Source: Pirellula staleyi DSM 6068 (lineage in GTDB: Bacteria; Planctomycetota; Planctomycetia; Pirellulales; Pirellulaceae). Taken from it: a stretch of 64,000 nt of DNA. The DNA lies in assembly GCA_945875845.1 (NCBI GenBank), contig CAMCMB010000033.1, positions 1 to 64,000 on the forward strand, given 5' to 3'. Below the pieces are notes generated by a model, which was not told where the DNA came from, searched no databases, and worked only from the letters and a program-made list of their open reading frames with translations. Positions within the stretch are counted from its first letter, which is position 1. Each line of letters begins with the position of its first letter. Shown here piece after piece: positions 1 to 64,000 of the stretch. A program made the translations under genes and the position numbers.

Positions 1-463
1 TCGCCAGAGAGCCTCAAAAAGTCAGCTTCCCAACGAAATCGCAAATTTGCTCCAGGGCAAAACGCAGCCTCGGGATGTTTCGCGAGTGGGTGAGTCCATT
101 CACGGTTGATTCGCGTGATCTTAAATGCGGCGTTGGCGTAGCGATTGGGGAGGGCCGTCATGTACCTATGAGTGAGCTTCCCACTTGTCCGTCATTCCCG
201 CGTAGGCGGGAACCCGGTCCTCACTCGCACTCCACTGGATTCCCGCCTGCGCGGGAACGACTATTGCGTGGCTCATGGGGCCATCCTTATGGGTGGCACA
301 TAGTTCCCAGTCGCAATGCAATATCCCAGTTCGCCCGAATGGGGCTGCGGATTAAAGCAACAAGCCCGTCACGCGTCGGGTTACCAAAGCCTGGAAAAAA
401 ACAAAGGTGCCTGGACTCTTTGCGGTCACTCTTGCCGAGAGTGATCCTGCACTGCCGACATCC
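1..463. other. Left-edge non-coding stretch
   Basis: No convincing gene is seen in the first 460 bases. The open frames here have no recognisable domain and run through a palindromic repeat. The outermost bases may belong to the end of a gene outside the window, but this cannot be told from the sequence. Confidence 0.5.
195..257. repeat. Paired TTCCCGC...GCGGGAA hairpins
   Basis: Two small hairpins lie head to tail. One has arms TTCCCGC at 195-201 and GCGGGAA at 206-212; the other has TTCCCGC at 240-246 and GCGGGAA at 251-257. The loops are four bases. This resembles the widespread bacterial repeat of the type ATTCCCGCNNNNGCGGGAAT. Its function is unknown. Confidence 0.75.
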
Positions 464-862
464 CTATTGTCGATCGGGCTCTTGTCGATAGCACTGATCG
501 AGCAGATTTCGAATCGTATCGGCCAAGAGATTCAGACTAAACGGCTTCGACAGAAGTTGATGCGTTCGAAGTTCACGTGCTCGTGTTACGATCGACTCGT
601 CCATTTGGGCCGACATCAGAATACATGGCAACGTCGGCTGGGAGTTTCGCAAAGATTTCAACATCCCCAGCCCGTCCAGCCTGGGCATGTGCACGTCCAG
701 CAACGCAAGATGAATGTGCTGGCTTCGAATCACTTCCAGTGCTTCAATCCCATCGGCTGCGAGTACCGTCCGATAACCGCGTCGAGTGAGAGCTTCCCCT
801 AGCGACATGCGAAAGTCTCGGTCGTCATCGGTGATCAGCAGTTGTGGCTCTAGCATTTGCAT
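464..862 (-). CDS. Single-domain response regulator (REC)
   Basis: A stand-alone receiver domain that would take a phosphoryl group from a histidine kinase. Visible hallmarks are the acidic cluster LLITDDDRDF near the N-terminus, the phospho-acceptor aspartate in LALLDVHMPRLDG, the switch serine in ILMSAQM and the lysine in LLSKPF. No DNA-binding or output domain follows, so it probably acts through a protein partner. The frame stays open up to 928, but receiver homology begins only at the methionines near 862/856, so the internal start is preferred. It is divergent from the bioF-like gene. No cognate kinase gene is adjacent. The family is certain; the pathway is unknown. Confidence 0.82.
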   Translation of the reverse strand: MQMLEPQLLITDDDRDFRMSLGEALTRRGYRTVLAADGIEALEVIRSQHIHLALLDVHMPRLDGLGMLKSLRNSQPTLPCILMSAQMDESIVTRARELRTHQLLSKPFSLNLLADTIRNLLDQCYRQEPDRQ

Positions 863-966
863 GACTAGACTCGTACGCTCCAATATCACTTCTTGTTCCG
901 CAGACAGACAAAAATCCATCTTTATCACAAAACAAGTTCCTTATTTAACGTCATCAATTATTGATT

Positions 967-2205
967 ATGCAGCCAGTCGACACAAACCCGAATACCGATT
1001 CTAAGGACTTCAACCCTAATATTTTACCGGATAAATCAAGAAAGACGGATTTCTGGTCCCATTTGACACTTTCGATTGCAGAGAGATCCGCCAAAGGGCT
1101 AAGCCGGCAAGTTGTGGTGTCTCGACCGGTTGGGCCAACCACGATTGAGAGAAACGGTCACTTGGCGATCAACTTTGGAGCGAATGACTATCTTGGTTTA
1201 GCATGGCATCCGGAGTTGATTCGCGCGGCGTATTCGAACTCGGGATCGCCCAACAAGGTGGGAAGCGGTGCAAGCCCGCTCGTCACTGGCCACTCGCAAA
1301 TCCACGCCGAGCTGGTTTCCTCGATTGCGACGTTCGAGGCGACTGAGTCGGCTATCGTCTTTTCCAGCGGTTATGCTGCCAATTTAGGAAGCCTAGCAGC
1401 TCTTGCTACCAAGGAAGATGTCATCTTTAGCGATAGCCTCAATCACGCATGTTTGATTGATGGTTGTCGACTCAGCCGCGCCCGCGTGTTGGTGTACCCT
1501 CATTGCGACACAGTAGCACTTAGGCGTCTCATCCTGGAGCATCGGCACCTTGGCAGGTTTGCATTTGTGGTGACCGATTCGGTATTCAGCATGGATGGGG
1601 ATTTGGCACCGCTGAGCGAGATAGACGGTCTGTGCGGAGAATTTGACATGCAATGCGTCGTCGATGAGGCGCACGCGACGGGGGTCTATGGTCGTTTCGG
1701 ACGCGGGTTAACCGAACACTTGAACGTCTCAAGCGAACGCATGATTCGAATTGGTACGCTCAGCAAAGCGGTAGGATGTGTGGGAGGATTTGTGGCTGGC
1801 AAGCCGCTGCTAATCGATTGGCTCACCAATCATGCTCGATCTTGGATTTATAGCACCGCAATGACCATTCCCAACACTTTGGCGGCCATCCGAGCATTGT
1901 CGTTGGTTCGTGGTATGCAAGAAGAAAGAAAGTTACTCGAACGAAACGCCACATCCATCCGCTTGAAACTCAATCATCTTGGTTTCCGAGTTGGCGCAGG
2001 ATCGAGTCCGATCATTCCCGTCTACTTTCATGACGCGCGGGAAGTGATCGAAAAGTGCCAGTGCTTATTGGAGCAGGGGATTTATGTACCTGCCATCCGT
2101 CCGCCAACCGTACCGGCCGGGACGAGTTTGCTGCGAATTAGTTTATCAGCAGTGCATTCCGAGTCGGAATTGAGTCAATTGGTCTCAGCTTTCCAAAAGA
2201 TGTAA
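967..2205 (+). CDS. bioF: 8-amino-7-oxononanoate synthase / KBL-type aminotransferase
   Basis: A PLP enzyme of the alpha-oxoamine synthase family, which condenses an amino acid with an acyl-CoA. BioF makes 8-amino-7-oxononanoate in biotin synthesis. Family features are GSGASPLVTGH (substrate loop), FSSGYAANLG, the VDEAHATGVYG motif that contacts the PLP ring nitrogen, and the PLP lysine in GTLSKAVGCVGGF at about residue 267. The length of about 412 residues is slightly over the usual 385-400, owing to an N-terminal extension. An ATG at 967 is chosen over an in-frame TTG two codons upstream. No other biotin gene is adjacent, so glycine C-acetyltransferase or another family member remains possible. 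Family assignment is firm; exact substrate is not. Confidence 0.82.
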   Translation: MQPVDTNPNTDSKDFNPNILPDKSRKTDFWSHLTLSIAERSAKGLSRQVVVSRPVGPTTIERNGHLAINFGANDYLGLAWHPELIRAAYSNSGSPNKVGSGASPLVTGHSQIHAELVSSIATFEATESAIVFSSGYAANLGSLAALATKEDVIFSDSLNHACLIDGCRLSRARVLVYPHCDTVALRRLILEHRHLGRFAFVVTDSVFSMDGDLAPLSEIDGLCGEFDMQCVVDEAHATGVYGRFGRGLTEHLNVSSERMIRIGTLSKAVGCVGGFVAGKPLLIDWLTNHARSWIYSTAMTIPNTLAAIRALSLVRGMQEERKLLERNATSIRLKLNHLGFRVGAGSSPIIPVYFHDAREVIEKCQCLLEQGIYVPAIRPPTVPAGTSLLRISLSAVHSESELSQLVSAFQKM

Positions 2206-2217
2206 CCAGACAGCCAG

Positions 2218-3315
2218 CTACAACGGTTGTGCAATCTCGTCCCAAGCCTTGGGCAAGGAGGTCAATACCCGGTTGCCGGCCTTTGTGACGAGAACATCGT
2301 CTTCGATTCGAACGCCCGCAATTCCTGGCAGGTAGATACCTGGTTCGACGGTGACAACCATGTCCATTTCCAGCGGGCGGTCTTGGCCCTTGGCAAGTCG
2401 AATGGATTCGTGAATTTGGAGACCAAAAGAATGACCTAGGGAATGCGTGAATTTTTTGCCAAATCCGGCTTGCTCGATTATGCCTCTTGCGATCGCGTCT
2501 ACTTCGCTCATCAAGATACCGGGTCGAATTGCTCGGATGGCGGCCTCCTGCGCATCGAGAACCGTTTGGTAGATCTTTCGGAACTTGGCTGTCGGATTAC
2601 CGGTGACAATAACGCGTGTGAGATCGCTCAGGTAAAGATTTTCCTTGGCGCCCCAATCGATCAAAACAAACGCATCTTCGTACATCCGTTTCGAGGATGG
2701 TCGCCCATGCGGGAGGGCAGCACGCGCTCCAACACCGACAATCGTTTTGAATGCGCTTCCTGCCCCGCCGAGCTTTCGAATAGAAAACTCAAGATCGTCG
2801 GCGACATTCTTTTCCGTCATGTCCCCAGTCAACATGGCCTTTACGGATTCGAACGAACGCTCAGCCATCGAAATCGCGTTCTCGATAGCCTCAATTTCCG
2901 AGGGGTCCTTGCGTTCTCGTAACTTTTCGATGATTCCGCTGCTGGAGCGGAGCGGGATAGTGCTGAGTTTTTCTTGAAGTTTTTCCCATTGGGCCAGCGT
3001 GATCGATTGCGATTCAACACAGAGTGAGCTCACTCCTTGAGAGCCGAGCCAGACCGCCGATGCGTCCATCATTGTTACGGTAGCCCCGCGAATAAAGACG
3101 AGGCTATCCGGGCATTCTTGTTGAAGCTGTTCTTCATAGCGAGCGTCGCTGAGGATCGTGATCACTCCATCCGCAGCGAAAAGGTAGCTGTCCTCTCCCG
3201 TGAAGCCGGTTAAGTAGGTGACATTATGTTGCGAAGTAACCAGCAGGTTCGGAAGCTTCCGATCGCGAAGTTCGCGAAAGAGTCGATCGCATCGCCTACC
3301 ATAATCCGTTGTCAT
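2218..3315 (-). CDS. Xaa-Pro aminopeptidase-like M24 metallopeptidase
   Basis: A cytosolic dinuclear-metal peptidase that would remove N-terminal residues preceding proline or split Xaa-Pro dipeptides. The N-terminal creatinase-like domain covers about residues 1-130 and the pita-bread catalytic domain about 135-365. The five metal ligands are visible: Asp220 in LIDWGA, Asp231 in LSDLTR, His in SLGHSFGL, Glu in TVEPGIYLP and Glu in GVRIEDDV. The length of 365 is typical. It is the last gene of a minus-strand set after the M50 protease (33-base gap) and the NHL lipoprotein, which suggests a protein-turnover operon. PepP versus PepQ specificity cannot be decided. Confidence 0.9.
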   Translation of the reverse strand: MTTDYGRRCDRLFRELRDRKLPNLLVTSQHNVTYLTGFTGEDSYLFAADGVITILSDARYEEQLQQECPDSLVFIRGATVTMMDASAVWLGSQGVSSLCVESQSITLAQWEKLQEKLSTIPLRSSSGIIEKLRERKDPSEIEAIENAISMAERSFESVKAMLTGDMTEKNVADDLEFSIRKLGGAGSAFKTIVGVGARAALPHGRPSSKRMYEDAFVLIDWGAKENLYLSDLTRVIVTGNPTAKFRKIYQTVLDAQEAAIRAIRPGILMSEVDAIARGIIEQAGFGKKFTHSLGHSFGLQIHESIRLAKGQDRPLEMDMVVTVEPGIYLPGIAGVRIEDDVLVTKAGNRVLTSLPKAWDEIAQPL

Positions 3316-3348
3316 CGTTGTGAACCCAATGTTTTAGTGGTCGAAATC

Positions 3349-4218
3349 TTAGGGGACTCTTCGTACTTCGACGGCATCAATGATATCGGCTTGTTCGGTA
3401 CCGTTTGGATCGGTGCGTTGTCCGTAGGATCGAGGTGGTTGAAACGGAGTCTGACCGCGAGTCATTTGCTGAGTCGCTCTCAACAGCTTTTCCTTCAGCA
3501 ATTCACCGGTACATACGACGAACACCATGATGGAAATGAGCAATAGGGAAAAGCCAAAATAAAAGGAACCGACAAACATGATCACCGCCATGAACTGGCC
3601 AATTCTGGCTGCAATCACGGTGGCCGCTGAATAGGACATGAACATCGCCAGCAGACTTCGAAGTACACGTCCGCCATCCATCGGAAAGGAGGGGAGCATG
3701 TTGAACACCGCGAGCACTACATTGGCAACGAAAAGTTGTTCCCAGGGCCCAAGTGCAACCAATCCTGCTTCGGAGAGTTCGGCAAAACTCGCTCGAATGG
3801 AAAGCCCGAGAAACAAAATGACTGCAATAATGACGTTCACTGCTGGGCCTGCTAAAGCGACGACGAGTTCGGCTGCCGGAGCACGGGGGAATTCGCCCAT
3901 GCGAGCGATCCCGCCGATTGGCAACAGGGTGATATCCAGCGTGGGGATCCGAAACCATTTCGCGGCAATCGCATGTCCCATTTCATGCAGGAACACGCAC
4001 CCGAAAACAGCAAACACGAAGCCCAAGGAGTAAAGAGCGCTCCCGAGGCCTTTGTTTAAATTGGTGAGTCCAATGTAAATTGCAAGCAGCCAAAATGTCC
4101 AATGGATATAGACTTTGATGCCAAGCAATTTGCCAACGTAGATGGTTTGAAACACAATCGATACCGTGTGACTAAAAACGAAATCTTTGAACGCGGTTGT
4201 TACCCGAGTCAACAACAT
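3349..4218 (-). CDS. Site-2-protease-like M50 membrane metalloprotease
   Basis: An integral-membrane zinc protease of the S2P/SpoIVFB type, which cleaves substrates within or near the membrane. The zinc motif HEMGH is at about residues 78-82. The second motif, PSFPMDGGRVLRSLL, supplies the aspartate ligand near residue 180. Several hydrophobic segments surround both. The opening IKVYIHWTFWLLA is typical of bacterial family members. No CBS or PDZ domain is obvious. The start is uncertain: an ATG at 4218 overlaps the end of the upstream NHL gene by 47 bases, and a GTG at 4155 would begin 17 bases after that gene's stop. It lies in an operon with the NHL and M24 genes. The substrate is unknown. 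Confidence 0.85.
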   Translation of the reverse strand: MLLTRVTTAFKDFVFSHTVSIVFQTIYVGKLLGIKVYIHWTFWLLAIYIGLTNLNKGLGSALYSLGFVFAVFGCVFLHEMGHAIAAKWFRIPTLDITLLPIGGIARMGEFPRAPAAELVVALAGPAVNVIIAVILFLGLSIRASFAELSEAGLVALGPWEQLFVANVVLAVFNMLPSFPMDGGRVLRSLLAMFMSYSAATVIAARIGQFMAVIMFVGSFYFGFSLLLISIMVFVVCTGELLKEKLLRATQQMTRGQTPFQPPRSYGQRTDPNGTEQADIIDAVEVRRVP

Positions 4219-5197
4219 AAACACGGTTCCGTGAATCTTCAGCGATAGCCCAGGGCCATACCAGCTCACCTGGCCCGCGTCCTGCATTGCCCCAAATGGA
4301 TATCGATTTGCCATTTCGGTCCAAACGTTGCACGCGATGATTTTCAAACTCGCTTACAATTACGGAACCATCTTTCGACAAGATCATACCATAGGGAAAC
4401 TGGAACTGTCCCGGTGCTTTACCTTGTTCGCCGATCACCGCGACCGACCGAGGTTTTGAATCTCGCCAGTCAATGACTTGCAAACGGTGGTTACAGGCAT
4501 CGGCTACCCAAAGCAGGCAGTCGTTATCGACAGCGAGACTTTGGGGACGACTGAACTGGAGGGGGGCTGTGCCGTGTTCGCCCATCCGATCGATGAATTG
4601 TCCGTCGCTTGAATATTTATTGATCCGATCGAATTCACCGTATTCGCTGCAATAGTACTCACCGGTAGGGGAGCGAACAATGTCCGTTACAAATGCAAAC
4701 TGTCCTGGATCTGGCCCGCTAGAGCCTCCAATCGTTCTTTCCTCCAAACGACGGCCTTGTGTGGTATAGAACAAAAATCGATAGTAATGCGTATCAGCAA
4801 CCATCACGGTTCCGTCCACGTCGATCGTGATTCCAGTTGGCTTGCCCGATTCGATTTCGGGCGTTCGCCAGCCACGAATAAATTTGCCAAACTCATCGAA
4901 CATTTGAACTCGACCGGTTTTATCCAAAACAAAGATCTGGTCTTTTTGATCGATTGCTATGGCTCGTGGTTTTTGAAATCGACCGTCCGCCAAGCCAGTT
5001 TGACCAAAGATCAAGTCGGGTTTTGCCCGTATGTCCATGGGAACAACTCCGGTGCAGCCAATATTGAGACTCAAGGACGATGTGGCTACGAAACCCAACG
5101 AACCAACCAGATTCGCCCCAGCCAAGCGGATGAAATCGCGACGCAAGGTTGCGGGCTCCTCTGGACGATGGCTGGGGTTCGGTTGGCAGGGTGTCAT
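4172..5197 (-). CDS. Exported NHL-repeat beta-propeller lipoprotein
   Basis: A predicted extracytoplasmic six-bladed propeller. The N-terminal region has a twin-arginine-type signal (LRRDFIRLAG followed by a hydrophobic stretch) ending in a lipobox-like Leu-Asn-Ile-Gly-Cys, so the protein may be Tat-exported and lipid-anchored. NHL repeats follow, recognisable by blocks such as RPQSLAVDNDCLLWVADACN, HRLQVID and ENHRVQRLDRNGK, ending in SGNNRVQRF. The frame is open to 5269; the ATG at 5197 gives a more usual signal peptide. The 3' end overlaps the M50 protease frame. NHL proteins usually serve as binding scaffolds, and no catalytic residues can be argued for here. Confidence 0.8.
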   Translation of the reverse strand: MTPCQPNPSHRPEEPATLRRDFIRLAGANLVGSLGFVATSSLSLNIGCTGVVPMDIRAKPDLIFGQTGLADGRFQKPRAIAIDQKDQIFVLDKTGRVQMFDEFGKFIRGWRTPEIESGKPTGITIDVDGTVMVADTHYYRFLFYTTQGRRLEERTIGGSSGPDPGQFAFVTDIVRSPTGEYYCSEYGEFDRINKYSSDGQFIDRMGEHGTAPLQFSRPQSLAVDNDCLLWVADACNHRLQVIDWRDSKPRSVAVIGEQGKAPGQFQFPYGMILSKDGSVIVSEFENHRVQRLDRNGKSISIWGNAGRGPGELVWPWAIAEDSRNRVYVVDSGNNRVQRFRF

Positions 5198-5355
5198 GGG
5201 AAGTTTGATAGCCGCACGCGTTGGCAGCCTATTGGGGGAATCGACCGACGTTGGTTCATGCGATATCATACAAGGATTGGAAACGAATTGCGCAAGATCA
5301 GCCGTTCTGATCGCGTTTCAAGGCAACTTGTCTCACCCCATTGTTCGCATCGCGT

Positions 5356-6486
5356 ATGACGAAGATTTTAAATTGGAGGAAATCGGAAGATCCACGTGAT
5401 ATCGTACATTTGGCGGTTCAAGCCTTGGCGGAGGGGCACATAATCGCTTTGCCTTCCGACGGGTGCTATCTGCTTGTCGCCAGTGGACTCCGGGGGGATG
5501 CCGTTTCCCAATTAAGTGAATACGCAAATTCCCCCCAAAACGTCGGATTATCGTTGATGGTTCGTTCCGCCGACGAAACTCTTGATTACTTTCCTGATAT
5601 CAGTCCGGCCGCGCGAAGATTGGCTAGAAAGGTTTGGCCTGGCTCGGTCATGCTCAGTCTTAAAGACTCCAACGAATCGAGTCTTTTTCGATGTATTGAT
5701 GCTAGCGTTGGAACAGCCTTGAACGATGAAACCAATCGAATTCGAGTTTGGCAGCCCGTGCACATCGTTTTGAACCACGTTTGCAAGTTGACATCGGGGC
5801 CGCTGATCTGTTGTCCTGCGAATGGACTTCGAGAGCCACTGGTTCAATCGATCGATTCCATGCTGCAGGATCAATGCGTTCTCGCAATCGACGATGGTCA
5901 AGTCGAATCGCCCGGTTATCCTACGATCGTGGAAGTCGATGGCAATATTGCGAAAGTCGTTCGTTCAGGTAACGTGGATGAACAAACCTTGCGTGAGCTG
6001 TCACACTGGATCGTGCTGTTTGTCTGTACCGGCAATACGTGTCGGTCGCCGATGGCACAAGCGATGATGCAACGCAAGTTGATGGAACGCTTCCAAAATT
6101 TGCCTACAAAAGGAGTTGCTCCCGTGATCGCGTTGTCCGCTGGTGTTTCGGCGTTTGGAGGCGATCCGGCTTCGCACGGCGCGGTAGCGGCAATTCGCGA
6201 CTATGGTACAACACTCGACGCTCATCATAGCACTCAGCTTAATTCCGATTTGGTCGAAAAAGCGGACTTGATACTTGCGATGGGAAGCCGGCACCGCCAA
6301 GTCATCCTTTCGCAGTGGCCGATGGTGGCGCACAAAGTACATTTGATTTCGCCCGATGGAGGCGAGATCACTGATCCGTTTGGCGGACCCCTTGATGTCT
6401 ACCAAAAATGCGCACAACAGTTAGACCGGCATACGGACTATTGGATAGATCAACTCGATGTGAAGTCGCTTATCCAGTGGCAATAA
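5356..6486 (+). CDS. Fusion of YrdC/Sua5-like domain with low-molecular-weight protein phosphatase
   Basis: Two domains are joined. Residues 1 to about 205 resemble YrdC/Sua5 (threonylcarbamoyl-AMP synthase): IIALPSDGCYLLVAS and KVWPGSVMLSL match its core. The lysine/arginine pair expected near the substrate site is not visible, so this half may be inactive or changed. Residues about 217-376 are a low-molecular-weight phosphatase with the P-loop CTGNTCRSPMA (catalytic Cys about 224) and the general-acid loop DPFGGPLDVY. The threonine after GN and the DPFGG loop resemble Bacillus YwlE, a phosphoarginine phosphatase, rather than tyrosine phosphatases. The next gene is rpiB; in Bacillus ywlC (Sua5), ywlE and ywlF (RpiB) are also neighbours. 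The ATG at 5356 is preferred over an upstream TTG. Confidence 0.82.
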   Translation: MTKILNWRKSEDPRDIVHLAVQALAEGHIIALPSDGCYLLVASGLRGDAVSQLSEYANSPQNVGLSLMVRSADETLDYFPDISPAARRLARKVWPGSVMLSLKDSNESSLFRCIDASVGTALNDETNRIRVWQPVHIVLNHVCKLTSGPLICCPANGLREPLVQSIDSMLQDQCVLAIDDGQVESPGYPTIVEVDGNIAKVVRSGNVDEQTLRELSHWIVLFVCTGNTCRSPMAQAMMQRKLMERFQNLPTKGVAPVIALSAGVSAFGGDPASHGAVAAIRDYGTTLDAHHSTQLNSDLVEKADLILAMGSRHRQVILSQWPMVAHKVHLISPDGGEITDPFGGPLDVYQKCAQQLDRHTDYWIDQLDVKSLIQWQ

Positions 6487-6523
6487 ACTTGCTTGAACTC
6501 AAAATGAACTTGGAGCTTGGAGA

Positions 6524-6982
6524 ATGAGAGTCGCCATCGGTAGTGACCATCGTGGTTTTCAAATCAAGGGGAAACTCATTACCCTCTTAACGGCAGACGG
6601 CCATGAGGTTGAAGACGTTGGTACGCATAGTGACCAAGCCGTCGACTATCCGGACTATGCGGTCACCGTCGCTTGCAAGGTCGCCGAGGGGCTCGTTGAA
6701 CGCGGTATTTTGATTTGCGGCACTGGATTTGGAATGGCAATCGCCGCAAATAAATTCCGAGGTGTTCGCGCCGCAGCCTGCGCTGACGAGGTTATGGCGG
6801 AAATGTGTCGGCGCCACAACGATGTCAATATATTGTGTTTGCCGGGAGACTTAATCGGTGACAGACCGGTCGGCGACTTAGTGCGAATCTGGTTGGCAAC
6901 GGAATTCGAAGGAGGTCGCCATTCACGTCGCCTTGAGAAAATTGGCGATATAGAGAACGACCGCGTTCCTTCTAGTAGTTAG
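6524..6982 (+). CDS. rpiB: Ribose 5-phosphate isomerase B
   Basis: Interconverts ribose 5-phosphate and ribulose 5-phosphate in the non-oxidative pentose phosphate pathway; it belongs to the RpiB/LacAB family. Visible family features are GSDHRGF at residues 6-12, VDYPDYA, the catalytic cysteine Cys65 in ICGTGFGMAIAANK, and RHNDVNILCLPG. The length of 152 residues is normal. It starts 37 bases after the YrdC/phosphatase fusion on the same strand and is probably co-transcribed with it. The RpiB/YrdC/phosphatase neighbourhood is also known from Firmicutes. Confidence 0.95.
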   Translation: MRVAIGSDHRGFQIKGKLITLLTADGHEVEDVGTHSDQAVDYPDYAVTVACKVAEGLVERGILICGTGFGMAIAANKFRGVRAAACADEVMAEMCRRHNDVNILCLPGDLIGDRPVGDLVRIWLATEFEGGRHSRRLEKIGDIENDRVPSSS

Positions 6983-7164
6983 AAGCAAGCCAAAATCGAG
7001 TTCGACCGGGTAGCATGCTCAGAGCGATAGCGATAGCGCTGGGCGTGGGAAGCTTGGCAAATGGAACACGCAATTCACACGCCCTTCGTACCTTGGGGCG
7101 TGCCACAATTGTTCGTTCGAAAAGTGAGCGAAAAAATTTGCAAGATAGGATTTCGGGCGAGGAA

Positions 7165-8001
7165 ATGGAACGCATCGACAGTCACCATCATTTTTGGCAG
7201 TATTCCGCTGAAAACTATCCATGGATTTCAGAATCCATGAGCCAACTGCGCCGTGATTTTTTGGGCCGCCATTTGGCGGTTGAAACAACTACGAGCCAAA
7301 TTTCGAGCGTTATTTCCGTACAAGCAAGACAAAGTATTGAGGAGACAAACTGGCTGCTTGCGCAATCGGTTGGATGCGATTGGATACGAGGTGTCGTAGG
7401 CTGGTTGCCATTGGCGGCAAGCAATGTTTGCGACGAGATGGAAACGCTCCGCGAACAACCAAAACTTTGCGGTTTGCGACACGTCGTTCAAGACGAACTG
7501 GACGATGGGTTCCTTGCTCGGTCGGACTTCAATCGCGGAATTTCCGCCATGAAAGACTACGGGTGGACGTATGACATTCTGATCTATGGACGCCAACTTC
7601 CGTTCGCAATTCCATTTGTCGATCGGCATCCAGACCAAATGTTCGTTCTCGACCATATCGCGAAACCAACGATCCAGCCGGATTGTTTCGACGAATTTTG
7701 GTCCATCCAACTGAAGGAGCTTGCGAAGCGTTCGAATGTGGCTTGCAAGTTTTCGGGCGTGGTCACCGAGATTCGCGCACACGGATGGCAACTGCATCAG
7801 ATTCAGCCTTACTGGGACACAGCCTTAGAGGCTTTTGGCACAGACCGATTGATGTTCGGTTCCGATTGGCCGGTTTGCCTACTGAAAACGAGCTATGCCG
7901 ACTGGGTCGCATCTGTGAGCTCGCTAACTTCCCAGCTCAGCCAAGCTGAGCAAGAAAATTTCTGGTCAAAGAACGCAATTCGAGCATATCGTCTGAAATG
8001 A
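7165..8001 (+). CDS. Amidohydrolase-family TIM-barrel lactonase-like protein
   Basis: A member of the amidohydrolase_2 group, which includes L-fuconolactonase and 2-pyrone-4,6-dicarboxylate lactonase. The N-terminal metal-binding motif IDSHHHFW directly follows the start. FVLDHIAKP, CKFSGVVTE and the C-terminal GSDWPVCLL with its catalytic aspartate complete the pattern. The length of 278 residues fits the family. The frame extends upstream to 7015, but homology begins at the ATG at 7165, preceded by a purine-rich GAGGAA. It most likely hydrolyses a sugar lactone; substrate not determinable. It follows rpiB after about 180 bases, so a sugar-metabolism grouping is plausible. Confidence 0.85.
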   Translation: MERIDSHHHFWQYSAENYPWISESMSQLRRDFLGRHLAVETTTSQISSVISVQARQSIEETNWLLAQSVGCDWIRGVVGWLPLAASNVCDEMETLREQPKLCGLRHVVQDELDDGFLARSDFNRGISAMKDYGWTYDILIYGRQLPFAIPFVDRHPDQMFVLDHIAKPTIQPDCFDEFWSIQLKELAKRSNVACKFSGVVTEIRAHGWQLHQIQPYWDTALEAFGTDRLMFGSDWPVCLLKTSYADWVASVSSLTSQLSQAEQENFWSKNAIRAYRLK

Positions 8002-8304
8002 CTATCGTCCGATGCTAGGTGGATTGTTCGCAAAGAAGTCCCGAGGACCGCGTGTCGTGTAGTACGGGTAAGCGGTTTGTGGTGCAGGCACGCCCGAACC
8101 AACGTTTGGGTCTTGACGATACTGACTGTGAGACAGGTGAGCACCGTAATCTGTGCCGCCACGTTGCCAACCAACATTGCATGGCCGACATCCCATTGGG
8201 GTGTTGCAGCTGTTGCAGTTACGGTGGTTGTGCAGAAGATTGCAACCACTAGACATTGCAAGGGTTATTCCAAATAAGGCTAGAGCTCGAATGCCGCGTT
8301 TCAT
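8002..8304 (-). CDS. Small cysteine-rich lipoprotein
   Basis: About 100 residues. The N-terminus is a lipoprotein signal: MKRG, a hydrophobic stretch ALALFGITLAMSS, then the lipobox cysteine in SGCNLL. The region just after it holds five cysteines with histidines (motifs NCNSCN and CRPC), followed by a Gly/Pro/Tyr-rich tail with no predicted fold. The start at 8304 is chosen because the signal peptide begins there; the open frame continues to 8349. It converges tail to tail with the amidohydrolase, whose stop is immediately adjacent. Such small secreted proteins are common in Pirellulales, but no function is known to me. Confidence 0.65.
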   Translation of the reverse strand: MKRGIRALALFGITLAMSSGCNLLHNHRNCNSCNTPMGCRPCNVGWQRGGTDYGAHLSHSQYRQDPNVGSGVPAPQTAYPYYTTRGPRDFFANNPPSIGR

Positions 8305-8496
8305 GACTTGATCCTTTTGTGGTGCTATGCGCTGTGTTGTTCCAGCCACCTTAGGATCGAAACAAATGGTACTTTAAATTCAATCGTCCTAACCCGCCCT
8401 GCACAATCTGCCTAGATGCAAAATTACCCCCAGATTGCCAAGTCGCGATTGGACTTTGACCATTTTCAAAGGCTTTGCCTCAGCATTTCACAGGTC

Positions 8497-8547
8497 GGGA
8501 GGGTGAGGCTCCTGCCGAACCATTGCGTCGTAAGCTCGGCAGGAGCC
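8497..8547. repeat. Interspersed palindrome, GGCTCCTGCCG / CGGCAGGAGCC
   Basis: An 11-base inverted repeat: GGCTCCTGCCG near 8507-8517 and CGGCAGGAGCC at 8537-8547. The left arm is preceded by GGGAGGGTGA. The same motif recurs at 8668, 19333, 25244, 25360, 25733 and 44641. Confidence 0.85.
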
Positions 8548-8667
8548 AAAACGCATTGACCCGTTTCGGAACAAAGACATGGATGGACAGGATAAGAATT
8601 GAAGATCCTGTTTGTCGTGTGCATCGTTGTTAAATTTCAGCGGCTATGCCCGACGAATGGATTGCCA

Positions 8668-8730
8668 GGGAGGGTTAGGCTCCTGCCGAACCTTAGCGTA
8701 AATAGCTCGGCAGGAGCCTCGCTCTCCCGT
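8668..8730. repeat. Second copy of the GGCAGGAGCC palindrome
   Basis: Left arm GGCTCCTGCCGAA after GGGAGGGTTA, right arm GCTCGGCAGGAGCCTC. It is 120 bases from the previous copy, in the same orientation, in the same gene-free stretch. Confidence 0.85.
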
Positions 8731-8797
8731 GGATTCTCGATCCATTCGACATTGCAACGATGTTCACAGGGCATCTCCACCATTTCGTGTTGGCGAG

Positions 8798-9307
8798 CTA
8801 ATTTTGCTTCGACGACGAATGGTCATGGATGATCAACCATTTTCCATCAATTCGTTTCCAAACAAGAGAGAAATTGCCCTCGACGGGTTTGTCTCTTTCC
8901 AATTTCCAATTCCCTAGCATCAAGACGGCATCGGCGCCGATCTCTTGTGACTCCAACAGGGAGAACACCAGTTTGCCCATCGTCTTACGATCTGGATATT
9001 TGGTTTTGTAGCGCTGAAGCGTATTTTCCCAACCGCGCTCAGTCTGTCCACCCGAACAGAAAGTCAAATGCGAATCGTGCCAATAGGGATTCATAAAGTC
9101 GGCGATGTCGCCGCGATTCCAAGCATCCGCTTGCTTTTGGACAATTCCTTCGAGTTCCGCCCGCACAGTCTCTGGTAATTGCCCAGCGATGACGGGAGGA
9201 CTTCCGATGGCCGGCGTGGGAATGAACTGAAATGGACAAAGGAACACCGCCAAGAGTGCGGCAAGGTCTACTAGAAATAGGACTCGATGGACGAAGCGCT
9301 TGAACAT
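8798..9307 (-). CDS. Secreted SnoaL/NTF2-like protein (DUF4440 type)
   Basis: About 169 residues. An N-terminal hydrophobic segment (VLFLVDLAALLAVFLCPFQF) serves as a signal peptide or anchor. From about residue 50 on, a cystatin-like alpha+beta domain of the SnoaL/DUF4440 type is suggested by the opening helix with QADAWNRGDIADFMNPYW, the GWENTLQRYKTKYP segment and the terminal strands WKLERDKP, FSLVWKRIDGKWLIIHDHSS. These folds bind small molecules or act as isomerases, but no catalytic residue can be assigned. An ATG at 9307 is preferred over the adjacent GTG. It is the downstream neighbour of the Ser/Thr kinase gene on the same strand (35-base gap). Confidence 0.75.
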   Translation of the reverse strand: MFKRFVHRVLFLVDLAALLAVFLCPFQFIPTPAIGSPPVIAGQLPETVRAELEGIVQKQADAWNRGDIADFMNPYWHDSHLTFCSGGQTERGWENTLQRYKTKYPDRKTMGKLVFSLLESQEIGADAVLMLGNWKLERDKPVEGNFSLVWKRIDGKWLIIHDHSSSKQN

Positions 9308-9342
9308 CACGTGCTTTCCTTTCTAAACTTTTCCAAACTTGC

Positions 9343-10824
9343 CTAAGCCTGCCCAACCGTTCCTTGAGTTAAGCGGACGAGGGCCTGCCTGAGTTCGCGA
9401 ACTTTGAGAGGCATCGGGAGCAAGACGTGCTTTAGATCGGTCTTTGCTCCACGGATAATGTGTTGTTGCCTCGGATCCACAAGCATTACCACTGGTACGT
9501 CTTTGGTATGCTCTTGCTCGGTTAGCAAATTGAAAGCGTCGAGGGCAAGATTTCCAAGATCCGGTGCGCACAATACGACGCAATCTGCCGGCGCGGATTC
9601 GCCTTCCGCGAACTTGGCTAAGGCGCGAGCGGGGTCTCCATATATAAGTACGCGATAGCCGCGTTTCTTAAGTTTTTCCCGCAGGATGTTTTGGAGCTCT
9701 TGTTTGCTCTCCACGACGATGAGCGTTTTACCTTGCCCCTCTTTGGCTTCATCTGCATCGATCGTTTTGATCTCATGAAGCGGTGCCTTTGGGTCGGTGC
9801 CTTGATTGTCGAAATTCTTGATGGCGGATTGAATGTCGCTCAACATCGCACCCGGATTCTGGTATCTTTTCTCAGGATCGAACTCAAGAGCTTTGTTGCA
9901 GATCGCGTAAATGCAATCAGGTAAATCAGGCATCACTTGGTGAAGAGGCGGGATATCCAGAAATCGCGATACGTTTAGCCGCTGCATTCGGTCGCGTGTC
10001 TCGACCAACGCGGGCCTACCGGCGACGACATGGTAAAAAATGATTCCCACAAAATAGATATCGCTACGGGGATCCCCTTTGCGAACCGCCGTGCCACGTT
10101 CCAAGGCTGCGTAGTCGATCGCACGGGCGCTCGGGCAGTCTGCGATCGCTTCTGGCGACGACACATCCGCCAGTGCCGCCAATCCGAAGTCCACCAACTT
10201 GCAGCGACCGCTGGAGTGGACCAAAACGTTGGACAGTTTCAAATCGCGGTGCGTGATCCCTTTCTGAAAAGCAAAATCGAGCCCCGCGCAGATATCTTGC
10301 ATGACGTTCAAAGCTTCCAAGGGGCCGAAGCTGCCTCGAATTCTGAGGATTTCTCGCAACGTCTCCCCTTCGACAAACTCCATGACAAGATAAGGTGATC
10401 GCGAATCGTTTTCGATCTCATGAATCGTAACGATATTGGGATGCCGAAGTTGCAACCCCATTCGACCTTCGCGGAGAAACTGCTCAACGTCTGCGACTTG
10501 GTCTCGGTGCCGACGCCTCAGCACTTTGATCGCAACGACTCTTCCGGTCTCGCGATGGACAGCCCGAAAGACCCTCGCAAAAGTTCCAGCCCCAATCATG
10601 TAAAGGACTCTGTAGGGTCCATAGTAAAATCCTAGTCGCTCTCCCGTCAGCATTCGATCCAGCTGGAAGTTCGTCAGAATCCCCTTTCGAAGCAATAGAT
10701 TTTTCACTTCGTCGAGTTGAACTTCACTGGAACGAATCTCTCCCCAAAACCGATCGATCTCAGCCTGTGTTGCAAGCTCTAGATCGACGGCGCGCTGTGT
10801 AAGGGACCTTGGAGTAAATTCCAT
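9343..10824 (-). CDS. Serine/threonine protein kinase with C-terminal degenerate receiver domain
   Basis: A Hanks-type kinase. The N-terminal 70 residues are helical; the kinase domain spans about 70-340 with the glycine loop IGAGTFARVF (77-86), ATP lysine at 100, catalytic loop THRDLKLSN (191-199) and DFG (212-214). After a linker, residues about 375-485 look like a receiver (KTLIVVESKQELQNIL ... DCVVLCAPDLG ... VPVVMLVD). The expected phospho-acceptor aspartate is replaced: the strand reads VVLCAPD, with Ala at the usual position. It is therefore probably a pseudo-receiver. No transmembrane segment is seen, so it is cytosolic. The frame is open to 10869; the internal ATG at 10824 starts the conserved part. 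Confidence 0.88.
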   Translation of the reverse strand: MEFTPRSLTQRAVDLELATQAEIDRFWGEIRSSEVQLDEVKNLLLRKGILTNFQLDRMLTGERLGFYYGPYRVLYMIGAGTFARVFRAVHRETGRVVAIKVLRRRHRDQVADVEQFLREGRMGLQLRHPNIVTIHEIENDSRSPYLVMEFVEGETLREILRIRGSFGPLEALNVMQDICAGLDFAFQKGITHRDLKLSNVLVHSSGRCKLVDFGLAALADVSSPEAIADCPSARAIDYAALERGTAVRKGDPRSDIYFVGIIFYHVVAGRPALVETRDRMQRLNVSRFLDIPPLHQVMPDLPDCIYAICNKALEFDPEKRYQNPGAMLSDIQSAIKNFDNQGTDPKAPLHEIKTIDADEAKEGQGKTLIVVESKQELQNILREKLKKRGYRVLIYGDPARALAKFAEGESAPADCVVLCAPDLGNLALDAFNLLTEQEHTKDVPVVMLVDPRQQHIIRGAKTDLKHVLLPMPLKVRELRQALVRLTQGTVGQA

Positions 10825-10971
10825 CGAAGGATCGCAAAATAAGGAAGAATGCGGAAGTGAAACGTACATTGTTTGCAGCGGTCATTTCTACCGCTCTGAC
10901 CATCTAGACTAAGCCAAATGAGTCCTATTAGCAAACCTATTAGGCTGGACTTTAGAAGCAAGTCAATGAAG

Positions 10972-11022
10972 AAAACAAAAAGGCGAGTCGACTTAGGCAT
11001 AATGTGCCCAATTCGACTCGCC
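10972..11022 (-). terminator. Rho-independent-type terminator
   Basis: A perfect 10-base stem, GGCGAGTCGA (10982-10991) with TCGACTCGCC (11013-11022), has a 21-base loop. Read on the minus strand it is followed by TTTTTGTTTTC. It lies downstream of the small coiled-coil gene at 11156-11482 and would end its transcript before the kinase gene. A T-run also lies about 10 bases outside the stem on the plus strand. Confidence 0.65.
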
Positions 11023-11155
11023 CCCTAGGACTTTTTTCGACGTGTCTTTTCTCGCGAGTCGGAGAATTCTAGAGGGCAAGTGGCGACTTTCCATCTAGAT
11101 TGCGCGAGGCCTGAACGTTTTCGAATGCCCTCCGGCCGATCGTCCTGGCTTGATC

Positions 11156-11482
11156 TCAATGTTCCTCAGGCTGGTTTTCGCTGGAATCACCATTCTCGCC
11201 CATCCATTCATCGATTTGCTTTCGATAGGCATCGCGTTCTCGACGGGTCGCTTCCAAATCGAACACCAAGTATTTCATATCCAATCGGAGTTGTCCGATC
11301 GAGTCTTGGACCAATTGCAAGATTTTTCGTCGGCGAGTGGTGCTCTCTAAGACACGTTGGAAAGCGGGCTGAATCGACAGACGGTGTGCCGGTGGGAGCG
11401 ATTCGATTGCTTTCTGAAGTTCAACCAATTCACTTGAGGTGTCGTGTTGGAGGCTGTCGGTCGATTGGGCTGCATGACTCAT
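11156..11482 (-). CDS. Small coiled-coil protein, unknown function
   Basis: About 108 residues, acidic and mostly helical. After a short polar N-terminus the sequence has ESLPPAHRLSIQPAFQRVLE, then long charged heptad-like segments (QLVQDSIGQLRLDMKYLVFDL, ATRRERDAYRKQIDEW) consistent with a coiled coil, and ends in a Glu/Asn-rich tail. There is no signal peptide. The start at 11482 is preferred to one at 11584, because the upstream extension has lower-quality composition. A good hairpin terminator follows it. No family was recognised; it could be a structural or regulatory partner protein. Confidence 0.6.
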   Translation of the reverse strand: MSHAAQSTDSLQHDTSSELVELQKAIESLPPAHRLSIQPAFQRVLESTTRRRKILQLVQDSIGQLRLDMKYLVFDLEATRRERDAYRKQIDEWMGENGDSSENQPEEH

Positions 11483-11719
11483 GCGGATGTTCCTCAAGAT
11501 TGCGATTGGAGATGAATTGCCGGAAGTTTGGGTCGTTCGTCTAAAATTTAAGTATTGCAGTTGCCGTGCCGGGACATCGTGCATAGATCTGTAGCATTGT
11601 CGCTAAATCCATGCTAGTCAAGGATTTAGGAAAACCGATGCATTCGTATTGGCTTCGCTAACCCGCAAGCTCGGTGGCTTTTTCGGAACGCGAATCGAAC
11701 TAGAATCCATTCGTAAGTC

Positions 11720-14539
11720 ATGCTAGAAGCAACACTTACGCATTTTCGCGCCGGGCTTCCAAGAATGTTTACGTTTCTCCACACAACATTTGAACATTGT
11801 CGCAAAAAGTCAACTCGTCGGCCACTTGGCGCGATTGGGCTATGTTTGGCTGCGCTGATCGTCAGTTTAACTCGACCGGTCCATTCCCAGGTCTTCGATT
11901 CCTTTGATTCCGCTCGTCCTCAGTTTCGTTTATGGCAGAGCGATGCAAAAGCGCAACTCCTGCCTAATCAAAAAACCGAGCCCAGCGTCGAAACGATCGC
12001 AATCGCGTATGGAAATGGAACCTATGCCCATCTGATTTATCCCATCCAGCGTTGTGCTGTCATCGATGACCTGACTGCATCCATCAAGATTCGTTCCGCA
12101 CAGAGCGGCTTGAAAATTGGCTTGCGAGTTGTATTCCCTCGAAGCACCGACCCGGCTACTCACGATCCTCTGGTTGAAGTACTTCTGGGCACACCTACCG
12201 ATGGCGGAGGGCGATGGTCTACATCGACTATCAACAACATCATGAGTCAGTTCGAAAACCGTGTGCGCGTACTTCGAGCTCGGTACGGACCTGGAATTGA
12301 ATTGCAGGAACCGTACGTGGATGCCGTCATTTTGAGCGTGTATTCCCTGCCCGGCACCATTACTATGCAAGTGGACGACTTGCAGGTGGAGGGCATGATT
12401 GCTCCGTCGTTAATTGAGGAACGCGACGTTCCAATCGACGGGATGCCCAATTTGTCCAGGCAATCCGTTCCGGAACAGCTTCGCAATTTGCAAGCAAGCG
12501 TGCCTCGCTGGATACAACATCAAGGCGAGAGTCTAGACTACCTGAAGTCCATTGGTTTCAATGCGATCGTCACCAACCGAGCCAATGATCCCTTGGTGAT
12601 GGAGCAGGCCGCACGATCGCAAATGGGAGTTATTGCTCCGCCGCCCGACTTCATACCGGCCGAGAGCTTGGCGAACAACTATCAACACATTCAAGGCTGG
12701 CTGCTCGGCATGCAACTCGATCAATCGCATATCGACGGAACACGTAGTCTCGTTTCCAAGCTAACCCGTTTTCCGCAATCGATGGCTCGGCCAATGATTG
12801 GCGAAGCGATGGAGATGTATGGCCCCTACAGCCGACTCAGCGACTGGTTGGCGGTCCCATTGCCATTACCGACACGTGTACGATCGTCCCGCGAATCCGG
12901 CGGAATCATGCATTCGGATCTTAGGCCACTCGCAGGACGTTCCATTCCATTGATTTCCATTGCAACACAATTGCCCAATGAATGGATTTCTCAAAAGGCG
13001 ATGGCTGAGCGAGCCCTGGACGGGGGAAGCGAAAACACGTCGGACTACGATTTGTTGCAAGTAAGATTGCAACTCTACCGAAGCATGATGCAAGGTGCGA
13101 GGGGATGGGTATTTCGCTCGGGCGCTCCCTTGGATTCGGGTGACTTAACGTCGATTGCCCGCAGTCAAGGCTACGCTGCCATCAATCAAGAGATCGAATT
13201 GCTGATGCCCTGGATCCGAGCTGGCCAGTCCGCATGGCAAACGCTGAAGGTGGACTCGCCCGATCATGTTGGGGCGATTCTTGAAACACCCAACAGCCAG
13301 CTCGCAATCATAATGGCTGCGGGCCCAATGGATCAAATTTGTTCCGTCGCGCCTCGAACGGAAAGGATGCAAGTGACGTTGCCTGTCTCGGGACAATTGC
13401 GAAACGTCTTTCGAATCACGGATGGCGAACTAGAAATGATTCGCCCTCAGCAAACTCCAAACGGCCTCGTTATCACCCTCGAACGTCCGGCCTTGGTCGA
13501 ATTGATTGTGAGCGTTAATGATCCTAAGCCAGTCGAGTATCTTAGGGGCCAGTTGAGCGCAATCGCACCTAGTCTTGTTGAATCGCGAATCGACATAACG
13601 CAGCAGGTGCTTGAAATCGCTCAAAGGACTCTAATCGCGAGGCAGGTTGCGACCCGAGATCCTCAATGGGATGAAATCCGCAGCGCTGAGTCATTGATTC
13701 GCATGTCAACATACCAGCTTGCAAAATCCAAAATCCCGCTCGCATTGAAAGCATCCGATCAAGCATTGTTGACATTGCAGCACATCGTTCGCGATGCATG
13801 GGACGATGCATCGGAGCAGTTTAGTGCTTTTCAAAGCAGCCCACTGCTTGCTTCTCCACTTTCGTTGCCCCTGCACTTCGAATTCAATCGCTTGCTCGCG
13901 GGTCGAAATTGGCAATCGATCGCATTTCCGGCAACTCCGTTTCGCAGCACGGAGGAGTTTATGCGGTCGCAATGGCAAGTCGTTCGGCGACTCCCCGACT
14001 CGATTCAAAGCGATTGCACGATTGGAGCGTTGGGTCCCGACGGCCAACCAACGCTCGTATTATCGACACGCCCGATCAAAAACCAACCGATCCCGTCCGG
14101 TTATGCTGGGGTTGCTTTGCGAGTGTCCTCTCCTCCCCTGGTATCACCCATCGGATCGTTGGTCCATATTCAAGGTTTGGTGCGAATCCAGTCACTGCCC
14201 GGCGAGTCGCAAAGCGGTTTGTTGGTTTGCGACAGCATCGGAGGAGAATCGCTGGGACAATTGATCTCTTCTGCAGATCCATCCGAAAACGAGTGGCGCC
14301 GATTTGGCTTGATCCGTTTTGTCACCCAACCTGACGGCATTCAGCTTCATCTGGAAACAAGGGGGCAAATTCACGCGATTATTGCGGGTCTCGAGGCAGA
14401 GATGATCGTGCCTTCACCACCAGCAGGGCTACCAACGAGGCCTTTCGATCCCGACGAAGTTTTTGAAGCAAGTCCGAATTCAAACCCGATCAATGTCCCG
14501 ACTCAATCCACGGGCCAGTCGATTCGGCAGCCAAACTAA
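11720..14539 (+). CDS. Large secreted protein, possibly with a glycoside-hydrolase-like barrel
   Basis: 939 residues with an N-terminal signal peptide (GAIGLCLAALIVSL, cleavage likely near VHSQ). Residues about 55-230 look like a beta-sandwich (IAIAYGNGTYAHLIYPIQ, LKIGLRVVFP, ITMQVDDLQVEG). Residues about 250-520 have features of a TIM-barrel: YLKSIGFNAIVTNR, HIQGWLLGMQLDQ, RPMIGEAMEMY, and QGARGWVFRSG. The C-terminal 350 residues are partly helical and then beta-rich (HIQGLVRIQSLPGESQSGLL), ending in a Pro/Asn-rich tail. No catalytic acid pair could be assigned, so enzyme activity is only suggested. A start at 11765 is also possible. It is a lone gene with no clear partners. Confidence 0.7.
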   Translation: MLEATLTHFRAGLPRMFTFLHTTFEHCRKKSTRRPLGAIGLCLAALIVSLTRPVHSQVFDSFDSARPQFRLWQSDAKAQLLPNQKTEPSVETIAIAYGNGTYAHLIYPIQRCAVIDDLTASIKIRSAQSGLKIGLRVVFPRSTDPATHDPLVEVLLGTPTDGGGRWSTSTINNIMSQFENRVRVLRARYGPGIELQEPYVDAVILSVYSLPGTITMQVDDLQVEGMIAPSLIEERDVPIDGMPNLSRQSVPEQLRNLQASVPRWIQHQGESLDYLKSIGFNAIVTNRANDPLVMEQAARSQMGVIAPPPDFIPAESLANNYQHIQGWLLGMQLDQSHIDGTRSLVSKLTRFPQSMARPMIGEAMEMYGPYSRLSDWLAVPLPLPTRVRSSRESGGIMHSDLRPLAGRSIPLISIATQLPNEWISQKAMAERALDGGSENTSDYDLLQVRLQLYRSMMQGARGWVFRSGAPLDSGDLTSIARSQGYAAINQEIELLMPWIRAGQSAWQTLKVDSPDHVGAILETPNSQLAIIMAAGPMDQICSVAPRTERMQVTLPVSGQLRNVFRITDGELEMIRPQQTPNGLVITLERPALVELIVSVNDPKPVEYLRGQLSAIAPSLVESRIDITQQVLEIAQRTLIARQVATRDPQWDEIRSAESLIRMSTYQLAKSKIPLALKASDQALLTLQHIVRDAWDDASEQFSAFQSSPLLASPLSLPLHFEFNRLLAGRNWQSIAFPATPFRSTEEFMRSQWQVVRRLPDSIQSDCTIGALGPDGQPTLVLSTRPIKNQPIPSGYAGVALRVSSPPLVSPIGSLVHIQGLVRIQSLPGESQSGLLVCDSIGGESLGQLISSADPSENEWRRFGLIRFVTQPDGIQLHLETRGQIHAIIAGLEAEMIVPSPPAGLPTRPFDPDEVFEASPNSNPINVPTQSTGQSIRQPN

Positions 14540-14566
14540 GCACATCCGCAACTGTTTTTCAACCCA

Positions 14567-14642
14567 ATTAGCCGTTGGGCGCTAGCCCCGGTTTTCCAAT
14601 TGCTCGACATTCGTCGAGAACCGGGGCTATCGCCCTTCGGCT
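14567..14642. repeat. Palindromic intergenic repeat, GGGCGCTAGCCCCGGTTTT type
   Basis: An inverted repeat: AGCCGTTGGGCGCTAGCCCC plus GGTTTT on the left pairs with AACCGGGGCTATCGCCCTTCGGC on the right. It lies between the large secreted protein and the MnmE-like gene and may act as a transcript-end hairpin. Related GGCGTTAGCC words flank the element near 50.1-50.3 kb. Confidence 0.7.
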
Positions 14643-14692
14643 TTCAGTTTGTTTCACTCGAAGACTCATACCGAAGCACTAGCGACCAATCG

Positions 14693-15850
14693 ATGACCAC
14701 CATTCAACCGCAAACAACCGTGTCGCGGCTAACTGCCGGTTCTCCATCTGCCATCGCTGTCTTGGAGGTTGCCGGACCTCAAGCGGTAGATATCGTCCAG
14801 CAATGCTGGCGTCCAAATCAAGGTTCAAATATCCTCAGCTTGAATCGAATCCGTTACGGATCCACCTTGAACAGCAGTCAAGAAACGGGAGAGTCCATCG
14901 TTGTTTGTCGAACGGAATTAAATCGCATCGAGATACATTGCCACGGCGGCAGGATGGCATCCGATCAGATTGTTCGGGAGTTGGTGCGACATGGGGCCAT
15001 CGAGCAGTCCGCCGCGGAAAGTATTGGGCGAGAGCTTGACAATGAGATTGCAAACGAAGCGAGGGAGGACTTGACCAAAGCTTCCACACATCGCTCCACG
15101 TCGATCCTCCTAGATCAGATGCGAGGAGCGTTAGAGATCGAATTCCGATCGATTGGTGTGTTGATGAACTCCAAGCAGTATTCCGAAGCGGGCGCTCGGT
15201 TGCGTTTGCTCCTTGGTAGATATTCTGTGGGGCGTCATCTGATTGCACCATGGGTTGTGGTGCTGGCGGGGCCCCCTAACGTTGGAAAAAGTAGTTTGCT
15301 CAACCTTCTTCTGGGATATTCCAGGGCGATCGTACACGAGCAAGCTGGAACGACGCGAGATTTACTTTCGGAAAGATCTAGCTTGGATGGCTGGCCCATT
15401 GAGATTGTCGACGGAGCCGGAATTCGGGACCAAGGGATGGCAGGAGACGCGATTGAGGCGATGGGCATAGAGCGCACGCTTCTACGCATCGGTGAATCCG
15501 ACTGCTTGTTGCTACTCGTTGACTCTGTTTCCGGCTGGACCAAAGTCCATGAGAGTATTTTGAGTCATCCGAGAGGCCACACCATACTCGTCCGCACGAA
15601 ATCGGATCTTGCCATCGAAACTACGAGCCCTCGGTCGAGTCAACTGGCTCAGGAAATCGCGAAATTGGATTCCGACGGCAGAGTCGCCTCGGTGGTTGAA
15701 ACGAGCGCCGTTACTGGCTTCGGACTTGAAAAACTTATAGAAACCATTGTGGCGGAATTGGTGCCCCAAAGCTTGCAACCTGGTGATGCGGTGCCGTTTC
15801 GAAAACGTCACTTGGATTGGATCGAAACGACCCTCGCGAAGATTCCATGA
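14693..15850 (+). CDS. MnmE/TrmE-like GTPase lacking the C-terminal catalytic cysteine
   Basis: MnmE with MnmG modifies U34 of certain tRNAs. Here an N-terminal tetrahydrofolate-binding-like domain (AIAVLEVAGPQAVDIV, IEIHCHGG) is followed by a helical region and an inserted G domain: Walker A GPPNVGKSS at about 193-201, switch GTTRDLL, VDGAGIRDQG, and TKSD as a variant of NKxD. The usual FTLRAF/GRLDLTQAEA segment is not seen. The protein ends FRKRHLDWIETTLAKIP with no CxGK motif, which carries the catalytic cysteine in true MnmE. Length is 385 versus about 450 residues. It may be a degenerate paralogue or a family with another role. The ATG at 14693 is chosen because homology starts there. 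Confidence 0.8.
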   Translation: MTTIQPQTTVSRLTAGSPSAIAVLEVAGPQAVDIVQQCWRPNQGSNILSLNRIRYGSTLNSSQETGESIVVCRTELNRIEIHCHGGRMASDQIVRELVRHGAIEQSAAESIGRELDNEIANEAREDLTKASTHRSTSILLDQMRGALEIEFRSIGVLMNSKQYSEAGARLRLLLGRYSVGRHLIAPWVVVLAGPPNVGKSSLLNLLLGYSRAIVHEQAGTTRDLLSERSSLDGWPIEIVDGAGIRDQGMAGDAIEAMGIERTLLRIGESDCLLLLVDSVSGWTKVHESILSHPRGHTILVRTKSDLAIETTSPRSSQLAQEIAKLDSDGRVASVVETSAVTGFGLEKLIETIVAELVPQSLQPGDAVPFRKRHLDWIETTLAKIP

Positions 15851-15944
15851 ACCATTTAGGCCGATTTTGAGGATTTTTTCCCTCCGAATCCTTGCTGAAC
15901 TCAAACGCCTGCGCATTCGTATTCCTGTTGTGCCTCGTTCATCT

Positions 15945-16006
15945 GCCTGATATATCCAGTCGCCTGATATACCCAGTCGCCTGATATATCTATTTGCTGA
16001 TATCGG
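15945..16006. repeat. 17-base tandem repeats with GATATATC core
   Basis: Three and a half head-to-tail units of a 17-base sequence, GCCTGATATAYCCAGTC, begin at 15945, 15962 and 15979, with a partial unit at 15996. Two units contain the perfect palindrome GATATATC. The block ends about 40 bases before the cyanophycinase start, where a regulator could bind. Confidence 0.8.
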
Positions 16007-16045
16007 AGTGCTCAACTTATCCAAGAAACGAACGGCAGTACTACC

Positions 16046-16921
16046 ATGTCCCGAAAAATAATCTATCGCTCTTTTTATGCGTCGCTTGCCATCGTGGTTG
16101 TGGGGCTTGCTGCCACCGTTTTTGTTCGTCAGATGCAGAATTTGAGCAGTAATCTTCCGTCGGGGTTCGGTGGCTTTTATGGGGCTGGAGGCACCTTGAT
16201 CATCGCCGGCGGAGGAATTCTGCCCGAAGAGATCCCCGAGCGCTTTTGTAAAATTGCAGGAGGTACACTCGCAAGGCTTGTGGTTATTCCATCCTATGAC
16301 GCAACTCCACAAGAGGAAAAGGCAATCATTCGCGAGTGGAAACAGCGCCGAGCCGCATCGGTGGACGTTGCTCGGTCGCGGTCACGCGACGATGAAGCGA
16401 GTTCCATATTGGTCTCCAAGATCAAGAATGCGACGGGAGTTTGGATGACAGGTGGCGAGCAAGCAATTCCCGCGAATTACTATCCTGGCACGGAAGTGGA
16501 GGGAGAACTCATTAAACTCTTAGAGCGAGGTGGCGTTATTGGCGGAACATCTGCCGGAGCAGCCATCATGTCGCGAATCATGATCGAAGAAGGACGTTTG
16601 GAAGCGAAGACCCGGCAAGGATTTGATCTAATGCGAGGTGCGGTCATCGATCAGCACTTCATGCAACGAAACCGACTAACGCGATTGCGAGGCGTATTGG
16701 ATCGGAATCCAGGTGCAATCGGGATTGGGATCGATGAGGGGACTGCCCTCGTCGTCAAATTTGAGTCAGGGCGATTGAACGTTATTGGCAAATCGTATGT
16801 AATGCTCTGGGCTCCGTCGGAAACCGCTTCACCCCATCGCGCCGAATTCCTAAAAGCTGGGGATTCATTCGATTTGGATGAGCTCGAATGGGACCATTCA
16901 CCGCTCGAATATCATATGTAG
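16046..16921 (+). CDS. Exported cyanophycinase-family S51 peptidase
   Basis: Related to cyanophycinase, which hydrolyses the Asp-Arg storage polymer cyanophycin to beta-Asp-Arg dipeptides. An N-terminal hydrophobic segment (ASLAIVVVGLAATVFV) indicates export or membrane anchoring. The nucleophile serine is Ser169 in IGGTSAGAAIM. TGGEQ, the DQHFMQRNRLTRL histidine segment and IGIDEGTALVV are further family marks. The length of 291 is typical. No cyanophycin synthetase gene is in the window, so it may act on external cyanophycin or another isopeptide. It has 17-base tandem repeats just upstream that could control it. Confidence 0.88.
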   Translation: MSRKIIYRSFYASLAIVVVGLAATVFVRQMQNLSSNLPSGFGGFYGAGGTLIIAGGGILPEEIPERFCKIAGGTLARLVVIPSYDATPQEEKAIIREWKQRRAASVDVARSRSRDDEASSILVSKIKNATGVWMTGGEQAIPANYYPGTEVEGELIKLLERGGVIGGTSAGAAIMSRIMIEEGRLEAKTRQGFDLMRGAVIDQHFMQRNRLTRLRGVLDRNPGAIGIGIDEGTALVVKFESGRLNVIGKSYVMLWAPSETASPHRAEFLKAGDSFDLDELEWDHSPLEYHM

Positions 16922-16995
16922 TCTAGCTTTGCGATAGCTCGTAGGTCACAACGTTTTTAGTCCGTAATACAACGCGTTTTCCCCATTGCACAACT

Positions 16996-17668
16996 ATGCC
17001 TCAACCTCTCATTGGAATCGTTGGCCTCGGATACGTTGGACTGCCTCTCGTGCGTGCCTTCGTTTCGTGCGGAGCTTCCGTGATCGGCTTTGATGTCGAT
17101 CAGCGTAAGGTTGATTCGCTTCAACAAGGGAAAAGCTACATCCGCCACCTGGACTCCTCGTGGCTCCAAGTTGCGATAGAAAGCAAGACATTTCGGCCTA
17201 CCCATGATATGAGCCGTTTGGAGTAACCCGACGTCATTATTATCTGCGTACCCACCCCGCTCAACGCGAGCCGGGACCCAGATATGACAAGGCGAGTTTG
17301 GCACGCGCCGTGGAAGTCTACTCGCTCGTCATGAAGCATGTGGTTCCAGTGGCGAGCTGCGAAGTCGCCGAAGCATCCAAGATCCTTGAAAACACTTATC
17401 GAAGTGTGAACATCGCGATGGTGAACGAGTTGAAGCTGCTGTTCATGAAGCTCGGCATCGACATAAGATGCGGTCGTTTCAAGTGCCGTCCTTGTCAAGC
17501 CAAGTTCTTTCAGCCGAGTATTTGAGTACGATGGACTGCGTGCTGATTGCAACCGATCATTCGGCCTTTGACTATGAGTTCATCGTTGAGCATTCCAAGC
17601 TAGTGGTAGACACCCGAAACGCGACCCTCGGAATCGATGCACCCAAGGGACGTATTTGGAAAGCTTGA
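16996..17668 (+). pseudogene. Decayed nucleotide-sugar dehydrogenase (WecC/TviB type)
   Basis: Pieces of an NAD-dependent UDP-sugar dehydrogenase lie in order but in broken frames. Frame one starts at 16996 with the Rossmann motif GIVGLGYVGLPLVRAF and FDVDQRKV, then an in-frame stop at 17224-17226, after which the conserved [20 protein letters not shown] continues. A shift with a large deletion leads to the central helix piece [30 protein letters not shown] (17330-17460). A second deletion or shift leads to the C-terminal MDCVLIATDHSAFDYEF and VVDTRNA (17530-17620). The intact enzyme would be about 430 residues; less than half remains. It is a clear pseudogene with at least one nonsense and two frame changes. 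Confidence 0.9.
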
Positions 17669-17862
17669 CTCGGGAATAAGTTGCGTATGCTCCGGTTCGG
17701 ACTAGGGGCCAATCGAATGGCAAGTTTAGTCACGAATCCGTAGGAGACACTAAATCTAGTAAGACTCGCAGAAGTGGTCCGTTTCGGTAAAATGTGGTCT
17801 CGCATGCGACTAGTCATTGACCCGTCGCAAAGATTCTTGCCTCCTTTTGATGGCATCTTGGA

Positions 17863-19332
17863 ATGGTAACTGAACAAAAACGTGTCCGAAAAGATGGTCC
17901 GTCCAAGGAGAAAAAAACTCCGACGACGCACATTCTCGATCGTTCACCGCCATTCGATTTGTCGGCGGAAATGGGAGTGCTTGGGAGCCTGCTGCTGAAT
18001 CCGGACGTAGCCAACGAACTGACGTTGACCATTCGACCGGACGATTTTTACGATGACGCTCATCGCAAGCTTTACGCGACGATGGCTAACATGTTCGACA
18101 CAGGGCGTAAAATCGATGTTACGTTGCTTGTCAGTGAACTCAAAACGGCTGGCGATTTCGAACTGATCGGCGGTGCTGCATATCTGGCAAAACTTGCCAA
18201 CAGCGTCCCCAACGCAGCCCACGCGGTCTATTATGCTCAAATCGTTCGCAGCAAAGCGACGCTTCGCCGATTGATCGACGCGTCCACCTCGATTTTGTCA
18301 GACGCATACGACGAAAATTTCGATGCGAAAGAGCTGGTTTCCCAAGCCGAGCAGCGCATCTTTCAAATTCAAGACGAGCGAAATGCAAACTCGGCTTCGT
18401 CTGTTTCCGAAGTCCTCAAAGCAGCCATGACTCGGATCGACCTGCGAATGCAGGGCGAACAGTTGCAGAACGGAGTTGCAACCCATTTCACTGACTTCGA
18501 CCAAATGACGGGCGGACTGCACAACGGCGAATTGATTATCCTCGCCGCTCGTCCCAGTATGGGTAAAACGGCATTTGCAATGAACATTGCAGAACAAGTC
18601 GCGATGAAGGAGAAAGCTCCAACCCTTTTTGTCAGCCTGGAAATGAACGCGATCGAATTGGTCGATCGCCTGCTTTGCTCGGTTGCAAAAGTGAATGGTT
18701 CGCGACTCCGCGTAGGCACGATCACTCCAGACGACCAAAAACGCCTACTCATGCACGCAGCCAAAGTCGCGCAGGCTCCCCTCTACATCGATGATGCTCC
18801 CAGTCGCACCGTCAGCGAAGTGGCCGCAGTCGCGCGCCGCATCACACAACAGGAGTTGCGAAAGCCCGGTGGACGGAAACTAGGCCTCATCGTCATCGAC
18901 TATTTGCAGCTATTGAATCCGGACAACCCCAAAGATCCTCGACAAGAGCAGGTCGCCAAGATCGCTCGTCGGTTGAAAATGTTGGCTCGGGAACAAGACG
19001 TGCCTATCCTTTGTTTGTCTCAACTCAATCGGCAAGCAGAAGACGGTAAAGACCATCGACCCAAACTAAGCCATCTTCGCGAGTCAGGTGCGATCGAGCA
19101 AGATGCGGACGTCGTCATGTTCGTCCACCGGGAAGGCTACTACCATCGAGGTGAAGATAAAGCGCAATTCGAGGGGCAAGCCGAAATCATCATCGCGAAG
19201 CAACGAAATGGTCCCATTGGCGACGTCGAACTCATCTGGGAGAGCGACTACACTCGATTCCTCAACAAAGCTCCCGAGCGGCACGAAGAATTTAGTAGTT
19301 ACAGCGATTTCTCAACGCCCGGTGGGTACTGA
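17863..19332 (+). CDS. dnaB: Replicative DNA helicase DnaB
   Basis: The hexameric replication-fork helicase that unwinds DNA 5' to 3'. The N-terminal helical domain (about residues 30-135; PPFDLSAEMGVLGSLLLNPD, HRKLYATMANMFD) is joined by a linker helix to the RecA-like motor (about 190-470). Walker A is AARPSMGKTAFAMN near residue 229, Walker B is LGLIVIDYLQLL, and CLSQLNRQ, HLRESGAIEQDADVVMFVHR and IIIAKQRNGP are diagnostic. The length of 489 is normal. The first 20 residues are a lysine-rich extension. It lies alone; two GGCAGGAGCC repeats follow its stop within a few bases. Confidence 0.97.
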   Translation: MVTEQKRVRKDGPSKEKKTPTTHILDRSPPFDLSAEMGVLGSLLLNPDVANELTLTIRPDDFYDDAHRKLYATMANMFDTGRKIDVTLLVSELKTAGDFELIGGAAYLAKLANSVPNAAHAVYYAQIVRSKATLRRLIDASTSILSDAYDENFDAKELVSQAEQRIFQIQDERNANSASSVSEVLKAAMTRIDLRMQGEQLQNGVATHFTDFDQMTGGLHNGELIILAARPSMGKTAFAMNIAEQVAMKEKAPTLFVSLEMNAIELVDRLLCSVAKVNGSRLRVGTITPDDQKRLLMHAAKVAQAPLYIDDAPSRTVSEVAAVARRITQQELRKPGGRKLGLIVIDYLQLLNPDNPKDPRQEQVAKIARRLKMLAREQDVPILCLSQLNRQAEDGKDHRPKLSHLRESGAIEQDADVVMFVHREGYYHRGEDKAQFEGQAEIIIAKQRNGPIGDVELIWESDYTRFLNKAPERHEEFSSYSDFSTPGGY

Positions 19333-19425
19333 TGGTTCGGCAGGAGCCTCACCCTCCCGAGCAACTCGCTTAGCTATGGTTCGGCAGGAGCCTCACCCTC
19401 CCGAGCAACTCGCTTAGCCCATTCG
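19333..19425. repeat. Two tandem GGCAGGAGCC repeat units after dnaB
   Basis: A 44-base unit, beginning ATGGTTCGGCAGGAGCCTC and containing ACCCTCCCGAGCAACTCGCT, is present twice (TTCGGC at 19336 and 19380). The second runs into CCCATTCGGAGCGAAAGAC, the same tail that follows the copy at 25.8 kb. The remaining bases to 19595 show nothing else. Confidence 0.85.
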
Positions 19426-19595
19426 GAGCGAAAGACGTAAGAGTACAACCCATACCGCGAACAAGCCAAATGAAAACCAATCGCAGCTAAATCTGTTTCA
19501 ACAGCTGACGCAGCCAAGTGCGATACGAAATGGATGTCGTCTAGTTATCTTGGAATGACGAAAACTCGGTTATTGAAACCTAGAAAGCGATTGCG

Positions 19596-21791
19596 ATGAG
19601 GAGAAGCATTGGAGTATTGCTCCTAATAATAGGTCTGGTATTGGGAGCCACGTTATGGAAACGGATACGGAATCGTGACGCTCATGCACAGATGGTGGCC
19701 TTGTTGAAGGATGTTTTAGAACGCACACCTGATGAGAACAAATATCTAGGAAATGCGGATTTACTCGAACTCTGCGAGCAAATACGAGCAACAACGTCGA
19801 TATCGGAAAAGGTTTCCTTGTTGTGGGCACGCGCGCCGATTGAATTGCGATTAGGAAAGACAGACGATGCTATTGTCGATTTGAAGGAGTGCATGGAATT
19901 GGTTTCCAACTTCAAGAATCGAATGGATCCGAAGGATTTTCTGGAATTTGAAGCTGAGCTTTACTTCGCTTTGGCAGTTGCCAATCTACGCAAAGGCGAA
20001 ACGGAAAATTGCGTCTATTGTCGCACGGGCGAAAGCTGCATCCTCCCTATCAAGGAGAGTGGCGTTCACACGGTGACAATAGGGGCGGAAGAGGCCACCC
20101 GTTACCTGCGCGAAGTATTGCAGCGAAACCCTAAGCATCTCACGGCGCGATGGCTACTCAACATTGCCAACATGACTTTAGGAACGTATCCGCAAGGATT
20201 ACCGAACGAGCTCCTAATAGCCCCCGCAACCTTCGAATCGAAAATCTCGTTTCCACGTTTCAAGAACGTTGCATCCACCGTTGGGTTGGACACGTCTGGG
20301 CTTGCAGGGGGCACCGCAGTGGACGATTTTGATGGAGACGGCCTCTTGGATGTGATTGCGTCCGATTGGAACACGAGTGCGGAATTAAGGTACTTTCGAA
20401 ATGAAGGAAACGGAGTCTTTGCCGACCGCAGCCATGAAGCTGGATTCAAGGGACTTTTTGGCGGTCTGAACGTGAGACACGCCGATTACGACAACGACGG
20501 CGATTTGGACATTTTGGTCCTTCGCGGCGGATGGATGTCTCCCGGTACCCTTTGCGCCAATTCCCTACTTGAAAATAACGGGAAAGGGGTCTTTCGTGAC
20601 GTGACGTTCACGGCGGGGCTTGGGACCGTGCATTATCCGTCACAGACTGCAGACTGGGCCGATTTTGATAATGATGGCTACTTGGATCTTTACATCGGAA
20701 ATGAAAACTCTCCCAATCAACTTTTCCGAAACACGGGCAAGGGAACATTTGTGGATATGGCCGATAGTGCTGGAGTCACGAATATGCAATACACAAAAGG
20801 GGTTGCGTGGGGTGATTTTGACGGGGACCGATATCCGGATCTTTATGTTTCCAATCTAGGAGGACTCAATCGCCTCTATCACAACAATCAAGACAGGACG
20901 TTCACGGATGTTGCTTCCAGCGCCAAAGTCTCCTATCCCATGGAAAGCTTCCCCGTGTGGTTTTGGGACTTCAATAACGATGGGGCTCTTGATATTTTTG
21001 TCGGTGCCTATGATCTTAAAAACGGCATGGAAGGGTTCGTGGCAGACTTTCTGAACTTACCACACGATGCAGAAGTTGACTGTCTCTATCAGGGGGATGG
21101 TAAAGGGAACTTCTTGGATGTTGCCAAAGACTCGGGTGTGGGACGCGTAACTTTACCCATGGGCTCCAACTTTGGTGATATCGATGGTGATGGATTCCTT
21201 GACTACTATTTGGGAACGGGTTACACCGAATACGATGCTTTGTTGCCCAACCGAGCATTCCTAAACGATGCGGGCAAGCAGTTTCGCGACGTATCGATGG
21301 CCAGCGGTTTGAGTCATCTTCAAAAAGGCCATGGTGTCTCCATCTCCGATATCGACAACGATGGTGACAACGACATTTTCGTTGTCATGGGTGGAGCCTT
21401 TCCCGGCGACGGTTTCACAAACGCCTTGTTTGAGAATCCAGGATTCGGCAATCATGGGATCACAATCCACCTCGTGGGAACCAAAACGAATCGAAACGCA
21501 ATTGGCGCACGCATTCGGATTGTCCTTGATGAGTCGGGACAGAAACGCACCATCTACCGATGGATAAGCAGTGGCGGAAGCTTTGGCGGAAATTCATTTC
21601 GCCAATTAATAGGCATTGGAAAGGCCGACAAAATTGATCTCATTGAAGTCACTTGGCCAACTTCGGCATCGAAACAAACCTTTCGAGATGTGGCGATGGA
21701 CCAGTCGATCGAAATCACAGAAGGTCAACCCGATTTCCGCACCTTGACCGCACCTGCGTTTCATTTGAAGCAACAAACGCAAGATGACTAA
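19596..21791 (+). CDS. Exported FG-GAP/VCBS beta-propeller with ASPIC/UnbV domain (CRTAC1 type)
   Basis: 731 residues. An N-terminal signal or anchor (SIGVLLLIIGLVLGATLW) is followed by a TPR-like helical region (about 30-200) that contains the cysteine motif ENCVYCRTGESCILPI. From about 215 to 620 lie FG-GAP/VCBS repeats with calcium-type loops such as DDFDGDGLLD, DYDNDGDLDI, DFDNDGYLDLY, DIDGDGFLDYY and DIDNDGDNDIFV. The ASPIC/UnbV domain at about 625-700 has RNAIGARIRI and GIGKADKIDLIEVTWP. The class is probably a surface binding or scaffold protein; no activity is established. It is unrelated in position to the UnbV gene at 37.6 kb. Confidence 0.88.
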   Translation: MRRSIGVLLLIIGLVLGATLWKRIRNRDAHAQMVALLKDVLERTPDENKYLGNADLLELCEQIRATTSISEKVSLLWARAPIELRLGKTDDAIVDLKECMELVSNFKNRMDPKDFLEFEAELYFALAVANLRKGETENCVYCRTGESCILPIKESGVHTVTIGAEEATRYLREVLQRNPKHLTARWLLNIANMTLGTYPQGLPNELLIAPATFESKISFPRFKNVASTVGLDTSGLAGGTAVDDFDGDGLLDVIASDWNTSAELRYFRNEGNGVFADRSHEAGFKGLFGGLNVRHADYDNDGDLDILVLRGGWMSPGTLCANSLLENNGKGVFRDVTFTAGLGTVHYPSQTADWADFDNDGYLDLYIGNENSPNQLFRNTGKGTFVDMADSAGVTNMQYTKGVAWGDFDGDRYPDLYVSNLGGLNRLYHNNQDRTFTDVASSAKVSYPMESFPVWFWDFNNDGALDIFVGAYDLKNGMEGFVADFLNLPHDAEVDCLYQGDGKGNFLDVAKDSGVGRVTLPMGSNFGDIDGDGFLDYYLGTGYTEYDALLPNRAFLNDAGKQFRDVSMASGLSHLQKGHGVSISDIDNDGDNDIFVVMGGAFPGDGFTNALFENPGFGNHGITIHLVGTKTNRNAIGARIRIVLDESGQKRTIYRWISSGGSFGGNSFRQLIGIGKADKIDLIEVTWPTSASKQTFRDVAMDQSIEITEGQPDFRTLTAPAFHLKQQTQDD

Positions 21792-21851
21792 GAATTCTTT
21801 GCCTCCAACGACTTAATCGCATTGCCATCCCCATCCGTTTCAGTTGGAGTG

Positions 21852-23936
21852 CTATTTTTCATCAAGCCCCAACGCCTGGCGCAAAATGTTGCGCTCGATC
21901 TGGACAAGCTCCACCAATACCGCAGGGTCTTCGTGGATGAGGTATCGGATGCCGTAGCGGAATAGTCGCAGCGAGACGTCGAACTCAGGAATCTTGGCGA
22001 CCCGTTGCTCCACGGCTTGGACGTAGCTCTCTAGCACCTGTGAGCTGACGCGGGTGGCATCGAGCTTCGTAAGCGATTTGACCAATCCGTCCCCCAGCCA
22101 AGAAAGCGGATTCTCACTGCGCTCCGGTTGGTTTTCGAACGCAACTTGGTAAGCATCGACCAGCAAGTCGATCCGAGATTGCAACTGTGCTTCATTCTCG
22201 CTGAATCGAAAAATCAATGAGAACATGGATGCCGTGTCACCGAGCATCGTCTCGGATCCAAGTGAGAGTTCGAGGGCAGTTCGAATCGAGGCAAATCCCT
22301 CTTCCCAGCGTTGCAATGCAAACAGCGCTTCCGAACGGTTGAAGCGAGCTAAGACATTCGTCGGATCGATTTCGACGGCTTTGTCGTAGCAGTCGAGGGC
22401 GTTCAAGTACTGCTTGTTGATCTTGCCGAAGTGGTATCCTGCAGTGGTCCAATCCATCGTATTGTTGGAGGTGACGGCCTTCTCTTCCCACATCGCTGCC
22501 AGTTCGTGACGTCTGCCTTCTGCTTGCGCTCGGTCGATCTCGGTATTTAGTATCGTTAAACGGGGGGCGGGGTGTGTTTGGGAACGCGCAATGGCGGCGT
22601 CCATGTTAGCTTGAGTGGAGTGACTGAGAACTGTGTCTCGCATCTGACGCATCTGCTCAGGGCCGTACCAGATGCGCAAAAAATCGATCAACATCACGAG
22701 AAGACTCTGCTCTTTGACCTCATAGGCCAGTCGCATCAGTGGCTCACTCAAGTCATAGAACGTCTCACGTCCTCGCTTCGTTGCGTTCACATAGCCGATT
22801 TCGACCAGCTTGTGGATCTGTTTTCCGATCGTTTGTTCGCTGACCATCAACCGCCGAGCGATTTCCTTTGGATTGAGTGTTCCCCGTTCGCGGCACAGCA
22901 GCTCAACGACTTGACGTTGCTGAGCCGAAATGGAACGCAACCGTTCTTGGTAGTAAGGAGTCAGATCATCTGCCATCTTCTTAAATGGTGTGACCAATTG
23001 ATCCAAGGATTCGCGAGTAATGAATCCGCTCAATACGATGTACACGCGATGATTGCCCCCCGCCAGGTCGTGAATCGCTCGCACGCGACTGCGTCCGTCC
23101 GGTGTGTTGAGAAACGCGACGAGATCGTCTTGTCCTTTGGATCGAGCAATTTTGAGCAGCAGTTCATGAGCGTCCAGCAGCGATAACGGCTTCAGCGGAA
23201 TCTGTTGAAAGAATCCGAAAAATGGATCGCTTCGATCCGTCACGGCTTTGAATAACTGTTGGCTGGTGGCAATCACGCAAGCGAACGGATGTTCCTGTAG
23301 CAAGGTGCGGAGTGACTGCTGACCTTCCAAACCAAGGTTTTCAAACATCAGGTTCAGATTCTCGATCAAGAGGACCAAGGTCCGTTTCTCGAACCGAGCC
23401 ACCAGCCGGCGAGTCAGGATGTCAGCGATTTCCAACGGCGAATGGTTTAGCAACTCGTCCAGCCATTCTGCGGCATACTCGTTCGGATACGCGAAGCAGA
23501 GAGCCCGATAAATGCGCACCAGCAACTGCACGACCGTGGTGGTTGTTTCATCTTCGTTTAGTCGAGCGATGTGAATTTTTTTGCTCAATGTGACATCGCT
23601 ATGGAGCCTGTTGCGCAACAGGGTCGTAAAGTGCGATTTGCCGATACCGCGCGGGCCGTATAGCAAAACATGATGTTTTGAATCAGTCGTCGCACTCTCG
23701 ACGACTTTCTCCAAAATATTCTGCATCAATGGCTCTCGCCCCACAAAGATCGCTTCGAGTAGCTTGGGATCGGTCTGATTTGGCGAGAACCGCCAGATAA
23801 ACTGACTGTCGGTGAATTGCAGCTGATCGACGGCTGCTTCTGTCGCTGCCTTTGTCGCAGTCGGAGCAGCCTTTGTCGCCGCCTCAGCAGCAGTCCCAGT
23901 TCGTTTCGGCTTGGTTGATTTCGACGGCTTGCTCAT
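21852..23936 (-). CDS. AAA/STAND-like ATPase with winged-helix and TPR-like C-terminus
   Basis: 694 residues. After a Lys/Ala-rich tail (1-35), an ATPase domain starts around 55: VGREPLMQNIL, Walker A YGPRGIGKSH at about 93-102, Walker B-like RTLVLLIENLNLMFE with a glutamate, and a sensor-like CVIATSQQLF. A winged-helix region (about 345-410) contains LNPKEIARRLMVSEQTIGKQ and IGYVNATKRG. TPR-like helices (about 490-560) include YHFGKINKQYLNALDCYDKA. The ATG at 23936 overlaps the stop of the preceding ATPase gene as ATGA, so the two are translationally coupled; the frame itself opens at 23957. No known system was recognised. It resembles ORC/Cdc6-like or STAND NTPases that sense a ligand, and a defence or regulatory role is only a guess. 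Confidence 0.78.
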   Translation of the reverse strand: MSKPSKSTKPKRTGTAAEAATKAAPTATKAATEAAVDQLQFTDSQFIWRFSPNQTDPKLLEAIFVGREPLMQNILEKVVESATTDSKHHVLLYGPRGIGKSHFTTLLRNRLHSDVTLSKKIHIARLNEDETTTTVVQLLVRIYRALCFAYPNEYAAEWLDELLNHSPLEIADILTRRLVARFEKRTLVLLIENLNLMFENLGLEGQQSLRTLLQEHPFACVIATSQQLFKAVTDRSDPFFGFFQQIPLKPLSLLDAHELLLKIARSKGQDDLVAFLNTPDGRSRVRAIHDLAGGNHRVYIVLSGFITRESLDQLVTPFKKMADDLTPYYQERLRSISAQQRQVVELLCRERGTLNPKEIARRLMVSEQTIGKQIHKLVEIGYVNATKRGRETFYDLSEPLMRLAYEVKEQSLLVMLIDFLRIWYGPEQMRQMRDTVLSHSTQANMDAAIARSQTHPAPRLTILNTEIDRAQAEGRRHELAAMWEEKAVTSNNTMDWTTAGYHFGKINKQYLNALDCYDKAVEIDPTNVLARFNRSEALFALQRWEEGFASIRTALELSLGSETMLGDTASMFSLIFRFSENEAQLQSRIDLLVDAYQVAFENQPERSENPLSWLGDGLVKSLTKLDATRVSSQVLESYVQAVEQRVAKIPEFDVSLRLFRYGIRYLIHEDPAVLVELVQIERNILRQALGLDEK

Positions 23937-25096
23937 AGACCACGATCGACTTTCCACCAGCGACGAATGATTTGGGATCGGAATTGGTAAGTTCCATCGG
24001 TTTCGCGAGACAAATAGTGATCTGCGTCCATGAGTCTCAAAAGGCTGAGCAGTTTTTCGCGACCGTGGAGCTCCGCGCCACGCGATGTTGCCTCTGCCAT
24101 GATTTGGTCAATTGTCATCGAACTAGTCTGTTTCTCGGAGCAGGCGAGCACATCGAGAATTTTTGTGACGCTATCGGAGTCATTATTATCTGGGTAATAG
24201 GTGTCAAGACGTTTGCGATAATGAGCCAACTGCCACGGGTCACGCGCATCGACCAACTGTCGGGAAACAAACTCGTGGATGTTCGGGTCGCTCGCGGTCA
24301 ACTCATCGTTTCTAAGCCCTGCAACGATGAGATGGATGTAAAACGGGAAGTAGTCCGCTTCCTTAGCGATCGTCGCCGCAGAAGCTTTTACGTCTTCACA
24401 TGGAATCTTCTCACCTTGGATCAGGTCTGCCGCGAGTGATTCGGCATCCTGGATCGCGAGAGGGTTGACAGTAACTTGAAACATGTCGTTAATGGGTGCA
24501 ATCGGAATTCCCGCCGCCGTCAACCTCGCCAGCACATGATGCAGGCCGAGGGATCCTGCGAAGATCACTCGGAACTTGACTTGTTCTACACGCAAACTGC
24601 GAAGCGTATCCAGCACTTCTGCGGCGAGCTTGGGACCGTCGTTTCTGCATATGCTTTCAAGCATATAGGGAATCTCGTCCCAGAAGAAAACAAGTCGTTC
24701 GGCGGTCTTTGCCTGCATCAGCTCCTCAACTGCGGTCGTCAGCAGTTTCTTCCATGTGCGAGCCTTCAAGTTCACATGGTCCGTTTCGTTGTCCTCGAAG
24801 AACTTTCGTATGAAATTCTTGGCGCGCTGCGTGCTGCCGAGAAACTGTTGAATGTCGTCGTAAACTTGTTCCGCAAATTCCTGTACCGAATGGATTTTTT
24901 CCAAGTCTCGATAAATGGGTTTCCACCCGGAGCGTGGCTGGACAAGCATTTTTCGGAGGATTTGCGTCTTGCCGATGCGACGCTCTCCATTCTGAACGAT
25001 GCTTTGGTTTTCTAGCCGATCCCAGAGAAGCTCGATGAGCTGTGTGCGACCGTAGACATGGTTTGGGTCTTGGTTTCCGCCAGGATTTGCTTTCAT
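23933..25096 (-). CDS. AAA-type ATPase (archaeal-ATPase-like), first gene of a pair
   Basis: 387 residues. The opening VYGRTQLIELLWDRLE leads to Walker A NGERRIGKTQ (about 36-45). Walker B is RLVFFWDEIPYML near 135-148, with the catalytic-type Asp-Glu. Arg/sensor segments VIFAGSLGLHH follow. The C-terminus ends in a winged-helix-like stretch, LLSLLRLMDADHYLS and YQFRSQIIRRWWKVDRG, the pattern seen in archaeal-type ATPases (Pfam ATPase_2-like). The start is put at 25096, because an upstream extension to 25156 is hydrophobic and unlike the family. It is the first gene of a two-gene operon. The role is unknown; the pair lacks a recognisable nuclease or other effector. Confidence 0.78.
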   Translation of the reverse strand: MKANPGGNQDPNHVYGRTQLIELLWDRLENQSIVQNGERRIGKTQILRKMLVQPRSGWKPIYRDLEKIHSVQEFAEQVYDDIQQFLGSTQRAKNFIRKFFEDNETDHVNLKARTWKKLLTTAVEELMQAKTAERLVFFWDEIPYMLESICRNDGPKLAAEVLDTLRSLRVEQVKFRVIFAGSLGLHHVLARLTAAGIPIAPINDMFQVTVNPLAIQDAESLAADLIQGEKIPCEDVKASAATIAKEADYFPFYIHLIVAGLRNDELTASDPNIHEFVSRQLVDARDPWQLAHYRKRLDTYYPDNNDSDSVTKILDVLACSEKQTSSMTIDQIMAEATSRGAELHGREKLLSLLRLMDADHYLSRETDGTYQFRSQIIRRWWKVDRGL

Positions 25097-25160
25097 AAAC
25101 CACTTTTCAATGTGAGAATCAACGAATCTTAGAAACACAGTGAAATAATACGGCAAAAAC

Positions 25161-25202
25161 GACGTGCGTCAATAGTGACGTATGTTTAATTCTACGTACG
25201 TC
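25161..25202. promoter_or_regulatory. ACGT-type inverted repeats upstream of the ATPase pair
   Basis: GACGTGCGTC (25161-25170), TGACGTA (25176-25182) and TACGTACGTC (25193-25202) lie 65-105 bases upstream of the first ATPase start. The GACGTA / TACGTC half-sites form an inverted repeat, which could be a regulator site. No regulator gene is known. Confidence 0.4.
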
Positions 25203-25243
25203 GGTGTTTTTGTGGAGCTGGGTTTCGCAAGTGCTTGCGGTTT

Positions 25244-25418
25244 GAGGGGGAGAGCGAGGCTCCCGCCAAGATATTTAGGCTCAGGTTCGGCAGGAGCCTC
25301 GCCCCACCCCTGGTAACATGTTTTCCTCGACTTTGCCTAATCCATTTCCTTGCTTGGGAGGGTGAGGCTCCTGCCGAACCATGGCGTATTAAGCTCGGCA
25401 GGAGCCTCGCCCTCCCTT
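25244..25418. repeat. GGCAGGAGCC-type inverted repeats, two copies
   Basis: The first copy (25244-25308) has GAGGCTCCCGCC on the left and TTCGGCAGGAGCCTCG on the right. The second (25360-25418) is a near-perfect inverted pair with GGGAGGGTGAGGCTCCTGCC on the left and GGCAGGAGCCTCGCCCTCCC on the right. Confidence 0.85.
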
Positions 25419-25502
25419 TGGTTTCCAATGCATTCGCCATTGCAAAGATGGTTAGAGGGGTGGCCTCTCCCTCCCACGCAACTCGTTTAAAGAACCTAGC
25501 TC

Positions 25503-25680
25503 AGGGCAGAGCGCAGCGCCGCCCTGAGTAGACATGACAAAAGATGCGAATTGTCTTGAATGGGCCAAACGACCAAGCAATCGTTAACGAAGTGTTTGTT
25601 CGGCCCCTTCAGGCAACGCTGGCTAGTTTTCCATTAACCAGGGCGGCGCTTCGCGACGTTCCGTCTCTGCGCTCTGCCCT
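25503..25680. repeat. GC-rich inverted pair AGGGCAGAGCGCAG / CTGCGCTCTGCCCT
   Basis: AGGGCAGAGCGCAGCGCCG at 25503 pairs with CTCTGCGCTCTGCCCT near 25665-25680, and GCGCCGCCCT with AGGGCGGCGC at 25640. This repeat differs from the GGCAGGAGCC family. The spacer is about 115 bases. Confidence 0.7.
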
Positions 25681-25732
25681 GGGCTATGTCTTGCTGCCCC
25701 ATTCGGGGCGAAAGACGTAGGAGCTCTCACTG

Positions 25733-25816
25733 GGGAGAGCGAGGCTCCTGCCGAGCTATTTAGGCTAAGGTTCGGCAGGAGCCTCACCCTCCCCGAGCAA
25801 CTCGCTTAGCCCATTC
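25733..25816. repeat. GGCAGGAGCC-type inverted repeat with dnaB-like tail
   Basis: GGGGAGAGCGAGGCTCCTGC on the left and GGTTCGGCAGGAGCCTCACC on the right, followed by GAGCAACTCGCTTAGCCCAT. The tail matches the copy after dnaB at 19.4 kb. Confidence 0.85.
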
Positions 25817-25837
25817 GGAGCGAAAGACTCAGGACTG

Positions 25838-28800
25838 CTATTTTTTCAGCAACGCTTCGGCTTTCGATCTCAGCGATGGATTCCTAGATGCGAGAAGCCC
25901 GTCTATCACGGACTTAGATAGCTCGCTCTTGTTGATCCGCTTGCCGTCAATCGCGTCCAATAGTCCGGCGAGGCGATCGTCATTTCGCCCTAGTGCGTCG
26001 ATTGCCAATCGACGATTGTTTGCATTGAAATCCATTATTTTTTCGTTGAACCATGTGGTAACCACCGGCAGATCGACATCGCTCAAACCACTCACAGCGC
26101 CCATTTGCAATTCACCATCCACACCCTTGGACAAGTATTTGCGCAATTGATCGAGGTGCAGTTGGGTTGGGTCCAGTGGAATGATGCGGAGCGCATCGTA
26201 CCGCGTCCCTTTCGGCACACGCTCGTCGTCCGTCATTTTGCCCGCCAGATCAAGGCAGCGTTGCCAACGCGTTAGCAAGTCTGCTTCGTTCTTCATGATC
26301 TCCTTCAAACGCGCGCGTGGCCAGTGTCCTGTTTGCGACAAGCCATTGATCACCCCACCCCCTATGACCACCGCTTGCCAATCCCGCAATGGTTGTCCTG
26401 GCAGCGGCAGGGAGGCTCGTAATAATTCGCGAAGGACCTGCGTGTCATTTTGTTTCCCGGCCGCAATGGCCAGATTCCATATCCAAGGTATGCGTCGATA
26501 CTCCTCGCTCTCGTCCATTGGCAAATCCTTGGTCAAGGCGATTAGCAACTCAGCGGCTCGACCGACATTGGACTTGATTAAGGTCATCCGTGCATCCTTG
26601 CTTTCCGTGTCGTCAAGAATTCGAGCAGCGGTCTCGGATACTGCAACGCGATCCGTGGATTGGTTCTTTTTCATGGACCGCAGAGGTTGCCCAGGCGGAA
26701 CCAAATAGAGTGCTCGCAGATCGAGAAGTGCACCCCGTATGCCTTCTGGACCGGGACGCAGGGTGAACCGCTGAACACCGGACTGCAATCGAATCGTCCC
26801 AATTTTCTTTTGCAAATAGTTAGCCCAAGTGATGGTCGAGTCGGCAATCCCTGTGATTCGCTGATCACCGCACTCCAGAACAAAACTATTGCCAGCCGAG
26901 GAAGCGTCGCAAGCCCAGTCCATCCAGACATCGAACTCGGTCCCCTCCGCCAACTCGACGTTCCACAGGATATAGTCTTCGTTGACATTCCACATCCCAA
27001 CATTCTGGTACGGTTCTTCAAACGCAATGGTCGTACCGTATAGCTCCGCCACTTGAGCCGATAGAACCGCCACTTGATTCATGGGCACCACTGTTGCGGG
27101 TGTGTTGCCCGGAAAAACCCTTCGACTCCCTCGCCAAGTATCGAGGTAGGCGAGGATGTCCGACATGTCCTGTTTCGACAAAACCTTTTCTAGTCCTTCC
27201 GGCATTAAGCTCAATCGATTGCTCATCAATTGCTCTAAGTCGACGCGAGCAAACGATTCATCTTTGGCATCGGGGCCTCGCAGCGTCACACTCGTCTTGG
27301 TTTCGGACAACAGAAGCCCTGTGACCGACCGACCGGAGTCCGTTCGCGCTAGGTACGCGATATAACGGTTGTCCAGGTTGCGATTGGGATCGAGAATCTC
27401 TTGAAGCAAGAATTCATGGGACTTGGATGCGACAGCCATCAAATCCGGGCCGACGGCATACCCCTCTTCACCGAGCCGATGGCAAGTGCCGCAGTTCTTT
27501 TTGAACAGCTCTTTACCCCGTCCTGAATTTCCGGAAATTCGAAGTGCTTGGCGGTACTCATCGAGAACATTCTTGCGGTCTGAATCAATCTTGCCAGCCA
27601 AGAGCATCTCGGATCTGGAGACGATGTCGGCGGTCGGATGAGTTAGCAAGCGTTGACGACGCATCGCGTTTAAGTCTGCGCTGCCGACTACCCCCGACTC
27701 CATCGCATCAAGCAATACGACAATCCACTCATCGCGAGCCAGGAGAAGATCGAGGACGTGTGACTTCATCGCGGGCGAATAGCTTCGCCAAAGGCCGAGG
27801 ATCGTATTGGCGGCTTGTTCGCCTGCGACGCGCGCCAGTCCCGTAGCCGCTGCCATCTGAATGGGTGTCGAGTTTTTAGGACCAAGCAATTCGCGGAGTG
27901 TGATCTGGTCGCTTTCCGAATCATGGATTCGTCTCCCTAACAAACCGATGGTCTTGAGTCGAACGGATTCGTCGATCTCCACGTTCTCGGATATTCGTCT
28001 CCCTTGGATTAGGTACGATTCGAGTTTCGAAAGCGCGCTAGCACTTGCATTGGCAGTTCCTCGATTGCGAATCTGCTCAAGCGCCTCGACAAAGGTAGCT
28101 ACCAAAGCCCAATTCGCATCTCTCGCATCTTCGCTCTTGGCTGTGCAAACAAAATCAACCAGTTTGGTGAGTGTTTCTTCCTCACCCATGGCAATACCAC
28201 TCGGGATTAATCGCTTGAGCAAAGTACTGGACTTCGATGGTGCCACACTTGGGTCCACGATCCTCTCCACTACATCGGCGATGTTCCCTGGATTCAAACT
28301 GCTCAAGAAAGCCTGAACCAAAAACGAATCGTCCGTATGTTGCAGAGCAAGATTTGCGAGCGATGTCGAAGCGAGCCGACCTTGCCAATACCCCAAACTG
28401 AATGCGGCTTGCAAACGCACTTGCGCATCCTCATCTTGCGTCAGCTGAATCACATGCGACAGAATCTGCGGATTGGGGCTGTCGACCTCCCTGCCAATTT
28501 TATCTGCAATTCGCAGCGCGTGACGTCGCACGCCAGGATGCTTGTCGCTCAAGGCAAATTCAATGTCTTGATCCCGAATTCCATTGAGTAGATCTAACGT
28601 ACACAGCGCATGCAACCTCGCTTCGGGGCGAGCATTTGTTTTTAATAACTCTTGCAACAACGGCACGGCTTCGACATGTGAATTCCAGACCAACAGTTGA
28701 GTCGCCATGTCGCGTTGCCATCCGCTCGGGCTGTCGAGAGCGGCTACCAACCCAGCAGGATCGAGCCTGTCCAGCCTGGGCCATTTTAATGGCGTAGCAT

Positions 28801-31405
28801 CGTTGGGTCGCACGCGGTAGATGCGTCCCATCGAATGCCCCGCCCGTACATCCAGCTTCGCCAGGTCAGCCTCAGGAATCCAGTGCGGATGTTCAATGAC
28901 AAAGCGGTACATATCGACAACCCACAAGGAGCCATCGGGGGCTGTTCTGGCTTGAACCGGACGAAACCAAGTATCAGTCGAACCCAAAAATTCCGATTTT
29001 CCTTCCAACGATCCACGTTTACCTGCGAATGTTGATTGTTTTGGACTCAATTTCAAACGATGAACGACAAGATTGACGGGCTCGCAGGTGTACGTGCTGT
29101 CTGCATACTCGCTACCGAGCAACGCATCGCGGTAAATGCCGATACCACATGCAGCTGTCGCTTGACCGCCCGTGCCGGATAGGCTGAATAACTGCATCTT
29201 GTCACTGCCAGGGAAAACCATGTTTGCCTCGGCGTTGGCTGGTACGTGCGATTGACGAGGTGGTGCCGAAACATATTCGTTTCTCGCAATGTAGGTTTCG
29301 GATAATGGCAAATGAAAGCAGTATTCGCTGTTGCTGCACCCAAACCAATTCCCCCAATCATCGCGAACCCGACCCTGTTGCGTTCTCCCTGTGGCGGCTT
29401 CGATGAGTCCCAAATCGGGCTGAATCCGAAAGTCGCGGTCGCCAAGCACAAACTCGCGCACCGCATTTTCCTGGCTCCTAGATGAGATACCTTGGGCGCG
29501 AATCGTACCACCGAACAAACCGCAGGAACCGTACAACCAACCATCGAGTCCAACCTCGAGGCTGTTCACGCGGGCCTGAAAATTCTCTGTCCCAAAACCA
29601 CTATACAGTTTCTTGACAATATCCGCCCGTTGATCTCCGTCGGTATCCTCGGCGTACAGAATATCCGGGGCAGCACATACCAGTACTCCTTTTCGCCACG
29701 CGGTAACGCCTGTCGGAAATGGAATCGAGTCGAGGAAGATACTCGACTTATCCAATTGCCCATCTCCCTTGGTTGACTCCAAAAGACGAACACGACCACC
29801 AGGCTGGAATTTGCCATCTAAGCCAGTCGGGTAGTCGAACATCTCAGCCACCCAGACTTTGCCGTCCGGGCCAAAACTAACTGCGACAGGCGAAGTCACC
29901 AAAGGTTCGGAGACGACAAGCTCGGCGCGTAGACCTTCCGGAACGCGGAGTGTTTTCAAAGATTGGATGGGCGACTTTGGCGGACTGCCCAATGTCTTTC
30001 CCGGTTCCGCATCGGGTGAGAACGATTCCGCAAGGTGGTTCTTGACCACAGATACGATTTTGTTCTCAAGGCCGGGCGCGAATTGCGATGGCTGATCGTA
30101 ATAGATCATCGCTCCCGCTCCTTCGTAACCTCCTTCGGAAAGGATTCGTTCGCTCGGAATATAGCAAGGAGACGCGTTGCTGTAAGCGCATAACCAAAGA
30201 CGTTGCGAATCGAGTTCGCTTTTGAGTCGCGCTGCGTAATCGACCACGACTTCTCCCGCAAGAAAGACGATCGCCAAGGAACTGCCGAACGACCAAGTTT
30301 GGACGCAATAGTCGATTTGGGTCCGGAGCGACTCACCTCGCTCCAGTTTTTGCAGTTGAACCCTGGCATGATACCCAACGGGCGTATCGAGTTTGCCAGT
30401 CGCTTCCAACTGCTCGCGCGTTGGCGGCGTTGCTAGATCAAGCTTGATCCGAGTCCGTTGGATCGTAAGCGGACCAGAAATGGCACGCATCGGCGTTTTC
30501 AAAACACGTTCGACTTCGGAAGCGATCTCCATACCTTGTTGGGAGGCGAGATCAAACCGATCTCCCGTGACGCCCGTCGAGGGATTTTGGTCCGCACCAC
30601 ATCCGATGGAGATAAGCGCAACGGCGCCTGGATAAAGGCGCTCAATGTGCTCTTGCGCATAGCCTGCCCAGTCGCCCCCTATCAAGTTCTCCGACAGGGT
30701 TACGCAATGGCAAGCATAATTCGCATGAATTGCTCGAATGCGTCCCTCCAAATCGCGAACGACCAACACGGGAACATCATGATCCACGGGTCCGGTCGCG
30801 GATCGGCGGTTTTTTGCAAAACCTGCAGAACCTATGCCAAAATGAAGCGTCGAGGGGACTCGATTCTTCAATGCTTCTGATGCGACCGCGATCAGTTTAT
30901 CGGTGAACTCGCGCGTGTAGCGATCGATATGTTTTTGGTCCGCCTCGGGAATCGGCATTCCAAAGATATTGGGTGCGCATCCGTTGATCATGGGTGCCGT
31001 ATGCGAATGCGATGCAGCGATCGACACGTTTTCCATGGCGATTCCCGTCAATTGGCTCAGCCGCTGTGCCACTTCTTGTGTTATCTCATCAGGCACACCT
31101 AGATTGTCGACTGTCAACAAGACAGCCGGTGGCTGACCCATACTGTCCACTGCGATCGCTTTGGCCCAAATTCTTTGACGAACTCCAATAGACTCTTGCT
31201 TCCGCGAAAGAAAACCATTTTGGCGAATCGGGTAATCCGGAGTGATGTCTGCGCGTGCGACACCGACGTTGTAATGTGTTGATTGCGTTTGCGAGAGTGC
31301 ACTGTTTTCGTGCAACCAACAGAGGGACGCAAGCATAAAAGCGAGCATAGGTATTGTTCGTCGAACTGCCCGTGTTCTGACCAAATGATCCAATAAAGCC
31401 ATCAA
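25838..31405 (-). CDS. Giant secreted fusion: ceramidase-like, PVC propeller, HEAT, cytochrome c
   Basis: 1855 residues with a signal peptide (MLAFMLASLCWLHENSALS). Residues about 45-455 match neutral/alkaline ceramidase N-terminal domains (VGVARADITPDYP, AASHSHTAPMING, YACHCVTLSENLIGGDW). Residues about 483-860 are a PVC-type dehydrogenase-like beta-propeller (FGPDGKVWVAEMFDYPTG, APDGSLWVVDMYRF). HEAT-like helices follow (about 870-1260). One cytochrome c site, CGTCH near 1305, lies within GKELFKKN and is followed by VGPDLMAVASKSHEFLLQEILD. A beta-sandwich (about 1440-1560) and a helical tail close the protein. It is probably periplasmic, combining amide or lipid-amide hydrolysis with redox chemistry. 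The individual domain families are known in planctomycetes; this full combination I do not recall. Confidence 0.85.
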   Translation of the reverse strand: MMALLDHLVRTRAVRRTIPMLAFMLASLCWLHENSALSQTQSTHYNVGVARADITPDYPIRQNGFLSRKQESIGVRQRIWAKAIAVDSMGQPPAVLLTVDNLGVPDEITQEVAQRLSQLTGIAMENVSIAASHSHTAPMINGCAPNIFGMPIPEADQKHIDRYTREFTDKLIAVASEALKNRVPSTLHFGIGSAGFAKNRRSATGPVDHDVPVLVVRDLEGRIRAIHANYACHCVTLSENLIGGDWAGYAQEHIERLYPGAVALISIGCGADQNPSTGVTGDRFDLASQQGMEIASEVERVLKTPMRAISGPLTIQRTRIKLDLATPPTREQLEATGKLDTPVGYHARVQLQKLERGESLRTQIDYCVQTWSFGSSLAIVFLAGEVVVDYAARLKSELDSQRLWLCAYSNASPCYIPSERILSEGGYEGAGAMIYYDQPSQFAPGLENKIVSVVKNHLAESFSPDAEPGKTLGSPPKSPIQSLKTLRVPEGLRAELVVSEPLVTSPVAVSFGPDGKVWVAEMFDYPTGLDGKFQPGGRVRLLESTKGDGQLDKSSIFLDSIPFPTGVTAWRKGVLVCAAPDILYAEDTDGDQRADIVKKLYSGFGTENFQARVNSLEVGLDGWLYGSCGLFGGTIRAQGISSRSQENAVREFVLGDRDFRIQPDLGLIEAATGRTQQGRVRDDWGNWFGCSNSEYCFHLPLSETYIARNEYVSAPPRQSHVPANAEANMVFPGSDKMQLFSLSGTGGQATAACGIGIYRDALLGSEYADSTYTCEPVNLVVHRLKLSPKQSTFAGKRGSLEGKSEFLGSTDTWFRPVQARTAPDGSLWVVDMYRFVIEHPHWIPEADLAKLDVRAGHSMGRIYRVRPNDATPLKWPRLDRLDPAGLVAALDSPSGWQRDMATQLLVWNSHVEAVPLLQELLKTNARPEARLHALCTLDLLNGIRDQDIEFALSDKHPGVRRHALRIADKIGREVDSPNPQILSHVIQLTQDEDAQVRLQAAFSLGYWQGRLASTSLANLALQHTDDSFLVQAFLSSLNPGNIADVVERIVDPSVAPSKSSTLLKRLIPSGIAMGEEETLTKLVDFVCTAKSEDARDANWALVATFVEALEQIRNRGTANASASALSKLESYLIQGRRISENVEIDESVRLKTIGLLGRRIHDSESDQITLRELLGPKNSTPIQMAAATGLARVAGEQAANTILGLWRSYSPAMKSHVLDLLLARDEWIVVLLDAMESGVVGSADLNAMRRQRLLTHPTADIVSRSEMLLAGKIDSDRKNVLDEYRQALRISGNSGRGKELFKKNCGTCHRLGEEGYAVGPDLMAVASKSHEFLLQEILDPNRNLDNRYIAYLARTDSGRSVTGLLLSETKTSVTLRGPDAKDESFARVDLEQLMSNRLSLMPEGLEKVLSKQDMSDILAYLDTWRGSRRVFPGNTPATVVPMNQVAVLSAQVAELYGTTIAFEEPYQNVGMWNVNEDYILWNVELAEGTEFDVWMDWACDASSAGNSFVLECGDQRITGIADSTITWANYLQKKIGTIRLQSGVQRFTLRPGPEGIRGALLDLRALYLVPPGQPLRSMKKNQSTDRVAVSETAARILDDTESKDARMTLIKSNVGRAAELLIALTKDLPMDESEEYRRIPWIWNLAIAAGKQNDTQVLRELLRASLPLPGQPLRDWQAVVIGGGVINGLSQTGHWPRARLKEIMKNEADLLTRWQRCLDLAGKMTDDERVPKGTRYDALRIIPLDPTQLHLDQLRKYLSKGVDGELQMGAVSGLSDVDLPVVTTWFNEKIMDFNANNRRLAIDALGRNDDRLAGLLDAIDGKRINKSELSKSVIDGLLASRNPSLRSKAEALLKK

Positions 31406-31566
31406 CCTGCGCCTCGATCGAATAGGGTAAGACTGTGAAGTGTTGGAGCTAGGACGATTATGATATCACGCAGGATGAGTCTTCGCGAACTTGGGCGTTG
31501 TTTGCTCAGTGACAGCAAACTCCTCGCAGCGGCAATCCAATTCAGCTAGAATGTTCACATCGTTTG

Positions 31567-32592
31567 ATGGCTGATGAAAATTGGTATTCGCTGAGGTGCT
31601 ATGTCGTGCTGTGTTCAATGTTGGTAGGTTCTTGGTGGTTCCGAAATGTGGGAATGGTTTGCTCGTTCGCCTTTTTGGCCATCCCACCCGGTTTTGTTTT
31701 TGCACAAGACCCACAAACCTCTAAGGGAGGCACGATTTCGGTAACTGGCTCACAGGATGTTGTGCTCATTCCCATCAAGCTACGGCTCACGCTGTTGGTC
31801 AGAGTCGAGAGTCGTGATAGCAAGAGGGCGCTTCAGACGTTTCAAGAACATCGAGAACGAGTCACAAACGAGTTGAGTGGCCTAGGAGCCATCCCAAGTT
31901 CCATCGAGTTCTCAAAACCGATGATCAGCGTTGGGATTCCGGGAGTGGATGATCCCGAATTTGCCCGAAAGCAAATTCGCCAGCAGTCGGCGCAAATGAG
32001 GAATCTCAATCCGCAGCGCGCACGTTTGCCGGCCTCCGATTCGGATGAGGAACCGGAACTTCCTACCATTTACACTGCCTCATCGAAACTAACCGCCGAA
32101 TGGGCTCTCTCAGAGAATTCAGAGGATGACAATCTACTGCTTCCTTCCACCATTCGCTCCGCAATTCAACAGAACGATTTCAAAGGCAAGAATCTCAAGG
32201 TTGTTCTGAATCCAGAGGAGCAGCAATTGATTTTGCCCTTGATGGGTAGCATGAGTTACTCAATCGCCAATAGGGTCCCAGAAGTTCAATTGGTTTATGT
32301 AGGACGTTTGTCGGAAGCACAAGAGGAAAACGCCATGAAAGAAGCGATCCAGAAAGGGCAAGCGCAAGCTGCCATGCTGGCGCGAGCGATGGGGAAACGC
32401 GTTGGGGGTGTTCGCTCCATCTCATCTACATCTTCGTTGCAATTTCCGAGCACGATGCGAAATTACGAGATCGGTGCCAACGGACAAATGGTGGTTGGCA
32501 ACTCCCGCAGGGATGCTCGCGAATCGATCCACGAAGATGCAAGCAATCTCATTTTGCCAGTCGCCATTTCAATGCAGTTCGAAATGGAGTAA
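31567..32592 (+). CDS. Secreted SIMPL-domain (DUF541) protein
   Basis: 341 residues with a hydrophobic N-terminus and signal cleavage likely near VFAQ. The C-terminal part has the SIMPL pattern: AMKEAIQKGQAQAAMLARAM followed by GKRVGGVRSIS. The N-terminal half has TISVTGSQDVVL and a long polar insertion (about 130-190) rich in Gln, Arg and Glu. SIMPL proteins are periplasmic, poorly understood, and some affect outer-membrane stress. The ATG at 31567 is preferred over a TTG one codon before. It is divergent from the ceramidase fusion, with about 160 bases between starts. Confidence 0.72.
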   Translation: MADENWYSLRCYVVLCSMLVGSWWFRNVGMVCSFAFLAIPPGFVFAQDPQTSKGGTISVTGSQDVVLIPIKLRLTLLVRVESRDSKRALQTFQEHRERVTNELSGLGAIPSSIEFSKPMISVGIPGVDDPEFARKQIRQQSAQMRNLNPQRARLPASDSDEEPELPTIYTASSKLTAEWALSENSEDDNLLLPSTIRSAIQQNDFKGKNLKVVLNPEEQQLILPLMGSMSYSIANRVPEVQLVYVGRLSEAQEENAMKEAIQKGQAQAAMLARAMGKRVGGVRSISSTSSLQFPSTMRNYEIGANGQMVVGNSRRDARESIHEDASNLILPVAISMQFEME

Positions 32593-32596
32593 CAGG

Positions 32597-34558
32597 TTAC
32601 TCCGGATTGACTTCGAGAATCGGTTCAAATTCACCATCCGAACGCGAAAACCGACCCGCATAGAATTCGGTATTCAGGTGCAAACCCATGACCGTTCGCC
32701 GCGTACACGGGGTTAGTGAACGATAGAAAACCCATTGATCGCGATTGACCTGTACGCGATAGGCTTCTGCAACATTGCGAGGCTGAATTTGCAATTCCTC
32801 GGCGATTGTCAATTGTCGCCAAGTGAACGCTTGCGGTCGTTCGTTACCTCGCAACGCCATGACCAGAGGACTATACAGGTTCTTGGACTGCGTACTGCTT
32901 TGTAAAAACAGCGTTGAGTCGTTGAAGCCCATTTTGGCGTTGCTCGGCGAACGACGCCACTCCGGCATTGCAACGGGCAAAAGCAATGCTGCGGTTTGTT
33001 CCTCATTTCCGGATCGAACCAATTTGCCTTCGGTCGTTTTGGGCTCAGAATGAAGACGGATATCGTTCGGAGTCGTCCATAGCGATTCAATGGACCAATC
33101 GTCAGACTCTTCGGCAATCAATGCGTCGGCAAAATAGACAATACCTTCGTCTCGCATGAGCATGACTTGGCGCTGGATTTTGCAAACGTCTTCGACAGCG
33201 CACTCGAGTTCTAAATAGTCGACATCGTCATCCGAAAACCAACAAACCTCTTGCCAGGAAACATCGATAGGCACAGGTTGCTGTTTTCGAAGCAGCTTGA
33301 TATCCCAATCGCCGCTAAGTACCCGTTGTCCATCTTGTCCAAGTACATCCAACCAGACGACATCGCTTGAGAAATCGACGGCAACTCGGCACCCTCGATC
33401 TCGCCAAGATCGCCGCATTGTCACAATTGAGTTCTTTTCCCAGTAGTGACTGTGCTTTGGCATCAGTACATCATTCGTTACGTCCTTGCGAAGCTTGGAC
33501 GGCTTCGTTTCGAGAGCATTGCCGATCGAATCGGGTAATGCACAAGCAGTTGCTAATTTGAGCTTCTTGTTTTCACCTGCCAATTGATTGAGGGCGATCC
33601 AAAAATCGACATCGAGAGTCGTGTCCTCGCGATCGAATAATAACTGTCGGCCCTCCGCATCGCAAAGGGCGAGCGTGGCGATGGCGAGTTTTCCGATTGC
33701 CTTTCGCTGAGGCGGGTACCACTTGCGAGCTCCAACTTCATCGGCAGACCACCGACATCGAATGATACAGGCAAGAAGCGAACGAAGATCTTGACCACCC
33801 CGTAACAGGAAGCTTTGCGAATCATCTGCGGATTCCTCTAACAGCAAAGCGATTCGATTGAGTGTTTCGCTAACGATGCGGTCTTTTCCGCCGAGATGCG
33901 AAAGTTGCTTGGCGAGTGCAAGAGGCACTTCGCATGACCAGACGATCCAAGGGAATAGACCGTCGGTCGGGCCTTGCTCCCAAGCCCGATCCACTTGCGT
34001 CAACGCGCATTGCAAAACTTCCAGCCAGAGCGATGGCGAAATGCTTCTGCCAACGTCTGGAAGTGCGTGGATCCACCCCGCGCAAACGAGAGCAACATAG
34101 GGATCGTGCCCGGATTTGGGCAATTGTTGAGATATCCACTTGCCTATCTTCGACGCAGCCGCGACTTGGTCAGCCGTTGCGACAAGGTCCTTTGAAGACT
34201 TCCCCTTGTTGCTAGACTTGCTTCTCGAGGTTTTTCCATTGGCAGAAGCCACCGTGGATGCAACGCCGAACGCCTCTACCAAATCATTGAGAAACTCGGG
34301 ATGGCTATGGCTTTCGACTTCCCAAACGCCAGTTCCCCACAGCATGGCCCTAAGATAAGCGTCTGGTAAAACCTTGGCTGCTTTGGTTTTACCCTGCGAT
34401 TCTCGAACTGGAAGCGATGACTGAAGCATCGCCACGTTCTCTTCGCATAACTGTTTTAGCCATGTGCTCGCGTTAACTTGCGATTCAGAAGCGTCCGATT
34501 TGTTGATTTGCCGGGCGCGATGTTTGGGCTTTACCCAGTCCATAGGTCTCTCGTCCAC
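32597..34558 (-). CDS. Uncharacterised protein with helical and beta-rich halves
   Basis: 653 residues without a signal peptide. Residues about 40-300 are helical and include SKIGKWISQQLPKSGHDPYV and LVCAGWIHALPD, and a Ser/Lys-rich stretch near 107-125. Residues about 380-640 are beta-rich (VWLDVLGQDGQRVL, YLELECAVEDVCKIQRQV, GLHLNTEFYAGRF). A helical domain followed by a beta-sandwich recalls polysaccharide-lyase-like proteins, but no catalytic His/Tyr motif was found. It converges with the SIMPL gene (stops 5 bases apart). A start at 34543 is possible. Probably a planctomycete-restricted family. Confidence 0.68.
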   Translation of the reverse strand: MDERPMDWVKPKHRARQINKSDASESQVNASTWLKQLCEENVAMLQSSLPVRESQGKTKAAKVLPDAYLRAMLWGTGVWEVESHSHPEFLNDLVEAFGVASTVASANGKTSRSKSSNKGKSSKDLVATADQVAAASKIGKWISQQLPKSGHDPYVALVCAGWIHALPDVGRSISPSLWLEVLQCALTQVDRAWEQGPTDGLFPWIVWSCEVPLALAKQLSHLGGKDRIVSETLNRIALLLEESADDSQSFLLRGGQDLRSLLACIIRCRWSADEVGARKWYPPQRKAIGKLAIATLALCDAEGRQLLFDREDTTLDVDFWIALNQLAGENKKLKLATACALPDSIGNALETKPSKLRKDVTNDVLMPKHSHYWEKNSIVTMRRSWRDRGCRVAVDFSSDVVWLDVLGQDGQRVLSGDWDIKLLRKQQPVPIDVSWQEVCWFSDDDVDYLELECAVEDVCKIQRQVMLMRDEGIVYFADALIAEESDDWSIESLWTTPNDIRLHSEPKTTEGKLVRSGNEEQTAALLLPVAMPEWRRSPSNAKMGFNDSTLFLQSSTQSKNLYSPLVMALRGNERPQAFTWRQLTIAEELQIQPRNVAEAYRVQVNRDQWVFYRSLTPCTRRTVMGLHLNTEFYAGRFSRSDGEFEPILEVNPE

Positions 34559-34785
34559 GTTTGCGATTAATGATATGATTTGATTCGCGTCTGCAGTGTC
34601 GAATATTCGACCGCGCAGCGAACGAACGCCAATTGTTGTTCCAACTTTTCAAGATGCAAGCGCCTAAAACAGGTTTCTTAAGAACACTTTTTTCATTTTT
34701 AAAAATTCTCATTTTGGGTATGGACATTTACCGTGTTCGTCGGCTCAACATTGACTGCCATCCCAAGCATAGGAGATCAGGAACC

Positions 34786-35634
34786 ATGAACCATTTTCAA
34801 TCCACACTTCGGCCCTTCTTGACGATTTTTACCATTCACCTGTTGTCTATCGGCTTGGCGTCCATTTGTCGAGCCGACGACGATACCTGGCTTAACCCAG
34901 CTTTGCTCAAGAAACGAATTGCAGACGCATTCGAAGAACCAAAGGACTGTAAATCGCTGCATCGCGAGAACCGAATATGGATAAATCGAGACGAACAAGT
35001 GGTCATACTGGACGGATACATTGTGCAGCGAGAAGTGCCACTGGAATTGTTCGCCTGCCCGGCTGGTAGCAAAGAACACGAGGCTGTCGTGGCTGTTCTT
35101 GCAAGGCCGCAATTGGTGCACGCAGGCTTGCTTGCGATCAACGCAAAGCCGGGTAGTCCCGCTTCGTTCGAACCATTCAAGCCCGCGAGCGGAACAACCG
35201 TGCGTATCTATGCTCTTTGGCTGGACAAAGAGAATAAAGCTCAAGGCACGCTTGCACAAAACTGGATTCGTCGAGTCGACACCAAGAAATCCATGCCATG
35301 GGATTGGGTATTTGCAGGAAGCAAGATCTACAAAGATGAAGACGGGAAAGAACACTATTTGGGCGATAGTGGGGAATTGATCTCGGTCTCCAACTTCTCA
35401 ACGTCGACGTTGGATTTGGCAGTTCAAAGCGATCAGTCCAACGCCAATCTGATGTTTGAAGCATTTACCGATCGAATTCCTAAGCGAAACACGCCGATTC
35501 GTTTAGTTCTGTCGCTGACGGATGAAGCCCCCTACAGCGGAGACAACGACAAATCGAAAGAGCCCAAGCATCTGAGCGAAAAAATTCCGGAAAGCATCAT
35601 GAAATACTTGGTAACCAAGAAAAAAGAGCAATAG
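34786..35634 (+). CDS. Secreted YdjY-like protein
   Basis: 282 residues. The start at 34786 is preceded by AGGAGATCAGG, a good ribosome-binding site, which makes it preferable to upstream starts at 34633. A signal peptide (FLTIFTIHLLSIGLASICRA) is present. The rest is reminiscent of planctomycete YdjY-domain proteins: RENRIWINRDEQVVILDGYIV, CPAGSKEHEAVVAV and VYALWLDKENK-like strands, and WVFAGSKIYKDEDGKEHYLG. No cofactor motif is seen. The role is unknown. Confidence 0.75.
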   Translation: MNHFQSTLRPFLTIFTIHLLSIGLASICRADDDTWLNPALLKKRIADAFEEPKDCKSLHRENRIWINRDEQVVILDGYIVQREVPLELFACPAGSKEHEAVVAVLARPQLVHAGLLAINAKPGSPASFEPFKPASGTTVRIYALWLDKENKAQGTLAQNWIRRVDTKKSMPWDWVFAGSKIYKDEDGKEHYLGDSGELISVSNFSTSTLDLAVQSDQSNANLMFEAFTDRIPKRNTPIRLVLSLTDEAPYSGDNDKSKEPKHLSEKIPESIMKYLVTKKKEQ

Positions 35635-35980
35635 GGCATTTGCGGGTAACTGGCCTTTATCCTACGCCTGAAGCCACCAATTGTTGGACTCCGTCGGGAC
35701 ATGCCCGAATGTGGCAGAAAATCCGTGTCACGTTTACGACTTTCAAGCGACAGTAATGCACTTGCTGGGATAAACCCAGCGGCATTTTCGATTCATGCCA
35801 TCTGGCTTTATGCCAGTGGTGGTTTGACCTTCGCCCTAGCTTGAAGGTAACGATCCCCAGATGAAAATAACGGGGTCAGGCCTCTTTGATTGGCATCAGA
35901 CATCATGGAGCAGATTCAACTACCATGCAATTGACCGGAGGTATCAAGACTCAAGATCGGTACAGGAAAACAAAATCGAT

Positions 35981-36047
35981 CCTGGGGTTTCGTTCGCCTT
36001 CGCTCACTTCACCCCAGGCTATCCAATACCGTCGCTTTGCGACTAAA
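35981..36047. repeat. Dispersed copy of the transposase-associated array unit
   Basis: Begins CCTGGGGTTTCGTTCGCCTT, closes the hairpin with ACCCCAGG, and ends with GTCGCTTTGCGAC. It differs from the units at 53.7-54.4 kb and 55.1 kb by only a few bases in the loop and flank. Confidence 0.85.
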
Positions 36048-36176
36048 CCCGGCAGCGGAGTCGATGGAGGGAAGGACGTCAACCTCCGATCATCCCAAGG
36101 TGGTCATCGCTTGTCACGCAAGCAAGATGTCTTGTTTTTAGTCCCATTTGGGTGAAGCTCGCGGGTGCGCGCTGCA

Positions 36177-36208
36177 GTGACATGCCTGTGACATGCCTGT
36201 GACATGCT
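36177..36208. repeat. 11-base tandem repeat, three copies
   Basis: GTGACATGCCT repeats at 36177 and 36188, with a partial third copy at 36199. It lies outside any gene. Confidence 0.8.
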
Positions 36209-36613
36209 GGGTCATGACGTGACGACAGGGCTCGCTATTTCACACAATTCCGGCACCGACGGAAGTGCCTGACTCATCACCGAAATAAATAATCCGCCCG
36301 TGAGCATGTTGAATACCACTGGACTTAACCGTCTACGGAAGCAATCAAGCCGTCGAGAGATCCAAGAGTTTCTCCCACTTGGCACGTTCTATGCTCTTCT
36401 TGTCCAGCACTATCGGTACTTTGGGACGCGCGGAGAGCCTGAGCCATCGAAGAGATAACGCATCGGGAAACCAATGCAAACAGTGATCAAAAGATCGTCC
36501 GCTTAAGGACATTGCCATTTTTAGGAAAATCAACCGACGCCGGCAGTGACATATCGGGCAATCGCGATCCAAGTGCATTACGACGTTTGCAACAAGGGAA
36601 GGTTTTTGTGCTC

Positions 36614-37567
36614 ATGATTCAGTTGTTCCCCAAGGTCGTTAGGAATTTACTCTTGCGAATTAGCGACACCGAAGTGTCTTTTATAAGGCGTGGGTTTGAG
36701 CCATCGAGTTTGCAGCCTCATCTAGAAGAAATAGGTAGATCATTCCTTTTTGGCTACCATCTCGCTCTCGATGACGCATCCGTTTTTTCGCATGGTAGTT
36801 CGATCGCGAATGGTGACCCAATCTATCAGGGGTTTGTATTCGAAGGTGCGGCGATGGCATTCGCGATAACCGATTCGCTCTCGCTGAGAAAGCGAAACCG
36901 GTGGCAACTGTTTCTTGACGGCATGGGTGCTCCACATCGTTATGTAGTGCATGTGGGGCTTGGTTGGGCGTACGCGAGAATTCCATGGTATCGACGAAAT
37001 CCTGAGAAATACTTGGATCGCTTCGATCCTTTGCTGAGGTGGCTTGTACTCGACGGTTACGGCTTTCATGAAGGCTTTTTCAACTGGGAGAAATGGCTTT
37101 CGTCATCCAACCTTCAACCTCCTTGGAGCGACCAAGGAAAGCGAGTTTTCGATCAAGGGCTTGGACGCAGCCTATGGTTTGTCAAAGGAGCAAATGTAGC
37201 CAAAATCGCGGCGGTAATTGAGTCTCTGTGTCCATCGCGTCGTCCTGATTTTTGGAGCGGAATCGGGCTTGCCGCTTCCTATGCGGGAGATGCGAGTTGC
37301 GACGAGATCGAATCCTTGGTCGAAGCGAGCGGTAGCAGTCGAGACTATTTAGCCCAGGGCGTTACCTTTGGCGCCGAAGCCAGAGAGCTCGCCGACATAC
37401 AGGCGGAACATACCGATCGCATCTGCAAGATCGTTTGCGACATGTCGGCTTCCGAAGCCGCTGAACTGACTCGCACAGCCAAACCAACGTTTCCATGTAA
37501 GCGTTCTGACTATGAAACTTGGCGATCGAATATTCGAGAGTCCCTAAGAAGCCGCGTGACAACATGA
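36614..37567 (+). CDS. DUF1702-family protein, first gene of the enediyne-like cassette
   Basis: 317 residues, cytosolic. The sequence follows the DUF1702 pattern: VSFIRRGFE near the start, SFLFGYHLALDD, FVFEGAAMAFAITDSL, MGAPHRYVVHVGLGWAYARIP and FDPLLRWLVLDGYGFHEGFF. The function of the family is unknown. From memory its genes sit with UnbV/UnbU genes in enediyne-type clusters (E3-like); that mapping should be verified. The ATG at 36614 is preferred to 36512 because it matches the usual family start. Its stop overlaps the next gene's start as ATGA, indicating translational coupling with UnbV. Confidence 0.85.
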   Translation: MIQLFPKVVRNLLLRISDTEVSFIRRGFEPSSLQPHLEEIGRSFLFGYHLALDDASVFSHGSSIANGDPIYQGFVFEGAAMAFAITDSLSLRKRNRWQLFLDGMGAPHRYVVHVGLGWAYARIPWYRRNPEKYLDRFDPLLRWLVLDGYGFHEGFFNWEKWLSSSNLQPPWSDQGKRVFDQGLGRSLWFVKGANVAKIAAVIESLCPSRRPDFWSGIGLAASYAGDASCDEIESLVEASGSSRDYLAQGVTFGAEARELADIQAEHTDRICKIVCDMSASEAAELTRTAKPTFPCKRSDYETWRSNIRESLRSRVTT

Positions 37568-39660
37568 GCAATACTATGTCCAAAACCATGGCAACAAACC
37601 GCCGCGCTCAATTTTTGGGTTTCATCTTGGTGGCAACGTGTTACTTCTTTGCCCGCGAACCCTCAATCAGCCAGGGTGAGCGAAAAGAACTGGCATCCAA
37701 ACTGCACTTTGACCGTTTCGACCTGGGTGTCGAAAAATTTGCTCTGAACGGGCTGAAATCCAAGCGAGCGGTTCATCCGAGCTTAGACCGCATTTCGGCG
37801 TGGATAGGTGGAACAGGCGCTGCGGCGACTCTTTGCGATCTCGATCTTGACGGATTAGACAACGACTTGATCTTGGTCGACACACGGGTCGATCGAATTG
37901 TTGTCATGCCGGTACCCGGCGATGAAATCCATAGCAAACCACGATACGAAGCCTTTGCACTGGATGTTCGCGATCTTCCGATGAATGCAAATACGATGTC
38001 ACCCACGGGCTCGCTCGTAGGTGACTTCAACGAAGATGGGCAAGCGGATGTATTGGTTTACTTTTGGGGACGCACGCCAGTGCTTTTTCTAAAGCAAACT
38101 CATCAGACGCAAGCGAGCCAGCTTGGGTCATCGCAATTTTTCCCGATAGAACTTGTGCCTGAGCTCGTCGGCACGAGCGATGGTCGTTGGTACACACACG
38201 CGGCTACTCAAGCCGATTTCGATGGCGATGGCCATCTCGATTTGATGATCGGCAATTTCTTTCAAGATGGGGCCGACATCCTGAACGAACATGGTACGGG
38301 CATTGCAACGGTGATGCATGAAGGCAAATCCCGAGCGAAGAACGGCGGTGGTGCCAAGCTGTTCCGCTGGCTTTCCGCCTCCGCCGGCAAAGAACCGACG
38401 GTTGTGTACTCAGACCAAAGCTCTGTCCTTGAAAAACATTGTGGAAAGGGTTGGGTCTTGGCCGCCGGAGCTGCCGATCTCGATCGTGACGGGTTGCCTG
38501 AGTTGTATATCGGTCACGACTTTGGTCCCGATCGGCTACTGCATAATCGATCCCAGCCGGGACATTTGGAGTTCGGGCTATGCGAAGGAGTTCGTACCTT
38601 TACCACTCCGCGATCCTTTGTGTTGGGCCGGGACTCATTCAAGGGTATGGGAGTTGGTTTCGGTGATGTCAACGGCGACGGTTTGCTCGACATCTTTGTC
38701 AGCAATATTGCCGACGAATGGGCCCTCCAAGAGAGTCATTTTCTGTGGGTTAGTACAGGGAATATTGATGATTTCAAGCACAACCGTGCACCTTATGAGC
38801 AAAAGAGCGAACCGTACGGAGTCTCGCGGAGTGGTTGGGGTTGGGATGCCGTCCTGGTGGATCTTGATAATGATGGACGACTCGAAGCGATCCAGGCAAC
38901 TGGGTTTGCCAAGGGCGTTGTTACCCAAGATTCCAAGCTGTCGTGGATTGACCGCATGTTGTTCTCGGCCGGATTTCTTCAACACGGCATCAACCGTTGG
39001 GCAGAACTGCAAGCCGTGGGGACGACAAACGATCGACTTATTAACGACCCGCGGGCTTGGCCTAAAATACAGACTCCTACGGCGACCCTAAGCGGTTACG
39101 ACAATAACCCGATCTATGTTTCGTCGGCTTCAGGTCGATACGTAGATATATCCGCCGACATTGGCCTTGGAGATCCGTTTAATACCAGGGGTATAGCCGT
39201 CGCCGATACCGATGGAAACGGTTCGATGGACTTCGTTTATGCGAATCAGTGGGAACCTTCGGTTTTCTTTCGCAACTCCACCGCAAACCATAACAAATCA
39301 CTTTCACTGCGCCTTGTGCTTCCTCTGGACGACGAAGTTCCTTTCGAGATCGATCCAAGTGCAGAGTCAGTAGGTAGCTTGGCCATTGGAGCAACGGCCA
39401 CGATTAAGCGTGAACCGGAAACGAATCCCGTCTCAGGAACTGCCCAACGAACGGGACTGGTTTCGGTGGCCGAAGTCCTATCGGGCATCGGCCATTCGGG
39501 ACATAGCTCACAAGAAATTCATTTTGGTCTAGGTGAATATCCAAACGCGACCATCGATGTTGAGCTTCGATGGAGAACCAGGAAAGGAGACTTGGTCTCG
39601 CGAACCGTTTCTATAGCCCCTGGTCGTCACACAATCTTGCTCGGTACTTCAAGCAAATAG
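37564..39660 (+). CDS. UnbV-type FG-GAP/ASPIC protein (enediyne E4-like)
   Basis: 698 residues. A signal or anchor (AQFLGFILVATCYFFA) is followed by FG-GAP/VCBS repeats: DLDLDGLDNDLIL, DFNEDGQADVLVYFW, DFDGDGHLDLMIGNFF, DLDRDGLPELYIGHDFG, DVNGDGLLDIFVSNI, DLDNDGRLEAIQAT, DTDGNGSMDFVYA. A C-terminal ASPIC/UnbV domain has GSLAIGATATIKRE and SSQEIHFGLGEYPNATIDV. Family members are encoded beside enediyne polyketide synthases, where their role is undefined. It starts at 37564 by a 4-base overlap with the DUF1702 gene and ends 8 bases before the UnbU gene. Confidence 0.9.
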   Translation: MSNTMSKTMATNRRAQFLGFILVATCYFFAREPSISQGERKELASKLHFDRFDLGVEKFALNGLKSKRAVHPSLDRISAWIGGTGAAATLCDLDLDGLDNDLILVDTRVDRIVVMPVPGDEIHSKPRYEAFALDVRDLPMNANTMSPTGSLVGDFNEDGQADVLVYFWGRTPVLFLKQTHQTQASQLGSSQFFPIELVPELVGTSDGRWYTHAATQADFDGDGHLDLMIGNFFQDGADILNEHGTGIATVMHEGKSRAKNGGGAKLFRWLSASAGKEPTVVYSDQSSVLEKHCGKGWVLAAGAADLDRDGLPELYIGHDFGPDRLLHNRSQPGHLEFGLCEGVRTFTTPRSFVLGRDSFKGMGVGFGDVNGDGLLDIFVSNIADEWALQESHFLWVSTGNIDDFKHNRAPYEQKSEPYGVSRSGWGWDAVLVDLDNDGRLEAIQATGFAKGVVTQDSKLSWIDRMLFSAGFLQHGINRWAELQAVGTTNDRLINDPRAWPKIQTPTATLSGYDNNPIYVSSASGRYVDISADIGLGDPFNTRGIAVADTDGNGSMDFVYANQWEPSVFFRNSTANHNKSLSLRLVLPLDDEVPFEIDPSAESVGSLAIGATATIKREPETNPVSGTAQRTGLVSVAEVLSGIGHSGHSSQEIHFGLGEYPNATIDVELRWRTRKGDLVSRTVSIAPGRHTILLGTSSK

Positions 39661-39668
39661 GTTTGTAC

Positions 39669-40748
39669 ATGATTCAAGCATCCAACACGATTCAAGCATC
39701 AAGCAATCCCTCGATATCGCGTAATCCCACGGTATCGCTTAATCCCGCGGTATCGCTTAATCCCACGGTATCGCTGTACCCAAATCGCAATGCGCATCTT
39801 CGATTGTTTGCGCTCTGGTACTTTGCAATTTTGATGATTGCCTGGAACATAGCTGGGCACACCTTTCTTGGGTTTGAGCAATCATGGGCGATGCCTTTCG
39901 TGGCTATTCTTTCCGCTTGTTTAACACAGATAGTGCTGGAATGGGTTGACGCTCGCTCGCTCGGTCGCAAACCTCGATTCAGCGGCTCTTGGTTGAGCTT
40001 TGTCAACTTTCTGCCCCCGGCCATGATCTCCGGATTCGCCTGTGCCATGCTGCTCTTTCCCAACGAGCGATTGGGACCGATCGTCTTTGCCTCCGTCCTT
40101 TCGATCGCGTCCAAAGTGTTGTTTCGCATCAGGCTTAGCAACGGTTCCGTCACCCATTTTCTCAATCCATCCAACTTTGGGATTGTCGTAACGTTGCTTC
40201 TGTTTTCGGACGTGGGGCAGGCGCCGCCCTATCAATTTACCGAGAACATTACAGGTTTCTGGCATTGGGCGTTACCAGCCGCAATCTTAGCCACCGGCAT
40301 CGTTGTTCATGGATTTGCAACTGGACGTTTGACGTTATGCATCGCCTGGCTGTTGGGATTCGTCGTCCAGGGTGTTTTTCGAGCGTGGCTAGCTGGCAAC
40401 CCATGGTATGTGCCGCTAATGCCCATGTCGAGCGCTGGCTTTATCCTATTCACGCTTTACATGATTCCAGATCCGGCTACCACACCTATCGTGAAAGGCC
40501 GTCAAGTCGCATTCGGTGTCAGTGTTGCCATCGTTTATGCGGCGCTGCAACTTTTTCACATCGTCTTTGGACTCTTCCTGGCTCTGATTGCGGTGTGTGC
40601 CGTTCGCGGATTATGCATCGCCATTGCAAGCGCGATGAGCAAAGCGAAAACAAAGAGCCAACCGATCACCCGCGTTTCCATCCCCACGGCAAGGCCTGCT
40701 TTTCCCGTTGTCGAGAAAATCGCAGTGCTCGAGGAAGTCAGAGCTTAG
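39669..40748 (+). CDS. UnbU-type membrane protein (enediyne E5-like)
   Basis: 359 residues with eight or more hydrophobic segments. After a repetitive N-terminus (about residues 13-36, four NPxVSL-like hexapeptides encoded by 18-base DNA repeats), the family core starts: RLFALWYFAILMIAWNIAGH, CLTQIVLEWVDARS, SWLSFVNFLPPAMISGFACAM, and the diagnostic NGSVTHFLNPSNFGIVVTLL. MSSAGFILFTLYMIPDPATTP is also typical. UnbU (E5) proteins belong to the enediyne core neighbourhood and resemble RnfD-like membrane proteins; their role is not established. The gene starts 8 bases after UnbV. Confidence 0.9.
   Translation: MIQASNTIQASSNPSISRNPTVSLNPAVSLNPTVSLYPNRNAHLRLFALWYFAILMIAWNIAGHTFLGFEQSWAMPFVAILSACLTQIVLEWVDARSLGRKPRFSGSWLSFVNFLPPAMISGFACAMLLFPNERLGPIVFASVLSIASKVLFRIRLSNGSVTHFLNPSNFGIVVTLLLFSDVGQAPPYQFTENITGFWHWALPAAILATGIVVHGFATGRLTLCIAWLLGFVVQGVFRAWLAGNPWYVPLMPMSSAGFILFTLYMIPDPATTPIVKGRQVAFGVSVAIVYAALQLFHIVFGLFLALIAVCAVRGLCIAIASAMSKAKTKSQPITRVSIPTARPAFPVVEKIAVLEEVRA
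39705..39776 (+). repeat. Four 18-base tandem repeats inside the UnbU gene
   Basis: Units AATCCCTCGATATCGCGT, then AATCCCACGGTATCGCTT, AATCCCGCGGTATCGCTT and AATCCCACGGTATCGCTG. They encode hexapeptides of the type Asn-Pro-X-Val/Ile-Ser-Leu/Arg. As the unit is a multiple of three, copy number could vary without breaking the frame. Confidence 0.9.
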
Positions 40749-40751
40749 TAC

Positions 40752-41654
40752 ATGCCATTGCTTATAGCCCCTGGAAAAATCATGCAGAAAACACTAACTC
40801 AAACGTGCTATCGCCCACGAATCACGTTTCAAGATACGAATGTCGTTGGAAACGTCTATTTCCTCACGTTTTTTCGCTGGCAAGCGGAATGCCGCGACCT
40901 GTGGCTCCGAGAAAACGATCCCGAACTTTGGCACTCCATTCGCCGAGGTGAATCGCCTTTGATCGTCACTCATTGGTCGACACGTTTCGATGACCCGGTT
41001 GGAGCGACGATTGGCGATGACGTAAGTGTGTCGATGGAATTCGATGAGGATGAGCACCAATACTCAGCTTCCGCCACGATCGAGAGAATCACCGAGAATG
41101 GGGCAGAGACGATCGGCAAGGGCAGCATGCGTTTTCAAACTTCGTCGGCTTATAGCCATGCTCACAATGAGTCGCTGAGTGGACCGTTTTACGAGTTCAC
41201 AACCATGTGTCCCCGAATATCCGTTCTGAATCCACTCGATCTCTTCGCCTGGCAAGGAAAGTGTCGCGAACTATTTTTGGAGGACCATGTACCTAAGTCG
41301 CTCGGTCGAGTCGCAAATCGGCAGCTTGCCCTTCAAACAACATTTGCCTCCGTGGAGCTTCATCAGACTCCGCCCCTCTTGGACGAGGTGCGTGTCGAGA
41401 TGCGTCTTGACGAGATCAAGTGTGGGCAGTTAGGCGTGCGGTTTGACTATTTTGCATTGTCCGAGAACGAGCAAGTAGCCTTCGCAACGGGCCATCAGCG
41501 TATGAGCAGCAAGCGCTATGTTGGATTAGGGATTGTTCCATGCCCCCTTCCAACGGACATGCTGCTTGCCCTGCAATCGTTTACAGACTCCAAGCGAATG
41601 ATAGACAAAATTGAAAACATCATTGAATTCGCCCACAAGGAGGATTTGAGATAG
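40752..41654 (+). CDS. Tandem hot-dog thioesterase, enediyne TEBC-like
   Basis: 300 residues with two hot-dog halves. Half one (about 12-145) has ITFQDTNVVGNVYFLTFFRW followed by QAECRDLWL. Half two (about 150-290) repeats the pattern as LNPLDLFAWQGKCRELFLED and LALQTTFASVEL. The first half strongly resembles CalE7/DynE7-type enediyne thioesterases (TEBC, E10), which release the polyene from the synthase and are about 150 residues with one hot dog. A fused double form is unusual. Substrate is unknown. It is the last gene of the cassette and starts 3 bases after the UnbU stop. Confidence 0.85.
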   Translation: MPLLIAPGKIMQKTLTQTCYRPRITFQDTNVVGNVYFLTFFRWQAECRDLWLRENDPELWHSIRRGESPLIVTHWSTRFDDPVGATIGDDVSVSMEFDEDEHQYSASATIERITENGAETIGKGSMRFQTSSAYSHAHNESLSGPFYEFTTMCPRISVLNPLDLFAWQGKCRELFLEDHVPKSLGRVANRQLALQTTFASVELHQTPPLLDEVRVEMRLDEIKCGQLGVRFDYFALSENEQVAFATGHQRMSSKRYVGLGIVPCPLPTDMLLALQSFTDSKRMIDKIENIIEFAHKEDLR

Positions 41655-41778
41655 GCCAGCTACGGCCAACAAAAAACAATTTTGAGTCCGTTATGACTCG
41701 AGTTGATGTCAGGATGACGTGGGACTGGGATGGACACCCAAACAGTTTGGTTTTTTCTCTCGGAAAAGGGACAATGTT

Positions 41779-42588
41779 ATGCTATCGAGGCTATCGAAAG
41801 TAATCTGTGGTTTGATGATCACAATGGGGCTGGTGTTGCAGCCGTCATCTGCAAGCGGAAGTTTTGTCAATATAATGACAGGATATGATCTACTGTATAC
41901 AACCACGGCGTATTTTGATTTTGACGGGGCTGGGCCTCTTGCGCCTACACCGTTCGTTGGCGTGCCTTTGGGCACATACAATTTTGGAGGGGGACCTAAA
42001 AACGTTGGTAACGCCGACACTATTGTGCACCGCCTTGACCCTGTCACTAATCTCGCCGATGGTGCCTCCCAAACCATTGATGTCGCGATGGTAGCCCTCT
42101 CCCTCCAGAGTCAAAATCAAATCGACTGGAGTGCGTTTGGCGGCAACGCGAACGAATTTGTCAAGACGGTTAGCCTAGTCGACACGGGCAGCACGATGAC
42201 AATCAAAAATAGTTCAGATAACCTTAGCCCACTACTAGAAGGTGGGACATTTGATTCGGAAATAAAAATCCAATTCCAGCTCGAAGGAGTCACTTCGGGT
42301 GCGAAGTCAGGATTCATTACAAAAACGTTTCAACAAACAGGTGCTTTGTGGACACATCTTCCGCCTGCAGGTGCCGTATTGATCAACGGTGTGAATAGCA
42401 ATCTGAATGGGTCAGACCACTTGAACGACTTCTTCACCGGTCTTGCATTTCACGATTCAGGCGATGGCAGTCAACACACAACTATCAATGCTGTGCCAGA
42501 GCCAACTTCGTTGTTTGCCATTGGACTTGCGTGTTTGGCTGCCGGAGGCCGGTTTGCCCGCAAACGTCGCTTACAACAAGCATCGTAG
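41779..42588 (+). CDS. PEP-CTERM sorting-signal protein
   Basis: 269 residues, secreted (signal ICGLMITMGLVLQPSSASG). The C-terminal tail VPEPTSLFAIGLACLAA plus a basic end (RFARKRR) is the PEP-CTERM signal recognised by an exosortase. The middle is Gly/Asn/Asp-rich and beta-like with no known catalytic domain. The start at 41779 follows AAAAGGGACAATG. It lies 124 bases after the thioesterase gene and is probably a separate unit. No exosortase gene is in the window. The role may be envelope or extracellular matrix. Confidence 0.82.
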   Translation: MLSRLSKVICGLMITMGLVLQPSSASGSFVNIMTGYDLLYTTTAYFDFDGAGPLAPTPFVGVPLGTYNFGGGPKNVGNADTIVHRLDPVTNLADGASQTIDVAMVALSLQSQNQIDWSAFGGNANEFVKTVSLVDTGSTMTIKNSSDNLSPLLEGGTFDSEIKIQFQLEGVTSGAKSGFITKTFQQTGALWTHLPPAGAVLINGVNSNLNGSDHLNDFFTGLAFHDSGDGSQHTTINAVPEPTSLFAIGLACLAAGGRFARKRRLQQAS

Positions 42589-42679
42589 CAGTGGTGCTGT
42601 TCTGAAATAAAGTCGGAAATGAATGGATCGGACAGCTTCATCGGCCCGATGGGGTTCGACCGTTCCGGGGCGAATGGTC

Positions 42680-42709
42680 CCGGGGTGCGCAGCGCGACCC
42701 CGGGGCTGG
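42680..42709. repeat. GC-rich hairpin CCCGGGGTGCGC / GCGCGACCCCGGG
   Basis: CCCGGGGT and ACCCCGGG are perfect arms around GCGCAGCGCG. Only the arms themselves are strong; the hairpin may act as a terminator-like or repeat element after the PEP-CTERM gene. Confidence 0.7.
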
Positions 42710-42925
42710 GATGTTGAACGGCTTCGTGATTTGCCGCACCGCCCCGCGCGAAAAAATGCAATCTTGGGCAGGCGGTCCGTCTTGTTGGAGGTGCGGGTTA
42801 GACGCACCTTGGTTGGCTGCCACGCCGTCTCCATTTTTGAGTGCCATGTCCAGTCGCATTATCTTTTGCTACACTCTTCGAATTCCGGATCTAGCGACGA
42901 CTCGACTCCATGTGTGGACCGTGTC

Positions 42926-43045
42926 GACACAGCCGACATAAGTCAAAGTAGTAGGCACATTCCATGTGCCGTCCACCTGGAACCCTGGCAAAAGCTCGAC
43001 GGCGAACGGCACGCGGAGCGTGCCTGCTACTTTGTCGGATGTGTC
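42926..43045. repeat. 120-base MITE-like inverted repeat
   Basis: The left end starts GACACAGCCGACA and continues CAAAGTAGTAGGCAC..GTGCCG; the right end is CGGCACGCGGAGCGTGCCTG then CTACTTTGTCGGATGTGTC. About 40 bases of each end pair with minor mismatches, leaving a short interior. It has no coding capacity, so any movement would need a transposase elsewhere. Confidence 0.75.
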
Positions 43046-43106
43046 AGTGTAGGGCATGGAAGCCACGATCCAAACTTCAACCCAATGACTTCGAAACATT
43101 TTCAAG

Positions 43107-44024
43107 ATGCAGCAACCAGGCTTTGGTGAGCGACTTGCGAACTCGGTTCGCGTCAAGAATAACCCAGTTTGCGTAGGACTTGATCCACGGCTAGAACAAC
43201 TGCCGCCTGGCATTCGAGTTGCCCCAAACGCTTCCCTTGAAACACAAGCCAAGGCATTTGAAAAATTTTGTATCGAGGTCATCGATGCCACACATTCGCA
43301 CGTGCCCGTAGTGAAACCGCAAAGCGCTTTCTTCGAAGAGCTCGGACCCTGCGGTGTCATGGCTCTGGCTCGTGTATGCGAATACGCATCCAACAAAGGC
43401 TTGATCGTGATCATGGATGCAAAACGCAATGACATCGGCACGACTGCCGCGGCCTATGCAAAAGCGTATCTCGGAAATCGTGGACAATGCCCGTTCCATT
43501 CCGATGCGTTGACCGTCAGTCCCTATCTCGGCTCCGACTCATTGGAGCCCTTTTTAGAACGATGTTCGCAAGTAGCCGCTGGCATCTTTGTCTTGGTGAA
43601 AACATCCAACCCTGGGAGCGGTTTTCTTCAGGATTTGCAGAACGATTCTCGCACGATTTCGGAGCGGGTTGCCGACTACGTTCAACAACAAACACTCAAA
43701 TCGGCTAGCACGCCAAATAGCTATGGCGATGTAGGTGCCGTGGTCGGTGCTACCTATCCGGAGCAATTGCAAGCCATGCGCAAGCGAATGCCCAATGCCT
43801 GGATCTTGATCCCCGGCTATGGTGCCCAAGGCGGTTCGGCAAAAGATGTGTCGGTCGGCTTGGACGAGAACGGCCTGGGCGCTATCGTCAATAGTTCGCG
43901 TGGGATCATTTTCGCATTTGAAAACGCAAAATATGCCGGGGCATCCAGTTGGCAAAAGGCTGTCGAACAAGCAACACTGGACATGATCCACGCATTGCAG
44001 GATGCACGACAGTCGGTTTTATGA
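43107..44024 (+). CDS. pyrF: Orotidine 5'-phosphate decarboxylase
   Basis: Decarboxylates OMP to UMP, the last step of pyrimidine synthesis. The length (305 residues) and sequence belong to the long PyrF group. Catalytic residues are in IVIMDAKRNDIG near residue 100, after VKPQSAFFEELG; VGATYPEQL and LIPGYGAQGG with a C-terminal VNSSRGIIFAF phosphate-binding segment complete the pattern. It starts at the first ATG, 61 bases after the MITE-like element. Its stop overlaps the minus-strand LOG pseudogene by a few bases. Confidence 0.95.
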   Translation: MQQPGFGERLANSVRVKNNPVCVGLDPRLEQLPPGIRVAPNASLETQAKAFEKFCIEVIDATHSHVPVVKPQSAFFEELGPCGVMALARVCEYASNKGLIVIMDAKRNDIGTTAAAYAKAYLGNRGQCPFHSDALTVSPYLGSDSLEPFLERCSQVAAGIFVLVKTSNPGSGFLQDLQNDSRTISERVADYVQQQTLKSASTPNSYGDVGAVVGATYPEQLQAMRKRMPNAWILIPGYGAQGGSAKDVSVGLDENGLGAIVNSSRGIIFAFENAKYAGASSWQKAVEQATLDMIHALQDARQSVL

Positions 44025-44556
44025 ACCCTGTTCTTGCGATGCAACCGGCTTGGGAATCAATTTGGGGAACGGTGCCTCAAGCAACCACCAACGAGGTTTC
44101 ATGACTCCATGTGCCGAACCAAACGTCGTTTTTGCGACTTGGCTAATCAAGCTTGCAACTTCCTTTGGCGAGTCGCTGAGAATGAATCGATCGACATCCA
44201 TTTGATCGATGGTTCCTTGGGCAACCATCGTTTTTGGCCGCCTCCATAATGCCCGGCCCGCCTCCAGTCATCACGGTGAAGCCTGCGTTGGCAAGTTCGG
44301 AACCTACCTCTCGCGCCTGCTTGTAGTAGGTATGCGATTCTGTAAATCGCGCTGATCCAAAGACGGTGACACAAGGCCCCACGAAATGGAGGCGACGAAA
44401 GCCGCGAACGATCTCGCGAACTATACGAAATGCCTTGTAGAGTTCGTTAAGTCGACTATTGGGACCTTGCAAAAAGCGACGTTCTTCCTTGACCGATTTT
44501 GATTCGAGCGACTTGTCAATCAAAGGAGTATCCGCAGGGTTCGTAATGGATTTCAA
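44019..44556 (-). pseudogene. Internally deleted LOG-family (TIGR00730-type) gene
   Basis: LOG proteins are Rossmann-like nucleoside monophosphate phosphoribohydrolases. The N-terminal part (from 44556) has VTVFGSARFTESHTYYKQAR, LANAGFTVMTGGGPGIMEAA, the family core. Immediately after this the frame changes, and the next readable part is a C-terminal end (MVAQGTIDQMDVDRFILSDS, frame of 44228-44019). The middle, about 110 residues including the PGGFGTLDE motif, is missing. A frame shift at the junction confirms that the product would not be functional. The break lies near 44220-44240. The gene converges with pyrF. Confidence 0.85.
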
Positions 44557-44977
44557 AAATGTTTAGCCTGTTATAGTCCATGGGGCCAAGATTGAGGCCA
44601 CACAAGGAACATCTTTGCAATGTCGAATGGATTGAAAATATGGGAGGGCGAGGTTCCTGCCGAGCTAAAGACGCAATGGATTCGGCAGGAGCCTCACCCT
44701 CCCAAGCTATGAATGGATTCGGCAGGAGCCTCACCCTCCCAAGCTATGAATGGGTTCGGCAGGAGCCTCACCCTCCCAAGCAATGAATGGGTTCGGCAGG
44801 AGCCTCACCCTCCCAAGCAATGAATGGATTCGGCAAAGTCGAGGAAAACATGTTTAGAGGGTTGGCCTCACCCTTCCGCTGACCTCTATATCTACCTCCA
44901 ATTTCCTTGTGTATTATGTCACATACCCGAATGGGTACTCCTAATAATTTCTAATTCACCAATCTCACTCACGAAAC
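44557..44977. other. Intergenic region carrying a tandem repeat
   Basis: Between the LOG pseudogene and the DUF1080 gene there is no coding sequence that can be supported. The centre is occupied by the 37-base tandem repeat, and an A/T-rich stretch (44870-44975) precedes the DUF1080 start. Confidence 0.7.
44641..44835. repeat. 37-base tandem array of the GGCAGGAGCC family
   Basis: The first half-site is inverted (GGGAGGGCGAGGTTCCTGCC). Then TTCGGCAGGAGCCTCACC occurs at 44681, 44718, 44755 and 44792, with a truncated TTCGGCA at 44829: strictly 37 bases apart, units nearly identical. There are no unique spacers, so it is not a CRISPR array. Confidence 0.9.
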
Positions 44978-47900
44978 ATGCCATCCATTCTGTATTTTCG
45001 ATCGACCCTTGTGGTGGGATCGCTTCTGGGGTTGATCTTGACCAACCATTCCTTGTCCCAAAAAGCGGATAGCGACGCGACCGTGGAGGCGGCGCGGCGG
45101 AATCCTGATTTTGCCGTCCAAGGGGAATACGAGGGGTCAGGCTTGGGGCTCCAAGTCATCGCTCGAGGAGACGGGGAGTTTGAACTGGTTCTATTCAACG
45201 GTGGACTACCGGGTGCAGGCTGGGACAAATCCTTACCTACACGAGTCGAAGGGGACAGCGAAACGGTCGGTCAAGTCGCTTTAAGCAAACATCTCAAACG
45301 AATCGAACGCAGAAGTCCAACGCTTGGAGCCAAAGCACCCTCGGATGCTACCGTTTTGTTCGACGGCACACAGTCCTCGCTGATGAAGCATTGGAAGGAA
45401 GACGCAAAAATCACGGAGGATGGTCTGCTCAAACACGGAGCCACGACCAAGGGGAATTTTCGCGATTACACTCTGCACCTCGAATTTCGAACGCCATTCG
45501 AACCTACCAAAGAAGGCCAGGGCCGAGGCAATAGCGGCGTTTATCACCAAGGTCGCTTCGAAACGCAAGTCCTCGATTCGTTCGGTCTCGAAGGCAAGAA
45601 CAACGAAGCGGGCGGACTGTATGGAATTCGAGATCCTGACTTGAACATGTGCTTTCCGCCACTCTCGTGGCAAACCTACGATATCGAATTCACAGCAGCA
45701 AGGTTGGATGGATCGGGAAAGAAATTCGCGGATGCCCAAATAACCGTGAAGCTAAACGGCGTTGTTGTTCATCAGGATGTCCCTTTGCCCGAAACAGTTT
45801 CGTTGCCAAGTACGCAAGGCGCAACCGATGGGCCGATCCACTTGCAAGACCATGGTAACGAAGTGTCGTACCGAAATATTTGGCTTGCTCCTCGGGACGC
45901 AGAACGCGAAGCTCGACGACCGATCATTCCCGGTTACGAACGATTCTTGGCTGGCGATGCAATCGGCGGACGCGTTCTGATTTCGCAGTTGAGTTGCGTT
46001 GCATGCCACTCCTCAGCCGAACCAACAGTTGCCCCAAAGTCGGCACCGATTTTAGATCTCGTCGGAACGCGTGTTCGCGTCGATCACTTGGTCGCAGTCG
46101 CTGGCAATGCACGAGGAACCAAAGTCGGAACGACGATGCCGGACCTTTTTCATGGGCTGTCCGACGAGCAAAGAACAGCCAATGGAAGAGCGATTGCCAG
46201 TTTTCTTTCTCAAACAGGTAAATCAATAGACCGCTCGGGTGACTCCGCGTCGAGCAAGCGAGGCCAGGACCTTTTTCATTCTATCGGTTGCGTCGCCTGC
46301 CATGCTCCAAGAGCGGGAGACTCGAACCTTACCTCGACTAGCGTACCACTCGGCGACCTCGCCCAAAAGTATACGCTAGATGGCTTGAGCAAGTTCTTGC
46401 AGAATCCGCATCAAGTGCGTCCTAGTGAACTGATGCCAACGTTGGTCACATCTTGGACCGAGGCCCGCGATATCGCTTGCTATCTTCTCGGTGATTCCAT
46501 CCTTGTGCCTTCGAGCGAACAATGGGCCGCGAAGATCTATTACGGCCAGTGGGATAAGCTACCGGATTTCAGTCAACTCAAGCCCGTGAAATCCTTGACC
46601 ACGGCGGGCTTGGATCTGAGCGCGTCCGAACGAACAAGCGATTTTGCAATGCAATTTGAAGCCTACTTACCAGTCACGGTGGCCGGAGACTATCGGTTCT
46701 TTCTGAGCTCCGACGACGGAAGTCGGCTACGGATCGATGGCGATGTCTTGATCGACCACGATGGGATTCACCCAAGTTCGTTTAAGGCTAGTAAAAAGAC
46801 ACTCCAGGTAGGCGTCCACCGAATTCAAGTCGATTACTTTGAAAAGGGTGGCGAAGAGGAATTGGCTCTCGAAATCGAGGGGCCGAATGCGGGGCGGTCG
46901 CCCATCAACTCTTGGATCACCTCAGATCCGAAAGGCAACTTGGACAAGGAATTGATCCCAAGTCGGTTTCAAGCCGACTTGAACTTGGTGGCCGCTGGTC
47001 AAGCTCTTTATGTTCAAACGGGATGCGCGAACTGCCATGCACTAAAGCTCAACAGCCAATCCATTTCGAGCACACTCGTGGCCAAACCGCTTGCGGAACT
47101 GGACGCAACACAAGGTTGCTTGTCGAAAACGGTTCGACCTGGTTTACCCGATTATGAATTGACCCGTAACCAAAGAGACGCCATCGTTGCGGCACTCAAA
47201 TCACTCGAGGCTCCTCTCGAGACCGAAGCTCGCGTGCATTTGCAATTGGCAAATGCCAACTGCTACAGCTGTCATACCCGAGGGACTGTCGGTGGCCCCG
47301 AGTCGGCTCGCAACGCTTTCTTCAAGTCGACGGTCCAAGAAATGGGGAGCGAAGGGAGGCTACCACCCTCTCTAAGCGGCGTTGGTGATAAGCTCCAGTC
47401 CGAGGTCATCGACTCGATCATTGCGAACGGGGGCAAAGTTCGACCGTACGTTGTGACGCGAATGCCAGGTTTTGGGAACAACAAATTGGACGGGTTGCGA
47501 GAACACTTGGTAACGCTCGACATTCAATCTCGCGGCCCATCGAGTGTTCCCGCGATGGATAGCGAAGCTGGGACGGCACACCGGGTCGCTGGTCGAAAAC
47601 TAGTCGGCGGAGAGGGGCTCGCATGTATTAAATGCCATCGCTTCGGGGACAAGGCTACACCTGGAATCGCAGCCATCGACATGCTCACAATGCCCAAACG
47701 CTTGCGCGAGGACTGGTTCCACCGTTACATGCTGGCCCCAACCGAGTATCGGCCCGGCACGCGGATGCCACTCAGTTTCCCCGATGGAAAGTCGACGCTG
47801 GTGAGTGTGTACGACGGCGACGCACACAAACAGATCGATGCGATGTGGCTGTATTTATCGCAAGGAAAAGATGCCAAACTCCCAAGCGGGTTAAACCCAG

Positions 47901-48562
47901 AAGCCATCGTGTTGTCCCCAAACGACAAGCCCATCGTCTATCGCAACTTCATCGAGGGTTTGAGCCCTCGCGGTATTGCGATCGGCTATCCCGAGAAAGT
48001 AAACGTTGCCTGGGATGCTGGAAACATGAACCTTCGACTACTTTGGAAGAATGAGTTCATCGACGCGAGCAAACATTGGGTAGGACGCGGGCCAGGATTT
48101 CAAGGCCCACAGGGGGATGATATCACGGTCTTTGAGAAATCGGCTCCAATTGCTCACCTCAGCGAACCCATGGCCACCTGGCCAACCGAACCGGCTAGAA
48201 AGAACGAGTATCACTTCAAAGGTTACACACTCAACACGGCAGGACAGCCTACTTTCAAGTATCTGCTAGGAACCACCGAGGTGCAGGATTCCCTATTCCC
48301 CAAACTCGCAAACGATGGTTCGGCCACCATCGAGCGACAACTCAAAATCAAGAACCGAGACAATCGGACCGGCATGTATTTCCGAGCCGCTGCGGGACGA
48401 ATTGAAAAGGGGGCTGGCGATTCGTACATTCTCGACGGCAAAGTCACACTTATCATTCGTGGCGTGCCCATCGCTCTCATCAACATCAACAATTCACAAG
48501 AGCTTCGCTGCAAATTACCTGACTCGGGTGAGTCGGTCGTAACTCAAATCATCCAATGGTAA
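44978..48562 (+). CDS. Secreted DUF1080 / PA14 protein with five c-type heme sites
   Basis: 1194 residues with a signal peptide (STLVVGSLLGLILTNHSLS). A DUF1080 (3-keto-disaccharide hydrolase/LamG-like) domain lies at about 115-310 with RGNSGVYHQGRFETQVLDSF. CxxCH heme sites are at residues about 339 (CVACH), 438 (CVACH), 683 (CANCH), 762 (CYSCH) and 883 (CIKCH). A PA14 domain (about 520-640; YRFFLSSDDGSRLRIDG) sits between the second and third. It would act in the periplasm, possibly binding polysaccharide and passing electrons. The next gene encodes a propeller dehydrogenase-like protein, 55 bases on, so the pair probably works together in sugar oxidation or degradation. Confidence 0.9.
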   Translation: MPSILYFRSTLVVGSLLGLILTNHSLSQKADSDATVEAARRNPDFAVQGEYEGSGLGLQVIARGDGEFELVLFNGGLPGAGWDKSLPTRVEGDSETVGQVALSKHLKRIERRSPTLGAKAPSDATVLFDGTQSSLMKHWKEDAKITEDGLLKHGATTKGNFRDYTLHLEFRTPFEPTKEGQGRGNSGVYHQGRFETQVLDSFGLEGKNNEAGGLYGIRDPDLNMCFPPLSWQTYDIEFTAARLDGSGKKFADAQITVKLNGVVVHQDVPLPETVSLPSTQGATDGPIHLQDHGNEVSYRNIWLAPRDAEREARRPIIPGYERFLAGDAIGGRVLISQLSCVACHSSAEPTVAPKSAPILDLVGTRVRVDHLVAVAGNARGTKVGTTMPDLFHGLSDEQRTANGRAIASFLSQTGKSIDRSGDSASSKRGQDLFHSIGCVACHAPRAGDSNLTSTSVPLGDLAQKYTLDGLSKFLQNPHQVRPSELMPTLVTSWTEARDIACYLLGDSILVPSSEQWAAKIYYGQWDKLPDFSQLKPVKSLTTAGLDLSASERTSDFAMQFEAYLPVTVAGDYRFFLSSDDGSRLRIDGDVLIDHDGIHPSSFKASKKTLQVGVHRIQVDYFEKGGEEELALEIEGPNAGRSPINSWITSDPKGNLDKELIPSRFQADLNLVAAGQALYVQTGCANCHALKLNSQSISSTLVAKPLAELDATQGCLSKTVRPGLPDYELTRNQRDAIVAALKSLEAPLETEARVHLQLANANCYSCHTRGTVGGPESARNAFFKSTVQEMGSEGRLPPSLSGVGDKLQSEVIDSIIANGGKVRPYVVTRMPGFGNNKLDGLREHLVTLDIQSRGPSSVPAMDSEAGTAHRVAGRKLVGGEGLACIKCHRFGDKATPGIAAIDMLTMPKRLREDWFHRYMLAPTEYRPGTRMPLSFPDGKSTLVSVYDGDAHKQIDAMWLYLSQGKDAKLPSGLNPEAIVLSPNDKPIVYRNFIEGLSPRGIAIGYPEKVNVAWDAGNMNLRLLWKNEFIDASKHWVGRGPGFQGPQGDDITVFEKSAPIAHLSEPMATWPTEPARKNEYHFKGYTLNTAGQPTFKYLLGTTEVQDSLFPKLANDGSATIERQLKIKNRDNRTGMYFRAAAGRIEKGAGDSYILDGKVTLIIRGVPIALININNSQELRCKLPDSGESVVTQIIQW

Positions 48563-48629
48563 GTAGCCGCGCGAGCGAGCTGCTTGATTCAGACCTAAAA
48601 ATAACAATCACTCCAATTTGGCCGCATTC

Positions 48630-50096
48630 ATGATCCTACGTTTTTTCATATTCGTTCTTTGCATCCAAGCAACTTCTTTTATTCTATGGGCCCAATCGCC
48701 CAAGGAAGAAGACTTTTATCGCATCACCACCTTTGAGACCCCCGCCGGCGAAGTCCTTGAGGCCGGTTCCTTTCAAGTCATGCCGGATGGACAAATGGCT
48801 GTCGCAACCCGTCGCGGTGATGTTTGGATGATTCGAGATCCGCTAGGCAAGACGGTGACTGCGGACAAGTTTTCTCTTTTCGCCCGAGGTTTGCATGAAC
48901 CGCTAGGGATGGCAGAAAAAAATGGATGGCTTTACGTAACGCAACGCAGTGATGTATCCAGAATTCGGGACAGCAATGGCGATGGCAAAGCGGACGAATT
49001 CGAAATTGTTGGCGATGGGTGGGAGATCAGCGGCGATTATCACGAGTATGCAATCGGCTCCAAGTTCGATGCGGAGGGGAATATTTGGACGGTGCTTTGC
49101 TTAACAGGTTCCTTTGGTAGCGACGTTCCGTATCGAGGTTGGTGCATGCGCATCACTCCCGATGGAAAAACGGTTCCGACCACATATGGAATTCGTTCTC
49201 CAGGCGGGATCGGCTTCAATGCCAAAGGGGATGTGTTTTACACAGATAACCAAGGCCCATGGAACGGAACATGCGGATTGAAACAACTGGTGCCCGGAAA
49301 GTTTGCAGGGCATCCTGGTGGCAACCGTTGGCTAGAATCCGCCGAACCCTTCCGAGGCAAAAAAGCCGCGACTCCACAGAACAATAGCCGCATCATGACG
49401 GAAGCTCGCAAACTATCCGACTTCGTTCCCCCCTCTGTGTTGTTTCCTTACAACAAGATGGGACAGTCGGCAAGCGGACTGGCATGCGACACCACCCATG
49501 GAAAATTTGGACCATTCGAAGACCAACTTTTCGTAGGCGACCAAACCCATAGCACGATCATGCGTGTGGATTTGGAAACTGTACAAGGACACTATCAAGG
49601 TGCTGTATTCCCTTTTCGAGCTGGTTTTCAATCGGGCGTCGTTGGGGTTGAGATGGCATCGAACGGTTCTCTGTTTGTTGGGGGCACCAATCGGGGGTGG
49701 GGCTCACGCGGGTCCAAGGAATTTGCAGTCGAACGATTGGATTGGACTGGCAAGCTTCCGTTCGAGATCAAAACGATGCGGCTCAACAAAGATGGTTTTC
49801 GTCTGACCTTTACCAAGCCGGTGGACCCGTTGAGCGCTTCGAACAGGAAAAACTATTCGATGAACACGTATACCTACATCTACCGCGAAGAATACGGCAG
49901 TCCTGAAGTCGATCCGACACAAGCTACCATCAAAAATGTGACTGTTTCCCAAGATGGACTGTCGGTCGACCTGGTCATCGAGGGTTTGCGTGAAGGACAT
50001 GTGCATGAACTGCATACAACCGACATCAAGGCGAGGTCAAATGAGCCGCTGCTACACCGCGAAGCGTATTACACATTGAACTACTTCGTCAACTAA
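48630..50096 (+). CDS. Secreted PVC-type beta-propeller, glucose/sorbosone dehydrogenase-like
   Basis: 488 residues. A signal peptide ([19 protein letters not shown]) is followed by a propeller of the type found in planctomycete membrane-bound dehydrogenases: [77 protein letters not shown] and [23 protein letters not shown]- or sugar-oxidising activity is typical of relatives, but the catalytic His/Arg set cannot be confirmed by eye. Unlike many relatives it has no CxxCH, which may be supplied by the upstream five-heme protein. The ATG at 48630 is preferred to a TTG at 48618. Confidence 0.82.
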
Positions 50097-50124
50097 AAAT
50101 CCATCAGCCGCATGGCGTTAGCCA

Positions 50125-50254
50125 AATGGCACTCACTTTGTAGCGGAACAGCGCAAGCTGTCCGGTGACCGTAGGCAAATCACTTAGATATTCACCGGGC
50201 GGCTCGCGCCGCTCCGCTACGAAAACATTGGTTGGAACCGAAAGTGAGTGCCAT
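50125..50254. repeat. 130-base MITE-like nested inverted repeat
   Basis: Outer arms AATGGCACTCACTTT (50125-50139) and AAAGTGAGTGCCATT (50240-50254) are perfect over 15 bases. Inner arms GTAGCGGA (50140-50147) and TCCGCTAC (50213-50220) are perfect over 8. The element is bracketed by the 10-base direct repeat GGCGTTAGCC (50114-50123 and 50257-50266), which could be a target-site duplication or part of another repeat. Confidence 0.8.
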
Positions 50255-50271
50255 TGGGCGTTAGCCCCCGG

Positions 50272-51729
50272 TTAAGACCCAAGCGTTTTTGCTGGTCGGA
50301 CCAATGCAACTCGGAGGTCGCACACATTCGTATTGGTTGGCCCGGTCTTTAGCAGTCCGCCTGTCTGCTCAAAAAAGCGATATGCATCGCAACGTCGAAG
50401 GAAATCGCTCGGGTCAAGCGACAACCGCAACATGCGTTCATACACAGTTCGGTCGAAAAACGCCCCTGCAGCGTCCGTCGGACCGTCTTCACCATCCGTC
50501 CCGCCCGATAGAAAAACAAGCTCAACGTCTTGAGGACAACCACTCGTTCGATGCAGTTCATTCAGAACGGCTAAGGAGAGCTGCTGGTTTCGACCACCCA
50601 TGCCACACACCTCCGAGGGTGGCAAGGACACTGTCGGCTCTCCACCGGAAATCAGGCAATCGATTTGACCCTCTTGGAAAGTTGTAACCCATTGGTTCGC
50701 GAGTTTTTCTCCTAACTGCAGCGCGTCACCTTCGCTTGTACGTTCCGACTTCATCCAAGAACGGTAACCTAGTTCAACCGCCTTTTGACCGGCTGCTTCT
50801 ACTGCGGTGACGTTGTTTGCAAGCACAAACGTCGAACGCTCGGTCCTGGATAACACAGCGTGGGATGCGGCCAAGGAACCGTGGTGTACCGACTCATTTA
50901 AGATGGTATGGACATGCGAGAATTGACCGGGCAAGACTTTGTTGAGAACCGAAATGGCTTGTGCTGGGTTGGGTTCGGGCTTGAGGATCGTTGGGCCGGA
51001 TGCAATAACCTCGAGCGGATCGCCGAGGACATCGGATAGGATGCAAGTGATCAGATGTTTGGCATGGCAGGCCCGCGCGAGTCCCCCACCTTTGATGTTA
51101 CTGAGACAACGACGCACGGAGTTGAGTTGTTCGATATTAGCTCCGTTTGCGGAGAGCGCTCGAGTCAATTCAACTTTTTCTTGTAGAGATATCCCATCGA
51201 TCGGAGAGCAAAGCAACGCCGAGCCTCCGCCGCTTATCAACGCTAGCACACAATCGTTCGGACGGGCGTTGCGCACGAGCTTGAGAATCTCACGAGTGCC
51301 AGCCACAACGGTTCCTGTAGGCTCGTTACTCCCTTGCGGCCGTGCTTGGCACACGGTGATGCAACTTGGGATGTTGTACTCATTCAACGGCGAGCCTTCC
51401 GGGACATTAATCCATCCAACCATCGAAGGGAGTTTTTGATTGGAACGGTTCAACGCCTGAATGAGACCGGCGGTCATTCCCGCAGCTGCTTTTCCCGCAC
51501 CAACGACAATCAGTTTTGCGTTTTCGAGATCCACGACTTGATCGACGATATGAAGCCACCGTCCATCCCACTCGGTTTGGCTAGCCAAAATGCGATCCGC
51601 TCGAACCGCGTCCACTCCAGCTTGCCAAATGGCGATCGCATCGCGAGTGATTGGAGGAAGTGGGCCTTGGAAAGCAGTGGGTTTAATCAAGATCGAACTT
51701 CTTCTGTTTTCTAGATAGTTGCCCCTCAT
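50272..51729 (-). CDS. Glycerate 2-kinase (DUF4147/MOFRL family)
   Basis: Phosphorylates D-glycerate to 2-phosphoglycerate. The N-terminal domain (about 25-270; VVGAGKAAAGMTAGLIQALN, ALISGGGSALLCSPIDGI, CILSDVLGDPLEVIASGPT) and the MOFRL C-terminal domain (about 360-480; CLISGGEPTVSL, GGRNQQLSLAVL, FLSGGTDGEDGPTDAAGAF) are both intact. The length of 485 is typical. It stands alone, convergent with the propeller gene across the 50.1-kb MITE-like element. It probably feeds glycerate from sugar-acid or photorespiration-type pathways into glycolysis. Confidence 0.92.
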   Translation of the reverse strand: MRGNYLENRRSSILIKPTAFQGPLPPITRDAIAIWQAGVDAVRADRILASQTEWDGRWLHIVDQVVDLENAKLIVVGAGKAAAGMTAGLIQALNRSNQKLPSMVGWINVPEGSPLNEYNIPSCITVCQARPQGSNEPTGTVVAGTREILKLVRNARPNDCVLALISGGGSALLCSPIDGISLQEKVELTRALSANGANIEQLNSVRRCLSNIKGGGLARACHAKHLITCILSDVLGDPLEVIASGPTILKPEPNPAQAISVLNKVLPGQFSHVHTILNESVHHGSLAASHAVLSRTERSTFVLANNVTAVEAAGQKAVELGYRSWMKSERTSEGDALQLGEKLANQWVTTFQEGQIDCLISGGEPTVSLPPSEVCGMGGRNQQLSLAVLNELHRTSGCPQDVELVFLSGGTDGEDGPTDAAGAFFDRTVYERMLRLSLDPSDFLRRCDAYRFFEQTGGLLKTGPTNTNVCDLRVALVRPAKTLGS

Positions 51730-52201
51730 CCTTTCATCTTGCTCCCCTCGCCCCTTTTAGGGGAGAGGAGTTGCGGGTGAGGGGTCTTGCACTGGGTTTA
51801 AACTGCGTTTTTGTTCGTGTCTTGGATCTGATCCGATCTCGACATCCATCCTATCAATTTGATCCTAATCCACGCTAGGATCGTCAGCTAAAGTTGGCAC
51901 ACGGTGTGGATTCATCGTAAAAAATAAATAGTTTCTCCCAAGTGATTAGACACCAACCAACAACGATTGGGTCGGCAAGTGTCCATGCTTTTGCTAGCAC
52001 TGTATGCTCGTCAAGCCTATGTCTACAATTCTCCGGTACGATGATGGCAAACTGTGACGTCCGTGGAATCTAGTTTTAAGGATTCTTGAAACTGTGACGA
52101 AAAAACGGGTTGTACCTTGTGATAATCATTTCACCTCGCAGCCGAATCGTTGTTGTTCTGAAACAGTTGCAACTCGAGGAATCCTTTCAGCTCAACATTA
52201 C
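51730..52201. other. Divergent intergenic region with one hairpin repeat
   Basis: Holds an imperfect hairpin of the CTCCCCTCGCCCCT / AGGGGAGAGGAG type at 51742-51770 close to the glycerate kinase start, then about 300 A/T-rich bases before the porin, presumably its promoter region. No gene is seen. Confidence 0.65.
51742..51770. repeat. CTCCCCT...AGGGGAG hairpin repeat
   Basis: CTCCCCTCGCCCCT, loop TTT, AGGGGAGAGGAG, then TTGCGGGTGAGGGG. A related hairpin with GATGAGGGG tail lies at 62828-62857. The pattern is widespread in bacteria. Confidence 0.7.
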
Positions 52202-53725
52202 ATGATACGACTACCAATTTCTCCCACCGATCATCGCGTTCTTGCCGCGATGGCGTTTTGCATTGGGCTTGGTTGGGTAGTAGCGATGCTGGGTTTGGTC
52301 GGAGTCGCACGCGGCCAGTCGTCTTCGGAAGATTCCGACCCTACCTCGGGCCAATCTCGGGTCGATCGTTTGGAAATGACCCTGCAAACGGTCGTCGACG
52401 AAAACCGTCGGTTGGCCGAGGAAGTGAGTTCGCTTCGGAGGGAATTGACCTTCATCCCCGTGGATATACAAGCGACCCTAGACGGCTACGAATCCCCTGC
52501 CTCTCAGCAATCTGAACGGGAGGCAAGGCAGCGCGGTGGTTACACGGCCCTGTACGACAATGGATTCATGGTTCGCTCCAATAACCTCAAAGAATCTCCA
52601 TTCTCATTAAAGATCAACCATCAGGGTACGGTTCGCTACTCCCATTTCGCACGAGACGAACGCTCATGGACTGATAATGCCGGGAATGTGAATCCAATCA
52701 ACAGCACCAGTGACTTTTTGATCCCCCGTGGACGGCTGATCTTCTCAGGAAATGCTTTTTTGCCGAAACTTACCTACAACGTAAACATCGATTACAACAC
52801 GGTTGGTCGCAATGCCATCGGTTTTCGGGCTTATTCATTGAGCTACCGGTTCAGCCGCGCCATAGAAGTGTCCGTGGGCCAAAACAAAGTGCCTGGATCT
52901 CGCGAATGGCTGCATAGTTCCTGGGAAGCGCAAGAGGGGCCAGATCGTTCGATGGCGACAACATTCTTCCGCCCAAGCCTAAGCCAGGGAATCTGGTGCA
53001 AAGGTGAACCGCTTGACGGATTGTATTACCATGCGATGTATTCGAACGGTTTTAATACGCTGAATAAAACGCCAAACCAGTTTGAGCAACGTGGGTGTTT
53101 ATCCGACTCGGTTTGGTGGGAACCGTTGGGCGATTTTGGTCCCGGCTATTCCGACATCGAAGATCACGACGAACTGGTCATGCGCGCCGGGACCAGCTAC
53201 ACCTTTGCACTAGGGCAGGGTAGTCAGTCGGATAGCGATGCCATCGAGAACTCCGCAGTGCGACTCTCGGATGGCACCTTGATCACTCAGCTAGGTGCAC
53301 TTTCTCCAGGAGTGACTCTTCAGCGGTACGATCTGTCGCTAGCCGCTCTTGATTTGGCATTCAAGGTTCGTGGCTTCAGTCTTTCGACTGAAATCTACTT
53401 TCAGGAACTGTCGTCGTTGCAGGGCAATAATTCCATTGAACTCAGTCCAACGCGAGCTCATGGAGGGTTCGCGCAAGGAGGATATTTCGTCTTGCCACGG
53501 AAGATGGAATTGTATTCCCGCACTTCTTGGGTCACCGGCGCATTTGGATCCGGTACCGAAGTTGCTGGCGGCTTCAATTGGTTCATTCTTCCTGGGAAAA
53601 GCAATCTGCGGTACACGTTCGATGTGGCAGGACTCGAAAGCTCCCCCGCCGATCAAAACCGCACAGGCCTAGTGGCCGGTCAAACAGGGATTTTGGTCCG
53701 TACGCAGATTAACGCATCGTTTTAA
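52202..53725 (+). CDS. OprP/OprO-type porin with N-terminal coiled coil
   Basis: 507 residues, outer-membrane beta-barrel. A signal peptide (AAMAFCIGLGWVVAMLGLVG) is followed by a short coiled coil (about 50-85: RLEMTLQTVVDENRRLAEEV), as in many planctomycete porins. The barrel strands of the phosphate-selective porin O/P family follow: PFSLKINHQGTVRYSHF, FLIPRGRLIFSGNAF, FRAYSLSYRF, EVSVGQNKVPGSREW, and a final FDVAGLES, TGILVRTQINASF with terminal Phe. It would form ion or solute channels. Gene start: an ATG at 52202 gives the signal peptide; a GTG at 52094 also is open. Confidence 0.85.
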   Translation: MIRLPISPTDHRVLAAMAFCIGLGWVVAMLGLVGVARGQSSSEDSDPTSGQSRVDRLEMTLQTVVDENRRLAEEVSSLRRELTFIPVDIQATLDGYESPASQQSEREARQRGGYTALYDNGFMVRSNNLKESPFSLKINHQGTVRYSHFARDERSWTDNAGNVNPINSTSDFLIPRGRLIFSGNAFLPKLTYNVNIDYNTVGRNAIGFRAYSLSYRFSRAIEVSVGQNKVPGSREWLHSSWEAQEGPDRSMATTFFRPSLSQGIWCKGEPLDGLYYHAMYSNGFNTLNKTPNQFEQRGCLSDSVWWEPLGDFGPGYSDIEDHDELVMRAGTSYTFALGQGSQSDSDAIENSAVRLSDGTLITQLGALSPGVTLQRYDLSLAALDLAFKVRGFSLSTEIYFQELSSLQGNNSIELSPTRAHGGFAQGGYFVLPRKMELYSRTSWVTGAFGSGTEVAGGFNWFILPGKSNLRYTFDVAGLESSPADQNRTGLVAGQTGILVRTQINASF

Positions 53726-53737
53726 AACGTGGCAAGG

Positions 53738-54337
53738 CCACCTATGCCGTCGCTTTGCGACTCTTTGGATCATGGGATGCGTTCCTGGGGTTCCGTTCGC
53801 TATCGCTCACTCTACCCCAGGCTATCGAATGCCGTCGCTTTGCGACTAAATCTATACCGTCGCTTTGCGACTCGTGATCGTGGGATGCGTTCCTGGGGTT
53901 CCGTTCGCTATCGCTCACTCTACCCCAGGCTATCGAATGCCGTCGCTTTGCGACTAAATCTATGCCGTCGCTTTGCGACTTGTGATCATGGGATGCGTTC
54001 CTGGGGTTCCGTTCGCTATCGCTCACTCTACCCCAGGCTATCGAATGCCGTCGCTTTGCGACTAAATCTATACCGTCGCTTTGCGACTCTTTGGATCATG
54101 GGATCCGTTCCTGGGGTTCCGTTCGCTATCGCTCACTCTACCCCAGGCTATCGTATGCCGTCGCTTTGCGACTAAATCTATGCCGTCGCTTTGCGACTAA
54201 ATCTATGCCGTCGCGTTGCGACTTGTGATCATGGGATGCGTTCCTGGGGTTCCGTTCGCTATCGCTCACTCTACCCCAGGCTATCGAATGCCGTCGCTTT
54301 GCGACTAAATCTATACCGTCGCTTTGCGACTAAAACC
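53738..54337. repeat. Hairpin array, five units with about 108-base period
   Basis: Five copies of a unit start with TTCCTGGGG at 53782, 53890, 53998, 54108 and 54241. Each holds one hairpin with arms CCTGGGGT / ACCCCAGG and one or more mini-hairpins GTCGC-TTT-GCGAC. Periods are 108, 108, 110 and 133 bases; the last is longer by an extra GTCGCTTTGCGAC word. Copies are nearly identical. Open frames here simply translate the repeat. Confidence 0.92.
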
Positions 54338-54473
54338 ATGCCGTCGCTTTGCGACGGGGTTCTGAGTCGCGGAGCGACGGAATTTGATAGCCATGGGTAA
54401 GGTGGCGACAGCCACCGCAACCCGTGGAAACATTCGCCCCATCCCCCCGAGTCGCGAAGCGACGCCATATGTC
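54338..54473. repeat. 136-base direct repeat, copy A
   Basis: Starts ATGCCGTCGCTTTGCGACGG and ends GACGCCATATGTC. Contains GGTGGCGACAGCCACC (a palindrome) and GTCGCGAAGCGAC. It differs from copy B (55188-55323) by one base. It ends 6 bases from the transposase stop. Confidence 0.9.
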
Positions 54474-54479
54474 GAGGTT

Positions 54480-54944
54480 TCAACCGAAATGCTCCGATTC
54501 AAATACGTACCGAAGGTCAAATTCGATTCCGTGATTTCGTAACGCCGTCAGATACTCTTCCTCAAAGGATTTCCTCCGATGATGCTCTCGTTGAGCACTA
54601 ATGTATTGCTTAACGGTTTCCGACATGGATTGACTTACCGAGAAAGCGCCATATCCCTTTTGCCATTCGAATCTTCCCTGTACCCGCCTTGCGTCATTAA
54701 TCCATCGAGAGGAGTTCGCCTTGATCAATTTCATCGTGTCCGAAATGGCATACTGGGGATGAATACGAAGAAGCAGATGCACATGGTCTTCGATACCGCC
54801 CGCCTTGAGTAGAGAACCATCATGTTCCTTGACAAGGCCACCTATGTAAGCAAATAGCTCGGCAAGCCATTCGTCTCGAAGTACTTTCATTCGAAATTTC
54901 GTCGAAAAAACTGCGTGAATTAGGATACCGTGATGGGTAGACAT
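54480..54944 (-). mobile_element. IS200/RAYT-type Y1 transposase gene inside a repeat array
   Basis: 154 residues, complete. HUH single-stranded-DNA transposases use a His-hydrophobe-His metal site and one tyrosine. Here HVHLLLRI, within GGIEDHVH, is the HUH motif near residue 53, and the catalytic tyrosine is probably in SETVKQYISAQREHH. The opening HHGILIHAVFSTKFR is typical of the family. The length matches IS200 TnpA and short REP-associated transposases (RAYT). No second gene (tnpB) is present. The near-identical 136-base repeats on both sides and the hairpin array strongly suggest this protein recognises those hairpins. Confidence 0.9.
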
Positions 54945-55187
54945 GTTCGCACCGAATGGATTTCAGACTTGGCATTGGAGTTTTCATTATTATGACACAT
55001 TCATTGTATCGGAGCAAATGCGCTGAGTTGGTCTCAAACGGCGATTAAAACCTATGCCGTCGCTTTGCGACTCGTGATCGTGGGATGCGTTCCTGGGGTT
55101 CCGTTCGCTATCGCTCACTCTACCCCAGGCTATCGAATGCCGTCGCGTTGCGACTAAATCCATACCGTCGCTTTGCGACTAAAACCT
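54945..55187. repeat. Array unit on the right of the transposase
   Basis: After about 100 A/T-rich bases upstream of the transposase start, a single array unit begins at about 55050 (CCTATGCCGTCGCTTTGCGA), with the CCTGGGGT / ACCCCAGG hairpin from 55092. It matches the last unit left of the transposase, so about 250 bases are directly repeated on both sides. Confidence 0.85.
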
Positions 55188-55323
55188 ATGCCGTCGCTTT
55201 GCGACGGGGTTCTGAGTCGCGGAGCGACGGAATTTGATAGCCACGGGTAAGGTGGCGACAGCCACCGCAACCCGTGGAAACATTCGCCCCATCCCCCCGA
55301 GTCGCGAAGCGACGCCATATGTC
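55188..55323. repeat. 136-base direct repeat, copy B
   Basis: Same as copy A except CCACGGG for CCATGGG. It ends 49 bases before the stop of the DUF1415 gene. The two copies are in direct orientation, 850 bases apart. Confidence 0.9.
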
Positions 55324-55371
55324 AATTCGTTGCTCTCATACGACTCATACGACTTAAAGCCTAAAGCCACA

Positions 55372-55911
55372 TTACATTAAGGCGTCTATTTTGGCTTTGC
55401 CTAGCAAGTTCAACGTGGCAATGTTTCTTTCGTAGATCTTTCCGACGTCTGGAACCGTTTCAATGGCTCGCCTCACGCTGTCTTCACGCAAGAGGTGAAG
55501 CGTTGGGTAAGGGGATCGGTTCGTATAGTTGGTTACGTCGTCAGGTTCGGTATTTGCAAATTGATACTGTGGATGAAAGCTCGCAATCTGAAGGATGCCT
55601 TCCAGCTCCAGCTCTTCGATTGCCAAATCGCAAAGAATCAGGAACTGGTTGTAATCGATAAACTCGTTCAGTACCTCTGGATGTATCAGCAATGTAGATT
55701 CGATCTGCTCACGATCGGAGTCAACCAAACGTTGTAATTCCGCTTTCAATTCGACTAGCAATTCGCGACTCTGGCACGCTTGACTCACGACAAAGCGAAT
55801 CTGTTTCTTGGCATGAATTGCCTTGGCGAACGGGCAAAGATTCAGGCCAATGACGATTTTTTCAAGCCAAGTGACGGTCGCAGCAACAATCTCTTCGTTC
55901 GAGGTAGGCAT
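55372..55911 (-). CDS. DUF1415-family protein
   Basis: 179 residues, cytosolic. The family signature near the start is WLEKIVIGLNLCPFAKA, with the conserved Cys-Pro-Phe. ESTLLIHPEVLNEFIDYNQF, LQIASFHPQYQFA and NRSPYPTLHLLREDSV are also characteristic. DUF1415 proteins are widespread and uncharacterised; the conserved Cys and His in CPFAK and FHPQYQF suggest a ligand- or metal-binding site. The length is normal. It stands between the repeat array and the YugP-type peptidase on the same strand, with a 90-base gap to the latter. Confidence 0.9.
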   Translation of the reverse strand: MPTSNEEIVAATVTWLEKIVIGLNLCPFAKAIHAKKQIRFVVSQACQSRELLVELKAELQRLVDSDREQIESTLLIHPEVLNEFIDYNQFLILCDLAIEELELEGILQIASFHPQYQFANTEPDDVTNYTNRSPYPTLHLLREDSVRRAIETVPDVGKIYERNIATLNLLGKAKIDALM

Positions 55912-56000
55912 AAGATTCCTAGAGGATGGTTACATATGTTTTTGAAGCCTAGTGCTACCCCGGTCTGTCCTATTAAACCGCTTCGCGGTATCAATTCTCA

Positions 56001-56714
56001 TTAGCCTCGATCGTCGCTGTTGCCCATTCCGCTAGCGAGAAAGAACTGGAAAACATAGTACGCCAATGTTGCAATGGATTGCAATGTACCAGCCACGTAG
56101 GTCATGGCGGCTGCCGTCAAAACACGGCTAACACTCGATAACTCCTGGCCTTTCACGATCCCCAATGAAACAAGTTCTGTTTTGGCTCGCGAGCTTGCGT
56201 TAAATTCGACTGGTAAGTTGATGATTTGGAAAATCACGGTCGCCGAAAAGCCTACGACAAACAAAAGCATCGCAATGCTGGCTAGCTGACCCAATTGAAA
56301 TGCCGCAAGTCCAAAGGCTGCAAGCAGAAAAACCTGACTGATGTTACTACCAAAACCAGCCACCGGCACTGCAATATTGCGAATCACCAATGGCGCGTAA
56401 TTCTTCGCGTCTTGGATAGCATGCCCGACTTCGTGAGCTGCGATGCCGACCGCCGCTAGCGAATAGCCCTCATACACGTCTGGGCTGAGTCGCACGATTT
56501 TCGAGGCGGGATCGTAATGGTCCGATAATTGGCCAGCGGATTGTTCAATCGGCACATCTCGCAACCCGTTTGCATCCAAAATTCGCCTCGCAGCCATTGC
56601 GCCGCTCATTCGAGCTGGAATCTGACTCGCCCGACTGTAGGTAGATCGCATCAACCACTGTGCTACCAGCGCCAGCAGCATTGGAGGTACTATGAACAGC
56701 AAGTAAGTGAACAT
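56001..56714 (-). CDS. YugP-type membrane zinc metallopeptidase
   Basis: 237 residues, matching the Zn_peptidase_2 (YugP) family of unknown substrate. The zinc site is GIAAHEVGHAIQDAKNYAP. A first transmembrane segment (LLFIVPPMLLALVAQWLM) and a central hydrophobic pair (QVFLLAAFGLAAFQLG and ASIAMLLFVVGFSATVIF) are seen, with a last hydrophobic stretch near residues 205-225. FNASSRAKTEL and GLRDVPIEQSAGQLSDHYDP are other family motifs. It could turn over membrane or envelope proteins. The start is the first ATG at 56714. Confidence 0.93.
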   Translation of the reverse strand: MFTYLLFIVPPMLLALVAQWLMRSTYSRASQIPARMSGAMAARRILDANGLRDVPIEQSAGQLSDHYDPASKIVRLSPDVYEGYSLAAVGIAAHEVGHAIQDAKNYAPLVIRNIAVPVAGFGSNISQVFLLAAFGLAAFQLGQLASIAMLLFVVGFSATVIFQIINLPVEFNASSRAKTELVSLGIVKGQELSSVSRVLTAAAMTYVAGTLQSIATLAYYVFQFFLASGMGNSDDRG

Positions 56715-57138
56715 ATTCTTTAGCCCATTTCTCTAGGATCGAGTTCGTTTTCGGCACGCGTTTTGGCAGACATTAGGCCAGCCTGACCTACACTGCATCT
56801 AGCGTGCCGATATTTTGACATTCCACGCCGAAAAAAAGCAATGGCCAAGTACGTGGTAGGTGGTAGGTGGTAGGTATATGTGTCGGCCCTTGCCCTTTAT
56901 CGATATTTTGGAGCGGATTTGCCGGCGGTTATCACGGGTTATCACCCCCAGCATTGGATCTTTCGTCCCTACGGGCCTGCTCTGCGTGCCTCATCCGCTT
57001 GTGTGCCTCCTCGCCAGCCCGTGCTGAGCCTGATTACCCGCATTTCAGCCCACGGCCTACAGCCCACTGCCGACTGACCACTTTGCGGCTATATTCGACA
57101 TACTTTTCCACTCCGCATTTCAATTCCTGGAATACAAC
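56715..57138. other. Divergent intergenic region
   Basis: No gene is seen. It contains the triplet repeat GTGGTAG at 56853-56873 and should hold the promoters for the YugP-type gene and the S9 peptidase gene. Confidence 0.6.
56853..56873. repeat. 7-base tandem repeat, three copies
   Basis: GTGGTAG three times in a row, preceded by AC and followed by GTATATG. Slippage here is possible; no coding role. Confidence 0.85.
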
Positions 57139-59571
57139 ATGCGAATTAGACAAAAACACTTCTATTCCATTCCGCTCTTCTTGGCCACGGCTTGTATGAC
57201 ATCATCGATTACATCGGGACAATCGACCTACCAATCCCCACCTGTCGAGATCGTTGACATTATCGACACCAAGCCCGATCCGGCTCTAGCGATTAGCCCC
57301 GACTCGAACTGGGTGCTTTTGGTCGATCGAGACTCGATGCCCGATATTGCGGATGTGGCACGTCGCATGGTTGCACTTGCAGGCAATCGAATCGACCCAG
57401 TTGCAAACGGAGCATTTCGAACCGATTTCAATCGGGGCATATCGCTTCGTCCTCGCGATGGAGGAAACGCAATTCGCATACCCCTACAAGAGTCGTCGCG
57501 TGTTGGATCCGTCAGTTGGTCGCATGACTCGAAATCTTTTGTTTATTCGATCGTGACGGACAATGGCACCGAACTGTGGTGGGGAGCAGTCGATAATCCA
57601 TCGAAACCCATTCGATTGACCGATCGATTGAACACGGTGCTACAGTCGTTTGACTGGATGCCAGACGGACGTCGTGTTCTAGGTTGCCTCGTACCCGAAA
57701 AACGCGGGCCCGAACCTGTCGCCCCCGGCGCACCTTCAGGTCCCAACATCCAGGAGTCGTACGGCAACACTTCTCCGACAAGAACGTATCAAGACCTCCT
57801 CACCAACGCCCATGACGAAGCGTTGTTTGAGTACTTCGCCACAACTCAACTCGCCATTTTGGAGCCGAGCAAGCCCGATATCAAAGTAGGCGAGCCAGCG
57901 ATGATCGATAGCGTGGTCTGTTCGCCGGATGGCATGCATCTGCTCGTGACCAAAATGCTCAAGCCTTTCTCCTATCTTCTCACCTCCAGTTCGTTTCCCA
58001 AGCAGGTCGACGTTGTCGGTTTGGATGGACGAAACATTTATCACGTTGTCGATATCCCCATGGAAGAGAACATTCCCATCGAAGGTGTTCGAACCGGGAG
58101 GCGTTCTGTTCAGTGGCGGCCAGGACATCCATCAACGCTCGTCTGGACCGAAGCCCTCGATGAAGGCGATCCTCGCAAAAAAGTACCTCATCGAGATCAG
58201 CTAAAAACGATTGACTCGCCCTTTAACGTTCCAGCACGCGACCTAGTGCGCATCGAACATCGTTATGCGGGCATTTCGTTTTTTCCGAATCCGAACTTGA
58301 TGATGACCACCGAAATGGATCGCGACCGGCGTTGGATTCGTTCACTGTTGCACGACACCTCTTCGCCGCAGTCGACCCCCAAGATCATGGTCGACCGAAG
58401 TATGCGCGATCGATACGGCGATCCAGGTAGAATTCTGACCAAGCCCGACGCGACCGGTTATTCTGTCGCTCAACAGTCAGGACCGTGGGTTTGGCTGGTT
58501 GGCCAAGGCGCAACTTCGGAAGGGAATTTGCCATTCCTAGATCGCAAGAACATTGAGACACTCGAGACAGAACGTCTGTGGCGATGTTCATCCGGATTTC
58601 TTGAAATCGCTGTGTCTGTGGTCCCTAGCAGTGACGGCAAACAACCCAAGGTCATCACGCGCCGGGAGTCCCCCACTCAACCGCCGAACTACTATTTGCG
58701 AGACTTGTCCGCATCCAGCGAAGTCGCATTGACCGATTTCCAAGATCCGACACCACAGCTTCGAGGCATTCGCAAAAAGATTGTAAAATACCAACGTGCC
58801 GATGGCGTACCGCTTTCCGCAACGCTTTACCTTCCCGCAGACTACGTGGAAGGGTCCAAATTGCCGCTCATCGTTTGGGCCTATCCGCTTGAGTTCAACG
58901 ATGCGAGCACCGCGGGGCAAATCTCCGCCAATCCATCGGAGTTTACTCGCATCGGAGGAATCAGCCATTTGGCATTGCTCACCCAGGGATATGCGATCAT
59001 GGACGAAGCTACGATGCCGGTCATCGGCGATCCCGAAACGATGAACGACACATTTGTCGAACAAATCGTAGGGGCAGCCCAAGCCGCCATCGAGCACGCG
59101 GTTTCGCTAGGTGTGGCGGACGGCAACCGAGTAGGAGTGGGTGGGCATAGCTATGGCGCGTTTATGACTGCTAATCTTCTTGCCCATTGCGATCTGTTCA
59201 AGGCTGGCGTCGCAAGAAGTGGTGCGTACAATCGAACGCTCACACCCTTTGGATTTCAATCGGAACGCAGACCGATTTGGGAGGCGAAAGAGATCTACTC
59301 AAGTATTTCACCGTTCATGCACGCAGACAAAATCAAAACACCGATTCTTTTTATCCACGGTGAGAATGACAACAACCCCGGGACATTCCCGATTCAATCC
59401 CAGCGCATGTTTCAAGCGGTCAAAGGAAACGGCGGAACGACGAGACTGGTCATGTTGCCACACGAAAGCCATGGCTACCGCGCCCGGCAATCCGTCCTTC
59501 ATACGCAAGCGGAAATGGTGGCTTGGTTTAACAAATACGTGAAGGGAGCTGAAAATGTTTCATCGCGCTGA
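57139..59571 (+). CDS. S9 serine peptidase, glutamyl-endopeptidase-like (S9D type)
   Basis: 810 residues with a signal peptide-like N-terminus. An N-terminal beta-propeller (about 45-540) contains VQWRPGHPSTLVWTEALDEG, typical of S9D glutamyl endopeptidases, and the prolyl-oligopeptidase hydrolase domain fills about 560-805. The catalytic triad is Ser671 in VGGHSYGAFM, Asp744 in HGENDNNPG, and His778 in PHESHGYRAR. Substrate would be peptides, probably outside the cytoplasm. It overlaps the following GNAT gene by 17 bases, so the two are co-expressed; the S9D family assignment is by pattern memory. Confidence 0.9.
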   Translation: MRIRQKHFYSIPLFLATACMTSSITSGQSTYQSPPVEIVDIIDTKPDPALAISPDSNWVLLVDRDSMPDIADVARRMVALAGNRIDPVANGAFRTDFNRGISLRPRDGGNAIRIPLQESSRVGSVSWSHDSKSFVYSIVTDNGTELWWGAVDNPSKPIRLTDRLNTVLQSFDWMPDGRRVLGCLVPEKRGPEPVAPGAPSGPNIQESYGNTSPTRTYQDLLTNAHDEALFEYFATTQLAILEPSKPDIKVGEPAMIDSVVCSPDGMHLLVTKMLKPFSYLLTSSSFPKQVDVVGLDGRNIYHVVDIPMEENIPIEGVRTGRRSVQWRPGHPSTLVWTEALDEGDPRKKVPHRDQLKTIDSPFNVPARDLVRIEHRYAGISFFPNPNLMMTTEMDRDRRWIRSLLHDTSSPQSTPKIMVDRSMRDRYGDPGRILTKPDATGYSVAQQSGPWVWLVGQGATSEGNLPFLDRKNIETLETERLWRCSSGFLEIAVSVVPSSDGKQPKVITRRESPTQPPNYYLRDLSASSEVALTDFQDPTPQLRGIRKKIVKYQRADGVPLSATLYLPADYVEGSKLPLIVWAYPLEFNDASTAGQISANPSEFTRIGGISHLALLTQGYAIMDEATMPVIGDPETMNDTFVEQIVGAAQAAIEHAVSLGVADGNRVGVGGHSYGAFMTANLLAHCDLFKAGVARSGAYNRTLTPFGFQSERRPIWEAKEIYSSISPFMHADKIKTPILFIHGENDNNPGTFPIQSQRMFQAVKGNGGTTRLVMLPHESHGYRARQSVLHTQAEMVAWFNKYVKGAENVSSR

Positions 59572-60355
59572 TGGCAGCCTGGAATTACGGCCCATGACTG
59601 TCAAGGATATACCGGTCGCGCTTCGCATTATTCAAGCGTATGACGAAGACGATGCCGCCGAGGCTCAAGAGACTTACGGCAACGGCATAGAAGATCAATT
59701 CTGCCTTTGCGAGGACAGGACGGTAATCGGTGTGGTTGGAGCCAAGCCTATCCCTGACACGGATGGTTCGTTCGGCCTATCCTGGACCTACCTGGAACCG
59801 AGCCACCGACGCTCTGGCAAGGGAACTCGAATGCTGAACTGGATGATCGAAATCATGCGAGAACGTGATGGTCGAAAAGCCTTCGTTCACGCGAGCGATT
59901 ACATTGATCCTGAGGATGGAGACATTTATCGAGACGCCCGTGAAGCCTACACTCAAGTAGGTTTCGTCCAGGAGATACGCCAACCCAACTACTACGCTCA
60001 AGGGGAGTCGATGCTGGTATACGGTTTGCGACTCTGCGAAAAGGAAAACGTCAACGTTGTGCTCAACTTAGAGGACATTCGACTGACCGATGTCGACGAG
60101 ATCCCAGAAACCAACGGTGCGTATTGGCTAGCTTGGGAACTCGTTTCGCAGGGGCAGGGAACGAAACCGCAAGATTTTCAGAAAGTCTACGATCGAGTGC
60201 GGAGCTGGGGCGGCCGGTCCATCTTCATGGCGTTCCCATCGGATGTCGCCAACGCTTCGTCCATCCTGACCGCCGCGAGGTTCAAGACCGCCGGCAGACT
60301 CCTCGATTACTATGAAGATGGGATCGACGAAGTGCACTATCGCTATGAAGTTTAG
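59555..60355 (+). CDS. GNAT-family acetyltransferase, two-lobed
   Basis: 266 residues. The N-terminal domain (about 8-160) has the acetyl-CoA loop LEPSHRRSGKGTRMLNWMIE and the preceding FGLSWTYLEP strand. The C-terminal part (about 165-266) looks like a second, incomplete GNAT lobe: KVYDRVRSWGGRSIFM, ASSILTAARFKTAGRLLDYY. Substrate is not predictable. The 17-base overlap with the peptidase gene links their expression. No signal peptide is present, so it acts in the cytosol while the peptidase is probably exported. Confidence 0.82.
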   Translation: MFHRADGSLELRPMTVKDIPVALRIIQAYDEDDAAEAQETYGNGIEDQFCLCEDRTVIGVVGAKPIPDTDGSFGLSWTYLEPSHRRSGKGTRMLNWMIEIMRERDGRKAFVHASDYIDPEDGDIYRDAREAYTQVGFVQEIRQPNYYAQGESMLVYGLRLCEKENVNVVLNLEDIRLTDVDEIPETNGAYWLAWELVSQGQGTKPQDFQKVYDRVRSWGGRSIFMAFPSDVANASSILTAARFKTAGRLLDYYEDGIDEVHYRYEV

Positions 60356-60547
60356 TGCCTTACGATCCAAAGCAATCGATTACGAGCACGAGCACGAGAA
60401 ACAGCAGATCTTGGTTTTCGATGATCAGAAATTTGCTTGGATCAGATAGGAAATTTGATGCGAGCGAATCCTTAATCGAGTAAATTGCATATAGCTTTTC
60501 TGGTAACAATGTAAGAATTCCCTCCAAACCCATTCGAGAATTTTGCT

Positions 60548-62017
60548 ATGACACAATCATCACGTCGTCAATTTTTAGAGAATAGTCTTCTTGCAACTGC
60601 CACCGCGATGGCCGCACAATCGCGTTTTTCAAGTGCAGCCGTGGCCGATGATAATCAGTCTCCCAAAGTTGGACCAAACGATACCATTCGAGTTGCCGTA
60701 ATCGGGGCCGGTGGCCGTGGCGGTTCGCATATCGGAGGCTTTGGTGGAATGCGTGGGACACAGGTTACGCATATTTGCGATTGCGACGAAAAGGCGGGAC
60801 AAAGCTCATGCGAATCCGCCGGTGAGCTACAAAAGGGAAAGAAGCCAGTTTGGGTCAAGGATCTTAGAAGACTCCTCGACGATAAATCAATCGACGCCGT
60901 CAGCATTGCCACACCCAACCACTGGCACTCGTTGGCTGCCATTTGGGCGGTTCAAGCAGGCAAAGATGTCTACGTCGAAAAACCTGTTTCTCACAACGTT
61001 CTCGAAGGTCGCCGGCTCGTTCAGGCAGCACGCAAACACAATCGAATCGTCCAAACCGGCACGCAGAGCCGATCGAATCCTGGCATGCGAGACGCCATGG
61101 CTTACATTCATGCGGGCGGAATTGGCGATATTAAAGTCTCGCGAGGTTTGTGCTACAAGCCCCGTGGTTCCATCGGCCCCAAAGGAACCTACGAACCACC
61201 CAAGGACGTCGACTATGACCTGTGGTCCGGCCCCGCACCCATTCTACCTATTACCCGAAAGCGATTTCACTACGATTGGCATTGGCAATGGGCTTATGGA
61301 AACGGCGACCTCGGAAATCAAGGGATCCACCAAATGGACCTTTGCCGATGGGCGCTCAATGAGAATCGACTGTGCGAGCGAACTTTTTCACTAGGGGGAC
61401 GCTTCGGATACGAAGATGCAGGCGAGACGGCAAACACACAAGTGGTGGTTCATGACTACGGACCCCGCCAGATCATTTTCGAAGTGCGAGGTTTGCCAAC
61501 CGAAGCCTATAAAGAGGCCAAAGTTGGCATCATTATCGAAGGAACCAAAGGCTACCTCGTCATGACCACCTACGACAACGGAACCGTCTTCGATTTGGAC
61601 GGAAAGCCGGTCAAGCAATTCAAAGGTGGTGGTGACAATTACCACTACCGCAATTTTCAGGACGCCGTCCGAAAGCGCGACTACAAAACGCTCAACGCTG
61701 ACGTCGAAGAGGGGCATTTGTCCAGCGCCCTATGTCACTTGGCCAACATCTCGCTGCGACTCGGTGTTGAAGTTGCTTCGTCCGATGTCGCAGGCAAGCT
61801 CAAAGATGTCACAGGCCCCGAGAACATGCAGGCCTGCTGGCAACGAACCGCCGACCACCTCACGGCGAATAAGGTTGAGAACTACCGTGTGCAAGTGGGA
61901 CCTCGGTTGGTTTTCGATCCGATTTCCGAAACGTTCCCGAACAATGCGAACGCCAACGCTATGCTCACTCGAGAATACCGTCGTGGTTTTGAAATCCCAA
62001 CCGAAACGGCGGTCTAA
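60548..62017 (+). CDS. Tat-exported Gfo/Idh/MocA-family oxidoreductase
   Basis: 489 residues. A twin-arginine signal (SSRRQFLENSLLATATAM) directs export through Tat. The Rossmann motif is VAVIGAGGRGGSHIGGF, with the catalytic-region lysine in VEKPVSHNVLEGRRL, followed by IVQTGTQSRSNPG. The C-terminal half has WHWQWAYGNGDLGNQGIHQMDL, the substrate-side histidine-rich segment typical of planctomycete members. NAD(P) would be bound before export. Substrate is probably a sugar or sugar derivative. A crotonase-like gene follows 12 bases downstream. Confidence 0.93.
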   Translation: MTQSSRRQFLENSLLATATAMAAQSRFSSAAVADDNQSPKVGPNDTIRVAVIGAGGRGGSHIGGFGGMRGTQVTHICDCDEKAGQSSCESAGELQKGKKPVWVKDLRRLLDDKSIDAVSIATPNHWHSLAAIWAVQAGKDVYVEKPVSHNVLEGRRLVQAARKHNRIVQTGTQSRSNPGMRDAMAYIHAGGIGDIKVSRGLCYKPRGSIGPKGTYEPPKDVDYDLWSGPAPILPITRKRFHYDWHWQWAYGNGDLGNQGIHQMDLCRWALNENRLCERTFSLGGRFGYEDAGETANTQVVVHDYGPRQIIFEVRGLPTEAYKEAKVGIIIEGTKGYLVMTTYDNGTVFDLDGKPVKQFKGGGDNYHYRNFQDAVRKRDYKTLNADVEEGHLSSALCHLANISLRLGVEVASSDVAGKLKDVTGPENMQACWQRTADHLTANKVENYRVQVGPRLVFDPISETFPNNANANAMLTREYRRGFEIPTETAV

Positions 62018-62029
62018 TCAAGACGCACG

Positions 62030-62803
62030 ATGATCAAAACAGTCAAGCAGAACCCAAGCGGAACGATCGCATTAGATTACCCCAACACGCGCAACGCATT
62101 GTCGCGTGAAATGGTGGTCGCGCTCATCGAGGCCTTCTCCGATTTCCATCGTGAAAAATCGGTGCGGGCCGTTATTTTGACAGCGAAGGGGACTGTTTTT
62201 TGTTCCGGTGTAGACCTTAAAGAATGGCACACTATCTCAAAGGAGACGGAACCCTTTGAGCAGTGGCAGGACGTCGCTACGGAACTTCAGGAGTTGGTCG
62301 AAGTCATGCTGCGATTTCCCAAACCGATCATCGCTTCCGTCGATGGCTCGGTGCATGGGATGGGACTGGCCCTAGCCCTTGCCAGCGATGTGGTGGTTGC
62401 GAGCCATCGTTCGACTTTTGTATTGCCTGCTTCCAAGCATGGACTGATAGCTGGCCTAGTTGCTCCACTTCTCGTGTTTCGATGTGGCGGTGGCGTTGCG
62501 GCGAAGCTACTGCTGGGTGGTGATTCGATGGATGCTGCCGAAGCTTATCGAGTGGGTTTGGTGCATCATATGGTCGCTTCCGAGTTAACGTGGGCAAAGG
62601 CTCATGAAATATCGGGCAAAGTAGCTCAATGCGCGCCCGAATCCATTCAGATGACGAAGCGACTCTTGAATGAAATGATTGGTGAGTCGCTGATGACACA
62701 CCTGGTAAGCGGTGCCGCAGCGATGGCGACAGCTTGTACGACCACCGCGGCAATCGAAGGATTAGCTGCATTCTCAGAAAAACGAGAACCTAAATTTCCT
62801 TGA
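62030..62803 (+). CDS. Crotonase-fold protein lacking both catalytic glutamates
   Basis: 257 residues of the enoyl-CoA hydratase/isomerase superfamily. ALDYPNTRNALSREMV, VFCSGVDLKEW (CoA-binding loop) and PIIASVDGSVHGMGLALALA (first oxyanion-hole segment) are present. In the second segment the alignment runs TFVLPASKHGLIAG, where Ala stands for the usual Glu144, and AAKLLLGGD, where Lys stands for Glu164 of rat hydratase. It may therefore not be a hydratase but some other crotonase. Family members vary in chemistry, so the substrate cannot be guessed. It may be co-transcribed with the oxidoreductase (12-base gap). Confidence 0.85.
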   Translation: MIKTVKQNPSGTIALDYPNTRNALSREMVVALIEAFSDFHREKSVRAVILTAKGTVFCSGVDLKEWHTISKETEPFEQWQDVATELQELVEVMLRFPKPIIASVDGSVHGMGLALALASDVVVASHRSTFVLPASKHGLIAGLVAPLLVFRCGGGVAAKLLLGGDSMDAAEAYRVGLVHHMVASELTWAKAHEISGKVAQCAPESIQMTKRLLNEMIGESLMTHLVSGAAAMATACTTTAAIEGLAAFSEKREPKFP

Positions 62804-62827
62804 CTCTACTACGAATAGATTCTTGCT

Positions 62828-62857
62828 CCCTTCTCCCCGGTACTCCGGGGAGAAGGG
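62828..62857. repeat. 13-base perfect hairpin after the crotonase gene
   Basis: CCCTTCTCCCCGG (62828-62840), loop TACT, CCGGGGAGAAGGG (62845-62857), then CTGGGGATGAGGGG. Likely a copy of a common bacterial intergenic hairpin; it could also end the crotonase transcript, but no T-run follows. Confidence 0.85.
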
Positions 62858-63096
62858 CTGGGGATGAGGGGCCAGGAGGTGAGGGCGCGAGCTACGGACG
62901 CACTCCCAGCTTTCCCGTCTGCCAAACGCTCACGAACATGATAATGAATGGCTTTTGACGATTTAATTATTACTGATTCCGTCCCGTTATCCCGGATTCC
63001 GCGATTCCAGCCCACGACGTGGTCAACCATCGTGTGGCACGAGCGCGCCCGCTCGTGAATCCATGGGCGAGACGCCCATGCCACTTTCAAGTCCTT

Positions 63097-63885
63097 CTAT
63101 TTTGCGACAAACTCGTTGCGTACCCAGCCATCTCCCACCCCTTCGAAGTGGCCAAACGTCCAGTCTGCTGTCTCGCTCAATACGGTCAACTCCGCTCCGT
63201 CCATCAACGCTTTGTCAAACGCGGGCTCGTAGTTGTTTCCTGTTCCCTTTCTCGCGATGGTCTCCCTTACAATCACGGCTCGCTTGTCGCCAGCTATCTC
63301 CGGAGAGTTGATGGCTACGTCGACGCATATCGCACCAAACACAACAATGGTTGCGGCCGCAACCCAAACAAGAAACCTGCGACGAAAATAGAACGCGCAA
63401 AATGCAATAATGCTCGCGCTCGATAGTCCCATCCCGATCAGCCAAATTTTTGTCGCATCCGAGAACCATTCGTTCCAGAACAAAACATGGTTCCACCAGG
63501 GCTTGAGTGGTTCGACCAAACGACCAGGCGCCATCGAAATGGCCTGCTGAAGATTTGCTGCCAAATAGGGATCGCGAGGCCGAAACGACTTGGCCTTTCG
63601 AAAGTTGAGAATCGCTCGCCCATACTCGCCCGCTCGGTAATAGGCATTGCCCAAATTGTAGTAAACAACGCCACTTTGAAATCCATCCTCGAGAATGGTC
63701 TCAAACAATCGGGCGGACTCCAAATAGTCGTCCGGCTTTTTTGCTTCATCAAACAACTTAAGGGCTTGGATGAAAATGCGTTGGCGATCGCCCGAATCGG
63801 CAGCCACTGCCGACTTGCCCACAAAACCAATCGACGCAAAACCAATCGACGCAAAAAAAATTAACCAACGGGCGAGGGTAATCAT
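63097..63885 (-). CDS. BatE-like TPR protein with SH3-type C-terminus
   Basis: 262 residues. A signal peptide (LARWLIFFASIGFASIGF) is followed by TPR helices (about 35-115: VVYYNLGNAYYRAGEYGRAI, LNFRKAKSFRP). Two hydrophobic segments lie near 145-195, and a C-terminal SH3-like domain (about 200-262) has ELTVLSETADWTFGHFEGVG. The architecture resembles BatE of Bacteroides-type aerotolerance operons. The start overlaps the stop of the preceding partial gene as ATGA, supporting an operon from the right. Other Bat genes must lie outside the window. Confidence 0.8.
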   Translation of the reverse strand: MITLARWLIFFASIGFASIGFVGKSAVAADSGDRQRIFIQALKLFDEAKKPDDYLESARLFETILEDGFQSGVVYYNLGNAYYRAGEYGRAILNFRKAKSFRPRDPYLAANLQQAISMAPGRLVEPLKPWWNHVLFWNEWFSDATKIWLIGMGLSSASIIAFCAFYFRRRFLVWVAAATIVVFGAICVDVAINSPEIAGDKRAVIVRETIARKGTGNNYEPAFDKALMDGAELTVLSETADWTFGHFEGVGDGWVRNEFVAK

Positions 63886-64000
63886 CGCGGGCTCCGCTGT
63901 AGATAAGGTGCGAGTCGATCGATCAACTGGCCTGCCTCGCGGATCAACGCGGTTGAATCAATGCCATCGCCCCCTCCGTACTCCGATGACTCAATGGTGC
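63882..64000 (-). CDS. C-terminal end of a gene entering from the right (Bat-operon partner?)
   Basis: One minus-strand frame is open from the window edge to a stop at 63884-63882, which overlaps the BatE-like start as ATGA. The visible 38 residues, ending in LIDRLAPYLQRSPR, are helical and too few for a family call. The position suggests a BatD-like or other Bat-operon gene. Confidence 0.65.
   Translation of the reverse strand, partial: TIESSEYGGGDGIDSTALIREAGQLIDRLAPYLQRSPR

Follow-up and report, generated by a model that had tools for sequence, protein, structure and literature searches.

Can the helper genes of an enediyne polyketide synthase (PKSE) be of use to a cell that does not possess the synthase? 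The genes E3/E4/E5/E/E10, in which E stands for PKSE, are described as the set common to all enediynes in the account drawn on here (PMC5181780). The stretch of DNA analyzed in this study (64,000 nucleotides; hereafter the window) carries counterparts of four of them, and a first-pass annotation, made from the sequence alone, had offered two explanations for the missing fifth: an independent, older function in planctomycetes, or a synthase encoded elsewhere. To our knowledge, no function has been assigned to E3, E4, or E5.

Gene content of the cassette

Open reading frame calls, Pfam searches, homology to the C-1027 cluster of Streptomyces globisporus and matches to PDB entries all bore out the annotated gene order DUF1702-UnbV-UnbU-thioesterase (Table 1); the four reading frames are real, with gaps of −4, 8, and 3 bases between them.

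Table 1. Features of the PKSE-free cassette and its neighbor (positions in the window).
Feature	Position	Strand	Evidence
DUF1702 (E3-like), 317 aa	36614..37567	+	Pfam PF08012, C-1027 identity, AlphaFold2 model
UnbV (E4-like), FG-GAP repeats and UnbV_ASPIC domain, 698 aa	37564..39660	+	Pfam, C-1027 identity
UnbU (E5-like), RnfD/NqrB-type membrane protein, 359 aa	39669..40748	+	C-1027 identity, RnfD profile, hydrophobic stretches
Thioesterase (E10-like), 300 aa, tandem double hotdog and C-terminal helix	40752..41654	+	homology, alignment, model, Foldseek
Thioesterase N-terminal hotdog, residues 15-139; TN..GNVY loop and WQ..CR helix kept	40794..41168	+	alignment, model
Thioesterase C-terminal hotdog, residues 161-263, and tail helix 281-299; TN..GNVY loop lost, WQGKCRE kept	41232..41648	+	alignment, model
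Secreted PEP-CTERM protein, 269 aa	41779..42588	+	PEP-CTERM at Pfam cut-off, profile, neighborhood

The DUF1702 protein matches its Pfam family with an E-value of 3.7e-93, shares 33-34% identity with each of the two DUF1702 proteins encoded in the C-1027 cluster and is all-helical in its AlphaFold2 model (mean pLDDT 92.9); its proposed status as an E3-type member fits its place in that cluster. UnbV combines FG-GAP_3 (E 2.3e-24) with UnbV_ASPIC (E 1.8e-7) and shares 38% identity with CRTAC1 of C-1027. The assignment of all four proteins to families by profile held only in part: Pfam places DUF1702, UnbV, and the thioesterase, but the NQR2_RnfD match of UnbU is sub-threshold (E 0.093; 12.5 bits against a cut-off of 27.7), and NCBIfam assigned no family to the first three genes. 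The identity of UnbU is settled by homology, since 34 of its 37 aligned relatives match PF03116 at E<=0.1 (best 1.5e-10), and UnbU itself is 44.8% identical over 268 aa (40.8% by tblastn) to the RnfD-like protein encoded at the corresponding place in the C-1027 cluster. Its profile also finds RnfD (8ahx_D; E 4.8e-4), and a simple scan detects seven hydrophobic stretches. The motif [ST]GA[TS] is absent from every UnbU sequence examined; S/T-G-A-T is what we take to be the motif carrying covalent FMN in RnfD/NqrB membrane proteins.

The C-1027 cluster thus orders its DUF1702, UnbV, and RnfD-like genes as the window does, and the thioesterases are homologous; the window differs from it in lacking a PKSE, in possessing one DUF1702 gene rather than two, in the double-hotdog thioesterase directly 3′ of UnbU, and in a secreted PEP-CTERM neighbor. 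This last gene had been overlooked when the neighborhood was described as four genes alone. Its product scores exactly at the Pfam cut-off (PF07589; 20.7 bits, cut-off 20.7) and above that of NCBIfam (TIGR02595; 18.4 bits, cut-off 16). A secreted, mostly PEP-CTERM protein lies beside six of ten PKSE-less loci by profile and beside two more by eye; it was not found at the remaining two (L160, L161). The family also accompanies PKSE-bearing cassettes outside Actinomycetota, and a PEP-CTERM protein lies just upstream at L051, L052, and L088. From this neighborhood we infer that the secreted protein belongs to the cassette system.

A remodeled double-hotdog thioesterase

The annotation of the fourth protein as a TEBC-like (E10) thioesterase was correct as to its descent; it missed, however, that the protein is a tandem double hotdog, as alignment and model indicate. 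Besides Pfam 4HBT_2 (E 7.1e-7), it matches SgcE10 (4i4j; E 6.6e-22), CalE7 (2w3x; E 2.3e-19), and DynE7 (2xem; E 6e-19), which occupy the top Foldseek ranks and which each of its halves resembles in sequence. These enzymes are single-domain proteins in their PDB entries, whereas the window protein consists of two fused domains and a tail. Its mean pLDDT is 75.1, and confidence in the model is hence moderate. The E10/TEBC signature, ETN..GNVY plus WQGRCRE within one hotdog domain, was not found in it; the motifs are spread over two domains, with TN..GNVY and WQ..CR in the N-terminal domain and nothing but WQGKCRE in the C-terminal one. In CalE7 numbering the residues concerned are presumably Asn19/Arg37, and the title of a further Foldseek match (9ccr; EspE7 R35A mutant) points to the same Arg as Arg37 of CalE7. 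The plant acyl-ACP enzymes FatA/FatB and the mammalian acyl-CoA enzymes ACOT7 and ACOT12 share the two-hotdog architecture (Foldseek ranks 38-50), a likeness of architecture only at 7-13% identity and TM-scores of ~0.27-0.38. Eight of the ten PKSE-less loci encode the double hotdog (L164 and L013 have a single one), and all ten encode a C-terminal extension. Judged by alignment and model, the thioesterase is remodeled relative to E10 enzymes.

Absence and loss of the synthase

Genome-wide searches confirmed the absence of a PKSE and spoke against the suggestion that it is encoded elsewhere. The window genome yielded five ketosynthase matches, every one a single-domain reading frame of 413-458 aa, and a Verrucomicrobia PKSE query reached at best 107.5 bits at 33% identity. 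The same query scored 4380 bits against its own genome; in three other PKSE-carrying genomes its scores ran from 946 bits, where the match was split between contigs, up to 2078 bits at 54%. E3-E4-E5-E10 sets without PKSE occur at ten planctomycete loci in three families, and genome searches found no PKSE at any of them, neither between E5 and E10 nor elsewhere in the genome. The cassette is rare (4/199 family genomes); the counts of loci and losses rest on the relatives obtained, one retrieval having covered 80 of 240.

Seven E3-E4-E5 rows with a double-hotdog thioesterase form a single clade (100/100) nested among PKSE-bearing rows. Their nearest relatives are PKSE-bearing cassettes of Verrucomicrobia and methanotrophs (L042, L045, L069, L088; L051, L052, L080), in which, unlike in the window, the PKSE lies between UnbU and the thioesterase, or the contig ends inside it, and in which the thioesterase, where the stretch includes it, has a single hotdog. 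By these trees, the window cassette descends from a PKSE-bearing one. The nesting argues that the synthase was lost, at least two times as the trees imply, and that the PKSE-less state is therefore derived, in conflict with the older function first envisaged. A planctomycete clade always without PKSE, set beforehand as a test of an independent role, does exist: every member examined is PKSE-less. One PKSE-free clade of the cassette tree covers two families and conflicts with host kinship, which suggests horizontal transfer of the cassette. No acyl supplier linked to the cassette was found; a KS-ACP pair adjoins it in one genus and, in the genus of the window, is present regardless of the cassette.

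Possible alternatives: remnant, hidden partner, or foreign substrate

Are the remaining genes merely drifting after loss of the PKSE? A single in-frame stop within UnbU of L023, the patchy distribution of the cassette and the changes in UnbV, where 4-12 of 120 columns invariant in PKSE-bearing cassettes are altered, more than in most PKSE-bearing rows, would agree with such decay. However, this stop excepted, the frames are open in the window as well as at nine other loci, and the genes are intact despite divergence to 45-72% identity; a dN/dS of 0.07-0.29 (window versus L024) makes drift unlikely, and E3 and E5 retain nearly all residues invariant in PKSE-bearing cassettes (changes at 0-4 of 48 and at 0-2 of 50, respectively). 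The cassette genes are, by these measures, under purifying selection; the looser constraint on UnbV may reflect a shifted function or partial relaxation, and we regard a decaying remnant as quite unlikely. That a PKSE was missed by the assembly or sits on a remote contig is barely credible. The genome is in 149 contigs, and in another genome (G003) the cassette and the PKSE are indeed found on separate contigs, apparently divided by an assembly break; yet the assembly is 99.95% complete, only 3 bases separate UnbU from the thioesterase, and relatives sharing this junction proved PKSE-free in genome searches.

Partnership with a different type I PKS present in the cell finds some backing in six PKSE-less genomes (G335, G507, G669, G790, G840, G882) that encode such enzymes at 31-35% identity. 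It is difficult to maintain for the window genome with its single-domain ketosynthases, or for G578, G582/G593, and G897, where the PKSE query reaches only ~105-107 bits in short frames, and with no conserved PKS gene adjoining the PKSE-less cassettes we consider it highly improbable. The cassette might instead deal with a polyene or an enediyne-like compound that neighboring organisms produce, through uptake, detoxification or storage. Its membrane and secreted components, its apparent horizontal transfer as a self-contained unit and the lack of a conserved adjoining acyl supplier accord with this; but the clade of the window conserves neither a transporter nor a resistance gene alongside it, and the rebuilt thioesterase suggests a thioester, and therefore intracellular, substrate, so that this explanation, too, appears unlikely.

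Proposed function

We favor, as somewhat more likely than not, a PKSE-free but still functional offshoot of the enediyne PKS cassette that would act on acyl chains provided in trans, its substrate and chemistry being deduced indirectly. The ancestral thioesterase would have cleaved a polyene from the carrier domain of the PKSE; once the PKSE was lost it would have acquired its tail and duplicated into the double hotdog, and today it probably frees an acyl chain presented on the fatty-acid ACP of the cell or as a CoA ester. Such a change of supplier would be easier because CalE7 is reported, in the source cited, to recognize the polyene and not the carrier domain (PMC3107222). The soluble, helical DUF1702 protein, the RnfD-like UnbU in the membrane and UnbV, an FG-GAP protein and presumed beta-propeller on the outer side, may retain a step of processing or holding hydrophobic chains performed in PKSE clusters; the secreted PEP-CTERM protein would act outside the cell. 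Against this reading stand the rarity of the cassette, the UnbU stop in L023, the looser conservation of UnbV, the absence of the secreted neighbor from L160 and L161, and the lack of a linked acyl supplier. A bolder version, possible but doubtful, holds that E3-E4-E5-E10 form a self-sufficient module for lipid processing that moves horizontally. In it, the two domains of a FatB-like double hotdog would share a single composite active site, the N domain contributing Asn and the C domain Arg, and the enzyme would take acyl chains from ordinary fatty-acid synthesis; UnbU and UnbV would form a membrane redox system oxidizing the chain. Early steps in forming the enediyne core, so far unexplained, would then rest on this chemistry as well.

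E3-E4-E5-E10 were retained, and apparently passed on, after loss of the synthase, and were therefore worth keeping without it, which suggests that the helper genes have a job of their own apart from PKSE. Genome mining by E3, E4, or E5 alone hence risks false calls of enediyne clusters, and the PKSE-free cassette offers a simpler setting in which the role of E3, E4, and E5 can be tested separately.

Identity of the Cassette and Absence of Its Synthase

In the cassette of the window (see the table), the DUF1702 gene (E3) received a Pfam assignment (E 3.7e-93), UnbV (E4) was assigned by Pfam as FG-GAP plus UnbV_ASPIC, UnbU (E5) was assigned via homology with RnfD-like relatives, and the thioesterase (E10) matches three enediyne enzymes of known structure, SgcE10, CalE7, and DynE7. 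The C-1027 producer Streptomyces globisporus has the gene order DUF1702-DUF1702-CRTAC1-RnfD-like-type I PKS; the window DUF1702 protein shares 34 and 33% identity with its two DUF1702 proteins, UnbV 38% with its CRTAC1 protein, and UnbU 45% with its RnfD-like protein. PMC5181780 describes E3/E4/E5/E/E10, where E is the enediyne synthase PKSE, as the gene set found in every enediyne.

The first-pass annotation had noted that this synthase is missing nearby and had proposed a search of the rest of the genome, which bore out the absence: no PKSE was found in the assembly (7.0 Mb, 149 contigs, 99.95% complete). Its five ketosynthase matches are each single-domain ORFs of 413-458 aa, surrounded, as judged by eye, by fatty-acid synthesis-like genes or isolated, and the best match to a Verrucomicrobia PKSE query reached only 107.5 bits at 33%. 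The same query scored 4380 bits against its own genome; other PKSE-carrying genomes gave 2078 bits at 54% at most and 946 bits, with the match split over contigs, at least.

Coordinates of features in the window and in fetched loci (L-numbers) of its relatives
Sequence	Positions	Strand	Feature
Window	36614-41654	+	Cassette of four closely spaced genes
Window	41779-42588	+	Secreted PEP-CTERM protein
Window	39705-39775		18-base tandem repeat, 3.9 copies, 5' end of UnbU
Window	19596-21788		Second FG-GAP + UnbV_ASPIC protein, 731 aa
Window	25838-31405		Single 1855-aa ORF: ceramidase-type domain, DUF7133, HEAT repeats, cytochrome c
Window	44675-44835		Intergenic 37-base tandem repeat, 4.4 copies, 97% matches
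Window	31564-41654		Stretch compared with L023 for dS
L023 (MAG)	13056-14099		UnbU with a single in-frame stop
L161	4699-5523		AraC-family regulator adjoining the PKSE-less thioesterase
L014	10026-10994		DUF1702 adjoining an NRPS and an apparent FAD-dependent halogenase (by eye)
L086	7035-7703		DUF6073 protein (E 4.1e-94) upstream of a cyanobacterial PKSE cassette

The UnbU repeat encodes NPTVS-type amino-acid repeats and varies in copy number in L023 and L024; the in-frame stop in L023 is either a sequencing error or marks a broken copy. The second UnbV_ASPIC protein is distant from the cassette UnbV (86 bits).

Gene Order and Distribution Among Relatives

Genome contigs were scanned for DUF1702 relatives, and the best 80 of 240 stretches were fetched and searched by tblastn for PKSE, using two query sequences. 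Of the 80, 65 hold a PKSE match of 400 bits or more; L089 carries a 66% PKSE fragment at the stretch end, and L094 a fragment of 58 aa together with likewise fragmentary UnbV and UnbU matches. Four stretches (L025, L078, L084, L096) gave weak KS matches only, and nine, several of them short contigs, gave no PKSE match (L023, L024, L031, L040, L048, L057, L059, L068, L092). DUF1702, UnbV, and UnbU occur together in 67 of these best 80 of 240 loci, five of which miss a clear PKSE: L094, L057, which lies at a contig edge and has its PKSE on a different contig, and L023, L024, and L025, where the thioesterase directly follows UnbU. The usual order elsewhere is DUF1702-UnbV-UnbU-PKSE-thioesterase, with variations.

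Other arrangements were also seen. L028 and L029 have DUF1702-PKSE-thioesterase with no UnbV or UnbU within the fetched stretch, that of L029 starting just 5' of DUF1702, and in L078, L084, L092, L096, and L014 DUF1702 genes, with no UnbV or UnbU, stand singly or in tandem groups of two or three. Regulators resembling the AraC-family protein of L161 also occur in the C-1027 cluster and, as judged by eye, next to some cassettes with a PKSE. DUF6073 matches recur in L107 within a long secreted-type protein. Four PKSE-bearing loci outside Actinomycetota (L026, L034, L045, L052) are flanked by ordinary genes without tailoring enzymes, as judged by eye; their product may therefore be a simple polyene instead of an enediyne.

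Counting the window genome each time, DUF1702 was found in 6 of 392 phylum, 4 of 199 family, and 15 of 397 class genomes, in samples that overlap. Among 12 loci fetched from the class, six are PKSE-bearing (L153-L158, all of one family), five are PKSE-less (L159, L160, L161, L162, L164), and the stretch of L163 ends within UnbV. With contigs of matching length taken as identical and counted once (L159 = L025, L154 = L037, G578:C11 = L023), the PKSE-less loci, which come from three family groups, number ten: the window, L023-L025, L106, L013, L160-L162, and L164. The best matches of a PKSE search in their genomes reached 105-291 bits at 31-35% identity, compared with 2089 bits in the PKSE-bearing control genome G606; the genome of L163 (G904), whose cassette is cut, likewise gave no PKSE (best 100 bits). 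A genome of another genus in the window's family, G439, is PKSE-bearing.

Phylogeny and Probable Transfer

E3, E4, and E5 were concatenated for a tree of 42 rows, in which the window, L024, L025, L106, L160, L161, and L162 form a single clade (100/100) nested within PKSE-bearing Verrucomicrobia and methanotroph rows. L164 was placed with Verrucomicrobia (87/72) and L013 with the PKSE-bearing L107 (97/84; 99/89 in another tree). The free tree requires three changes of PKSE state. Constraining L164 to the seven-row clade, a group chosen after seeing the tree, raised the log-likelihood by 12 units (p-AU 0.755), and we infer two changes in that case. The PKSE-less state is thus a derived one.

The window cassette is nearer to L160/L161 from another family (100/99) than to L106 from its own genus, and the DUF1702 proteins of the window and L106 are 45% identical, while a KS gene of the two genomes is 83% identical. 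Together, these comparisons suggest that the PKSE-free cassette was transferred horizontally. In the comparison of the window with L023, the four cassette genes have a lower dS (0.12-0.22) than two of three upstream genes (0.20-0.73), as a recent exchange of the cassette between these strains would produce.

Selection on the Cassette Genes

Values of dN/dS (NG86) were obtained for close pairs; distant ones, with dS mostly saturated, yielded none. Between the window and L024, UnbU has a value of 0.07, the thioesterase 0.13, UnbV 0.21, DUF1702 0.29, and the secreted protein 0.53; for three genes upstream, the comparison of the window with L023 gave 0.12-0.23. Nine PKSE-less rows were compared at the columns that show 95% conservation or more across 32 PKSE-bearing rows: they differ at 0-4 of 48 in DUF1702, at 0-2 of 50 in UnbU (of 48 in cut rows), and at 4-12 of 120 in UnbV. 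The same measure, taken by leave-one-out in the PKSE-bearing rows, has medians of 2-2.5%, maxima of 17% (DUF1702), 5.8% (UnbU), and 13% (UnbV), and a 90th percentile of 4.1% for UnbV. By these counts, E3 and E5 are conserved about as strictly as where the synthase is present, and UnbV is more loosely conserved than in most PKSE-bearing rows.

The Secreted Neighbor

By blastp linkage, a secreted, mostly PEP-CTERM family adjoins cassettes in 19 of 84 loci compared (the window, 79 of the 80 scanned, which were the best 80 of 240, and L012, L013, L106, L107), including none of 38 from Actinomycetota. An iterated profile of this family matched 15 distinct loci (L057 and L012 counted as one) and, in addition, L155 (172 bits), L156 (184 bits), and L162 (99 bits) from outside its training set. 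Six of the ten PKSE-less loci have a profile match (window, L023, L024, L025, L162, L013); L106 and L164 have a PEP-CTERM-like neighbor without profile support, and L160 and L161 have no secreted neighbor within the fetched stretch. The 199 family genomes gave three strong matches (E below 1e-40), all in cassette carriers and all to proteins of the training alignment; the best match in a cassette-free genome was 2.6e-15 (G428). At 1e-3, 49 of the 199 have some match, in many cases confined to the C-terminal region that bears the PEP-CTERM tail; because scoring took in no more than 12 candidates per genome, these figures do not prove absence.

The Thioesterase and Its Possible Supplier

Eight of the ten PKSE-less thioesterases are tandem hotdog pairs (window, L023, L024, L025, L106, L160, L161, L162), and those of L164 and L013 have one domain. 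At the C terminus, all ten are extended by some 20-35 residues, which form a helix in the predicted model of the window enzyme; by eye, we judge these extensions to be mutually related. Most of 25 aligned PKSE-bearing enzymes stop where the extension begins, and L058, L074, L086, and L102 have short tails. In the double hotdogs the N domain retains the TN..GNVY loop, and the C domain has lost it and retains the WQGKCRE-type helix; the Arg of this helix is gone from the N domain of L160 and L161, where the two halves are thus complementary. In L013, Ser replaces the Asn. L164 joins both domain clades in the thioesterase tree (83/75, inner order unresolved), as would be expected if loss of PKSE and gain of the tail preceded the duplication; L013 is a long, unplaced branch. 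With the window model, of moderate confidence (mean pLDDT 75.1), Foldseek ranked SgcE10, DynE7, CalE7, and EspE7 on top, followed by double hotdogs, e.g., FatA and ACOT7.

Among the papers listed in searches of the open-licence literature, none describes such a cassette without its synthase, and the words enediyne, polyene, and PKSE are absent from the text of a planctomycete metabolite review (PMC12078418). PMC10308959 and PMC4247773 report enediyne-type KS outside Actinobacteria, and PMC8725005 a heptaene as the product of PKSE with thioesterase. According to PMC3107222, it is the polyene, not the carrier domain, that CalE7 recognizes, and a change of supplier for the thioesterase is thus plausible.
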